Assembly (NCBI RefSeq): GCF_963678975.1
Contig: NC_089274.1
Span: 19,361,633 to 19,425,632, forward strand
DNA length: 64,000 bases
Reading direction: 5' to 3'
Source: Dysidea avara
Taxonomy: Eukaryota; Porifera; Demospongiae; Dictyoceratida; Dysideidae
A program made the translations under genes and the position numbers. How positions within the stretch are numbered: position 1 is the stretch's first letter; every line of letters starts with the position of its first letter. Positions 1-64,000 of this stretch are shown here, piece by piece. The notes beneath the pieces are model-generated. The model made no database searches. It was not told the origin of the DNA and worked only from the letters and a program-made list of their open reading frames with translations.

Positions 1-480
1 GGGCTGAAATTTGGCACACGTAAAGGGCGGATCTCTTGATCAGTACCAACTTTGGTAGGAATCCGATGAACATTCACGGAGTTATGACCGATTATTTGCG
101 TAAAATAAGGTCGAAGGTCTGTCACGCCTACAGGGTAAACCCCTTGGAGGAATCAGTTGAAAATTGATATGTAGATGGAGTAACCATTCTTAGGAGTGAC
201 TTTTTGTGGTTTGAAAAGAATCGGGATAAAGACCATGGAAATATGACACAAAACCCAACCTGTGTCAAAATTACGCGATCTGAATAAAAAAAAACTATTA
301 GTTTTCGTGTCTACCAGGCAAACCGCTTAGAGCAACGAGCTGAAAATCAGTATGTAGCTGGAATAATCATCATAGAAAGTCCTTGTAATAGTACAGAAGA
401 ATCGGATTACAAACCACTGAGTTATGATTCGAAAGGCAACTACGTGTAGCAAATGCGAGATCGAGATACTCTAATAGAAC
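1..480. repeat. diverged non-coding repeat
   Basis: No coding frame is supported. Two diverged copies of one sequence can be seen, around 119-240 and 300-415. Both share the order 'gcctac/gtctac..', 'aaacc.ctt', 'ga..agttgaaaat', 'tatgtag.tgga' and 'gaatcgg', so this looks like an old tandem duplication that may continue beyond the left edge. The family is not recognised. Confidence 0.35.
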
Positions 481-489
481 AGTCATCCT

Positions 490-1290
490 AATAGAGCTTT
501 CAGCTGCGTTTATAATTTACTCAATTATATTACATTGCAAGTTATTCTGTAGGGAATTCAGCTACAAGCAAGTCACCCTGTAGTCAGATCAGCTAGAAGA
601 AGGTACCTAATAGAGAGTTCAGCTACAAAGAAACCATCGTGTAGAGAGTTCAGCTGCAAACAAATCATCCTGTAGAGAATTCAGCTACAAACAAATTGCC
701 CTGTAGAGAGATCAGCTAGAAGAAGTTACCTTGTAGAGAGTTCATTTACAAAGAAACCATCATGTAGAGAGTTCAGCTGCAAACAGATCACCCAGTAGAA
801 AGTTCCGCTATGAACAGATCACCCTGTAGAGGGTTCAGTTAGAAACAAGTCATCCTGTAGAGAGATCAGCTATAGAAGAAGTCACCTTGTAGAGAGTTCA
901 GCTACAAAGAAACCACCATGTAAGAGAGTTCAGCTGCAAACAAATCACCTGTAGAGAATTCAGCTAGAAACAAGTCACCCTGTAGAGAGTTCAGCTAGAA
1001 GAAGTTACAATGTAGAGAGTTCAACTACAAAGAAACTACCATGTAGAGAGTTCAGCTGCAAACAAATCGCTCTGTAGAGAATTCAGCTACAAACAAATCA
1101 CCCTGCAGAAAGATCAGCTAGAAGAAGTTACCTTGTAGAGAGTTCAGCTACAAGCAAATCACTCTGTCACGTAGAGAGTTCAGCTACAAACAAGTCATCC
1201 GGTAGAGAGATCAGCTAGAAGGATCACCTTGTAGAGAGTTCAGCTACAAAGAAATCACCCTGCAGATGGTTCAGCTACAAACAGGTCCAC
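490..1290. repeat. 31-bp satellite/minisatellite array
   Basis: About 25 head-to-tail units of roughly 31 bp with consensus core GTAGAGAGTTCAGCTACAAA followed by CAAATCACCCT. Variants alternate (ctgcaaac, ctagaagaag, ctacaaagaaacc) in a recurring order, which suggests a higher-order unit of several monomers. No open frame or gene overlaps it. Confidence 0.9.
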
Positions 1291-1644
1291 ACTGCTTGTG
1301 AGGGCCTAAGCAAAGAACATCTTGTTTACTGCTGCAAATCAGTTGAATGGTTGTGAAACATGGTTTAAACAGTTAGTCAGGTATACAGATACATCTGCTA
1401 AAAGTGTTGATAGTACAATGGTTTGTCTTTAAGAAGGTCAAGAGTTGGTAGGTAGAAAATTGCAAGAAACAGTTTCCAAGATAGAAGAGTTATCTGCTTG
1501 CCTAGTATAGCAACATCATTGAAGGTTGAAAACCTTGCACATGACAAGTCTAAATTGATTAAGTATTTCTACAGCCAAACCCCTTCACATCCTCCTCCAC
1601 CCTCCACCAGTGTTGCAGAAGCCATAAATGCCATTAGAGAATAT

Positions 1645-2724
1645 TTATTTATTTATTTATTTGTACTGAGCAGTCAGCCCTGCTGGTATGCTCAGGAAAA
1701 AACAACAACAACAACAAAAAAAACAGTTCTAACTTAACATACAGTAAACCAATTGTTCAACTAATTACAAGCTAGTACTAGTGTGGTAATATGATTGTAA
1801 AAGTGATGTGAACGAATCTGGATCAGACGTTTCAATGATGTTAACAGGCAAGGTGTTCCATTCTTTAACAGTTCTTGAGAAGTAGCTGCTCTGATATGAT
1901 CTGGTGGATGATGATGGAATTATGAGATGCAATGGATGGTATGATCTAGTTTCTCTCGTTGATGGTAAGTAATATGATGGTATGCAGATGGCAAGCTGGT
2001 GATGGAGTGCCTTGTGCAGGACTTGTAATCTAGATATCTTGCGACGAGTCTCAAGAGATGGCAGGGATAATTCGTTTAACAGTACTGAAACTGAGCTAAA
2101 TCTACTATAGTCATTATAAATCCATCTGGCTGCACGACGTTGTACCTTCTCTAATTGCTGAATTTGTGAATTGTAGTATGGATCCCACACAGCTGATGCA
2201 TATTCCATTTGTGGTCTCACCATTGTGATGTATGCAGATTTCTTAACTCTTTGTGAGCAACTACTAAGATTACGTTTCAAAAAGTTGAGGGTTTTTGTCG
2301 CCTTGGCTGCTATGGTAGATATGTGTGAAGACCAGGATAATGACTTGTTAATTAAGATGCCCAGATAAGAGTGTTGCTCAGATGTTTCTAATATATGGCC
2401 GTTCAGTATGTAATTATGTGTGATGGGTGAAGTATTCCTTGTGCATTGCACTACAGCACATTTGATGACATTAAAGTTCAGTTGCCAGGTGTTAGCCCAT
2501 TCAGATAACTTGTTCAGATCTTGTTGGAGCTGGATGGTGTCCTCTCTGCTATTGATTATTCTGTAAAGTAAACAATCATCTGCGAACATCCGAAGAGGAG
2601 AATCAATATCAATATTCAGAAAGGGAACATCGTAAATGTAATGCTGTCGTATATAATTTTCCAGATTCGGAGGAAGATAATGATGCTTTGCTGACGTCTG
2701 CAAAGAAGGTCTCAAGCTTAACAT
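1645..2724 (-). mobile_element. non-LTR retrotransposon 3' end (RT C-terminal half)
   Basis: A 319-residue open frame carries the second half of a LINE reverse transcriptase. The catalytic FADD motif (MFADDCLLY) lies near residue 47. After it comes the usual C-terminal region with YLGILI, KATKTLNFLKRNL, WDPYY and a final KEWNTLP. The palm N-terminus and the endonuclease are missing, so the copy is 5'-truncated, as target-primed insertions usually are. The 3' side on the minus strand ends in an AATAAATAAATA tail (about 1645-1665). Jockey/CR1-like clades fit; I cannot fix the clade. The frame is still open, so the insertion is fairly young. Confidence 0.85.
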
Positions 2725-3444
2725 GAAAATAATTGAAGTGCTACAATTAGGTAGACCTGTAAAAACAACAAAGCTAGACTCTGCTAGTTACTGTCACAGA
2801 CCTAGAAGAGAAGCTACTAATCCTAAGAGATGCTTACAATCTTGATCACAAAGAGTTCAGCAACATTTTTATCTGACCTGATAGAACAAGACAAGAGGGA
2901 GAAATGTTTAGAATGCACAGAGATGAATTTAAAAGAAGGAAGTCAAATGGAGAAGTAAATCTGGTGATAAGAAATGATAAACTCATATTAAAAAGTAAGC
3001 CTCTCAAAAACAACCCTGGTATTGTCCACACACCTGCAACTTCAATTCAAACTCAAGCCATGGATCAGACACCACTCACCTACAACTACATTACCCTCTA
3101 AATTAACATTGATTTCTGTAAACTTACAAAAACAAGAATCTATTGCTTTGTACCAATCTGATTTCATTACCAGTTGTGAAACATGACTATCCCAATCAAT
3201 TTTTGACAGTGAAGTACTCCCTGAAAATTATAGAGTTTATAGGAAAGATAGAAGTGATGGCTATGGAGGTATCTGAATTGGTATCAATAGACAGCATCAT
3301 TCCGAACTTATTATCACTGATTCACTGACAAACATTGTGAAATATTTGCTGTTAAAGTGAAAACATCTTCAAACCCTATAGTGACGTAATGATACTTATA
3401 AGTGTACACAGACCCCCTAATAGAGATGTATCTGATTACCACTT

Positions 3445-3525
3445 ACTTCGCAGTGCTATTATTTATTTATTTATTGTCAACTTTCTCAGTTAGGCACTGG
3501 AGGGCAAACACAGAAATATTGTCTT
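3445..3525 (-). repeat. short dispersed repeat with (AATA)n tail
   Basis: On the minus strand this reads as a segment ending in a run of AATA repeats, preceded by 'ccagtgcctaactgag'. The same segment recurs at about 30103-30160 and, without the tail, at about 57434-57470. This is consistent with a LINE/SINE 3'-end family. Confidence 0.6.
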
Positions 3526-3676
3526 GGCCTACCCAAGGGCGGTGATTGTTTGTGCAGGTGACCTATACCTGATATATGCTGAAACACCAACTCTGTCTCA
3601 GGTCATAGATATCCTTTGGAGAATAATAGTAATATAGCACTTTTATGATTGTGGGTTTACTTAAATGATTGAGCTT

Positions 3677-3889
3677 CCAACTTGTTGATCAAACCTATTA
3701 GACTTACTCCTTATGAACAGGCCAACCTTAATACACTGATCTGGTCCAGTTCTGGGAATTAGTGACCATGATATCATTCTCACAACATTTCAAATGAAGG
3801 CATATCCAACTTGTTGATCAAACCTATTAGACTTACTCCTTATGAACAGGCCAACCTTAATACACTGATCTGGTCCAGTTCTGGGAATT
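3677..3889. repeat. perfect 84-bp direct duplication
   Basis: 3677-3760 and 3806-3889 are identical as read and are separated by 45 bp. The duplicated segment lies inside the decayed LINE endonuclease, so it is a recent local duplication of old transposon sequence. Confidence 0.9.
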
Positions 3890-3984
3890 CTTGAATCATT
3901 ATGACATATAAACTAAGTTACTGGCACTTAAAACCACTATACACTGAAGACAGTTTGTGGGTTCCAGTCATAGATCTCCAGTGT

Positions 3985-4210
3985 CACTAGTGCTATCATT
4001 CTGCAGACGGACAAGTATCATTTTTTTCAAGAACAATTAAGGAATGGAACAACTTACCTACATCTATCCTTAACACAACTGATTATGACACATTTTCAAA
4101 CAATTTACAACTATCCTTAAGTAAGTGTATGCATGCTTTGTAATTCTGTTGTTTTCTTTTTTTTTCCTGGGCTCTTACCAGCTGACTGCCCAGTACAATA
4201 AATAAATAAA
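3985..4210 (+). mobile_element. LINE 3' end fragment
   Basis: The plus strand encodes a short RT C-terminus (RTIKEWNNLP then LNTTDYDTFSNNLQ) ending near 4140. It is followed by a 3' UTR and the tail 'cagtacaataaataaataaa'. The protein end and tail match the minus-strand copy at 1645-2724, so both belong to one family. Confidence 0.75.
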
Positions 4211-4376
4211 GTAACAGCTTTCAAGGGCGTGGCACCAGCGCATTGCTACCGTATATTTCAAGGGAAAAATTTTTGAGGTTGAGCTGTCATGAAAAATTTG
4301 GACCCCCCTATTTTTATTTTATTTATTTTTTTTGGGGGGGGGGGGGGAAGACTGCATCAGTAGAAAACTACTGCTT

Positions 4377-4600
4377 TTAGCAGTGCCCATACATAACATA
4401 CAATATAACTACATGCATACATGTATTTAACTTGAAGTAAAAATTAGCTAAAATGAGATTTATATACTTGAAGTGTTTAATAAATTGTCCAAGAGTAGCT
4501 GCAGTGTAAATTGAGGCATTCAATGAGTTCCAAATCTGCGTACCTTTATAGTAAAAACTATTCTTTCCTATTTTGGTTCTCCCAGTCCAAATATATCGAA
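4377..4600 (-). mobile_element. LINE RT C-terminal fragment, second subtype
   Basis: The minus-strand frame includes RTKIGKNSFYYKGTQIWNSL, a typical C-terminal LINE RT block (K.SF.y.G..iWNsL). It ends in LILANFYFKLNTCMHV and is followed by an A/T tail (4300-4340 on the plus strand, with a 14-G run). It is only a fragment. Confidence 0.6.
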
Positions 4601-4835
4601 ATATTTGGACCCCCGGAACAATAATGTTTGAAATATATGGACCCCCTCTGAAATATTTTATCACCCCTACAAAATGTATCATTTGCACGCATTCAAAGGG
4701 AGTCCAGATATTTCAGCTGAAATAATTGATCTCCCCTGTCTATAGTATCCTTGCCCTTACCTGTTGCATTCAGCTAACCACTCCAGTCTCTAGCTAGCTA
4801 TGATACGGAAAAGTGACAAGCCTATATGGTATTAA
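4585..4835. repeat. left arm of a long inverted repeat (partner 6568-6800)
   Basis: The segment with 'atatttggaccccc', 'tttcagctgaaat.att', 'ccttgcccttacctgttgca', 'cagctaaccac' and 'aaaagtgacaag' occurs in opposite orientation at 6568-6800, with indels. The arms are about 230 bp and flank about 1.7 kb holding a LINE remnant. Either two opposite insertions of one repeat or the termini of one composite element would explain it. Confidence 0.75.
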
Positions 4836-5099
4836 GTGTCACATAAAGTGTCTAATTATTTGTGGAATTTTGTTTCCCACACTTCCACAGCACATATAAG
4901 AGATGAAACCATCATTGATAAATGGTGCCATCACTGTTAAAGTAATGATGCTAAATGAGTACAAAACTGAAGAAGAGAAGAATTAAATGGCGGTAAATCT
5001 TTGGATGCATGTGACTAAGAGTTCATAATATATTATATATTATGAACTCTTGATGTGACCAAACAGGACCACAATAATTATTATATATAGGTACCCACT

Positions 5100-6233
5100 C
5101 TTTGCATGATTGAGCTAAGAAAGTTTTTTCAGAAGGTGAAATACTATTATACAGCAGCTACATGCAGACAACATCTATCTGACAAACTATTTGGAAGATA
5201 TCGATGCTTTAATTCAGCAGATTATTCACGGAGCCTGGCTGGTAGTGGCCAAGCACTGTCTCATAGCAACTTGGTAGCTACTTTAGAATCTCTGTTGAAG
5301 GTACTAGGGATATATGATGTACAGAGTCCAGAGGGCAAGTGAATTCTAACATCATTTTCATAGTGAATTTACACAGAAACTGATGCACAACAACTACAAT
5401 CAGATCTAGACTGTTTATCTTGATGGGCTGAAATCTGGTAAATGTCTTTCAACATTAATAAATCTGTGATCATGAAATGCAGCAAGTCACCATCTATCTC
5501 ATATAACTATTTACTTAATGGGCATGTATTAGACACAAAAACTGAACACACTTACCAAAGGATCATCTTACACAACAGTATGTCATGGGCTTCTCATATA
5601 AATAGCATTGTTAATAAAGCTTCCAGACACTAAATTTTTTAAAGCGAAACTTATCAAATTGTTCTCAAAAAGTCAAAGAATCTGCATATTTTACAATTGT
5701 TTGTCCTATTTTAGAATATGCATCTGTTGTTTGGTACCTTACCAGTAAGTACACATTAACTCATTGGGAGGAGAAGTGCAAGATGGGTATGTAGCACATA
5801 ATAGCAGTGTAACTACTATGATAGAATCTCTGAATTGGGCCACTCTAAGAGAACACCATAAGATTGCTAGATTATCCTTCTTTCATGGTATTGTATACAA
5901 AGCTAGTGTAGTAAATATACCACAACATTTTTGAGGGCAACTAGACACACTCGCCACCACCATCCACTTCATTCTATCCACCAAAGCGCAAACACCATAG
6001 CGCATATCGAAACAGCTACTTCCCAAGAACTATCATTGATTGGAACTCATTATCAACCTCATTAATTGATAAGAAATTATTTCTAGATTACATTTGTAGC
6101 TAACTAATCATTTGTAAATAGCTAATTGTACATATGTTCCGGCCTCTCTTGTAAACCCCTCCCCCCCTTGTAATTTTCCTCCTGGGCATAATCAATAAAC
6201 ACTGCCTGCCCAGTAATAATGAATAAATAAATA
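5100..6233 (+). pseudogene. decayed LINE reverse transcriptase
   Basis: Frame-shifted plus-strand translation matches the RT of the 1645-2724 family: SFNINKSVIMKCSKSPS, YNYLLNGHVLDTKTEHTY, MSWASHINSIVNKAS at 5442-5633, then further pieces to about 6090 (ending near 'tggaactcattatcaacc'). A 3' tail 'gcccagtaataatgaataaataaata' follows at 6208-6233. Stops and frameshifts make it a pseudogene. It may be the 3' part of the endonuclease remnant at 2880-3940. Confidence 0.75.
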
Positions 6234-6269
6234 CCTGGGCGATAACATGGATATTGGAATTGTTGCTTA

Positions 6270-6550
6270 AGGTGCTTCAGTAGCTAGCGGAAGTTCTGTA
6301 GGTCTGCATATACTTCATCAAATGAAATGTTAGCAAAAATTTCAATCAGCTTTGTAGCTAGAATATGCAGCATCTTATTGTGATGGTAAGTGTATCTCTG
6401 CTGACTTAAAGAGATAGGGTACAGCCATTTAAAATGTGTGCTGTAGGGAACTACACAGTAAGTACTTACATCATTGCACGGATTGATGTTGAAAACTGAC
6501 AGCAGTAGGTAAAGTGTTGGCAGAGGCAGCCTGTAAGTATTATACATACG
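6270..6550 (-). pseudogene. LINE zinc-knuckle region remnant
   Basis: The minus-strand frame contains SLSQQRYTYHHNKMLHILA and then IFANISFDEVYADLQ. This matches the region after the CCHC knuckle of the element at 10979-11660 (LSQQRYTYRHNQVLHILV). It is a short, isolated remnant. Confidence 0.6.
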
Positions 6551-6567
6551 TAATAGTTAGACCAACA

Positions 6568-6800
6568 CTTTACACTTGTCACTTTTCCATAATAAAAGAA
6601 ACTTGGGTGGTTAGCTGAACTTGATGCAACAGGTAAGGGCAAGGATAATATAGACAGGGGGATCGATTATTTCAGCTGAAATATTTGGATTTGATTGTGT
6701 GCATATGGTGTTAATAATAAATTTTGTAGGGGGATAAAATATTTCAGAGGGTCCAAATATTTCAAAAAAAAGTGGATGGGGTCCACTTTTTTGGGGGTCC
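6568..6800. repeat. right arm of a long inverted repeat (partner 4585-4835)
   Basis: Reverse-complement relative of 4585-4835, with several small indels and substitutions. Confidence 0.75.
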
Positions 6801-6853
6801 AAATATATTGTTACAGGCCTATGGCCCTATGGCCTTAGATCTGCACAAAAGAT

Positions 6854-8719
6854 TCACGCAAAAACAAAAAAAAAAAAAAAGAAGAAAGCAAACAAGTCAG
6901 ACATCTTCCTCCACAACTGGGTGGAGCTTGGGGTGGAGGTCCCAGTAGCGGAGGACAGTCTGAGCATTAGACATTTGGAGAGTTGCTGAATGAGATTCCT
7001 GAAAGCCCTCTTGGTTGATAGTCCATTTCTTGCAGTAGTTCTTGCAGCAATATTCTTCAAAGTTTCTATAGCAAATGGTTTCCATACTCCAAAAGTCTCC
7101 ACAATCAAAGGATAGAACAGTCCTCCGCAGCTGACATTGTTCTCGTGATGTTCATCTTTGAGAGCCTCCCCAGTAGCAGCAGCAGCCTCAGCAGAAATGG
7201 ATGCATGCATGAGAGATGATGGATGGAGAGAGAGTATTGCAAACAGAAACATTAAAGAAAGCTGGGTGGCCTTGACAGAAATCAGGATGGTATAGATCAC
7301 CAGGTCAGGACTGATGATCACCAGAAACCCTGTTTACTCAGCATGCCAGAATTATCTAACAGCAAAGAGTGATACAAAATGGAAACTAAGACATCATGCC
7401 TGTGAATATGCAAAGGACCATAAGAGCAGCCAAGAAGATGGTCACCATAAGAATCAGTTGAGGATGAACAGATGCACAAATGGGTAGTGGGAAATAGAGG
7501 AACACCCAGTCAAATGCGTGCAGCAACCACGAACTCAGCAATCGGCATGGCCAAGCCTAGAGAAGGATGAGGAACGGCCTTCAGCCATGCACTGCTACAG
7601 CCAGTGGAATCTGAGGCAGCTAACAAGTGAGCTCTATCCCAAATGGAACTACTGGCAACTGAAGATTGGAAGCATTCATTGTCAAGGGTAGCATGTTGAG
7701 TAGATGAGTAATCTGACCCACAAATTACTGAAGAACGCAAAGAAGACTCGCCAGGAAATACGACCAAATGGAGGTCTAATAAGGAACAGGAAAGTGAATG
7801 CACATCACTACAACAGCCAAGGTATGCTGGCACATTAGTGCTCACCGAATCACGCAGGCTTAGGCCACCCAAACAAAACGGAAGGGTAGCCTGACACCAA
7901 GCACTATCTGACAAACCACACCTGCAAATACAATCAAGGCTGGCATGAAGAAGGGTATCAAATCTGGGAAGAAAAGGTCGTACAACATCTGGAGGGATGC
8001 AACGAAGCAAGTGGGTGATTTTACACACCCCTAGGCAGCTACGCAAAAGATGCAATTCTACTTGAGGATCTTCCAAATCAGCAAGCAGAGTATGAGCTTG
8101 AGGCAAGCAGAGAAGACTACAATCAAAACACTCAGTATAGAAGTCTAAACTACTCCAGAGGGGGCAACCCAGCAGCTCAATACCTCTAGAGATAATGCCC
8201 ACTCTACAAACAGCTACAGGAAACTCAGGAAAGGTAGAATCTCCCAAAGGCCAGAAGACCTCACACTTAGTGAAGTTTAAATGCTGGTCCATCCCAAGAA
8301 AATGTTTTCAACAAAGCATTTAGGGAAGACCATGGGCCAATAAATGTGCCATCATCCAGATACCATAGTGAAAGACAAGCGCTGCTGTGGAGTCCTACAG
8401 ATTGAACAAAATCCATAACCACAAGAGAAAAAAGCAGGGGACCCAAAGGATCTCCCTGCTGTACACCCACAGAAGCCAGAATACGTTGGTCACCAAAACA
8501 TAGCTCAGCTGGCTGAGTATAGCACCAATGTGTCCAAGCTGAAATCTCAGGAAAACATTCAGACACCCTAGTAAAAAAAGAAGCTCTATTGCACTCATTA
8601 AAAGTATTCTTCATGTCAATTTTTAGCAAAGTCAACTCAGAATCATCGCAATGGTGGGCCACAAATAACCAAACAGAATGAATGGCAGCCTCCACTCCAC
8701 CAGAGATGCCAACACCCAC
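6854..8719 (-). mobile_element. LINE with RT and C-terminal zinc/endonuclease-like domain, broken
   Basis: Reading the minus strand from 8719: RT block A (LLKIDMKNTFNECNR), block B (GVQQGDPLGPLLFSL) and the catalytic YLDDGTFIGP. A frameshift at about 8270-8290 is followed by the thumb and C-terminal part to 7510 (LGGLSLRDS, ISRGIELLG). About 7330-7500 encodes a knuckle-like CSYGPLHIHRHD. 6854-7321 carries the terminal block ETFGVWKPFAIETL. The order matches LINEs of sponges and cnidarians whose RT is followed by a restriction-endonuclease-like C-terminus. It has no start region and is disrupted by frameshifts. Confidence 0.75.
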
Positions 8720-10978
8720 CTAACCAGAAGGAAGGAACACTTCAGGGAGACGTGACTGAACAGCAAAAAAATTTTTATGGATTTAGAGCACAAGTGCTAA
8801 AGGTCTGTAGGACACCTGGTCCTACAGCCTGTTTAAAGTTGTTACAGGAAGTGTGTTTGAAAAGGTGGAGAAAGGAGAAAAAAAATCCATGACTGGACCT
8901 GACCTGCAGCCATCCAATTAACACTCAAACGCTTACAGGAGTCTGCCAGGTGGTCAGGATGTTTTCTCTTTGCCAATTTCATGTATATGCATCCATAGGA
9001 ACTCTAAAGAGTGACTTAGTATCTCTAAGTACCCCATGTGGAACCAAATGGATATTAGTTTATTTATTAAGGCTTTACAGCACAAGTGCTGAAGGTCTGT
9101 AAGACACCTGGTCCTACTGGTGATCACGAGAACCGCTGTGATGCAGCTATACTGTGCATTACTGTTGACTCCATGCCAATACTCTCTAATACAACAGCCA
9201 ACTACAATACTCTAATAGAGCATTCACAAATTAAGCTGCTTAGAATCCTGGCTGCACATGCTGTAGAATTGTGAAAGTACCATTAATGTCAGTATGGTAC
9301 GGTTGGCCCGTTGCTGCTGGTATTGCAGCCTGCCTGATTGATTTATTATTTAAACTCACAACAATCGGCTGTACGCTGTTCCTCCTTGTTGGAATACAAA
9401 AATAAACAGAACAACACTGACCAGTACACAGTACCAAACTGAGCCAGCAACACAAAACATGATACAAAAAAACAATAAACACAAATAAAATTAGTTTACG
9501 AAGTATAACTTAAAGAGTCATTATAAAAGTCTGTAAATGAAGTCTGTCTGTTTCATGGTTTATCAGGCTAGCTATAGAGCATGATATGCAGATTGTAGGG
9601 CTTCTCTACGGTTCGGTATACTGTCACAGTAGCAGCATTCAAAGTTTAAGTAATAGCGATTCCAGAATTCCGTAAATTTAGCATAAACTGATTTTCTCCG
9701 TGAATCTTCCATTGGAGAGTTGGCACAATCATTTCGCTGCCATACGAGCGATTGATCAAACAATTGGATTGTTTCTAGGGTTTCTGGGGGCAAGGAATAC
9801 GATGGTGCAGTTATTTTCCTGCTACAAATATGTTTGTGTGGAGTTTTATGCCAATTATAAGATTATTTTGCAATATAGCAACCACAATGTTATGTTCTTT
9901 TTGCAAGAAACGACCCAGCACATGTTAGTTACACCAAGGTAAACATTTTTGTCCATGTAGTTTTCAATATTACTATATGCTAAAAGTCAGTAAATTTGCA
10001 CCACAAATGGCTCATCTCTTTGATGCACCATTTTGGTAGCTGTCAAGGAGCTGTACATTAAGAGACAAAATAATCATATAAGCAGCTATAAATCAACAGT
10101 ACAACTCATTGCTTTGCATGCACATTGTATTTTTGAGTGGAGATGGCTGGAACAGAGTGGTTGCACTTCACCATGTGTATGCTGTTTTGCCATCCGCAAG
10201 ATGCTAAATGCATGCAACTATATATTTAGTGGCTTTCTATGGAGGTGACCTTTATTCAGAGGGTCTTACAAGTAAGGTTACACTGTGGTCCATGTATTAA
10301 GGTATTTATACTAAAAAACAGAAGTTCAAAATGTTATTGCAAAGCTCAGTTATAAGCATTTGTTCAATTGTGCCATTTTTGGGACTTTTTCAATGGAAAG
10401 ATATGGAGAAAATTTTGCCTATTTTAAAGGACAAAATTGCTTATAACTCCACCATCCTATAATGGATTTTAAAAACTAAGCCGGTGTTTATGAGATCCTC
10501 AGGGAGTACTACACAAGGCTATGCTAAATAAAATTATTTCCATTAATTTTTAAAATTCTCCCAGAATCGATATAAGTAAACAATTATTTCTTGCCGTATT
10601 TAAATGCAGCCATACAACTTAACTTATGAATGCTCTATTAGAGTATTTTACAAACTTGTAGTGTATTAGAGAGTATCGAACTGTTTATGGTTCTATGGCT
10701 GGCATGGAGTCAAACACAAGCCTACATGAGGCAACAATAATGCACAGCAGCTGTATCAGAGAGAAGACCATCATGATTATGATGAATGTGTACAACAACA
10801 AAAAAAAAGAAAAGAAAAAGAGACAAGTATGTGAATCCTCGGACTAACATGCGACCACAGATATATACACAGTAGTCAGTTGTGGGCATGACAAGGAAAG
10901 AAAAAGTGTAACTACATGCATACATACATACATACAATAAGAAAAAGCCCTATAAGGTAACTACAAAATCTAGTTCAA
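8720..10978. other. intergenic, repeat-derived, no gene supported
   Basis: No convincing exon. 'agcacaagtgct.aaggtctgta.gacacctggtcctac' occurs twice (about 8787-8825 and 9079-9115). One copy of the 20-bp CTCTAATAGA motif is at 9207-9228 and a reversed copy at 10628-10648. There is a CATA microsatellite at about 10918-10935. Open frames here are short and resemble no family. Confidence 0.6.
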
Positions 10979-11660
10979 TCAGTCTGGGTCGATAGTCCAT
11001 TCTTTACAGTTCCTCCCAAAAAAGATCCTCTGAGATGCAGAAATTGATGCCCCAGCCATTTCATTCAAAACAGCTCTAACACTGGCTTTTGAAAACAATA
11101 AATCTTGACCCATGAAAAAAGCTACATCTTTAAGTGCATTGACTGAATCAGGAAGGTAGTGACCCAAGACGCTAACTTCAACAGTACTGTAATAATTAGC
11201 GATATTCAAACGGTCCAACTCTGCAAGCAGCTGCAAACTTGATATTCAGGCTTTTGTTGCTTTCGACAGTGAGCAGACTCAAGGTGCTGTCGTGAGTCAA
11301 GAGGACAGGTTAATTCAATAATACCCATCAAAGAAGAATGGGCATTATAGAGAATGAGGTCAGGACGATAAGGTGTGATCAATACTGTTGAAGAAATGAT
11401 TTCCTGTGGCGATTCATTCAGCATACACCCTGACATCTTGGTGATTAGCAAAAAGGGTCGTCAACTTGGAGACTAAAATATGCAAAACTTGATTGTGACG
11501 ATAAGTGTACCTCTGTTGAGATAGTGCCACTGGGCAGCCACCTAGAATCAAGCCTAGAATATGGGCTGTAGTTGGCCGGATCGAGTCACACAAGGTACAT
11601 TTGGCATTACTCTGTATGTACCAACGACGTAAGTTGACTGCAGTGGGCAGTGTGGGTCAC
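10979..11660 (-). pseudogene. LINE C-terminal CCHC plus restriction-like endonuclease remnant
   Basis: On the minus strand, about 11490-11640 encodes a CCHC-type knuckle (CTLCDSIRPTTAHILG then GGCPVALSQQRYTYRHN). 11206-11451 carries PDLILYN and GIIELTCPLDS, the PD..E(L)T core of restriction-like endonucleases in R2-type LINEs. 10979-11236 carries the domain's end (FGRNCKEWTIDPD). The two frames are offset, so the copy is broken. No RT is attached. Confidence 0.65.
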
Positions 11661-11911
11661 TCTACTAACGTTCTCGTGATCAAGGCCGCTTTACGCTATG
11701 ATAGGTCCGTCACGTTTCTGCTCGCGTTTCTGGTGACTTCCTGTATTGTACTGTAGATTCCACAATCCTCTGTATATGGCTAGCTCACAGGGCATCACGA
11801 ATAATTTACAAACGTACTTGAAAATCCCTGTAAAAGGTGAGGTAAAAGTGACATTTGTATGTGTGCTTGATTCTAATTGAGACTCACCCAAAAGTTGGCG
11901 CGCTGGAGGTC

Positions 11912-13288
11912 ATGTCTAGTAAGCGCTTGTTGGAGTGTTGTAAACCTATCCGTACGTTTTTACGTGTAAGAACGTTGTGTGGCACTAAAAGTTATCATGA
12001 TGTGACTGGCTTGTGGTGTGTAAGGAATGGGCAACTAACAGCGACGAAGAATACCTTACAAATCAAACCCAACTGTCCTGTTCGGTATTATTTTAAACTG
12101 GGTAAGATATAAAATAGGTCATTATTTACACCAGCTAATTTAATTGGCCACAAACATAACCTGGGAAGAGTTTGGTCTGGAAATATTAAATTTTAGCAAT
12201 ATTTATGATGTATTCTGTTTCTAGGTACAAAAGCAATGGCAGCTGGTGAGACTGGTGTTACTGGCCCAACAGGAAATGTGGAAGTCAGTCGTATCATGTT
12301 ACCAGATGATGCTAATGTTGTGGGTAATGTACATGGAGGTGTCATCCTTTCTATGATAGCACAGGCTGGATTTATTGTGGTCACCAGACACTGTAATGGT
12401 GCTCCTACTAGTGATAAAGACAAACCTCTACTTGGGGTACTTGCTCGAGTTGAACACACTGACTTTCTACAGCCAATGTACATTGGAGAACTAGCCAAAC
12501 TTCAAGCAAAGGTCACGTATACTTCAGCACATTCTATTGAAGTGACTGCAGATGTGTGGGCAGAGAATTTGACAACTGGTGAAGTTAGGAAAACCAACCA
12601 TGCTATTTTGTGGTATGTAGCCATTAAGACTCCTGATGAGTCATTACATTACAGTAAAACACTGACCCCAGTAGCAGTCCCTCCTTGTACTAGCTTAACT
12701 GATGAAGAACAAAGGAAAGGACAAGCACGTTATGAATATCAGAAGCAAGACCAGTTAAACAGCAAACAGACCGATCCTCTTGTGTTAAAGGCTTGTGATA
12801 GCAGCAGTGCAGAGGTAGGCACCCCAGATCATTCACAGAGTGCCTTAGTTCATTTAGTGTTGCCATCAGATTGTCTTACTAGTGGTCACATGCAGGGTGG
12901 TGTGCTAATGAAGCTGATGGATGAGTGTGCTGGCATTGTTGCTGCAAGGCATTGTCGTACAAATGTTGTTACAATCAGTTTAGATGCAACAAATTTTATT
13001 TCTCCTGTTGTTAATGGAGAATTAGTTACTCTACGAGGTCGTTTGACATTTGCCAGTGAGCGCAGCATGGAGATAGCTGTGACAGTTCAGGCTGAAGGGA
13101 TGGCTATTGGTAGTCGCAGGAGTACCAACACAGCATATTTCACCTATGTGTCTGTACCTAAGGGGTCTCACCAAGCTCAGAAAATACCTACATTAAAACT
13201 GGTCACTGAGAAAGATAAGATAATGTTTGAGGATGGCAAGAAACGGTACTTAGCTAGGAAAGAAATGAGGAAACAACAGCAGAAATAA
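11912..13288 (+). CDS. ACOT7: acyl-CoA thioesterase, ACOT7/BACH-like, two hotdog domains
   Basis: Hydrolyses long-chain acyl-CoA to free fatty acid and CoA. Two exons: 11912-12101 and 12225-13288. The donor is gtaagat and the acceptor ctag; phase 1 joins to give FKLGTKAMAAGETG, for 417 residues. The N-terminus (MSSKRLLECCKPIRTFLRVR) is basic and could be a mitochondrial targeting peptide; an internal Met at 12236 would give a 350-residue cytosolic form. Hotdog domain 1 has GNVHGGVIL, where the Asn matches the catalytic Asn of ACOT7 N-domains. Domain 2 has GHMQGGVLMKLMDECAG, whose Asp matches the C-domain catalytic Asp. The C-terminus is Lys-rich. The next gene starts 108 bp downstream on the same strand. 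Confidence 0.9.
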
Positions 13289-13396
13289 TTATTTATAGAT
13301 AGTGTGTATTTATTTAATTCCTTATCTGATGGTATCACGTGGTCATCAAGTAATGTGTGAAGTTGTCGGTTGTGGTATTGAGATATTAAGAAGAAA

Positions 13397-13876
13397 ATGG
13401 CGTCGAGGGGATTTCGTATAGTACACCAAGTCGTTCGGTTGTTATTGACAGTATTGCTCCATACCGCGTTCTTCGCTATGTTAATAACTAGACTAAAGTT
13501 CGATTCACCGACTTGGGAAGTCGTATTCATACCATTATTTGTGTTTGACTTTTTCATCATTATATACACGATCACTTACCTCGTACAATACTTCATGAAA
13601 AAGGCGAATGACTGGGAGAGCAGCAGGGAAGAGGAGGAAAGTTTACTTATGTCTTTTCTGCCGGTAGAGAGCACAAACCTAGTCGCCCTACTATTTGTTG
13701 CAGTTGGACTTTGCCTGAAGATCACGGCAGAAGTTTTATTATTAGTTCATCTTAACGGACAAATTGACAGGCCGTTCATACCCGGATTATTGTTCTGCCT
13801 GTTATTCACTGAAGTGTGGATCGCGTTCACCTACTACAGTTTATTACCTCACACCATCAGAACTGTCACTCTATGA
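13397..13876 (+). CDS. four-pass membrane protein, TMEM60/TMEM185/TMEM203-like
   Basis: Single exon, 159 residues, starting at MASRGFRIVHQ. Four hydrophobic segments: about residues 10-30 (LLLTVLLHTAFFAML), 40-66 (VVFIPLFVFDFFIIIY), 94-116 (LVALLFVAVGLCLKI) and 128-150. An acidic cytosolic-type loop (SSREEEES) lies between segments 2 and 3. The FIPLFVFD motif at the start of segment 2 recalls the small TMEM60/TMEM185 (Fragile-X-F) family; the exact orthologue cannot be fixed by eye. The family's function is poorly known. It lies 108 bp after the thioesterase stop, with a CACGTG at 13336-13341 in between. It has no intron. Confidence 0.75.
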   Translation: MASRGFRIVHQVVRLLLTVLLHTAFFAMLITRLKFDSPTWEVVFIPLFVFDFFIIIYTITYLVQYFMKKANDWESSREEEESLLMSFLPVESTNLVALLFVAVGLCLKITAEVLLLVHLNGQIDRPFIPGLLFCLLFTEVWIAFTYYSLLPHTIRTVTL

Positions 13877-14867
13877 TCATAAATTACATCAACATGGTTG
13901 AATATTTTTACATGTTGATTTTTATCTACTGTATTATCTGATTTTGTGAAGCCTCAATTGTAATCTTGTGTGTGTGCGTGTTGCTTGTTGATGGAATATT
14001 GAAATCCTGCACTACTGTAGCTGGCTACTCTAGTTTTATAAGTTTTCTGTTTGCATGTCGGGACGTAGAAACAGGGCAAATGTGACAGTACAAGAAGTAA
14101 ATCCACCCTACATGACTGGTGGTTGTGATCTATACACAATAAGATAAATTACATATCAAATTTCAGAGTATATAACTGCTCTTGAGTAACTGACCAACAT
14201 TATATTGTGATGTGCAGTAGCTTTCCATCTCATTCAGAAGTACAATAGATCGTCAGTTTGGGATAGACTGGTTTTCAAGATGGTCACAGGAAAACGATGT
14301 TTTATTTGAAAATAGGAGCTAGACTAATAATTCGAGCAGTGGAGTTGGTGTTGATGTAAAGTGACTTAGGATTTACTGTAGAACATTTTGATGAGTGTTC
14401 TATTAGAGTATTTGGTTGTTCAGTTGTTACAGTATAATTCTTACAACTTTGGTAACACATATTTCTCATTGGCATCATATACTAGCTAAAAGCAATTGAT
14501 GCCACAGCTGTAGCTATACCTGTAGACATGAGTATAAGTACAGAGTCCTCCATATCAGGTACAAACTAAACAATGTTGATCACAATCAACTTAATTCTCA
14601 CCATTGCGATATAACAAGTATACATAACACAGTGCTTTAATTTCTTGACTACCATATGTCTCTGTGAGGAAGGCAAGATCTTCACATTAAAACTGTTGAA
14701 TATTTTATTAAATATGCAAAATTCAATCAGTTCAGTGGTATCCAAGGTTACATGGTATGTTTACAATAATTGAATGTATGCATAAATTTAATATGATCAT
14801 GTTGATATAATATTATACATCATAATACATTATACATCATGTGAGATGTTATTATAACACACAAAGT
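13877..14867. other. convergent intergenic region
   Basis: Lies between the 3' ends of the TMEM-like gene (+) and the proline-rich gene (-). No gene seen. It contains a reversed copy of the dispersed 20-bp motif at 14394-14413 and a minus-strand AATAAA at 14704-14709 that suits the proline-rich gene. Confidence 0.6.
14704..14709 (-). terminator. polyadenylation signal of the proline-rich gene
   Basis: AATAAA on the minus strand, about 160 bp after the stop codon at 14868. Confidence 0.55.
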
Positions 14868-17342
14868 TTATGTTGAGCCAACAACTTTATTAGTGCGTCT
14901 CTTCAGTTCAGCAAGGAAAGCAACAGAAGCATCATCTTGAGGTACGAGGGAAGCTTTCTTAGCAGTAGCTGAGCTTGACTGACTGGGGCTATCTGAGATG
15001 GAAGACTTCTTGACTGTGAATCCCATGGGTGGTGGGGGCGGTGGAGGGGGAGGAGGTCCACCAGGTGGGGGAGGGGCTCCTGCTGTAGTTGGTGGGGCAC
15101 CACCTGGAGGAGGTGGTGGTGGTGGAGGAGGAGGGGGTGGAGGACCACTCGGTGGAGCATCAGACTCTGTCACTTCACTACTATCACTACTGGCAACAAC
15201 TGGTTCATCTACTGGTGCAGTACTGTCAGTTTCATCAGTTGGTGATTGTTTACCAGCGTTCATTAACTGTTTCTCCAGCAAAGCTCTGTTCTGGGAGAAG
15301 TTAGCTACTGGCTTTATATTTGGAGTTGACCTCTGAGCTGGTGTGCTATCATTCTCTGGTGATTGCTTGCCACTTTTTAGTTGCTTTTCTATGAGTGCCT
15401 TATGCTGGGAGAAGTTTGCTGATGTTTGTAATTTAATGGGCTCACTTGTCTTAGCCACTGGTTCTTTATCTTTACTGAATTGTTTCTCAATCATTGCTTT
15501 GTTCAGTGAAAAGTTACCATTTGTAGGAACATCTATGCTTTTCTCTTTTGGTTCAGTGTGATTCACTTCTTTGTTAGCAAATGAGGAAACCATTGAGCTG
15601 ACGTTAGCTGATTCTACTGGCTTGTTATTCTCTGGAGACGTTGATGGTTTAGTGCTAACTGGAGTTTGTGAGGTAACAACAGCTGGCTTGTTGTCAGTAA
15701 CTTTACTGGGCTGTTTGCTGGGAGATGATGATGAAGATGATGGAAGAGTCACCTTTCCAACAACAGGTTTAGAAGTATTTGAATTCTGTACTGTAGTGGA
15801 TTCAGGCTTTACTGTCTTCACCTCTTGAGTCTGTTTTGGTTTATTGTCATTGGCTACTACAGGCTTGACTTCAGCTGGTGGAGCTTCATTGACTTTAGCA
15901 GCTTTGACCTCAGACGTTGGGGCTTTAACAGTAGACTGTTCATTACTGGGTTTCACCCACTTGACTTCTTCTGGTTTGACTTCAGTTGGTTTTGTTACTG
16001 GTGACACTGCTGCTGTAGATGTTGACTGGACTGAATCAGGTTTAGCTGCTGCTGGCTGAGGTGGAGGCTTTGTTGTTGTAGACACATTTTGAGGGATTGT
16101 TTCAGTGGGTTTCACTGGTTTGACTTCAGTTGGTTTTGTTACTGGTGACACTACTGCTGCCTTAGCTGTAGTTGTTGACTGGACTGAATCAGGAAGTTTA
16201 GTTGCTGCTGGCTGAGGTGGAGGCTTTGTTGTTGTAGACACTTTTTGAGGGATTGCTTCAGTGGTTTTTACTGGTTTGACTTCAGTTGGTTTTGTTACTG
16301 GTGATACTGTTGCTGCCTTAGCTGTAGTTGTTGACTGGACTGAATCAGGAGGTTTAGCTGCTGCTGACTGAGGTGGAGGCTTTGTTGCTGCTGGTGTAGA
16401 CACCTTCTGAGGGGTTGTTTCAGTGGTTTTTACTGGCTGGACTTCAGTTGTTTTTGAACTTGTTTCACTTTCAGTCTTAGTAACTGACTGTTTTACAGAT
16501 GGCTGTGCAGTTGTAGCTGGAGCTGGTGGTTTTGTGACTGGAGTATTAGTAGCCTTTGAGGTTGGTGGTGGAAGTGGCTTACTTGGTACATAGCTGACAG
16601 ATGGTAACTTTGGTGGGCTGCAGTTAGCAGTTTTCACGGGCTCATTACATTTTCCTGTAGCAATAGTCTGTGACTGCTGTTCCACTGGCTTCTGTTGTGT
16701 TGTCCTCTCTTGTTTAACCGAAGCCACTGCTGGTGGACCAGGCTTACTAGGTATGGTAGCCTTATTGCTCTCCTGTTTAGCCTTCAATACAGAAGCCCCT
16801 CCATTGACAGCTCCCCCCTTCTTAATCAGTAGTTTCTCATCATCAACAGTTTGCTTGAAGTTACCATCAGTATGTCTACCCAGTACATTTTCTATCCCAC
16901 TCACAGCTTGAACTTTGGTGCTCTCTCCTACAGTGGTGAGGTCAACTGGCTTGTATTTCTGTCCAATTGCACTATTAGTGTTAACAGTTTTAGCCTTAAA
17001 GCTCTGAGCCTTCTCAATTTGAAAAGCACTTGATGCCAGCCCACTGGAGTTTGGCTTTGCTTTATAAGACACTGACCTGACTGGGGTTGTATCTTGCAGA
17101 ATTCTCAAATTTGCTTCAAGACTTTTCCATGCTTTCTGGTTGCCTTCCCCTTTGCCATTCTGTACATTGGAGCCTAGCACAGTAGTACCAGGGCCTGCAC
17201 TGACTTTCTTTTGTCCTGCCACTGCTGTGGACTGGCCTAAGCTGTTAGTGCCTGTGAATTCTGAGTTCATCAATTGAGGTGTAATGGCTTTAAGAAATTC
17301 CTCAGCATCTTGTTCTCTAGACAGCAAATCTTGACTAGTCAT
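14868..17342 (-). CDS. single-exon proline/threonine-rich protein, possible actin-regulatory scaffold
   Basis: 824 residues without an intron, although several neighbours have many. The N-terminus (MTSQDLLSREQDAEEFLKAI) is followed by a long low-complexity stretch rich in Pro, Lys, Thr and Val (about residues 200-560). This contains three near-identical tandem blocks of about 50 residues (TKPTEVKPVK.TE..PQ.VST), visible in DNA at about 16000-16440. Next come three short repeats of the form NFS.(N/H)(K/R)A(M/L)(I/L)EKQ (around residues 600-720). A polyproline/glycine tract follows, then a charged end (FLAELKRRTNKVV). Polyproline tracts and a terminal basic amphipathic helix occur in actin regulators such as VASP- and WH2-type proteins, but no domain is certain, so function is unassigned. 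Confidence 0.8.
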   Translation of the reverse strand: MTSQDLLSREQDAEEFLKAITPQLMNSEFTGTNSLGQSTAVAGQKKVSAGPGTTVLGSNVQNGKGEGNQKAWKSLEANLRILQDTTPVRSVSYKAKPNSSGLASSAFQIEKAQSFKAKTVNTNSAIGQKYKPVDLTTVGESTKVQAVSGIENVLGRHTDGNFKQTVDDEKLLIKKGGAVNGGASVLKAKQESNKATIPSKPGPPAVASVKQERTTQQKPVEQQSQTIATGKCNEPVKTANCSPPKLPSVSYVPSKPLPPPTSKATNTPVTKPPAPATTAQPSVKQSVTKTESETSSKTTEVQPVKTTETTPQKVSTPAATKPPPQSAAAKPPDSVQSTTTAKAATVSPVTKPTEVKPVKTTEAIPQKVSTTTKPPPQPAATKLPDSVQSTTTAKAAVVSPVTKPTEVKPVKPTETIPQNVSTTTKPPPQPAAAKPDSVQSTSTAAVSPVTKPTEVKPEEVKWVKPSNEQSTVKAPTSEVKAAKVNEAPPAEVKPVVANDNKPKQTQEVKTVKPESTTVQNSNTSKPVVGKVTLPSSSSSSPSKQPSKVTDNKPAVVTSQTPVSTKPSTSPENNKPVESANVSSMVSSFANKEVNHTEPKEKSIDVPTNGNFSLNKAMIEKQFSKDKEPVAKTSEPIKLQTSANFSQHKALIEKQLKSGKQSPENDSTPAQRSTPNIKPVANFSQNRALLEKQLMNAGKQSPTDETDSTAPVDEPVVASSDSSEVTESDAPPSGPPPPPPPPPPPPPGGAPPTTAGAPPPPGGPPPPPPPPPPMGFTVKKSSISDSPSQSSSATAKKASLVPQDDASVAFLAELKRRTNKVVGST

Positions 17343-17687
17343 TGTTCACAAACCACTCGCACAAAATTTGTCTACATAAATGATTTCTTCGTGGCGCGGA
17401 GTGATCTATAAGTGATGATGTTGTAAGGCTTCTGTGGTGTGATCTTGTAAGGCTGCCAGAGTCATGCTTACCAAACTAGGATAGCTTGAATAATGTGGTT
17501 GCAGCTGGTAACCCCAAATATGTACCAACATTTAATCATTTCCCTTAATTCACTGTTGAGCAAATACGAATCATTATAACTTACTAACAGGAATTCATAA
17601 TAATAACATCAACAAACATTTCTCATGACATGACGAATTATAAAGACACAGTTTTATTTATAATAATTGAAGTGCTTCTATTCATTA
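17343..17687. other. 5' region of the proline-rich gene and 3' flank of VPS11
   Basis: Both neighbours are on the minus strand, 345 bp apart. A minus-strand AATAAA at 17653-17658 lies about 30 bp after the VPS11 stop and probably ends that transcript. The rest would be the promoter of the proline-rich gene; no TATA box stands out. Confidence 0.5.
17653..17658 (-). terminator. polyadenylation signal of VPS11
   Basis: AATAAA on the minus strand, about 30 bp after the VPS11 stop codon. Confidence 0.65.
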
Positions 17688-20600
17688 TCATCGTCTGTCC
17701 AATGGTGCAGTAGGTAGATCAAACATCGAGGTCTGTCAAGACACATGACAGGTTAATGACAAGTATAACAAGTAGTGTATTATCCTGACCTTGTTAAACA
17801 TTCCCCTGCCAAAATATTCAGCCACAACAGAAAAACCATCCGGCGATCTTTGCAACTAAAGAAATAAAAACGTGTGTTGTTTATATGTGCAGCAATTCAT
17901 GCCTCAATGCAATAGAAACACCCATCAAAAGTGAATATCTTATACAGTCTATATTAAACTACTTTCAACTTGTCGAGCAACATTGAACAAAACAAAATGT
18001 GATCAATGGCTGGGAGTACCATCAATGTGTTCAAACAAGTTATGACATAATAATGATGACATCGTACCAGTGACTGGAACTGTTCATGTAATTCTCTGTC
18101 TTCCATTTGTCTTCTTATGATGTCCAGCACCTTCCTGTTTTCTGGAGCACAAATTGGACACTCTGACTCATACTCATCATCCAGACAGCTACAACGACAG
18201 CACAGAAGCAAATGTACACACACGCACACGTACACATGCACACGTGCACGCACGCACACACACATGCACAGACAGTCACACAATAACATACTTTTGATGG
18301 AAGGAATGATGACAAAGAAAATGGACAGCTGGTAATGTCAAGTGGTTGGTACACATACTACACTTGATCACTTGAAATACTTGAGCACTGCAAGGAAATA
18401 TACAGTCAAAAGTACAAGAATTAAGACATAACTGATACAGTTGCTATACACAAGACAGTGAACATAGTATTCCTCATTAGGTGTACAGGTGTACAGATAT
18501 TATCCAGCCATGTGAACCAGATAACCAACTAACCATCACATGACTCACTCAATACATGATTAACATTACTCACTGGATAATTGTTACCATTACAGTGGCA
18601 CATGTTCAACTGATTGGAGTGCATACACCATTGAAATATGGACACCCTTCTATTATATCAATGTTAACTCCCAAATCTATTTGTGCTGGTGCAAGTTTGC
18701 TAAGCAAATGGGAAAAATTAAAGTCTAGCATACGTTTTAAACGAGTTCTACCGTACGTGAGGTAAGTATTGAATTGGGCCCCTGGGATCACAATTGTTGA
18801 AGATTTCTACTCTACAAGACAACAAAGCTCCAATACACTACCTACCCAGTTCTGAGGTCCTCAATCTGTTGTCTCATCTTAGCTGTCTCCTCCCTGTATT
18901 GTTTAATCATCTTCTCATCCTGTTAGTAATGATGGTGTAATGAAGTGAGTTCATTATAAGTAAGAGAGACCCCAACAGGAATACATAACAACAGCAATCC
19001 TATTGTGCCAAGTAGGGCATCAACACCTTATACAGGTCTTTAAAAACACAAAGCTTGGCCTTGTTCAACACCTATCAACAGTTCTCTATCCCAGTAGAGA
19101 TGTTAATGGTGAACATGTTATAATACACAGTGTGTCTGTACTGAAACAGGATAGCCCCAAGTATTTCTGAAGATTATGACCCGCTTTACTCAAGTATAGA
19201 AAGTTGCATGGATTTAGCAGAAGCTGTCAACAACAGGAAAAAGAAAAAAAAAACTAAAATACTGTTCTTCTAGTATGTTATTTTGTTACATTGTTACCTT
19301 GGCGATCTGTTGGTTTTCCTCCTGTAGACGATGACTGATATAGCCCTGAGGGAGGGGAATACGTGAAGTATTCAACTGTTACAACATTACCATGCAGTGA
19401 ACTGTCAGTTAACAATCTCTCTGAATTTAATTAAGGGCACAGTTGGAAAAAAACCTCTATAGGAAGGAAACAAGTGTGGTCCCAACAGGTCTGGTTCTAT
19501 ACATTTTCTCCTCCAAAAGAGGAAACCCTCTTTATTGTGGCAAATTAATTGATCCTAAAGTGTCCATTATATAAATATTACTATATATGGCAATAAAACT
19601 GAGGGGGGAAACTCTATTGATACAACAGACAATATGGTGTGTGGTAAACCATGAAGGATGCTATAAACACACTGTTTGCATTCTGTTTGACAACTTTGTG
19701 ATTATCTAATGAAGCAAAAAAAGGAATCCCCCTCATATGTCTAACGTTAGCAGCACTAGCTGTCCTTCAAAATTATAAAATTACTCAAATACTCAGCTCA
19801 AAACTGTTAACATGGAGGAATGCTTTACTCAAAGTAAAATTAAAGGCTTGAGCATAAACATGGAGCTATTACATGCATAAAAATATTAATTGTAGTGGGA
19901 ACAACACAAAAAAGTGGACTTTTTGAGTATGTAAAAGATTTGAATTTACAGACAACTTAGTCATTGCAATAACACTGTATACTGTATACAGTGTGTATTA
20001 TTATTGTATACAGTGTGTATCATACAGTGTGTATCATACGGTGTGTATCTACTGTGGAAAATTAATTGTTTGTAAGTTCAAAAACTAGTGGAGATAATAA
20101 ACCACATACTACACACACTGAAGCAATGGCTTATTATCATATATGACCTTTTGAAAAAAAAGTTTTTTTTTCTTACAAGTAACTTAACAACAAATTCTTG
20201 TACATCTCAAATAGTTTACTTAATTTGTCTGAGTCTATCCATCATAACATTACTAATATAAACAATGGAAGACAAGCTTCTTGCCAAAACAAGCTGTCTC
20301 CTCAACAAAGCCACTCAACTGCACCTTGATATCAGCTAGTGTAGCAACATCATGTTCAGCGAGAATCTGTACGACCATTAACGGGGGAAGAAGGTTGGTG
20401 TCCTCAATGTGCTTGAGCACTTCTTCAATCTTCTTGTTCGCTGCCGGTTGGGAGCCAAAATATGAAAGTGCCTGTACCCACAAGTGAGGATCCCTCATTC
20501 TAGTGAAAACAAATATGCAGGCTTATGTCTTTTGTGTGACCCCTGTCACTGACAAAAATTGATAATAAAAAAAATATATATATATATATATTAGTGCACA

Positions 20601-23600
20601 ATTGTGTATAGTACAACTGAACCAAAAGTGTCCTGATCATCAAGGTGTCCTGATCATCAAGGTGTCCTGATCATCAAGGTGTCCTGATCATCAAGGTGTC
20701 CTGATCATCAAGGTGTCCTGATCATCAAGGTGTCCTGATCATCAAGGTGTCCTGATCATCAAGGTGTCCTGATCATCAAGGTGTCCTGATCATCAAGGTG
20801 TCCTGATTATCAGGGTGTCCTGATTATCAGAGTGTCCTGATTATCAAGGTGTCCTGTTTTTACAAATCAGTTTATGTACTGGCTCCTAAGGGGGGGTCTC
20901 AACCAAGTGTCTGGAATATGCAGGTATCCTCAGGTGTCCTGGTATGCTATTTATTTGTAGTATTTGCGAGTTGTGAAAGTGTTTCAATTATCAGAGCGAC
21001 CAGCCATTGATGTTTTGATAAATTTTATTAGCTGACAAATAGACACCATATTATGATGATGGCAATCATTTGGCAATGACTTTGATCGAGAAACTAATCT
21101 AACCACAACATAATTATCACCTGCACCATATCAAGCTTGACAGAGTTCATAATAAAACCTATTGTAACCATATATAGAATAGCTTCACTGTCTGTGTTAG
21201 AAGTTGGCTAGTCATTTATCAAAATTGGGACAATTCAAAGACCATCACGAACTGGTGTCAGCATTTCAGATGTACAAAAATAAGTCAGGCCGAAATGGGA
21301 TTAGGTTGGCCAAAAGCTGGAAGATGACTGACTGATACTGTTTAGCCACACATAGCACAAACAAGCTACAGGGGATGATGCAATAGCTGTAATATATGTC
21401 ACAGCGTACAGTAAGTATTGAATATAAACTTGGCTACAATCCAGTGTGAAAAGTAAAGAAATGTAATTTACATAAGACTATTATACTATTACTGTACATA
21501 TTGGCTCACCCATGTCTTCGACAGGTGTCCATGACAGAGTTGTAATCCTTATGTTCCATATGATAGTGAAGGATTTGTTGGAACCTGTATAGCATGTGAA
21601 CAACATGTGACAAGTTTCCTTATTAGAAAATGTAACAGTGCAACTTGTTTAGAAAAGGTTAAATGCCTTTTGAGGATAGCATTAAAACAGGTCAAATACA
21701 AATACAAAGAATGCTAAGGACCTTCCTTTATAAGGTGGTATTTGTGCTGTGTGCCCTCTGTTTAAAGACAGTGTCGTTTGCAATGCACTTCAAGATAGCT
21801 GATGCACACAACATAACTCTCTGTACTTACAGTTTAGCCTTCTCATAGAGGTAGAGTATCCCAGCTTTGAAGTTGTGCATTTGTGCCAACACCAGGGCAT
21901 GGTCAATGTCATATTTGGCACTCTTGCTCTTCAACAGTTCTAAAGTCTTTGCCTCCCGGTTCCCACGTTCCTGAGTATTAGGTGGTAGCTCGTCCATACT
22001 TGTCATGTAGAGTTCTAGGAGTGTGTTGGACATTACGGGCGGCAGGGAGTCTCCGTGTAGCTGCAATGTAATAGAATACAATCTCTGATGCATCAAATGC
22101 TCTAATACAGAATACTTCTATACTGTTTGCCACATGATAAGATTTCACTACCCTAAACCAGGACAATTTCAATGTTACAGATACTTGGTTAAATAATAGT
22201 GGCAATGTGCAGGCAGTTTGCGGCTATATGGAAACCGGCCTTAATACAAATTTACCTAGTAAAGGTAAGTTTACAGATCAGGTAGGTGGGGGGGTGCATG
22301 GGGCTACACATGAGAGCAATGGGGTATTGCACCATTGTCAGTATGCCATGGGATAGCATCCCCCACTGAGAGTCCCAGCTGCTGGCAAGTCAACTGCTCC
22401 ATTTTGTCACTGCTCTAGTGTGCTTAGTCAAATCCTATGCTTTCCCACCCACCCAATTACCTAGAGGGTTCACTTTCAGTCTGGCATCCCAAGATGGAGG
22501 GGCTCAGTATAACTACTTGGTAGCTGCTTGAAAATACCATAATGCTGAGAGGCATATGTAACCATTTCTCAATTGCAACAGATCAGTAATTGATAATAGA
22601 GCTGCAACAGCCTCTGCTAACCGAGAGATTTGCAAGCGCCAGTTAAGTCCTGGGTAGCCAAGCTTCACTACAAGCATAACAAGTTGACTGGCTTGCCTGA
22701 GATGTAAATACAGTGTATTCATCTTCAAAGAAATGACCTCCGAGTGAAGCTGAATTTCTTGTGATAGCCACCACGTTTGCACCTTCTAGCAGACTCAAAA
22801 TGGCTCCAAGGCTAAAGCAACAGTGATGGTTGATGTAAGCAATACGTCATTAGCTGAGCCCAAGCTGGTAATATGAAGCTCATCAAATGCAATTAGTGTC
22901 ACAGTGGAAATAATCCAATGTTTAAAATTTTGTCAGTGCAGTCAATGACAAAAATTTTCTACACCACCTTGACAATACAACATTCTTACACATTATAGTG
23001 GTTTCAGTGAACAGTTGGTACTTGTAGTGGAATGCAGTGATGTCAAATAGACATCGTACACTTGTGAATAATATCATGATTAGCAGTACATGATCATTGG
23101 ATGCTTTACATGCCATAATGGTGAGAAATGCTTGTCAGTGGTACATTACACTCAGTGTATCTACACGACACCACACACACATACACATGTAGTTAGAACT
23201 GCTGTGTACACTGTCACACTTATCCAGTCAAACACTGGGCCACCTGTGCACGACTCTAGTACCTTACAGGACCAGATAAGGTGTGGACACCCAAATTGCC
23301 ATGTGAGACATTGATAGTTGGCATTTGATCCTCCAGTTAACACAAAAGTCCATTTGCCTTGCACACACATACTACACAAATCAGATCACAAGTACATTAC
23401 AAGTGTAGGCTCACCGAGACCATCTTCTCCAGAAATTTCAGCAAGTGTTGTGGCTTGTTAACAAAGATGTGAAGGTAGTCACTTGGTTGTGCCTTCTCTA
23501 TATGACAAACAATCAGGAACCAGTCACCACAATAACACACATATACCCAGTAAGTAATGCAATACAGTAAAAAGCATTTATACAGTGAAACCACTTGGTA

Positions 23601-26600
23601 GTGAACACATTGGGACCAAGAATTTTTGGCCCAATAAAAATGGTTTCCTCTTATAGGTAAAGAAGTATAGAGCCAAATTTCCGTAATCTTTGTTTTTATC
23701 ATGCACGTGGAGGTTCTTTCTTATGTGTCCCTTAATTCAGAGAGTTTGTTTCAATAGAGAACACAGTCCATTAGTGCACAATACAGTACACAGAGGAGGT
23801 TGGTTACATGCCATAACCCCACGATGTACTGCATTGGAACTGGACAACAGCACAAGATGGATAGATACTGATGTTGGAAACTTTTCATCACATTCATCAT
23901 GGATAATATAGTATGTACTTGCATTTTAGTTAAGAATGTTGTGAGGATTCTGGGACACTCGTGGGTTTACCGATTCATTTTTTAGTATTGATACTGAGGT
24001 ATTGGCACTGTCGGAGAACTGTTCTTTTAAGATCACAATATGTTTGATCCATCTCTTCTGATTACACAGCAAACAATACAGATACACTAGACACAAACGA
24101 CACATAGATGGACGACACATACACAAAGAACACACACACACAGACACACACGCACACCTTGGTCCTTGCACACTTCAGAAATGAAGTCAGTTGTCTCATC
24201 TGGCATTTCATTCATCAGTGTCTTCCCATAAGTGACCATCAAGTCAGGAATCTGTCGAGACAAATTGTACAACCACATAAGGGTATATACTACACCACAG
24301 GCATGCTACTACTAATCTGGTTTAACAAACTGAAAGAGATTTCCTTAAATGGTTGCAACTACAGCAGCCTTAGATCATTATAATGTGAATGGGACTAAGG
24401 CAGTATAACTAGGCTATTCATAATGGTGAAGCTATGTGTGTTGTGTACAGGCGTATATTAAGAGCGGGATTGTTTTTGTTGAAAACATGGTATCCACAGA
24501 GGGACATTTTTGGGACCAAGTACTTTTGTAGCACCGTTTCCTCCTCAGGATTTCTTAGAGGTTTTTTCTTTTCTTTTGAGTTCTCTATCTTCACTGCATG
24601 TTTGGGACTTACTACTCGACAAAGCTTATTTGAATAGTGGTGGCTGCTATTCACTGTACCATACAATACAGGAAATGGTGTAAAAGGATATTAAAAACAT
24701 TTGGTAAGGTTTAAGGTTTAAACATTGTTCACTTATCACAGTTAGTTAAATATTTCTGCTATCTGCTACACAAATAATTTCTCAAGGTGTAAGATACAAG
24801 AAGTAGATACCAACATTAAGTCTTCAAATTGTTGGAATTGTTGAAAGAGCATCTATCCAAACAATGTGAATAATCTAATCATCAGGTTGTTGAGAAATAT
24901 GAACTTAATATATAACTTTGACAAAAGGAATGAATGTAAAAATGCTATCATTCATGACTTAAAAGTGTGGATTTCCCAAAATTTAAAAAAATAAAAAATT
25001 CACAGTTCACATATAGCCCTGATGTATTTCCACAAATTTTATTTTTGTTTATTTTTTCCTTGTTTGAGCTACTATTTTACTACTTCCCTATTACCAGCAT
25101 AATTCCCTACTACACTTGTTAAACTTCACATGTAACACTAACAATTGTCATTGTTTCAACCAGTGGAGGGCCTCACCCATCACAAGTATGGACAAGTGGT
25201 ACACTATACACTAATGGAGTAAACTACTTAAAAGGCTGACATGTTAAGTGACTTAAATTGTGTTAGTTCATAGCCTATTGTAGTGGAAGAGCTTCCTTAT
25301 TTCCTTAGTAGTGAAAGACATAAGTGGACCTTCCTTTATACTGAAAGGATATGTTTACAGGAAGCATTACAATATCCTTTAGCATACAAAGAAGTGTTAA
25401 TATAGTGTATCCTATAGGGAGAGCTGTTAGAACTACTATTATATAAGGGGATTTGCCAAAAGAATCTACTATGTTATAAAGCTGCTGTCAGTCTATCCAT
25501 GTTCACCATCCCCCTGGCATTTACAAACTCATTTTATAAAATGTAGGTTAACCATGTTAACTGGAGTTAATGGAGGAAGGCGCCAGCGGCAGCTGCACAT
25601 AATCTCCAAAATTAGAATTAATCACGCATGCGAACTACTCGTAGCGTAGCACGTTGTCTGTTGTTTGCTGCCTGTTGTAAACTAGACAATTGAATCGAAG
25701 GATATGACGTCCCCTGAACCTCCGGAACAGATTTTTTCCCTGGCTCAGCAAGAATGGATTCGACAGCTGATTGAAACGCATCAGCCACCACTGCCGCCTC
25801 CACCTCCTCCTGCTGTTAGTGTTTCATTGAGCCAGGAACAGCCTGCTACAACATCCGTCGCATCGACCAGCCCATCCATCACCACAAATAATCCCGGCAA
25901 CCTTAGTAAGTTGTTTTCGCCAAGAAACTGCATGCACGTGACCTTCACCCCAGCCTCCCAACCGTTTCTTCCGGCCCTCTCCCCACCCCTCCTTAACATA
26001 TAATGTAACACTTAGTTCGTCCGTAGCAAAGGGAGGATGGCCACGTGCATGCGGTGCATATTCATGATTGGCCGCGGGTCACACCCCTTACCTTGCTAAT
26101 TAGAGCTCACTAGTCTAGGGAGCCTCCCCTCAACAGCATAGGCTGACCCACAAGTTCTTGGTGGCTCGAACTATAGGTAGTAGAAAGGTGTTCAGAGTAT
26201 GCCCAGGTGGCCCAGGCTACTCAAACTCACTTTGCATGTTCAAGAATTTTACCAGCAGTATACTCACTACCAAAGCTCTAAGAAACCCAGGGCCACAAAG
26301 TTCTCCACATGCTGTAAAATAAATAAATAAATGAAATAGAAAGTCACCATGGTAGCACAGGGGGGACCAAATCATTGTTGATGCAAACTCATTGCTATTA
26401 GGACTAAGTGTCCACAGTTCATCATTGGTGGAGTGGTGGTACAACTTAGGTGATCATATCAAAGTTCATCACTGGTGATACAAAGGGTACCCAAGGTCGT
26501 CACTGGAGGCACGAGGGGTGCCATGGTCACCGCTGATAGTACAAAGGGTGCCCAAAGAATCATCCTTGGTGGCATGAAGGGTGCCAAAGGTCATTGCTGG

Positions 26601-29600
26601 TGGCACGAAGGGTGCTCAAAAGTCATTGCTAATAGCACAAAGGGTGCCCAAAGTAATCGCTGGCAGCATGAGGGATGCTCAAGGTCATTGCTTGCGGCAC
26701 AGGTGTGCCCAAGGTCATCGCTGGTGGCACAAGGGGTGCCCAAGGTCACCTCTGGCGGCATGAGGGATGCCTAAGTTTATTGCTGGCAGCTCAAGAGGAT
26801 GTCCCAAGATCATCGCTGGTGACACAAAGGGTGCCCAAGGTCATTGCTAGTGGCACGAAGGGTGCTCAAAAAGTCATCGCTGGTAGCACAAAAGGTACAT
26901 AAGGCCATCGCTGGCAACATGAGGGGTGCCCGAGATCATCGCTGGCGGCACGAGGGGTACCCAAGACCATCTCTGGTGGCACGAGGGGTGCCCAAGTTCA
27001 TTGCTGGCTGTTCAAGGCTGTACCCAAGTTCATTGCTGGTGGCACAGAGGGTGCCCAAGGTCATCGCTAGTGGCAGACAGTATGCCTGAGGTCATCGCCA
27101 GGGGGTATGCGGAGCATGCCAAGGTCATTGCTGGTGGCATGATGAGTGACCAAGATCATCAGGGGGGTGCGGAGTGTACCCAAGAACATTGCTGGTGGCG
27201 CATAATGCCATCTATTGTGGCATGAAACTTAGAGTCTATTACCTGGGGGTGAGAGACACCCCCACCCTCCATTACCATAATAGGCCCAAACCTACTGTTG
27301 GATACCCAGTACAGTACATGCAAATATATTGTAAATAGCACAAGCTGGCTTAAGCTCAGTGGTTATGGTTACTACCTGTTGTGGCTTGTTACTACATGGT
27401 CATTATTATATGCTGATGTCAGGGTTCAACCTCCGTATACTGAGAGTTTTCTTTACTTGTTCCACAGACTGGAGATTGCCCATCCCACCCACCTCTCTCA
27501 ATCTGCTCCCTACATTTGGAAGGACAGAAACAACACCGTCCAGCTCAGCTACCAGCCAGCTCTCCACCACCAATTATGCTATGCTGTGCCCTCCGGCCTT
27601 TCAGTCTCTCTCCCCTACCCTCAAGCGATACCTCCTAAGCTGGTCGAGAAGATCCTGGCCCTGTACATTGACATGTCAGAATTACTGTCAGAGCATTATG
27701 ACGATCATGATGAGACTGAGTCAACCTGCTGCAGTCACACCACTAAGAGCATTCGGCGGCCCCCAGTCTCTAATATCATCGTCTGGCTGGACTGTTATGC
27801 CTCTCTGGTTTCAGTATTGTGTTCAGCACATCCAGATAAATTCAGCCAGTTTATGATGTACCAAAAAACTATCATCCTTGCCCACCGGAGATTTGCAGGT
27901 GATGGGTGGGTAATCTATGACAGCTCCTATCGTCGGCAGGCAGCAAATATCAAGTTTCTAGACTGGGGAAAAATGGATGGGCGACTCTGGAATGAGATAT
28001 TTACTGGTAGAGCAAAAGGCCATTGCTCGTTGCAGAATCTGCCTCCATTCTCATACCGACTGCCCTCAAGCACCTGATGCCCACCTGCCTCCAGCCCAAA
28101 TCCCTGGGTCGTTGGGAGACTGGACAGACTCCGGGCGAGATTTGTCACCTGTTCAATTACCGCAGGGGAAACAGGTGTACGTTCCAGCCATGCAAGTTTG
28201 CTCACGTTTGTTCTGGATGTTGGGGCAGACATCCATTCTCTCATTGCCCATCCTCAAAGAGAGATCACCCTTATCCCTTGAAAGGAGTTCGTCGTCGACA
28301 GTGATTAAAGCACATAGCAGGACAACAGAATGATTTAGAACTGTATTCAATTGTACATGTTGAGTACCCCTGCAGATTGATAAAATTAATGTTATTCATA
28401 TGTTCAAAGTAAAAATAATAAAAAAATTTAATACAGGTTGTGAATACTCTCCATTAGTTCCCCCTCCCACCCCTGTATCTACCTCTACCATGTCCAGCTC
28501 TGTCCACTGAGGACATGACCACCCACCTCACTGAAGTGCGGCTTAAGAGTGCATGCCAGGGCAGCCCTATAGCTGATTTTTGGTTGTTTGCGGGGACCCC
28601 TTAGTCACTAAACGGTATGCTAGTTACAACCCTCCCCTTCCCACCATATAGGGAAGGATGGGGTATACATCTACATCAATGACCTACTGAGACTGGACAC
28701 CACTGCCAAATCAGAATCAACCGTTTCTATTGACCCCCGTCTTACACGTGTCACCACACCATTACATATGGATACCTGGAAACAGCGTCTCTGCCGTCAT
28801 CCAGACCACAACTTTACCAATTACATCATTCGGGGTATTCAGTATGGTTTTCGCATAGGAGTTAAGCCTCCAGTGTCCCTCATGTCCGCTAACAAAAACA
28901 TGTCATCAGCCCAACAGCACCCAGCAGTCATCGACAGCTACCTGAAAAAAGAGGTTGATCTGTTGAACATCTTTGGTCCTTTTCCCTCATTATCCGCCCC
29001 AATGGTTCATATCAACAGGTTCGGGGTTGTTCCAAAGAAACATCAACCTGGGAAATGGCGCCTCATAACTGACCTGTCATTCCCAGAAGAAGAAGGTGCA
29101 GCATTCAACCAAGTAAATACGGTACTTATGGAATAATTAGGGGGATTTTTGTTAAAGCTGTACTGGTAAGACCAAAATACTCTACAAGAATAATCACCAA
29201 AATGATTGACATAATCTAATAGAGCAGTCACAATTCTTTCAGTAATACAGTGGAACCTCTTTTAACAAACTCCCTGAAATAAGAACAAAATAGAAAAAAC
29301 CTCCATAATAAGGACAAAAGTTTTGGTCTCAAATCTGGTTACTACATTTTTTACCTCTGAAAGAGAAAACCTCTATATTACAGCAAAAAGTGGCTGGGTC
29401 CCAAAAAAATGTCTGCAATAGACACTGCAAATATATTAACCCTTAAACCTGCATGGGCCAGAAAACTGGCTCAAATATGCATGCCTTACATGAATGCTGT
29501 AACTTTTGATGCATCCATGCAATTCACATCATTCTACTTGTGATGTAACAAGGATTAAAATGATACCAAGGGTTTTTTCCTAATGCTAAACAGTGAGGCC

Positions 29601-32600
29601 AAAACTAGTCATGTAAATAACCTTTTGGTAAGGAAACACGCAAACCCTTTACATACCTTTATAAAATATGGTGGTTGCAACAAGTTCCATTTGCTTTGCT
29701 GTTAAATTTCTATCAGGCCATATATGACTTGCATGAGTAAACCCACAATTGAAATTAAAGGGAGTGTATAAACAGTGGAATGGACTACTGGAATGGTGGA
29801 ATACTGGAATGGAATTTTTAAAAATTCAATATCTTTTTTTACATCCAAATAAGTACAACTCCTCCCCTTATGCAAGCAAATAAATAGGATTCCCCTTGAA
29901 GTCAGCTTATTTAGCATAATTCACCTCACCATAGACAAAGTTTACCAATATAATGTAGTGCAAAGTCAGTTGTGAACATGCACAATAGCAGTTTATTGGA
30001 AGACTCCTGACTTAACCCTTGTTCCCAAATGATAAAAAGTTAGCTAGCTAGCTGATTACATGAATGCATTGTAAAAGTACATTCACTATATAATGAAGTT
30101 TTCATTTATTTATTATCAACTTTATCAGTTAGGCACTGGAGGGCAAACACAGAAGGCAGAGCCTGTACGAGGTGTTTACCACTAACCTAGGAACCTAAGC
30201 GAAAATCTTTGGGAAAAGTGAAATGCGACTGTCTTGTAAGCGTTTACAATGAGCCTTTTCCACAATTATGTCAGAAAACAAAATTTAAGCCAAAGTTCAT
30301 TGTGGCAGTGCCATGTTGCACACTGAACTGAACCACAGTTAGTTTCACACAAGTAATAAAGTATTGAGTAATAAGTCATACAAGTATTGTGGTGAGGAAA
30401 AGTATGCTGACTTCAAGGGGAATCCTATTTATTTTTTCACATAAGGGGAGGAGTTGTACTTATTTGGATGTAAAAAATGATATTGAACTTTAAAAAATTC
30501 CATTCCACCATTCCAGTATTCCACCATTCCACTGTTTATACACTCCCGAAATTAAAACATGGCAAGAATTTTGAAACACCAAGATGCGCCTTGCTGTTGT
30601 TCATTAACAAGTAAGCCGCTGTAGTTACAGTGCTTATTTAACCTTCTTCAAGTAGCCCAGTAAAGAGACTTTTAATCAATGTCTAGTCGTAGGCTATAAG
30701 AATTAAGTTACCTCACCTAGTGTCGCCATACGTGCACATATTGTGTAAATATGCATTCCATTACGAGTTTAAGGGTTAAACAGTGTGTTAGTATCATCAT
30801 TGCAGCTATGTACAAGATTGTGGCATGCACAAAATTCAGGTGATAAAACTTGCACAATGTACCGCTGGAACGATCACTCACTGATTGTGGAGGACACCTC
30901 TTGATATAGTCCAGGGCATCATGATATTGATTGATGTCCTCTAGTTGTATCTTGACATACCTATCAGCACATGTGTAATATGATATCACACTACTATGGG
31001 GTATTGAATGTACCAATCATGTTGCTTGTACTTCTCAGCAAGAAATAAGGCGTGCTTGTGATAATTCGACTGACGACACACCTGTAATACAGCAAAGAGT
31101 CTGAATAAACTGTCACTCATATTATTCTAACTGTGTTACCAGGATATGCAGTGACATGAGTAATACGGATACTGTGGGAACAACTTAAAAAGTGTCCCAG
31201 ATGTCTTGATTTTCCAGGTTGGTTTATGCATAAGAGATAATTTTTAAAAAAATGCATCTATTGTTGTCTAAGGATGTGTGTAAGCTATAGTTTAAATATA
31301 TTTCAAATAAAACCTTGTACCTTAATAGCAGTCTCCACATCAAATATCAATGCCTTATCACTCTATTTGAGGTAATGTTACATCACAATGGTATACTTCA
31401 CTCTAAAACAAGCCCACCTTGATAAACTCATCCAATTTCTGAACATCTTTCAGTTTAGTATAGCAGTTCAACAGCAGCGTTGTGTGATCTGTGTTGGCAG
31501 CACCTTTCTCGTGAAGTGCCTGGATAGTTATATACCACGTTACAAAATCTCTAGTGTGATAATTGTGAACTACAGTATGTAACTTGTTGTAATGTGGTTG
31601 ACTATGGGACATGTACATATTTATATGACACAGTGAGACCTGTACAAATTATTACAAATACAGTCACTGCCAATTTGAAAACCCCCAAATGTGCCACCTG
31701 TGTACAAAGTGATCTGTCTAATGTAGTCTTAGTCATTTGTGTACCTCCACAAAACAAAACACACTTTACAGTACAAGTAGACTCCAAAAGTATTGGATGC
31801 TTCTCCAGCTGTCAGAAGGGTTATGGCTGATGCATGGTAACAAAAAGTGCTCAAACAAAATAACTCTCTTACAGTACATATGCACTGTACAACACATTGA
31901 ACCAAGTATTGACTATAGAAAGCAGGTACAGATTCAGGAACACGTAGAACTTAAAGCATGTTCTAACATTCACAAATGTCTTCATCTCATGGAGGAGAAA
32001 TTCCATTATCAGTTTTATCTTTCTGCAATGTAATGTGGTGACTGTTCTATTAGAGTGTTTCACCAGCTGTTTGACTTTCAGATGTACTTGGGGGCCCCAT
32101 GCCCATACAAAACTATTGGTAGTTGCTATAGCAATCACCTGTAAATATGCGGTCAAATTCCTTATCATCTGAGCATCAAGAAACTATTGTGAAGAATTAC
32201 ACAAGTATAAACAATATGTACATGTGCACACCGCCATGTCTCACCTTTCTGATGACATATGAAGGTTCCAGTTTGCCAATGGTGAGGATATATTGAGCAA
32301 TGGCTCCATCATAATCATTCTTGGTGTAGAGGTGGTCTCCATATTGTGTGAAAATGTCAATTAATCCATCATCATATGACTGGCTCTTTGCCAAACTATA
32401 ACAGACCATAACATAACAGGATATTGTATGATATCTGTTCTGAAAATTAGACCAAAAAATAGAAGGACAAGGATTTTAGTCCCATCTCAAAGATTTTTAG
32501 TTATCTCCATAATTTTAGTCCCAACAGTTCTGGTTTCATACATTTTTACCTCTAAAACGGGAAATCCTCTCAAAAATTGACTACGACTTCTTAGTCATAA

Positions 32601-35600
32601 AGTGTTCATTAAAGTGTCTGGTATGTCTGCTAAAAGTTCACCAATTTGTGATTTAACCTCCTGGGACTTGTGCTATAATGAAATTGAGCGTCAAACCTTT
32701 ACTTACTTGATAGCAGTAGGGTAGAGATTCTTTTTAAACAGTGTTTCCAGTTTGGTTTGTGTGTCATTCTCATCCAAACGGTAGAACTTGTTATCCTTGG
32801 TGAGAACGTACAGTGAGCCCCACTCATGCAACACCTCCAACACTGGGCTGGAAAATGTTGTAGTGAATGCTACACGGAAGAAGATGGTGTAAAATGTTTG
32901 TGTGAAATCTACAGCGAGACAGATGAAATTGTGAAAGCTTTAATTTGTGATGGCAGAATTGCTCTCAGTGAACAAAGAGTTTCAAATTACACAAATCATA
33001 GATATAATAATGCTCACCGGGATTAGAAATGGAATATAGAAACTATACAGTAGGCGGTAAATCCCTTTGAAGTTACCCGTGTTTTTCCCTTCTCTACTTC
33101 TAAGTGTGGCAGACTGCTTCGTACTGTATGTACAGCGGAACTTTCTCAAACGTAATACGTTACTAGAGTATAGAAATAGCCAGTGTTTTAATATTGTCGC
33201 TCAGAGTTAAAAACTGGAGAGATGTATTGGGCTGTGTGACAGTGTACAGCTGCTTCGGAATACCCCTAGATAACTAGCAAAGTGTTAGTTAGGCCATTTT
33301 CAGGCTATTACAAGCTGTAGAAGTGTTTTATGTGTTACTCCAGTTGTAATCGGCAAATTGTCACTTTTTGGTATGTTTTAAGATAAAACTCACTTTGTGT
33401 TTTGGTTTCCTTTTGGTACATGCATCGCCCAGCCACAGCAAAAAATTGTTTTGAAATTTGGTATGGTGACTTGTGATTCCTTCCTTTATGCGCTCCAATT
33501 ATTGATACAACAATATGGCACTGTATTTTCTGCTTACAGCAATGATTCTGGAACGTACCTAATGCCACAAGTACACAAAAAAAATTTAGAATTTGAACTA
33601 GAGTAGGGACCATAGCACATTGATAAATAGTATTGGAACAAGCTGGAGTAGTGCATGATATTAAATCACAGTAAAACAATAAGAAGTGTTATATCCCTCT
33701 GTGCTAACGGAAATGCACAGTAGGGATGTAACACTTTTTATTGTTTTACTGTGATTTAATATCGTGCACTACTCCAGCTTGTTTCAGTACATTTTATCAA
33801 TGTGCTATGGTCCCTACTCTAGTTGAAAATTCTAAATTTGTGTACTTGTTTGTAAATAATTATTATGACTACATGCATACCGCATCAAAAGAAAGAATTG
33901 GCGCTGTGTGCCAAAAGCTATATGTGACCGGGCCTGCGAAAGCAGGGCATGTGGGCACAAACTATATCCCATCACTATACAGGTCATATCTTAGCACTGG
34001 AACAGAATATTTGAATTCTGTAATTTGCATCAAAAAGCCAATTAAATGTTTACTACATGCAAAAAATTGCACTGCCATAGCACAATGGTACAAAAAGTTA
34101 TGTGTGATGGAAGTTTGAAAAAGTAGGCAAAAATCATGTGCCCACATGCCCTATTTTCACAGGCCCAGTCACATATCAATAATCATCTGAAAAGAGAAGT
34201 ATCCATTATCACTCTTGTGTGGACAGACTACTGTTTGAATTATTAATAGTGTTGTATATGAATAGAGTAGAGCTGAGCAATTAGAAAATTTTGCTACTTT
34301 CACAATTGTATGATGCAACATATCATAATCATTATAACTACTGCAATATTATAACTTGACATACATCAGTAGCATCGTATATGCACAACTTCATATGAAT
34401 AATCTATTAACAAAGAAAGCAAAATTGTGTAATAAATAATAGTATCCTAAGAAATGGTTTCTAACAGGTAAACTTTTTAAACTAGTAAGATTTATTCACA
34501 CAATGAATATAAGAAATGTAGGCTTGTTTTCCAGATTGAGTTCTTCCACAACAGGATGTGCCACCATTTTGAATTTACTAATACACATTTGTATGTGGTG
34601 TCATATCACGATTATTTATAAAGAAACAATCGTGATTTATCTCAGAATCGACATAATCCCCCCTAAAGTAGAGTGAGGGTTTTGACCAAAATGGTATCCA
34701 TCATTATTTGAACACACTACCACTCACATATATGGTTGATTTGTTAGAAAATAAGTTTACGTTAAATCACCACTTTGGTTGGCTATTCAATTTAATCTAT
34801 GAAATTGTGTGGCTGCTGTATTAGAACAAGTGACTATTATATTAGAGTGTTTGACTATCCCTCATCTTTCAGTTCTGGTGCCTGGTCTATATCTTCTTAG
34901 TCAAGTGAACAATAGCAAGTACTTTTGTAAGACAAGAAAAGCAGCTACTGTATTCCATCATGCTGAAATTGTTTGACCATGCAAGACTAAACTACATCGA
35001 ATAAATATTGGCTTGAACTGATTGGGTGAGCTTTCTGCAACACAATGGAGGATGCAGTGATTTATGAACACCAAGACACTATATTTCATATTTCCATATG
35101 ATAGTTTCCTTTCTAATGACATTCAGTATGTGTCCAAGTTGAGCACTCAAACTCCAAACTATCACCACACCACAAAATGGTCACACGATCTTACCAATAA
35201 ACTGATTCTGGATGTCATAGATGGCCAGAGTGTACGTCTCCTTCACACCAACAGACGGACTAGGTATAATACTGGTAGCTGTTGAACTGTTAGAAATACA
35301 AACCTATAATCAATCCTAATGAGTTCAATCCAATTGCTTTACCTTCCAGTTCCTGCTCTTCTAATGGATCCATAGGAGACCACAATAAGATAACCACGAT
35401 ACCATCTAGTCAACATCTTCTCTCCTATAACAGAGCAAAGTTAATTCTGTTACTTCAAACACCCCTTACAAATATTTAGTCCTGGTACAGGTATGGTCAT
35501 TTTGTATGTTAGCAGGCCTGTAACATGCCTTATTACGTGCAACAGGCCTGCGTTATGTTTTATACAGGCCTGTATTATAAACTGGTAACAACCCTATAAA

Positions 35601-38146
35601 ATATTCAAATCCTGTGGCAGTCCTGTAAAGATCCATTCATTTTTGCAGTACACATGTTTAGTCCTGTACCAGGCCTGTACTAACCAATACAGGCCTGTAA
35701 ATGCATAACTGCTTTCTATACTGCAGGGAACTACAGTACTACAGTAGGAAACCTGCTAAGTGGGCCAGTAGTGGTTACCATAGCAACAAAGTACATGCAT
35801 GTTCCAGGCCTGTACAAAACTGTTTTGCAGGATACACTGGTCCATGACTGTGACAGGCCTGTAAAGTGAAATTACATACCTGCCACAATAATATTACCAT
35901 CCTGCAGCAATCCTGCCGGATACCCCAGGAATGTTACAACAGCATTATTTACAGTGCAGTATTGTGACAGGTCAGTGACATATAATATTGACAGGCTTGC
36001 AGAAGGATGTTTACAGGCAATAATTTTTAGACTGTACTACAAACAGCCCATAAAATTAAGTCTAACCCTTTAAACCACTACAATTCTATGCACAAATACA
36101 CTACACTTAACTAGAAATCCCTAAAACTATCATTTGTATACAAAGTGACATGCCTAACACAGCCACCTCCAGCAGACTCAATGTACCACTTTACTTACCT
36201 TCAAATGCAAAACACTGTGCTCGTTCATAAGGAGTGTAGAAATATACTGCCTGAAAGTATAATAAAAAGTTAGCAGGTAAATATGAGCAAGAGTACAAAA
36301 TGTGTACTCTTGATATGAGTATTAGCAATTTACTTCTTTCCTAGCCAGCACAATCTTGTAGTCTTGGGTATGATCTGACAGAGTGACCCGATCAATGTCA
36401 CAACCTGTGAAGTCTTTTTGAATCTGTGATGTACAACAAAGTCAAACTAAAATCCACAATCAAACTTTTATAGTTTATACACTTAGCAAGTCAAATTCCT
36501 TCATAGAACAATCAATAAAACTAAAAAAATGTAGACCAAAAATGACTTAAGGCTCGACTAAAGATATTGCAATTGGTAGGATACATGGATTAAATAAAAA
36601 CATTTCCATGCAGGTATACACCACTGGACATAAAAGCAACTCACAATTGGTACATCTCAAACACAAGAACACACACTACATTCAATACCAGTTTGTCTCC
36701 ATTGAGATCATATGACATCACTTCTTCTGTGGTGACCACATAGAGAATGATCTTGTTCTTAGCAACATCTGTCTTGAATGCCACACCTTGAGAGAAGAAG
36801 AAAGAGCTATACAACATATTATCATGAACGCCAGTTTAATTTAATTGTTATTCAAGGCATACCTAAAGCAGGCCATATATTTCTGAGCCAATGAGGGTGC
36901 CTACATACAGGACAAGTGCAAGGAATTTTAAGGGCATGCAGTGAAACAAGGGAGGTCACCTACACCTGCAGATACTAGTGGACATTCAATTCTTAATTCA
37001 GTCATGGGTGAACTAGGGATTAAATGTTCACTAGTATCTTTGCAATTAAAAATTTCGCACATGCAGTCAACCAAACTTATCCCTTGCTACTTTATGGAAA
37101 ATAAAAGCACACTTTTGCTATGCACTTCTTCCATGAAATATACTATTATGCTTTATGTTCTAGATGTCACAATATGGTCGGGTTTGTCTTGACAGGAAAT
37201 TACAGTAACATGGTATTTTCAGCATTATGTGTGTGTTGTGTGTGTAGTCTACACTAACTTGTGACAGGGACGTTGTCAGTGTGCACAACACGATGACGAC
37301 TGCTCCGATCATGCAATATGTTTCCCTTCACCAAACTGACACTACCATCAGCAAACCCCACTGCAATCAGTGTCATGTTTTCGTGGACACAAAATGTGTG
37401 TACCTGAAAATGTACATGCATTAACAAATTAGTAGTACTATTGGGAGTTCCTTGTTGCTTACTGAAATGGTCTTATTAGCGGAAGGGTTGGCTCTGATAA
37501 TTCTGGCACAACGGGGATTCCCCATCTTATCCGCCTGTCAATGTTACATAAACTCAAACCCACAATCACAACTTAACAACCATACCTTATCCCAGTCCCA
37601 CACTTTAATCTGAGGATTAATTGTCTCTTCATCTTCCTAATGAGGATAACATGAGGTAATAACAATGACAACACTATGATCAACTCACTCCAACAGTCAC
37701 CAACACATTGTGCTGTTTTAGCTGATACATTAATGATACTCTACTGGCGTATGCCTGGAACGACGCCACATCCAACTGGCCATTAACAATGTGCAGTTGT
37801 CCAGTGCCATCTTTATGATATGATGTATGTTATCAGACCATGTGGAGATAGTTTCCTTACCTCCAAGCACCACCTGCCCTCTTCCGCTAACAGCACAAGT
37901 GACATCTAGGTCCTGGAGAACAGTAACAAATAGTACTCCATGTAATGCTCACTACCAGAACATTCTAGCAGTACATTATAAGCACGTGCAATGGCCTACA
38001 AGACTTTCTTTTCAACCACCACACAAAACATTGCGGATAGACATTTATACGATGCAAAAGAGTACCTTAAGTCTTTCAAAAGGTTGGTGAGTTTCTGGGT
38101 CTTTAAGAACCTCTTTCTCGAAGAATTTAAAGCTCTTCCATGCCAT
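17688..38146 (-). CDS. VPS11: VPS11, core subunit of HOPS and CORVET tethering complexes
   Basis: Endolysosomal tethering subunit. 29 exons (minus, 5' to 3'): 38146-38066, 37912-37861, 37810-37689, 37636-37586, 37534-37463, 37403-37259, 36786-36689, 36423-36334, 36250-36199, 35424-35343, 35259-35195, 32869-32707, 32395-32245, 32183-32139, 31519-31418, 31362-31321, 31081-31014, 30960-30882, 24251-24158, 23497-23415, 22060-21831, 21584-21510, 20499-20325, 19345-19298, 18919-18846, 18387-18292, 18188-18068, 17855-17790, 17732-17688. All junctions keep phase, giving 888 residues. It starts MAWKSFKFFEKEV. A beta-propeller is followed by clathrin-type helical repeats (YGDHLYTKNDYDGAIAQYI, TIGKLEPSYVIRK), a coiled coil (KMIKQYREETAKMRQQIEDL) and a RING-H2 (CSMC, FLCHHSFHQNC, CPIC). 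It ends EYFGRGMFNK...LDRR. Intron 18 (6.6 kb) holds a retroelement. No exon appears to be missing. Confidence 0.95.
18210..18275. repeat. imperfect (CA)n microsatellite
   Basis: Imperfect CA/CG dinucleotide run in the VPS11 intron between exons 26 and 27. It lies just before the acceptor of exon 27 on the minus strand. Confidence 0.85.
20572..20592. repeat. (TA)n microsatellite
   Basis: A run of AT dinucleotides about 70 bp upstream (minus sense) of VPS11 exon 23 and close to the 17-bp array. Confidence 0.85.
20628..20848. repeat. 17-bp tandem array, 13 units
   Basis: Thirteen units of GTGTCCTGATCATCAAG, exactly 221 bp. The last three carry attatca or ca-g variants, and a partial fourteenth unit follows. 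Each unit holds the palindrome TGATCA. It lies in a VPS11 intron. Similar 'gtgtcctg..tatca' strings occur singly elsewhere (for example 46665-46682), so the array seems to have expanded from a dispersed repeat. Confidence 0.95.
25690..29120 (+). mobile_element. DIRS-like retrotransposon remnant in a VPS11 intron
   Basis: Opposite in strand to VPS11. 27560-27990 encodes a gag-like block (PPKLVEKILALYIDMSELL, WLDCYASLVSVL, YDSSYRRQAANIKFLDW, FTGRAK). A frameshift follows, then ARCRICLHSHTDCP, then another shift and a zinc cluster (CHLFNYRRGNRC, CKFAHVCSGCWGRHPFSHC) to about 28260. 28768-29118 encodes the start of a DIRS-type RT (HPDHNFTNYIIRGIQYGFRI, RFGVVPKKHQPGKWRLITDL). The RT catalytic part and the tyrosine recombinase are absent. 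A frame at 25704-25910 (QQEWIRQLIETHQPPLPPP) may be the gag N-terminus. If so, the 26470-27210 minisatellite arose inside the element. Dead copy. Confidence 0.75.
26470..27210. repeat. 30-bp minisatellite, about 24 imperfect units
   Basis: Imperfect repeats of GGTGCCCAAGGTCATCGCTG followed by GTGGCACGAG, degenerating toward the 3' end. The unit length is a multiple of three, which creates several long stop-free frames that are not genes. It lies in VPS11 intron 18 beside the DIRS-like remnant. Confidence 0.9.
29760..30547. mobile_element. Mutator-like MITE with 9-bp target duplication
   Basis: Inverted termini of about 147 bp (29760-29906) and 142 bp (30406-30547) begin GGGAGTGTATAAACAGTGG. 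Perfect 9-bp direct repeats gaaattaaa flank the element at 29751-29759 and 30548-30556. Long TIRs with 9-bp duplications are typical of Mutator-like elements. The 500-bp core has no transposase frame and contains the (AATA)-tailed dispersed repeat (30103-30160). It lies in VPS11 intron 18. Confidence 0.85.
33568..33849. repeat. near-perfect foldback (hairpin) repeat
   Basis: Arms of about 120 bp (33568-33690 and 33720-33849) are reverse complements with few mismatches, around a short centre near 33700. Both contain 'agtagggaccatagcaca' and 'aagctggagtagtgca'. Each arm translates to the same short open frame on opposite strands (MFYCDLISCTTPAC), an artefact of the symmetry. It lies in a VPS11 intron. 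Confidence 0.9.
33923..34173. mobile_element. TA-flanked MITE, TGTGACC termini
   Basis: Inverted termini TGTGACCGGGCCTGCGAAAG at the left and the complement of TGTGACTGGGCCTGTGAAAA at the right, continuing into GGGCATGTGGGCACA. TA flanks both ends. It is 251 bp long with no coding capacity. The termini resemble two other elements in the window (44017-44656 and 63208-63441), suggesting Tc1/mariner-type mobilisation. Confidence 0.8.
35500..35960. repeat. cluster of CAGGCCTG palindromes
   Basis: At least seven copies of the 8-bp palindrome CAGGCCTG, mostly as CAGGCCTGTA (near 35513, 35545, 35569, 35673, 35689, 35804 and 35850). Many degenerate 'cctgta' copies at irregular spacing lie among them. 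It is in VPS11 intron 9. No coding frame. Confidence 0.75.
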
Positions 38147-38249
38147 TATCAACCGCGCTGCCTTTACAGGAAGATGGATTTGTTGGTGTCCGTAAACGCT
38201 TGCATAATTCCGGACGCGCTTCTAAAAGTCACACCTCCTACAGCTAAAG
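38147..38249. promoter_or_regulatory. bidirectional promoter of VPS11 and the OFCC1-like gene
   Basis: Only 103 bp separate the two divergent start codons, so both 5' UTRs and core promoters must share or overlap this segment. It is more GC-rich than its surroundings (gtaaacgcttgcataattcc, ggacgcgctt) and lacks a TATA box. Confidence 0.7.
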
Positions 38250-41200
38250 ATGGATTTGTTGGGTGAAGCAAGCGATGGCGAACAAGAAATACCAGATATT
38301 ATCATCAGCCGCTCGTCCATACCTGAATCAGAGCGGGTGCCAAACATTCGCATGGTTCCGCAACTTTCCGAGCACGACGAAGAAACTGAAACGGATTCGA
38401 CCAAAGAGTCTGGCGCTGAAGACTTTGAGGACGCCACTAGCGACCATAAAGAGACACAAGCTACCAGTAGTGCTCAACTAGAAACGTCAACACTTCAACA
38501 AGGCGTGGAGACTATATCCATGCCTAGTAAAGAGCTAGATGCAAGCAATGAACCCCAGCCAGATGCCCTCACAGTTCCAGCCACTGTTAAAGGCAAAGCA
38601 GATGCCCCTACGGACATATTTCCCGCTCCTAACATAGAAGAATTCTTTAGTGATGATGATGACATGAGTGAAGATGACCAGCAGGGTACCAAGGATCATG
38701 CTCAACAGTTTAAGGCAGACACTGCAGCATTTGAATACCTTGAGGGAATAGACCAGCCAGACAGCCAGAATGGCTTTGGTGAGTTGTAGTAAAAGTTTAA
38801 TATCAATTCATTGGAACTTCTTTGTGTCTGCATCACTTGGACCAGCTGTGCTGTGGTCGATTTTTTAAAAGTGTGGAGTTCCCTTTAGAGTTGCATAACA
38901 TTGACATTGGTTCCACTGAATTGTTTTTCATATTTGTGGTACACTTCGGTGTGTTCTATGAGAAGTAGGTTACAGAATTTCTCGAATAGTCATTAAGGAT
39001 GTTGCAGTAGACAGTAAAACTGATACTTGAGCACTTGTTGAGATTGCTTAGTACATTTTTAATCAGCACACGTGATGCATTTGTCATCACATAGTGACGG
39101 TATGAATTCTGTGATGTTTGATTTCAGTGTACTTTGCTTGTCGGTACTTATATGTACAGAAAAGTTGTAAACTATATGGTCCATTATAAAACATGTCATA
39201 TAAGTGTAGCAACAAGTATTGACCAGTACTTGACTGCTAGCACCAGAAAGTACTTGAATCTTTGATTGTTTCAGCCCTAACAAAAATTCTTTTCACTGTT
39301 TAATTTTTTTTATTTTCCAGCACCACCAGAAGTTGAAAGTCACCAGATTCATCAGTTAGTGGTGACCTTGACAGATGGAGAGAGTGAGACAGACGAGGAA
39401 CCACCAAAGCTAGAACACGAAGAGAAATATGGCAAAATAGCTCAGCTGAAGACAGAAATACAAGATGATGAAGTGGAGCCATATCTTGAACAATTCTTTG
39501 ATGCAGTTACAGATGATGTTTTGCAGATTGGTAGCATCTCTCTTGAAGAAGTGCAGGTACAACATGTGGGCCAACAAGCAAAATAGATATACAAACAACA
39601 GTGCCACAATACAATTTCTTTATTTGTAATACTGTGGTTTTCATATTTGGCTTACTTATTTGGTTGCCATAGTCCATACTTTGTGATTGAGTGATGTGTT
39701 TGTTTGCAGGAGGAAGAACGTCATTTAAGGGCAGAGCATGTTGCTTACCAGGAGCAAGAGGCTAAATTACAAATGGAACGGCAGCTAGAACTGCGTCGGC
39801 AAGAAGAAGCAGCCAAGAAAAATGTTTTAGAGACTCTTAAACAACAGCGTCAAAAGCTGAGGAAAAGAGAAGTGAGTTATATGTTCTATATGGGATATGT
39901 ATTTTTTCCTTCTTTTTACTTTACATTTGTAGGCTGCTTTCTTACACTCTTCCACTACGAAAGGTCGTGATATTTACCAGTCATTTCACAGAGCAGAAGA
40001 ACAAATGAAGCAAGCATTGAAGGCTAGGAAAGCTGAAATAAAAGTAAGCTATATTTATTACAAAAAAGCTGTTTGACACAAAATGTCGTTGAAAAAAAAC
40101 GTGTCACCAAAAAGGTTGTAAAAACGAAAAAAAAATCGCTTGAAAGGTGGAATCGAACCACTGTGTCGCTAAACACCTACAGGTCTGAAGCCTGCACTCC
40201 ACACCAGTGAAGCTCATTCAAGCGGAAGAAAGTGTGCTACAATTTAACTTATAAACGCTACGTATATATTGTGCTTAAATTTAGCGTTTCATGTACTGTA
40301 TATTTCTTTTTTTCAGACTCTGTTTGGAGACCTAGAGCATGCTGATGGTTACTATGGAGCAGTGAAGGGAAGAAGATGGAAAGTGGACTGGGCACAAGCT
40401 CCACAGCCAATTAAAATCAAGCTGAAATGCCTTCGAGGAATAAGAGATAAACTACCACGTATGTTATTTCATACATAATATGATAATTCCTTTGGATGTA
40501 CAAGAGTAACTAGCCCTAATAGTTTGTAGCTAATGAATTCACTTAAAACATTCACACTTTTCTCCTCTGAAAATGGAATACCTCTGTGTTGTAGTAAAAT
40601 AAGATTTCTGGTTCCAAAGTGCCCATTGTAGAGAGGCTCCACTGTATTGACGTTTTTGGAGGGAATTTTATGTTTGTTGTTTGTTGGTCCACAGAGAGTA
40701 GGTATGTTCTACTATTGTCATTGTATGACCGGCTGGGTGGGCATGTGTTAAGGTGGTCAAAGTTGAAGGGACAGTATTGGAATGGGTCAACATTACCTGT
40801 CGATCACCAAGGACTCTACTACAACACTGAACTCAAGGTATGTGAGTCCCCATGGGTGTGTGCATGTGTGTACATGCGCACATGCCTTGTAACTAGGCTG
40901 TTCATTGATACATGTATGTAGCTAAACAGAAGAGATTGAAGTATAGATGTATTGTTTTATGCTTCTTTAGTTTGACCAGGGTATATACAAGGTGTTACCA
41001 GCTAAGAGGGACATTCGACCAGGAATGGTCCTTGTGTTTGAGTTGTTCATTCTACGAGGACCAGTCACCCCTAATGACCGGGTTGTTGGATGGGGCACCT
41101 TCCCAATATCTGATGCAGAGTTTAACATCATTGAAGGAAAGTGAGTGTGTTAACAGCATCCTAAATTTGAAAACCCACATTCAACTCAGTTGACTCTCAA

Positions 41201-44200
41201 CACAACACACACGCACACACACGCGCACAATTTAACCAGGAGTTAATTTCTCTATTCTACCAACCAAGAGTTCAGAAAATCATGTAATGGTTTAAAGCCA
41301 CAAAGAAGTAGGGATGGACAGTGGTTTTGTGGTTTACATCATTAGGTACACTAAGACTATATAAATAGTTTAGTAAAGAGATTTAATGTGAAAACAATTT
41401 AGAGTGTGTGTACTGTGTGTATGCACATTCATGAACATGCCCAAGTGGTTAACATGTGCACTTGTATATCATCATAACAGTAACACACATGATACCATTT
41501 CTGCAGGTACAAGTGCCCATTCCTCAAGGGTAGTATTGATGTACTCATTGACAAACATGGTAAAATTGAAGAGCTAATGGCCAAGGACTTGGAGAACTGG
41601 CTCGGCAACTTGTATTTTGAAGTGGTCAGATTACCAAGGTAACCTTTTAAAATGGCATAGCACGCTGCAATAATAATTGCATAGTATAAGTGAGAGTGTG
41701 GCTAAAATCAACTTTAGAAGGAAATTAATTATAATCTTTATGATAAATGTTACATTTGGGCCATCCATTATCCACACACCTGTGTGCCTGTTCAATCACA
41801 AAGAATTTGTTTGGATAATTGAAACCCATTCATTTGTATACATGGCTCTGTTCAATTACGACATATGCTTTCAGAACAAGACCCAGCTAACAGAATACTC
41901 TAATATAACAGTCATTGTGCTGTAATTGAGAATCAGGTATTTGAGGTCCTACTGTGTTGTCCTCCTGTTGGGCCACTTTAATGAAGTAGGAATCGTACTA
42001 TAAATAATTAATAGTATACTAATATAGTATTTTAAGCTTTGTGTAATCCAATTAGCTTAGGTCTTGTACCTTATTAAAAAGTCACTTTGTAGGATTTCAA
42101 GTTAGCTTGTGACCTTATTACACAGTGACCTTATTACACAGTGACCTTATTACACAGTGACCTTATTACACAGTGACCTTATTATTAAGTAGGTAGGCAG
42201 ATCAGTTGTACGCAAATACTAGTGGCCAGTTGACAGGTTTCACTTCCATTGTACAGTATTCCTATATGGTCCCTATTGCACAGATATCTTGCTGGCATGA
42301 AGGAGTATGAGGTTGAGCTACAGTTCACATCAGGATTACTAGGATATCCTGACCGCACACATGATGAACACTCAGCCATCGATGGCAATGATCCAGTGTA
42401 TGGGAATGAAGACCACAAGCTGCTTCCTGAAGTGTCCGTTGTGGACGATGATGCTTCATTATACAATAACGCTAGTGCTAAGGTAAGCATTTGTAGTGTA
42501 TAATGGAACGTGTCAATAAGGACGCATTATCAGGACTTGTCTATGGTCTCATTTGTATTAGCATACACACATTTAGACTCTTGAAATTAGGTCACCTTTA
42601 TAATTAGGACATATAATAAGGAAGCCTTGATAATCATGGCACTACAGCATTGTTCCAAAGTGTCTGGATTTCTCACTGTGCTTATTATTATTATTATTTG
42701 TAGCCGGTGCATGGTATGTCATCGCGACGGACAGGATTGCAGTCTCGTATGTCACGCAAGATAGCAGACAATGTCAGTGACAGTTCAGACAGTGACGATG
42801 ACTTGCTAGACATCTTACATGACGACAAAGATGATGACTTTAAACCAGTCAAATCTCAACCTGGACTCTACTACAAGGTAAATCATTACACTTTAGATCT
42901 AGATAAGACTGTTTATTATGCTTTGCATGAAGTGTCAAATAGTGGAACTTGTTAATGTGGACACTAGATCCCAAAGTATTCCTTAGTACACAAACTGACC
43001 TGGAAAATCAGGACGCCTTATTAATCAGAACACTATTGGTTTATCCCAAGACGTATTATGCAGGTTCTGCTGTGTACCAATAATGGTTGATACATGTCTT
43101 TTGCCTTAAATCTTACCTGTAAAAAGCTGTGAATTTAGCAGCGGGGATGTTTGTGAGTGTGTAGTGTAGTGTATACACATGCATGCATGTGTATATTGTA
43201 AGCCCCCTGTAGTTAGCCATTTTTATGTCATCCCCTGTACATTGTTCTAGCTGTTGATGTTTCCACACAGGTACACAGGTTTGATCCCATTGATGAGCAA
43301 AGAAGGAAGGTGTACACACTGATGCCCAAGACTCCTGTCCTCCAAAAGAGGAAAAAGAAAAACACGTCCTACCAAGAGCAGTTGGATGAGCACACTGTGT
43401 CTGTAAAGTATGTGTTTTATTGTTTCATTGCAATAAGGGTATAGTTATAGGCACTTGAGGCACCTACATAATGCAGACACTTGGTTAAAATCTCCTTACT
43501 ACATAAACTTGACCTGGAAAATCAGGTAGCTTTGATAATCAAGACGTGGTTAGTTGGTGCCAAGTTGTCTCGTATACCACTTGCATGCACTGGTGTAATA
43601 TGGTATAAGAAGTGGCAATGTGTTTACTACATCTATGTGGTGCATACTTGCACAATCAATACATCCAGAATTATACGCCCAACTTGTCTGGTTCAGGTTT
43701 GTCACTCCTACTGTGTTATCCACCCCTGCTGTGTTATCTACCCTGTGGCTGTGTTGGCTGTTATGCTTATTGCCCATATTTTCCATAGCGAGTGGATTGA
43801 TTGCAGATATGCTTAAAAACAAAGTGTACTGGCCACCTCCCTTTCCGTTACATAATTGATTATTGGGGTACAAACATTATTGTTTATGGCATTCCTGGTG
43901 CCATTCTTTCTTGCGGTATGTGCTGGTTCATTTGTCATAATTGTGTTATTAAAAAGGTATGCAAAGAAAATTTAAAGTTGGATTAGGGATCAACAAAAAA
44001 AAAGTAAAACTATATATGTGACCCAGTCTGAGAAAGCCGGTTTTATTGCCCATGTCAGCAGATTCGATTTTTCACCCAGGACACAAAGCTACATGAATAA
44101 ACTATCTAATTCCACAATAAAAATCAGCTAGACTTGAGTGGTCTGGTTTTGCTGGCTGCTTTTCCCAAGCCCAGTGGTGATCCGTACATGCAGTGTGGGG

Positions 44201-47200
44201 CCTTAATGGAGCTCTGGTCAGCCTGGGGATGACTGTATGTGGCTGTACAGCTCTGTGGTGTTGAATAAATACCTCTGCTCTGAATTTCCTTTCATTTTAG
44301 CCAATTTTGAGACCTCAATGGCCCAAAACTTGGCCTAATTCATCCCTACGCCTTCCTTTTCAATTTTTGAACACCATCTTGCCCGCCTTCCAGGGCCCCC
44401 ACCTCCCACCCATTTTGCAGCTCGCCTGATACAGTCAACCTCAGTTTTAAAACTATCTAAAATGGCGGGAAACTTAGTTGTTGGCTACTTGTACAGTGGA
44501 TGCTCTGGAAGGTAAGGAATTAGTGTAAAACGTGTGAAAATTTGGTACACATAGCTTCAACCATTGGCAAGCTACAATACACTAAATACTTAAAACCGGC
44601 GTTTCTCGACACTTTTTAAATAGGCGATAAGCCCGGTTTTTCCAGACTGGGTCACATATCTGGCAGGTATGAGTATAATGCTATGAATGGAATTCATTTA
44701 TGCTACTTACAAAAAATTTGGCTGGTTTTCTAAGTAGAGTGGAAACATTACTCTATTATTAATGACCTAGTAACCTTACCTGATCACTGCACCTCAATAT
44801 AGGTTTTATTAATCTTGTAATAATGAATGAATCAAAAACATTCGCATCATAGGAAACAGTACTTGAAATATAAGAGTACCCCAAATGGAAATTAACGTGA
44901 CGTCATTATGGAAAAGACTTATAACACTTGCTACCCTGATATGTATCTGTTGTGTAGACCTCCATTCTCAACTCGAGGCAAAGTGGAGCGTAAATCATAT
45001 GAAAGGATACAGTATGTTGGTAGACAGTTCCTTGCAGAACTGGGCATCTCCCAGTGGAGGTCACTGGAGTTCTGGGGTACTCTACTAATCCTACTGCTAG
45101 TATGGTGGGTGAGAATGTACCTACACTACTTGGGCCAGTATGCTTTCCTAAAAATCATCAACATCCCTGTGAACAGGTGAGCTGAATGTGATATTGGTGT
45201 AGTGCTGCTATAAAAATGAGAAATACCAGAAATTCGGAAATGTTTTTACCTGACTAAACTTTCACAACTTATCTGATTTGAAGCACTTCTTGACATAAAC
45301 TTTGTTTGGTAGCCACTTTCTTTCCCATATGAAATAAACCTTATGCGGTTTTACTAAGCTTGTGAAAAATGACAAAAGTTCTTCTGGATTACGTACATCA
45401 CAAAATCATTTGATTGATGGTCATGACACCACAGCACACTGAGAAAGTGAGAGTAGCACTACTAACTTTGGTGGTACTTGATTTATTTTTGTTTGTTTTT
45501 TTGTATTGAACTTATTGTTTTAACAGTATGCAAACTGGGTGTGATTATTCAGCTACTGGACTGGCATATTTTTGGTTTTTGCACACTACTGTATATGGTT
45601 GATTTATTGAGTCTCATCAGTTAATGGCTGTTCAGGATCCTGCAGCCCACTATTTACACACTGAATACAGGCAGTGAAATATGCAAAAACTGTCTTTTAA
45701 TAATTATGCTGCTGTTTAGCTATGCTGCTATATAACATGAGGCTCAACAACACTTTCTCCATCGATCCTTACTATAATATACTGCTGATATGTGTACAGC
45801 AGTAGTTAATCAACGTGAAGAGCAAGCTCAATGAGCGAGCTATGTAATCTTGTGTGACCTCTACTTCAGCACATTGGTTTAGATTTTCAGCACAGGCACT
45901 TGTATATGTTAAGCCCCTGCTTTAAAATACAGTGGACATCTGGCCACATGAGTCTACATATAGCTCACTCATTGAGCTTGCTCTAAAGATATCTTCATAC
46001 TGGCAAGATGATTGTTGATTACCTATTGCTGTACACATATCAGCAGTATATGGTAAGGAGCAAGTGCTGTTGAGCCTCATGCTGAATAGCAACATAGCTG
46101 AACAGTAGTATATTTATTAAAAGACAGTTTTTACATATTTTACTGCCCATATTCAGTGTATAATAGTGGGCTGCAGGATCCTGAACAGCCATTAACTGGT
46201 GAGACTCAATAAATCCAACCATATAGTGTGCAAAAACCAAAAATATGCCAGTGCAGTAGTCCAGACTGAATAGTCACACCCATGCAGACTATACAGTGTC
46301 ACTGATCACTCACAGCTGGCACTACTGAGAAACTTCTGTACACAAACAAACAACACCAATTACAACATGTAACTTGTTTACACAAACAGCATCAATGAGG
46401 TCATTGTGTTAAAATCTGCACTGAAATTAAATTGCCACACAAGTTCCTTACTAAGCAAATTTGTAATTTTGAAATAACAGCTGTCAACTAACTTACAAGC
46501 AAGTACACCAAATCAATCACGATAGTGTAGAGAGGTTAATATGATGATTTATCATGTATATTCATACTACAGTGAAACCTGTGTACTAAAGACACTCTGA
46601 TTTTCCAGGTCAGTTTGTATGCTTTGGGACCATTACCAAGTGTCCAGATTATGCAGGTGTCCTCATGTCCTGGTTATCAGTTTCCATTACATAGCTATCT
46701 CAGCACTAGCTGCATTAATGCTGTATGTACATGTTTTCTTAGACAGTTTTATTGATGCTATATTTGGTGTGCTGAGTATAGGAAAAACTGGTATTGCATA
46801 ATTACATATTATGTTATTCATATTTTAACAGGTTTTCACTCCTACCTCACACCGTAGTACTGAATTATCAGAGTTCACTGTTGTTTACCAGAGAAGAGAT
46901 TGCTGTGGTTACTATCGGTCCATTATTCAATACTGTACTATTCTGTCTATTGATTGTTGCTAGTTGGATTTCACAAAAACTGTTTGGGTATTTCCCCAAC
47001 CTTGGCTCACGGTTTATCAGTGCCATAGGCCTACAAGCTCTGCTGGACCCTTATTGGATATTTCTAGTGGATATGATTTTATTAAGATACCAGGAACCTC
47101 AGCCAGATGAACCAACAGCTGATGTGTCGAAACTTTACTGGCATTTTGTGCGTATTGAAGGCAATGGTGTGGTGGGTATTTTCCTGTTACTTTTCATATA

Positions 47201-48298
47201 TTTTTTCACCACATTTGTCACCATTGCAAGCTACTATATGTACTTCCTACGTGTACACATGAATGGACGATTATTGGATATCTACAATCGATTGAAGAGT
47301 CCTTCTGAGAAGATCTTCATGCCTCACGATATGGAGGTATCTAACGAGGAGTTGGGGTACATCTGTCACAAAGCAGAGCAATGGAGAGGTGAAGAAGGGG
47401 AGAGAAGAAAGGTCGCTGTTTATGACTACATCTGGGAAGAAGAAGAGGTATGTGATGTCGCAGAATAACTTACAGAAAATGGCTGAACAAATACTTTGGA
47501 AAATGAGGGGTAGGAAATGAGCCGAAATTGTTTACGAACATTCAAAGACAGAAAGATGTCTTCCCATATTTCAGACATATTGTTTATTGTAGTAATACAA
47601 AAGATGGGCTGGTGGTTGTGCTTGTGCTGTAGTAATATTGCTCTTCAGCTGATTGTTGACTAGCAAAATACACAATATTATTGTATATGACTCCAGCACA
47701 TGTTTTGACATTAGCAGTTTTAAACTACTCAGCAACTTTCCTATTGTATATAGTACACTATACACACAATACTTAAGGGACATTAATGTTTTGAATATTA
47801 TATTAATTGTTGTTGTTGTGTATAGTTGGAGCTGGGGAGTTTACATAAGAACAAAGAGATTACTACACACATCTCAATACACACACTACACTTGGATGGA
47901 CTGAGAGAATTGTATAGACATTTCTTACGATTGGATAATGGGGCCATAATTGAGGTAAGGTTTTATGAGTCCAGATAGCACATACACTGTGTACATTTCA
48001 GATATTTGGTGAATTTGGAGGTGCAGAATTTGTTAGCTCAGGAGTAAAGAACGCCATTGTCAGTCGTCAAGACAATGTTAAGACTCCCTCTATTGGCACA
48101 CCCTCCCGACCTGTCACCGCCATGAAACTCAACCGAAGGAAAACATCTTTTCCTGAAAAATCACCTGACCAACTATCACAACATTCGGACACCTTATTGG
48201 TACCTACCCCAAATAGGAGAAGATTTGAGGAGACCACCAAAGGAGGCTCCATGAACAGGACACTACACAAACGAGTCTCAGCTGGACAATTGGTATAA
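38250..48298 (+). CDS. large C2-like/multi-pass membrane protein, OFCC1/Ojoplano-like
   Basis: Fifteen exons: 38250-38778, 39321-39556, 39710-39871, 39933-40043, 40317-40458, 40695-40837, 40971-41140, 41507-41638, 42284-42482, 42704-42877, 43271-43407, 44958-45176, 46832-47447, 47826-47954, 48002-48298. All phases join, giving 1131 residues. The N-terminus is acidic and disordered (FFSDDDDMSEDD). A coiled coil follows (QEQEAKLQMERQLELRRQEE), then a C2-like beta region (KIKLKCLRGIRDKLP, VVGWGTFPISDAEFN, FLKGSIDVLID), acidic and basic linkers, and at least four membrane segments (WGTLLILLLVWWV, VVTIGPLFNTVLFCLLIVAS, LDPYWIFLVDMILL, GIFLLLFIYFFTTFVTIASY). A conserved tail follows (QWRGEEGERRK, YDYIWEEEE). 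From memory the C2-like and tail parts resemble OFCC1/Ojoplano, a membrane protein of epithelial morphogenesis. That name is tentative; the gene model is firm. Confidence 0.8.
40137..40223 (-). tRNA. TRNAU: selenocysteine tRNA, anticodon TCA
   Basis: An 87-nt gene on the minus strand. Acceptor stem GCTTGAA pairs with TTCAAGC, with discriminator G. The D arm is CTTCA/TGGAG. The anticodon arm is CAGGCTTCAGACCTG with TCA in the loop. The long variable arm is GTGTTTAGCGACAC and the T arm GTGGTTCGATTCCAC. Length and almost every loop base match animal tRNA-Sec, and the acceptor stem differs from vertebrates by paired changes. The upstream TTTATAA (40249-40255, 26-32 nt before position 1) fits the TATA element of tRNA-Sec promoters. 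A nine-T Pol III terminator follows (40127-40135). It lies antisense in intron 4 of the OFCC1-like gene. It delivers selenocysteine to UGA codons. Confidence 0.96.
40249..40255 (-). promoter_or_regulatory. TATA element upstream of the selenocysteine tRNA
   Basis: TTTATAA on the minus strand, 26-32 nt upstream of the first tRNA base, the place expected for the external Pol III promoter of tRNA-Sec genes. Confidence 0.6.
42111..42184. repeat. 16-bp tandem repeat
   Basis: Four full units of GACCTTATTACACAGT plus a partial fifth, in intron 8 of the OFCC1-like gene, about 100 bp before the exon 9 acceptor. Confidence 0.95.
44017..44656. mobile_element. TA-flanked MITE, TGTGACCCAG termini
   Basis: Left end TGTGACCCAGTCTGAGAAAG and right end the complement of TGTGACCCAGTCTGGAAAAA, both continuing into CCGG.TTTAT. 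TA flanks each side. It is 640 bp long, with no transposase frame. It lies in intron 11 of the OFCC1-like gene. Confidence 0.8.
45537..46281. mobile_element. Mutator-like MITE with 9-bp target duplication (second family)
   Basis: Almost entirely palindromic: arms of about 310 bp (45537-45850 and 45955-46281) start GGGTGTGA.TATTCAG and surround about 100 bp. The flanks atgcaaact (45528-45536) and atgcagact (46282-46290) form a 9-bp duplication with one mismatch. No coding capacity. It lies in intron 12 of the OFCC1-like gene. The sequence is unrelated to the 29760-30547 element, but the layout is the same. Confidence 0.8.
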
Positions 48299-48562
48299 TA
48301 TGGGCAACCTGATCACTTCTAAATCATTCTATTTTTGTATTTAATTATAATAATTTATGTATATATTGTATCTAATGCACTGTTGCTTTGCAGTATAACG
48401 GCACATGTGACTTGTATAGGGAAAAACCCTATGTGGATGTTGCGGAAGTTATAAAAAATATGCGGAAGTTGCGGAATTATAAATTTACATATGTTTAGAG
48501 TTTATTAGATTTCTGCTGATTTCTCTCTAGTGGCAATGAAATTGTACTGCTATTAACACGTG
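48299..48562 (+). promoter_or_regulatory. intergenic region and promoter of CARD-Rab gene A
   Basis: 264 bp between the OFCC1-like stop and the gene A start on the same strand. It contains a short direct repeat (atgcggaagtt, near 48435-48475). CACGTG (48557-48562) immediately precedes the ATG of gene A, matching boxes in the promoter shared by genes B and C. Confidence 0.5.
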
Positions 48563-51486
48563 ATGACTGAGATTGGTGTTTCGGTGAACGACAAGGAAGC
48601 GAGAAGGTTTCTAGCCAGACAACACAGGAACCTACTAGATGTACTGAACCTTGATGAACTAAAGATACAGTTGTATACGGATGAAGTGTTGGATGACAAC
48701 ATTCAGGAAAAACTGATGAACGTGGCACTGGAGAGAAGAGCAAAATTACAAGAGTTGTTGCAATATCTTAGCCGTCAAGGCGAGCCGGGGTTGCTGGCCC
48801 TTATCTATGCGTTAAGAAAATGTACCAGCGACTCTACTCAAGTCCAGTTGGCAGCTACGTTAGAACAGAAATATCAAAAATTTCACGAAGACCCACCTGG
48901 GTCCAGTTGTTCAACAACTTCAATGCCTAGTAGTAATTCTACTGATGGCACAGCCAGACAACATCAAGCCTCAGAACAGTTCCCCATACATGTGGTAAGA
49001 TTTGATGTTGGCGAATGAATGATAAGAGGGTTCCTGATAAGAGCATACATCCACATTGCATAGAATGATGCAGGCAATTATATAGGGTCAAGCAGCATTT
49101 AAGATTGTTGCCTGTATGCATACAACCTATATATGCAAGTTTACAACATTAATAGCTTTGCAATAGTGTCGTACATTCAAACAGTTGTTTTTCGGTTTGC
49201 ACTGTGTACTGTTTATTGTTTGATCTCGTGCACCTTTGTTGTTGTAATTCATCCTCACAATGGAGCTCGATATCATTTTAGAACATGCTATTTATCTGGA
49301 GTTAGTTGGGAAATTCCACTTTGCATATAATATAGAAAGGTGGGGTGGTTTAACATTGAAATTTGCCACCTCATACAGTTTAGCTAATTGTATGCTGAAT
49401 CTTTGTGTGTGCATACATTGTTCCGTAGTGTATGTGTGAACGTGTGTGTGCATGCACACGCTTGTGTAGTGTGTGTGCTTGTGTATGTGTAGTATGGGGT
49501 GTTGTGTGTGGTGTGTTAGGTAGCATAGCCAAATGGTTAAAACATTGACCTAGTTATCACAAGATTACAGATCCGATCATCTTCCTGCTAATACCCAGTT
49601 TCTGTTGAGCAAGAAACTTCACTCACATTAGTCCTGTATTAACTTCCCAGATGCTATGCTAGCTAGCTTGGTCATAGTCAGTTCCAGTTACTGTATAGAC
49701 AGTTAATTTTGGTCGAGTGCTGGTCTTTTGACTACAGAGGTGAACTGCTTTCATAGCATTCACCCCTCCTTGGACACAACCGCTACATGCCCATCACGTA
49801 GCCGTATTGGAATGTACATAGAGTTCCATGATGTGTAGTGTTTGTAGTGTGTGTTTGTATACAGTGACTGCAAATAATGCACATTTAATTACATGTGATT
49901 TAATGATGTGCCAAGTACATTATAAAATCAGACTAGAAGTGTGGATATCTGTGGAAAACTTATCATAATGTTGTAGCATCTTCCTAACTTTCTTGCCAAT
50001 AACATTGTGCTGTGTGTACGGACACAACATCTTGGCCATTCATTTTCAGTAAATACAAAGTAGGCATTATAGGGCATATACTGTGTAATTCACACATGTT
50101 TTATGGTATACAGGGAGTAGTAGAAATACCTGCTTCCAGAAGGCCTCCCAGGAAGCAGGTTGTTCATGTCAAGATCATCGTCATTGGACCTGCGGGTTGT
50201 GGGAAGACCTCCTTCATGCTACGCTACACTAAAGATGATTTTGACATCTTCAAACATCCATCTGTATCCTCTTGTGTATCATTATAGAGAATTTGCGTGT
50301 TGTTGTCTTTACTTTGGGGGAAATTTTAATAAATGTGCTGCTAGTAAGTTGTTGGCACTTGGCAGTAGCTGATCCGTGATACTGTTTAATTGGTAAGCTT
50401 TGTTTATTGGTCAAAGTTTCCAAGCTTTCCTGTTAATGCCTGACAGAACTGTTATAAGGGAGAATACCATTTAGCTCAAATGAAAGTAATATGTGTTCAT
50501 GTAAAGGAAGCTAGCTATATGGAAATTGGTCTTATTCACTGAATCCTTAATTATTACACATGTACACTACCCTGCCACTACACAGTAATAATTGTTTGTA
50601 GTTATTTCTCCTTGACCTGGAGCTGTCAGCCTGTTATTGAGTTCAGCAGCAGAAGCTACACACATGAAGGAACTGAGTACATGTTAGAATTTCACGATAC
50701 CCCTGGTGAGGAGGACTTGGGTGTATTGTTTACACTGGTAGGAAAACCTGAAGCTCTACAGTAGTTGAACAAAGGATAGCACACCACCGTAAACAATTTA
50801 AAACATGTAGAGATTTAGTATTTTAGTGTAACTTTAAACGTGCTACCAAATTTAAGAAAATCAAATGTAGCCCACCTTGTCTGTTCTTATGCCACCATTA
50901 TTGCCTACTCTCCATTCCAGGACGTAACAAATGTGATTCGATAGTTGCGGTAAGTCGTCCAATGTGATCATCTCACTGACATACTACAATACAGCAATAC
51001 TGGCGTAATACAAATGGAGCACTGGTCATCTATGATGTGACTGATACAAGATCTTTAGAAAGTGCTCTAGAATGGAAGCGACATTTGGATAGGAACATTG
51101 TCTTAAAGAATGGTGATTGTATACCCGCAATCCTTATAGGAAACAAGGTGAGTATACTCATAACAGTGTGCTCCTTATTATGATTTAATGTTAATAGTGT
51201 GATAATTTACCTAATACTAAAACACCATTACCCGATGGTGCATCATTTTGTAATGAACATGGATTTAGTGCATTTTTTCAAGTTTCAGTAAAGTCTTCAT
51301 ACAATGTAGATAAATCAGTCGAGTTCCTCATTAGTAAGGTAAGCTATGATGTGATGTATACAGGGCAAAACTATACCTTATTTCTTTTAACAGATAGCTG
51401 AGTTAGGTCCACAAGACACTTATTATATACCCCATGTTGAACATGTGGCTCGACCTCGTAATGAACCCAATAATAAATGCTGTTAG
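48563..51486 (+). CDS. CARD-Rab fusion GTPase A
   Basis: 357 residues, seven exons: 48563-48994, 50114-50263, 50630-50705, 50921-50949, 50995-51147, 51198-51338, 51394-51486. Phases join throughout. Residues about 12-105 form a CARD-like helical domain (ARRFLARQHRNLLDVLN, RRAKLQELLQYLSRQG, LIYALRKC). A Ser/Thr-rich linker (SSCSTTSMPSSNSTDG) follows. The Rab32/38-like GTPase begins near residue 160: P-loop GPAGCGKTS; G3 DTPGR, with the usual catalytic Gln replaced by Arg; GALVIYDVTD; G4 NKCD; G5 SVK. The tail ends NNKCC, a dual-cysteine geranylgeranylation motif. This implies a membrane-bound, possibly GTP-locked adaptor (inference). The exon 3 acceptor (CAG at 50627-50629) was chosen because it restores phase and matches gene B. 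Intron 1 holds a SINE. Confidence 0.85.
49505..49855 (+). mobile_element. tRNA-derived SINE in intron 1 of CARD-Rab A
   Basis: Starts with a box-A-like TAGCATAGCCAAATGGTTAA and a box-B-like agatccgatc 30-40 bp later. A SINE-body motif (GTTGAGCAAGAAACTTCACT) follows, recalling the 'TTGAGCAAG.CACTT' segment of many animal tRNA-SINEs. It ends near 'catgatgtgtagtg'. A GT-rich stretch precedes it. The boundaries are approximate. Confidence 0.6.
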
Positions 51487-51670
51487 TCTGTTGTCATTAA
51501 TATGTCACAAGTATGTTGTCCTCTCTACCGATGATTCCACGATTTTATGTTTTTTATACATGCACATTTCAGTAAATTATTTTTAAATTGAAATGTTTTT
51601 GTATATTATTGTTGTGTATGTCTGTTTGTACATCTTTATGATGAAAAATTGATGAACTTGTAATATTTAC

Positions 51671-51676
51671 AATAAA
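51671..51676 (+). terminator. polyadenylation signal of CARD-Rab A
   Basis: AATAAA 185 bp after the stop of gene A, inside the 329-bp space between the convergent genes A and B. Confidence 0.6.
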
Positions 51677-51815
51677 TTAATTTTTACAAAAGATAAAAAT
51701 TGTTCTGATCATGAAAAATATATCCCACATAATTTGAGTGTGGATCCGTCTCTCTTGAACACCTTTCCAAGATTTCACTATACATTCATCACAGATAGGG
51801 TAAACCTCTTTGAGT

Positions 51816-53231
51816 TCAACAACATTTGTTTCTTGTACGAGGGTTGTTCCCGTGACCATGTAGACTGATACACTCTGTGCTTGAGTCACCGATTGTAATG
51901 GTGACAGGCTTGGTGTCATTATAATGACTATCTTGTAGTGAACTAGTGTCATGTAGTATCTGTGAGTAATATGACAAATTTAATTCATAACACTACAAAG
52001 TACATGAGGTATCACATACACTGTATACCCTGTACAATATTATGTAATTTTTTTCATCCATAATATGGTATTAGGGTACATTTGTTCAAACTTTCCACAC
52101 ATTAAAATTTTAGCAAAATGGGGACAAACACAGGAAATTGCTAAGTATGAGTTTGAAGATAATAAAAATTGTCCCATAAAAGAATTCTGTATGGCTGAAC
52201 AATGGTTTACAAGACAGAATGTTGTCAAATAATTATATAATACACCACTCACTAGTTAAGGACAAGACTCACCTGTGTTAACAAGTAATCCACGGACTGT
52301 TTAACATTTTCAGCAGTTTTAGCAGAAGTGAGATAATGGTTGAGGAAATCACACTCTCTACACATCGATGATCCATCCAACCTTTCCAAATCACACTACA
52401 TAATATATCACATTATCTGATACGTGTAAACCTTTAGACTTGAATCAAGAGTATATAATGGGAAGGGTAGTAACCAAATACTCTCCCCTAGCTGGTGTAA
52501 TAAAATACTTCAGTGTAATTCCATCCAACAGAATGGATAAAGAGTTAACGCAATTCTTGATACAACACATACCTTAGTACCCACAAGGACAGTAGGTAAA
52601 GCATCACCATCTCTCTTGTAAACTCGTTCATCCAGTTCAGTTTTCCAGTTTATAATACTGTCCAGTGTATCTGATCTTGTGCAGTCATATACCAGCAGTG
52701 CCCCATGAGCTCCTTGGAAATACCTCTATAGCAAGACCACATAGTGAAGTGGCCATCTCATTATAGTTGTCATGTCAAGTAGGTCCCAAACATAGTTATG
52801 GTACTTCATGATCCCATCAACAAGACCCCTCAATATAGTGACGATGTCAAAACATAGTTTATTGGTCCCATGGGCCATCCAAAGAACTGAGATATTAGTG
52901 AGATCACAACACACAATAAATACTACTATAACCACAAGGACAACAGATGTTATAAAATCCCAAACCACATCACATGATTTTGTGTGGTGAATTCTAGTTG
53001 AATAGGTGGGTATTACCGAGGAAGTTGCTGTGGCATTCCTTACCCTGGTGAGTGTATTGGGTCTGGATTGTCCTAAATATACCAACAAAATAATATACCA
53101 TATTTGGTGATTAACACTTACTGCTTACCAGCTGGGTCCCAGAAATTGATGACAAAATCCTTACCCCTGAAATTGATGACACTTGAGACCACGTCCATTA
53201 CAATCTAAATAAAAGCTACATAATACATACT

Positions 53232-53312
<81 letters not shown>

Positions 53313-54234
53313 TGCATATGAACACTGGTATATAAATGATATGATTAATTTAGCTAGATAATTAGTGAACATTGTAATTTAGTGTAATTTATTAAATATT
53401 TTTGTAATTTGGTAATTATGTGACATATAGCAGCTTACTGTAGGCTTGTTATGGATGTCAAAATCATTTACAGCATACTTCAATATCAGACTAGTTTTAC
53501 CAACACCCTTATTACCTAGTACCAGTATTTTGATTGCTCGGCAGTTCTTTTTGACTATAATGGCTGGCTCTGTAGAGCACATCCTACAGCAACATAAGAG
53601 CAAATTGCATGGTGACAACGTCATGGGATCAATACAACAAGCTAGGATAACTGAAATAAAAAAACATGATCATTTTAAATTTTCTAGCGTAAAACTTGTG
53701 TGATTATATCAAGGTGTTGATAACTCACTGCTCATTGCTAGCTGATATGAAGCCACTTGTTTCTCGACTGTTTGAAGGGGAGTGGTTTATACTGAGACAA
53801 CTTGAACGCTCTGAATGAAAATGTCTTAAAGAACTTTCTTCACTTCTGTTATAATCAGATAAACTACGCTCATCAGTTACTTCTACTTCCATGTAACACT
53901 GCTCTAGAATTTCCGCAAGATTTGCTTGTCCCTGGTCTTCTACTCCGCATTGCCTCAGTGCCACCACTAGCTGTCTGTACCCCTCGTCGCCTTTACTTAT
54001 CAAATAAGTCAATAAGGTTTCGCTCCTTTCGTTCTCTGTCTTGTTAGATTCAGTCAGTTTACTAAAGAACTCCGCGTCGATTGCTCTGTTCTCATACAAG
54101 ACTCGTCTTGTTGTGGTGACGTTGATTTTAGCTACCAGAGACGTGAAGTTCGTTTGTAAGGTTTTTCTGGCTGCATCATCTCTGCCCTTCGCTATTCTGC
54201 TTCTCTCCAGACTCGATGGTACCTCAGATGACAT
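51816..54234 (-). CDS. CARD-Rab fusion GTPase B
   Basis: 391 residues, seven exons (5' to 3'): 54234-53729, 53583-53439, 53204-53129, 53072-53044, 52725-52573, 52395-52273, 51959-51816. The CARD-like domain (about residues 20-115) has ARKTLQTNFTSLVAKIN, ERSETLLTYLISKGDEGYRQ and VALRQCGVED and is the clearest of the three. The linker is Ser-rich with SRETSGFIS. GTPase motifs: P-loop GNKGVGKTS; G3 DPAGQ, keeping the catalytic Gln; GALLVYDCTR; G4 TKCD; G5 TSAK. It ends TRNKCC. Only 145 bp separate the CARD exon from the GTPase exon and the junction is phase 2 on both sides, the best evidence that the fusion is real. A Met early in exon 2 could also start a GTPase-only product. Confidence 0.88.
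53232..53307. repeat. (CA)n microsatellite
   Basis: About 37 uninterrupted CA units in intron 2 of CARD-Rab B, 25 bp upstream (minus sense) of the exon 3 acceptor; likely length-polymorphic. Confidence 0.97.
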
Positions 54235-54450
54235 TGTCGGCAAACCATGCAGTGCACGTATTATCTACTCATCACGTGTTCTGCAAAATAGTATGTGTGG
54301 CTACGCCTCCTTGAAACAAGAAACAATATCACGTGATTCTTCAGGGAAGGGTATATATTAAACTCTTCAAAGCGAGACTCCAAAGTAAGATTTAGAAAAT
54401 TTACTGTATTAATAATTGATGCATTTATTGTGTACCTGTTGCTACAGGAC
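54235..54450. promoter_or_regulatory. divergent promoter of CARD-Rab B and C
   Basis: 216 bp lie between the opposing start codons. It contains two CACGTG boxes, in atcacgtgtt (54271-54280) and the palindrome ATCACGTGAT (54328-54337). A TATA-like tatatatt (54352-54359) is oriented for gene C. A possible 5'-UTR intron of C runs from gtaaga at 54385 to the acceptor cag at 54447. bHLH factors of the MITF/TFE/USF type bind CACGTG; actual use is inference. Confidence 0.6.
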
Positions 54451-57400
54451 ATGTCCAGCTATGGCGACGACGACGACACGAAAACGTCAGAGGTACTTGG
54501 TAATGGATTGCTCAGTATTGTGTTGAGTGGCGAGTCCGGGCCTGCTTTAGACCTTGACGATTATGCGGACAACGTTTTAACCTCCTTTCATGATCTGTTG
54601 ATAGAAATAATTGACTTAAAGCTAGTCACGCAGTATTTGAATGAAATAAAAGCTATTTCAGCTGAAGCCTACTCTATATTAACAGACAAATCTAGTCCTC
54701 TTCCTAGTAGAAAGGAATATTTGATAACTCATGTGAAAGCCATGGGAATTGAAGGATTTAACTTGCTTGTGGAGGCACTCAAGAGTTCTGCAGATGCCCC
54801 TGAGCAAGTTGAATTAGGAGAGAAACTACGTACTGCCATACTGGAGGACATTTCTTCAAGTAGTGATACGTCACGGGAAACATCTCCCATTTCAACACAG
54901 GAAGGATTTGTATCAGCTCTGGGGTCACCCCTCCATGCGTCACCTCGCCATACACCACCATCCACCACCAATAATGCCAGTGCTGATGAACAAACCCCAT
55001 TATTGGCTGATACAAAACAAGTAGCTAGTGATGATCACATGGTCACTTATAGGAAAAAGAAGGTGTGTAACTGATGTGTGCACAGTATACAGATTTGCAT
55101 TTTTATTGTATGGATGCAAAACTTGTCAAGGGGGTGTCACATAAGTGGTCTCGGTACCATAATCAAAGGTGAAATTTTTGCCTCATTAGACTACTGCTTA
55201 TGTTCCTATGTCAAGGAAACATCATTTCAGTCACAGTAAAATGTCTGACTTTGAAACATCCTGTTGAAAGATCCTTACATCTTTATGGTGTCACATTTCA
55301 GTGTCAGTGGTATTACGTAGACTTGTTTTAAATAATTATAGATATGTAAACCACTTATGTGCAATGGGATCACTAATGTTTGGCAGATTATACTAGCAGA
55401 GAGTGAATTTGGCCTTTAATTTATCACTGCACTACAGTATGATAAGGTGCCGATGAATTATGAATCTGATGAATGTGTTTGAAAAGAAGCACTTCTCCCG
55501 TGTACTAAATCAGTAAAAGTGTAGTGTGTAAATTTGTTACTGTTAAGTCATAGGACAGTTGTGGGCATGCCTTTGGTTTCCCGTAACTTTTTTTTTCTTC
55601 GAAAGTTGTGCGTTTGTGTGTGTATGTTTCTAAGTTTGTCTTTCCATACACATGTGACTAAAATCTTTTATGCTACACGTAGCCTGAAATGAAAGCTATA
55701 TAGAGCCTGGCTGTATTAACCTTCTAGGCAGGTAAGCTTTGTGGTTTCTTTGTGCATGTTTTAAATATGAGTGATGTGAATTTCTGAAGACCTTGTGAAT
55801 GCTCTACAGGCATACAACGTACTTGGCTTTCTAAACTGCCCAGAATAGCAAATTCTTTTGATTTAAAAGGGGCATGTCCCACATGCATATAAGAACAGCC
55901 TTGAGGCATTGTCTAGTAAGAAAACACGATTATTAATAGACAAACCATGCAAACAGTTCAGAAGATACTTCTGTGCATAATACTGCATGTGACAAAACTT
56001 TCAACGGGGAACTTTCACGGTTGCATAGAAATATTGTAATTGGCAGGAAAACATTCACAGTTTTGTGGTTGCTTAGAAATATTGCAATTCACAAGAAAAC
56101 ATTTGCAGTTGGGCTTTAAATATTATTAGCTAAGCACCTCCTGTAATATCAAAGCACGTGGTGAGACTGATAACACATTGGAATCCATAGATCCAGAGCC
56201 ATTGATCAATTGATAATGGAAGGACTGTGCAGAGGCTCAATAGTAGTTGGCACTTACCATGACGGAACGTGTAGTTTTATGGTGGTAAAATTACACATAG
56301 GGTTACTGGAGTGAGTAGACACGAGAGATCATGAGATCGCAAATTTAAATACTACTGCAAGCTACTACTTGTGAAAATAAAATTTTTGCAATAAAAAGTA
56401 TATCATTCGGAATGGTTTCAAAACAGCTGGTATTACTAATATAGAGTATTAATCAATCATTTAATTGTACGCAACTGAAATTATATTGATTATGGTAATA
56501 CTGTTAGTTCCACTGACTTCTAACATGATGTCATTGGAAATACTGGCCTTGCACGATGCAGTCAGCAGGTGCTTCCATAACTTGCTTTGATCACAATTTA
56601 CGGTGCTCGGGTCTTCACAGCCACATTGCACATTCCCTACTTCTTTCAAATGTAAGTAAACTCTTCACCAATGACAAAAGTCCAAATGTCTTGATAAACA
56701 TGGTAACCATGTATACAAGAACCCAATGCTTCCCTCTCCTTTTCCAGTGCGTATCTATTAATCAACATAAAATATTTCATCGGATTTAAGTTTAGGAAAA
56801 CTTGTATTGTGGTTGGATACATATTCATTTATGTGAATGTTTTCCCTCTCACAAGTTTTACCATATGCAGTATGTGGTTTGTTTTAGTTACGCTTGCATA
56901 GCAAAATAATTAATGGATTGCAAAATAATGAAATACTTCATATTACAATTGTCATCGGGGTGCTAAATCATGTAGAAACCTTGTCGGCTTATAACTTAGT
57001 TAATAAGGGTGGTGTAGCTATACTGAAGTGGTGTGTCAGTAAGTAGTTTAGAAACTTTTCTCTGAGCGAAGCAAGTACAGAAAGAGTGAAAGAAAGTAGC
57101 AAACTGTGGCTGTTGGTATCAAGATCCACTCTTCAAGTTGATAGTGTCAGCACCACAACTTGTGGCACTAGTGCATTGGCCCAAATGATGTGTGCCTTGT
57201 CCAGAAAGTAAGCTAACAGTAAGGCTATTGTGTATTTGGCCAAATTTTTGTTTGATCAATGTAGTAAACCACCACGAGCTAGACCACAGGTTTCTATTGG
57301 ATTTAGTACCCTCATTAAGCCTCTAGACATCAAAGGAAATTATGCATAAATTTTCTAAACTAAATTTTATACATCGTTGATAATTTAGCATATAGTATAA

Positions 57401-60400
57401 TTTGTGCACCTGGTATTTTAGAAATAGCACAACAATCAACTTTACCAGTTAGGCACTGGAGTGAAAAATGGTATAAATGACCTGCCTTATGGATCCACCT
57501 GCTTAATAAAGGTCACCTTTCTACATGACAACACCCAAATGTGTGTCACTTGTGTACAAAGTGACCTGTCTGATTGAGTCACTGTGTAATATGGTTAGAA
57601 TATCCTGGGCAGGCAAGTTTCACTGCACTGTGCCATATCCTTTGTCATTAACAGGGGAGAACAAGCAGGTCTCACTCACAGAGACACAAGACGACCTCAT
57701 CAAATTTGACGTCATCTGGTCAGGTAATATCTTATGGGACGACAAACACTTACCTCAAGATCGTCCTCATGGGTGACGTCAAGGTGGGAAAGTCTTCATT
57801 GATACACCGTTACATTTATCATCAGTTTGATCCTAACCTGAAGCCAACTGTATCCTTTTGACTAGACTAATGTCTGTTATGTTTGTTTTCAGATTAATGA
57901 ATCATTAGTCCCCATTAATTCAAATTGCAACTTTTTCACGTTAATTTTACATAGTCAGGTGCTGGGCTGTCAAGTTGTACCATTTGGAAAAAAAATGTTA
58001 CTGGTTTTCTCGTTATTCAGACAAAAGTGTTTGGGTGACAAAGCAATGGTCACTTCATAAGGTCAGGAAATATTTTAGCCTGATTATCTATAATACATAA
58101 CATCTTGAGTACTAATCAGATACACAACCCTTAGCTCTCAGCCTCAGGCAGGTATGGACACTAACTTGCGCACATTTTCATTCAATGGTAGAGATTACAT
58201 ACTTCAGTTATGGGATATTGCTGGTGTCTTATTAGCCCAACGTGCTCTATTGCCAGTAAGTGTGTACATGTGTGTGTGTGTGTGTGTTTGTGTGTGTGTT
58301 TGTGTTTTCTATGTAATGTATGCATATACATACACACCTGTGCAGGCCCATATCTAAAGGGGTTTGGAGTCTTTGCACTTCCACACTCTGTTATACTCTA
58401 ATAAAGCAGTCAACAGTTTATAGTGTGCCATCCAGTTTGTGTGTGCACGTGTGTTACAGTGTGCACGTGTGTGTTACAGTGTACATGTGTGTTCTTTGCA
58501 CTTCCACACTCTATTATACTCTAATAAAGCAGTCAATAGTTTATAGTGTGCCATCCAGTTTGTGTGTGCACGTGTGTTACAGTGTGCATGTGTGTGTTAC
58601 AGTGTACATGTGTGTGTTACAGTGTGCACGTGTGTGTTACAGTGTGCATGTGTGTTACAGTGTGCATGTTTCATTTACAGGTATATTGTAAAGAAGCAGT
58701 GGGTGCAGTGTTTGTATATGACGTCAAAAATGAGTACTCCCTTTTCAACCTCGAGCAATGGAGAAGAGCACTCAACTCACTTGTGACACAAAAAAATGGC
58801 CACCCTATTCCATCCATAATGGTGGGAACTAAGGTTAGTCCTTTGTACAACAATAACCAATCTCTGAGTTATCTGAACCCATAGTGAATTCTTTCTATTA
58901 ATGAAACCCATTCATTTATATACAGAACTACACTTAGTTAGCTAAACTAGTCAGGTTTTTAGCTGATCTATTCACATATTTTACTTAAATGCCACACTAC
59001 GATGATGAAAATGTCCCAAGTAGCATATAGAAAAGAAGGCATGCTTTGATACGTATAATAATACTCTATTTCAGGTAATGTGAAAGGTAAGAATAAACAG
59101 TTGGATGATCAGTAGTCTTTTGTACTCTAATAGTTTGGGGTTGGGTTAAGTCAACGTATCCTCAAGTGTTAAGGATTGACTATGAATTTCATTCATCAAT
59201 TAATAGCAATCGTGACCTAAGAAATGTGGTGCTAAGATTTTCTTTCAGAGGATAAACCAACCCCAAGGAAAGATTTAATAGACACCAAGGCATCCGCCTT
59301 GATGATTATTACATCTTTCCTTTGGGTCGTTGATCTACACAAGAATCATAACACTGCATATTTTAGCTATTTTGATAATGGCCTGTGTACTAGGATTCCA
59401 CAAATTATAGCTCCGCACACATTGCATAATTATTAGCTACTATTTGTTCATTTATGGATAGAGTGATGCTGGTGAATTAGATGGATCTGCAGTGTGTAAG
59501 CAGTTGGGGATGCAAAAATGTTTCTATGTGTCTGCTAAAACTGGTGAAAATGTTGATGAGGCATTTGAATTCCTCATTAAACAAGTAAGTCTGTAAATTG
59601 TCTCTTCCCCTTCCCCCAGCCACCCACACATGAAGTGACATTAGTTAAGCATAGTCCTAAACGGAACAGTGCCATCTATCAAGACACATGGTAGTGTGTC
59701 GTGTGGCCAAGAAAACCGGCACGTCACACCATGGGTATATTGACAGGGAGAAATGCATTTTTCATGCATACATAGCTCCATGGCCCTCTCAAAAGCACAT
59801 GATTTTCGCATTATAGCTGCTGGCTACCTTCAGCACATCGCTTTCCAAATTTCAGCAAAATCACTTAATGTGTGGAATACAAACCCTCAAAGTTGGACTT
59901 AGTTTCTTTCTCTCTTTTTTGCATTTTTCTGGAGAACTAATTTTCTTCTACTTTTCGCACACATTACAAAAACCAGTATAAAACACAAATGCACAAATCA
60001 TGTACCAAGTTTGGTTTGAAAACCGATTTTTTGTCACGCTTGCAGGGACAGCTACCAGATTAATCGGTCAATGTAAAGGTTATCCACCATAGCTCAAACC
60101 CTCTTGTGTGGCCAAACCCTTTCCACGCAGCCACTTTTTGATTGGAAATTATAAGCGCCACGCCAGCTTTTGTGGTTTAAAAACCAACGTGATGTAAAAT
60201 CATCGGTAAAATACTCTAATGGAACAGTCACTGAGTAGGAAAAGGGTTGACAAAAAAAGCTCAAACCAGGGACCTCCATACCTAACTCCCAAACCCTTAA
60301 CTGGTGAACTGTCATTGTCAGCTGCTCGGCTTACTTATTTTCTACAAAAATTCTATACAACACTGAAGTTCATAATGGACATTCTTTGTGTGTTCTATTA

Positions 60401-61361
60401 GAAGACCTCAAAAATAGCACATGGTCAAATAAAATCTGCAATACATCAGTATGATGTGTAACTTCTGTCTTTGTAATCGTCATTGTGTCTGTGGATAAGA
60501 GGAAATTTGATAAAAACAAGCCCAAAACCAGGGTTTGGGGTATTTAGAATATAAAAAGAAGTGAAATCCATGCAAAAAAAGTTAAGCCGTAAAAAAGGTG
60601 TGGCCTTCAAAAGGCTGGGTGAAAAAAGTTGTGAAATCAAAGGGGCAGCCGAGTGCTAGTAATGGCTGTTATTGAAATTCATTGACATCATTAAAGCCAT
60701 TTCTTGGCTGCCATCTTGATTTACAATCTTTTCACCAAGGCTGCCCCTCAGAGGAGGTTGGTCACGCGTCATCATTCATCTCGTGATCTCGGAGGAAGGG
60801 TTGAACTAATTCAACCTTCACACCTCTTAATGTTCTAAAGGACGGATTGTATATCCATACCAGAGCGTCCCAGTGATATTACAAACCTTCTCAGTACAAC
60901 GCGCTACTTTCCTAGCTGCTAAACAAGCCATAACACATAGAACAATGCTTGGTTGCATAATTTCGCGTCATAGGATTATGACACGTGACCAACCTCCTCT
61001 GGCTGCACCCTTTCTTTACAGCTGTTTTGCATGGAATCATTATGCTGGCAAGTGGGTTCATCAACACTGTTGCTACGCTTTAACATGTCTAATTGGTCAC
61101 TTTATGAGGTGGTTTTATTAATGAGGCCATTAATTAAACTTAGCAATGCTTGGCACTTACTTGATAAGGTCACTATAAGCAGCTAGTCTTACTAAAGAGG
61201 TGGCCGTTAAGTGAGGTTTACTGTGCTGGTATTTAACATGTCATTTGCACCCACAGATTGCCAACATTGAACTTGACTCCACTAAAATCAGTCACCAGAC
61301 TAGTCAGTTTCCTGACACTGACCTAGACCGAACTTCAGGCTGTTGCTGTACTATACTGTAA
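54451..61361 (+). CDS. CARD-Rab fusion GTPase C
   Basis: 422 residues, six exons: 54451-55062, 57682-57849, 58148-58255, 58681-58833, 59462-59584, 61257-61361. The acidic start (MSSYGDDDDTKTSE) is followed by a CARD-like domain at about residues 35-130 (NVLTSFHDLLIEIIDLK, RKEYLITHVKAMGIEGFNLL). A Ser/Pro linker (SRETSPISTQEG) echoes gene B. GTPase motifs: P-loop GDVKVGKSS, with an unusual Lys before Val; G3 DIAGV, with the catalytic Gln lost and one extra residue in switch II; GAVFVYDVKN; G4 TKSD; G5 SAKTGEN. It ends SGCCCTIL, which can be read as a CAAX box (CTIL) or a Cys cluster. The intron after DxxG found in A and B is absent. The 2.6-kb intron 1 is less certain than the other junctions, but both sides are phase 0. 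Confidence 0.82.
58371..58676. repeat. 123-bp duplication plus 20-bp GT-rich minisatellite
   Basis: Within intron 3 of CARD-Rab C. 58371-58493 and 58494 onward are near-identical copies starting 'ctttgcacttccacactct', each containing the dispersed CTCTAATA motif. They are followed by several units of TGTGTGTTACAGTGTGCACG. A (GT)n run lies just upstream (about 58267-58310). Confidence 0.85.
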
Positions 61362-61545
61362 TATTTTATGGTATTTATTGTTATTTCTGTAAATACAGTA
61401 AGCATGTGCAATTGTAATTTTGCAATGTGCACCTCATTTGTTTTTAAATTATAATACTATAACAGATTGGGGATATAGCTATTATATTTACTCTTTTTCC
61501 ACAAATAGCTCACCCCTATGAATTCATTCATTCTGCAGTTTGTTA

Positions 61546-61551
61546 AATAAA
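61546..61551 (+). terminator. polyadenylation signal of CARD-Rab C
   Basis: AATAAA 185 bp after the stop of gene C. Confidence 0.6.
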
Positions 61552-63207
61552 GTTGTGACCATTTTTATCACCAAGCAACAGACCATTGTTGTACATAGCA
61601 TAACATGTCCTTCAGTTTAAACACGATCTGTATGACCATGTTCACCCCCAAAGATTTGTGTGGTTTGGGGGCAAGGGTAATTGAGAATGACCTTCAACCA
61701 TATACCATGATTATCAATATGGTGGGAAAGTAGGTACTTGCACTTTAGTGAATACACCTGCACGTACTTATTATGTGTTCGATCACTCAGTTGATTATTT
61801 GTATTGGTATAACAGTAGTTTGTAAGTAGAATTTCTTAACATGATAATTTGATAAAAGATTTTGAACTGATATCTACATCCTATTAATTGCTTACAATAG
61901 TAGTAACAATTTGTATTAAATTAATATACTGTCTTTTAAGTCATTAACGTACAGTTTGCAGTGTGTGTATTGACCATGTAACTAACTGCCACCACACAAA
62001 TCTTGGAAGTGTATTATACTGCACTGCTGTGGTCATGTCGTATATAATCCACTTGTTGGCTTTTAATCATGCACAATTCTGTACCAACTCACTCTATATT
62101 TTAGTGCCATCTAAGCCTATACAAAAGATAATGTCTTATCTTGCAATGAATTCTGGAAATCCAGGGTGTAATTTTCCTTTAATTTCTATGCTACTATACT
62201 TGATATACTTTGGACAACTAAACGTTGCACAAATCAAGGTCTGCTAACAGAATTATCAGTTTCTCCTATTGTGCACCTATGCTATAGCTACCTGGCATAA
62301 CTGAAGAACTCCATTGAAAACTGGGATCAGTAACTCTTTAAAAACCTGTACAAGATCCAGAGATTTCAAGGCATGAAAATTTTGTTGGAAAAGCTGCATG
62401 GAAATTTTGTTCTCCTGTAATTATTTTCAAAGAATTGTAATCCCCTTAAGTATCACAGGATACTACACAAACTGAAGGTGATCTCCACACCAGAAGATTT
62501 GATACAAGAATATACCTCTCTGAGTGTTGCTGCCGGCAGGAATTTCTAGCCTACAAAGATGCTGATACACTTTTAATCTCGCTTTTAATAGCAGGGAGAG
62601 CAATTTCAGGTAGTACAATGCAGTGCAATGTGTAACAACTCTGAATACAACAATAAAACAACACATTGATCCTTGCAACAATCAGAGTGAATCTATTGTT
62701 AGGCGCAATTTGTGAATTTGCACAGTTTATAAATTTTTGTGCATTTTGTGAATTACCGTAATATTGTATGAAAGCTGTGCATTTTATGAACTAGTAGATT
62801 CTGGTCAACTAAGCGTACCATTGGCAGATTCAGGGCCAAGTGCATGTCATAGCTGTCTTCCTCTTCCATAACTAATTGGAATGGAGGATTGGAGGCTCAA
62901 AGCCATCCAATACAATACACCAAACTTAGAAATGCTACTGCACAAGTATGGGCACACAACTGTATTTTGTAGCAACTTGCTATCACTTGATTGTCAATAA
63001 AGACATCCCTGGGCAAATCAGCTGATTGCCAAGTACCTAATCTTAAGATTGTCAGCATTCTCATAGCCTGTAGCTATGACTTGCACAGCTGCTACAAATT
63101 TTTTTTTTTAAATGTTGCACAAATACATAACATGTTTTGATTGAGAGCAGGCATACAGCGTATACAATTTCCAGTATATTGAGTTACAACAGCTCCATAT
63201 CTTGATA

Positions 63208-63441
63208 TGTGACCGAATTTGACAAAACAAGGCTTCCACATATATCCAATTCTCTGACTTTAACCAACTGTAACTTGACTAGTCAGCAAGCTATTGACCT
63301 AAAAAGTCCACACAATTATTCTATAGCATGGTAAAATACCAGGTCAAAATTTGCAACTAATAGCATTAACTTACAATGAGTTATGGCCAAGTTATAGAAG
63401 TAAATATGTGCGGAAGTCTTGTTTTGTCAAATTTGGTCACA
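63208..63441. mobile_element. TA-flanked MITE, TGTGACCGAATTTGAC termini
   Basis: Inverted termini TGTGACCGAATTTGACAAAA and the complement of TGTGACCAAATTTGACAAAA, extending to AAGGCTTCC/AAGACTTCC. TA lies on both sides. It is 234 bp with no frame. Its first seven bases match the two other TA-flanked MITEs. Confidence 0.85.
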
Positions 63442-64000
63442 TATATACATGGTCATAACCATTGTCATCCTGTCTTGCTGTAACTGTATGCCTTCTTAAA
63501 AACCGCACACGATATCCCAATGTACAAGTAATTTGTTACACCTTACCTATGGAGATAGCACATTTTTTCAAATGCATTATTTTGTTCTTCAATGTGGATA
63601 AAAGTCTTACCAAGTGAGTTGTATCAATTTCTAAAAACCCATCATCCTGCAAGAATGGCATTAGTCATCCACTGGTTCTATAAACAAATTAACATTAATT
63701 TTAACTGTTAAATGGTCTGCATAAAATTCAAGGTTGTAGTTTTGTGTCACATTATATATTTTGGTTAAAAAATGGCGTGTTGCCAAGCAACACTGCACAA
63801 CCAGTTTAGCTGATGTGATTGTGGGACAGGTCAGCTGCAGGTGATTAGTCCAATTATAATCAAAGCAATTTAGCAGCTACAATTATTTTAACTTGTTATA
63901 TTACAAAGGCTTTACTGTTGCTGTTTTTTTTCACTTTTGTACGTAGGTTTTGAGACATTTCTGCTTAAAGGAGTCGTCACAGACCGTCTATGGTGCGTAT

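Follow-up and report, generated by a model that had tools for sequence, protein, structure and literature searches.

A 64,000-nucleotide stretch of the Dysidea avara genome (from contig NC_089274.1), which we call the window, contains three neighbouring genes, each apparently a fusion of a death-fold-like domain with a small GTPase. Their presence raises the question as to whether a Rab protein can carry a CARD and, if so, what such a protein would do. An initial annotation had proposed a cluster of CARD–Rab fusion GTPases here, forming a candidate undescribed family, and we examined the gene models, both domains and the possible functions in turn.

Gene models at the locus

From the ATG of gene A at 48563 to the stop codon of gene C at 61361 the locus contains three intact intron-containing genes, A, B and C, with GT-AG introns, each encoding from N to C terminus a helical domain, a Ser/Thr-rich linker, a GTPase of the Rab type and, at the end, a Cys motif, and the initial claim of three adjacent genes of this composition is therefore borne out. 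Genes A and C lie on the plus strand and gene B is inverted on the minus strand, with the same domain order in all three copies. Gene A (358 aa, 6 exons) has its CARD-like domain (residues about 8-109) and linker in exon 1 (48563..48994, +) and its GTPase, ending in NNKCC, in exons 2-6 (50114..51486, +; 50114-50263, 50630-50737, 50995-51147, 51198-51338 and 51394-51486). In gene B (391 aa, 7 exons) the CARD-like domain and linker occupy exon 1 (53729..54234, -) and the GTPase, ending in NKCC, exons 2-7 (51816..53583, -; 53583-53439, 53204-53129, 53072-53044, 52725-52573, 52395-52273 and 51959-51816). Gene C (408 aa, 6 exons) encodes a CARD-like domain (residues about 35-137) and a Ser/Thr/Pro-rich linker in exon 1 (54451..55062, +) followed by a GTPase ending in CCCTIL in exons 2-6 (57724..61361, +; 57724-57849, 58148-58255, 58681-58833, 59462-59584 and 61257-61361). 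Ser and Thr together make up 33%, 33% and 29% of the linkers of A, B and C. The 216 bases between the head-to-head start codons of genes B and C (54235..54450) form a candidate shared promoter, in which a motif scan found two CACGTG sites.

Between 48001 and 62000 no stop-free frames are longer than those of the three exons encoding the N-terminal domains (245, 179 and 153 codons); none of 200 first-order Markov sequences contained three frames of at least 150 codons and 36 of the 200 contained at least one. With a codon score for which four other ORFs served as training set, the modelled frame came first among the three frames in 14 of 19 exons, the five misses including gene A exon 1 and gene C exon 2. 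The possibility that the genes are pseudogenes was rejected, as all three modelled frames are open. Judged from their sequences, A, B and C are paralogues.

GTPase and N-terminal domains

Each GTPase matched Pfam Ras (A 2.4e-29, B 7.5e-34, C 1.1e-29) and had Rab32 as its top PDB match (A 4.8e-29, B 7.6e-31, C 2.6e-26), in gene C narrowly ahead of SEC4 (1.4e-24). A joint profile of the three, which are 31-34% identical to one another, retrieved Rab32 (3.4e-46), Rab38 (1.8e-41), Rab7L1 (1.1e-36) and Rab18 (9.2e-36) among the best 60 of 271 matches, and the DxxG, NKCD/TKCD/TKSD, SAK/SVK and terminal Cys regions align with Rab32. In Rab32/38, Rab32LO and Rab7L1, switch I is reported to end with a FALK stretch (PMC4728774); it is missing in all three proteins, where the corresponding place reads FSSR in A, VVSS in B and TNLR in C. 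The initial description of these GTPases as Rab32/38-like thus holds for their best match in every case but does not extend to this stretch. Roc was also matched in all three; membership of the Roc/Roco family was rejected because Ras was much stronger in Pfam and Rab32 was the top match in PDB.

The switch motifs of Rabs comprise a P-loop, a switch I Thr, DxxGQ, NKxD and SAK. Gene B keeps the P-loop, the switch I Thr, DxxGQ and SAK, with TKCD in place of NKxD. In gene A the switch I Thr is replaced by Ser and the catalytic Gln by Glu, and SAK reads SVK; gene C has a Lys in its P-loop (GDVKVGKS), Val for the catalytic Gln and TKSD. With the catalytic Gln replaced in A and C, normal GTPase cycling of these two may fail; they probably hydrolyse GTP poorly, B may cycle, and a live nucleotide switch is most likely to be found in B at most. 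The proposal that nucleotide state could control CARD assembly is accordingly plausible for B at most. The C-termini (KCC, KCC and CCCTIL) are prenylation motifs that align with the CC end of Rab32, and the initial reading of a prenylatable C-terminus is upheld by a Cys motif in three of three proteins.

The structure prediction suggested at the outset as a check, run for A and C, gave six-helix bundles for both (AlphaFold2, pLDDT 83 and 81); in C the bundle is preceded by a further helix of low prediction quality. CARDs led the Foldseek results, filling 46 of the 50 best rows (of 117 matches) for A, where the MAVS CARD filament chain 8wkw_A stood at rank 7 and the first death domain at rank 42, and at least 46 of the 50 best (of 241) for C. 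No match for either model reached E <= 0.001, the best being 8.9e-3 (A) and 2.2e-2 (C). A broken or kinked helix 1 is a hallmark of CARDs; it is broken in the C model (35-45, 47-53) and continuous by DSSP in that of A (8-27). As modelled, the fold of the A and C domains is closer to the CARD than to the DD, DED or PYD folds.

The N-terminal domain of B was assessed by sequence comparison. A profile of the three domains retrieved CARDs in 21 of 24 matches and its column-shuffled control in neither of two, both of which were designed TIM barrels. The E-values of this search are loose, as the control's best (3.9e-6, for a match in which no single segment passed) outscored that of the real profile (2.8e-3), so that the argument for a CARD rests on the identity of the proteins found and not on the E-value. 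A generic helical bundle instead of a death fold was rejected on this comparison. When trimmed, the domains of B and C matched Pfam CARD alone, at 14.6 and 13.7 bits (E 0.034 and 0.067) against a gathering score of 23.9 for PF00619, and that of A had no Pfam CARD match, hitting instead SpoIVA_C, which at 8.4e-4 fell short of its cut-off, and two families with weaker scores. Pfam CARD was absent from the matches of the full-length proteins, and NCBIfam gave no family at E <= 1 for any of the three exons. In single-sequence PDB searches CARDs accounted for two of six matches for A (ranks 2 and 3), none of three for B and all four for C. Blastp in a database of the three domains linked A with B and B with C and left A and C unmatched; tblastn against the window linked A and B only. 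The initial reading of a six-helix CARD-like domain is supported by the models for A and C, and that of a CARD-like domain in B by profile and sub-threshold Pfam matches, with the Pfam CARD cut-off reached by none.

Homotypic CARD assembly follows an interface charge-polarity rule. The net charges of the domains are -1 (A), -5 (B) and -9 (C); in A helices 1 and 4 are basic (+2, +3) and helices 2 and 3 acidic (-1, -1), and helix 1 of C is acidic (-5).

Possible function and transcript structure

We give even chances to our preferred reading, a MAVS-like platform in which a lipid anchor holds the CARD and the Rab domain sets its location. The Cys tail would be geranylgeranylated and the Rab domain would direct the protein to endolysosomal, lysosome-related or phagosomal membranes, from which the CARD would project on a flexible tether and nucleate or recruit CARD partners such as caspases, NLRs and adaptors. 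Unlike that of MAVS, this membrane anchor could be rendered reversible by GDI and GEF action. The three copies are probably specialised, in that B may cycle and A and C may be more constitutive anchors.

A bolder version, which we hold to be less likely than not, is that these proteins are a new class of signalling protein and that the Rab GTPase cycle governs the place and time of CARD filament nucleation, as a switchable, organelle-addressed counterpart of MAVS, with a cycling B, locked A and C, and co-expression of B and C from the shared promoter. In known systems CARD assembly is set off by a sensor, such as an NLR or a RIG-I-like receptor, or is fixed in place on mitochondria by MAVS. 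A Rab-borne CARD, if real, would link the assembly of death folds to the identity of an organelle and to a GTPase cycle, and one could then test whether immune platforms arose in animals directly on lysosome-related organelles or phagosomes.

In weighing the platform we counted on one side the in-phase splice sites, constant domain order, CARD fold, CARD profile matches, Rab32 profile and Cys ends. On the other we counted the Foldseek and Pfam CARD values short of threshold, the missing FALK, the narrow gap between Rab32 and SEC4 in C, the differing exon 1-2 phases (0, 2, 0), the single-sequence search of B that returned no CARD, the AATAAA signals in the first intron of C and the in-frame ATGs in A and B.

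Distinctly less likely than the platform is a reading in which the CARD serves only for oligomerisation or targeting and the proteins regulate trafficking, unconnected with death or immune signalling. Ten other ORFs in the window (9 of the 16 listed and one more) contain no caspase or NLR domain at Pfam E <= 0.01, a search that multi-exon genes would escape, and this fits such a role; however, the domain appears to belong to the CARD subfamily, and known CARDs act mostly through CARD-CARD contacts. There is precedent in the large Rabs 44, 45 and 46, whose N-terminal parts hold EF hands and coiled coils and which are described as trafficking regulators in PMC8303950 and PMC3425129.

We infer that each gene makes one fusion protein, on the strength of three copies (one of them inverted), phase-compatible splice sites and, in gene C, a GTPase exon upstream of which there is no in-frame ATG before a stop, so that its P-loop segment has no start without the upstream exon. 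In a scan of gene C intron 1 for alternative first exons, none of 38 ATG-to-GT stretches (at least 10 codons, 20 starts) scored at or above 0 as coding, the best reaching -0.09 against +0.11 for exon 1, with a background partly trained on that intron. That CARD exons and GTPase exons instead sit on separate transcripts or are alternatively spliced, leaving the fusion partial or absent, seems improbable to us. GTPase-only products are possible, as in-frame ATGs precede the GTPase exon of A (MFYGIQ) and of B and exon 2 of B has one as its first full codon; read-through of the B exon 1 donor meets an immediate stop, which would give a CARD-only protein; and gene C intron 1 contains three AATAAA. 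Mammalian large Rabs have isoforms lacking the Rab or the EF hand (PMC8303950). Against this, the unit is kept in three of three copies, the first intron of B spans just 145 bases, and the first introns of A and B hold no AATAAA or ATTAAA, which is weak evidence because both are also absent from the 315 bases scanned past the stop of B. A shade less probable still is a decoy role, in which the proteins would act as inhibitors, bound to a membrane or sequestering, and would cap CARD filaments like CARD-only proteins such as ICEBERG. The strong divergence and differing net charges of the three CARDs and the acidic helix 1 of C speak for this; against it, the polarity of the A helices is compatible with homotypic assembly.

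Comparison with known proteins

A literature search found no CARD–Rab protein in the texts it covered, and to that extent is compatible with an undescribed family; no relatives were confirmed in viral contigs and prokaryote genomes, sets that are not animal genomes. The proteins resemble Rab32, Rab38 and Rab7L1 in their GTPase matches and aligned regions, and differ in the N-terminal CARD, the lack of FALK and a catalytic Gln in B only. In MAVS a flexible linker connects the CARD with a transmembrane helix in an organelle membrane, and there is no GTPase; A, B and C would share the membrane tethering of the CARD but have a Cys-motif end and a GTPase.

DAPK1 contains a death domain, and with the Roco proteins offers a Ras-like GTPase and a death fold on one polypeptide. 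The three sponge proteins depart from these in having a Rab and not a Roc type, a CARD and not a death domain, and a Cys-motif end, with no kinase or COR family among their Pfam matches. PMC8195603 assigns an AP-GTPase to DAP kinase and describes expanded, unusual lineage-specific death-fold combinations in Amphimedon and other marine invertebrates; those considered here join TRADD-N and other modules, with no Rab fusion among them.

According to PMC3425129, a broad survey, only three Rabs have an additional domain, and Rab44 and Rab45 belong to another Rab supergroup, Group I; if the fusion is real, the death fold joins the modules fused to Rabs. Rab44, Rab45/RASEF and Rab46/CRACR2A are alike in that a signalling module precedes the Rab domain, and the long form of Rab46 has a stated isoprenylation site (PMC8303950). 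Large Rabs carry an EF hand and coiled coil where A, B and C carry a death fold; no EF-hand family appeared among the Pfam matches of A, B and C up to E 10, and the N-terminal models of A and C are compact helical bundles, unlike the large-Rab EF hand and coiled coil.

Layout and kinship of the three genes

Genes A (48563-51486, + strand), B (54234-51816, - strand) and C (54451-61361, + strand) were modelled as spliced genes encoding proteins of 358, 391 and 408 residues respectively, with GT-AG borders at every modelled intron. A and B lie tail to tail and B and C head to head with their start codons 216 bases apart, the 216 bases between this divergent pair (54235-54450) representing a candidate shared promoter. 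The GTPase part of all three is interrupted by four phase-0 introns at matching places in the alignment: one follows KHPS/NKPT/LKPT, one precedes the QYW/RYF/VYC segment, one follows the NK/TK in the guanine-binding motif and the last follows ISK/LTQ/IKQ. This common intron structure indicates that A, B and C are paralogues from one ancestral gene. An additional 56-base phase 1 intron within switch II (53073-53128) is present in B only and absent from the A and C models. Repeats were seen in intron 2 of B, an (AC)n run at 53235-53307, and in intron 3 of C, where 58370-58669 holds tandem repeats of a 123-base unit (2 copies, 97% matches) and of a 20-base unit.

The exons encoding the N-terminal domains are the three longest stop-free frames in 48001-62000 (245, 179 and 153 codons). 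Among 200 first-order Markov sequences with the dinucleotide make-up of this region none contained three frames of at least 150 codons, and 36 contained at least one. Exon 1 of A matched that of B in a three-sequence blastp database (2e-9) and by tblastn with the window as target (1.7e-6 and 4.0e-6). B and C matched in the same blastp database (3e-10), in which A and C gave no direct match, and tblastn against the window linked the C domain to neither A nor B.

The N-terminal domain and its predicted fusion to the GTPase

The initial annotation placed a six-helix CARD-like domain at each N-terminus. Exon 1 of A or C was modelled with AlphaFold2 using the other two exon 1 sequences as alignment. 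The A model has six helices (pLDDT 83, pTM 0.73); that of C is a bundle of six helices, the first of them broken (pLDDT 81, pTM 0.71), and the bundle is preceded by an additional, poorly predicted helix. The best matches in Foldseek searches of the PDB were mostly CARDs, upholding the annotation for these two models: CARD entries made up 46 of the best 50 of 117 matches for A, with caspase-9 at the top, and at least 46 of the best 50 of 241 for C, with no match at E 0.001 or better for either. Designed proteins account for two of the four non-CARD rows for A, the others being a Fas-FADD chain (rank 42) and a fragment of Lon. Against the Apaf-1 CARD (1cy5) the TM-scores by model and by target were 0.67 and 0.82 for A (rmsd 1.9) and 0.58 and 0.85 for C (rmsd 1.7). 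A profile of the three domains matched 24 PDB sequences, of which 21, with E-values from 0.0028 to 1.6, are CARD proteins (CARD8, CARD9, CARD11, caspase-9, ASC, ICEBERG and CED-3) and three are apparently designed proteins, judged by name; a column-shuffled control matched no CARDs and two designed barrels, at a lower E-value than the real profile. In Pfam the full-length proteins gave no CARD match. CARD was the sole family for the trimmed domains of B (E 0.034) and C (0.067), and that of A gave SpoIVA_C (8.4e-4), bpX0 (0.029) and EAD7 (0.2), all below cut-off. The N-terminal domains of A and C are thus predicted to be divergent CARDs, the modelled fold being strong evidence and the single-sequence statistics weak; for B the same is suggested by its resemblance to the other two domains and by its weak match in Pfam.

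It is very likely, as predicted from the gene models, that at least one fused CARD-GTPase mRNA exists. The alternative, that CARD and GTPase are separate products, could draw on in-frame ATGs at or ahead of the GTPase exon in A and B and on three AATAAA in intron 1 of C. Against it, the order of CARD then Rab on one strand is kept in all three copies, the inverted B included, the exon 1 donor is in phase with exon 2 in each (phases 0, 2 and 0 for A, B and C), and in C the exon 2 frame closes upstream without any ATG. Intron 1 of B (145 bases) and that of A contain neither AATAAA nor ATTAAA, a weak argument because the 315 bases scanned after the B stop also lack them. Within the 2,661-base intron 1 of C, 38 stretches run from an ATG to a GT over at least 10 codons, and all have negative codon scores (best -0.09, versus +0.11 for exon 1). 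This argument is likewise weak, since the intron itself contributed to training the background and negative scores also occur among accepted exons.

A divergent Rab with an added module

All three GTPase parts matched Pfam Ras (A 2.4e-29, B 7.5e-34, C 1.1e-29). Their top PDB chain was Rab32 (A 4.8e-29, B 7.6e-31, C 2.6e-26, with SEC4 at 1.4e-24 for C), and a joint profile ordered the matches listed as Rab32 (3.4e-46), Rab38 (1.8e-41), Rab7L1 (1.1e-36) and Rab18 (9.2e-36). The FALK stretch, reported as common to Rab32, Rab38, Rab32LO and Rab7L1 (PMC4728774), is however missing from all three in the alignment. The initial Rab32/38-like assignment holds for the nearest structures and not for this stretch, and by sequence the domains are Rab32-like and divergent. 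The catalytic Gln position is Glu in A (DTPGEE), Gln in B (DPAGQS) and Val in C (DIAGVL). Because of these replacements, the Lys in the C P-loop (GDVKVGKS) and the Ser in place of Thr in switch I of A, poor GTP hydrolysis is predicted for both A and C. The C-terminal ends (KCC, KCC and CCCTIL for A, B and C) read as putative prenylation motifs, in agreement with the prenylatable C-terminus first proposed.

DAPK carries a death domain. DAP kinase is described as carrying an AP-GTPase (PMC8195603). A death fold with a Ras-like GTPase, the likeness to A, B and C, is a combination already known in proteins of this kind. Rabs with added modules are known too, EF hands being described in Rab44, 45 and 46 (PMC3425129, PMC8303950), whereas here the extra module is a death fold. 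A broad Rab survey mentions an additional domain in three Rabs, and the word "death" does not occur in its main text (PMC3425129). As to the family being undescribed, no CARD-Rab fusion was found among the matches listed in the open-access literature, which was the scope of this search, and the most direct queries gave no paper at all, but UniProt, InterPro or animal genomes may well contain automatic entries of this domain arrangement. We place A, B and C with the large Rabs, as a new variant whose extra module is a death fold.

Possible function and surrounding features

The predicted protein order is a death-fold module, a linker (36, 51 or 68 residues across the three genes) and a membrane-addressing GTPase. 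Beyond these domain assignments we infer every step of the mechanism. Most likely the proteins would form a MAVS-like CARD platform on endolysosomal or phagosomal membranes, where membrane density would govern CARD assembly and, in B, nucleotide state possibly would also. Rival explanations are that the proteins have a pure trafficking role, that their CARDs act as decoys or, as above, that CARD and GTPase are separate products.

TFEB/MITF-type factors bind CACGTG-type E-boxes. CACGTG occurs at 48557-48562, 54273-54278 and 54330-54335, a short distance ahead of all three start codons, which would fit lysosome-related control. These are three of the 17 sites in the window (6.8 expected, an overall enrichment) and fall within 516 bases of upstream sequence, made up of 300 ahead of A and the 216 that separate B from C (binomial P 3e-4, for a motif chosen after the fact).

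Elsewhere in the window, a reverse-transcriptase-like ORF at 1768-2784 (- strand; Pfam RVT_1 7e-5, below cut-off) is probably a retroelement, and a single long ORF at 12212-13285 (+ strand) with two 4HBT thioesterase stretches resembles an acyl-CoA thioesterase. This two-domain ORF, the spliced genes and the CARD are in keeping with an animal source. The Pro/Thr/Ser-rich ORF of 824 residues at 14871-17342 (- strand) matched no Pfam family at E <= 0.01 and contains a repeated segment and poly-proline tracts. A tandem array of 31-base units (22 copies, 69% matches) lies at 26462-27160 in locally GC-rich surroundings.
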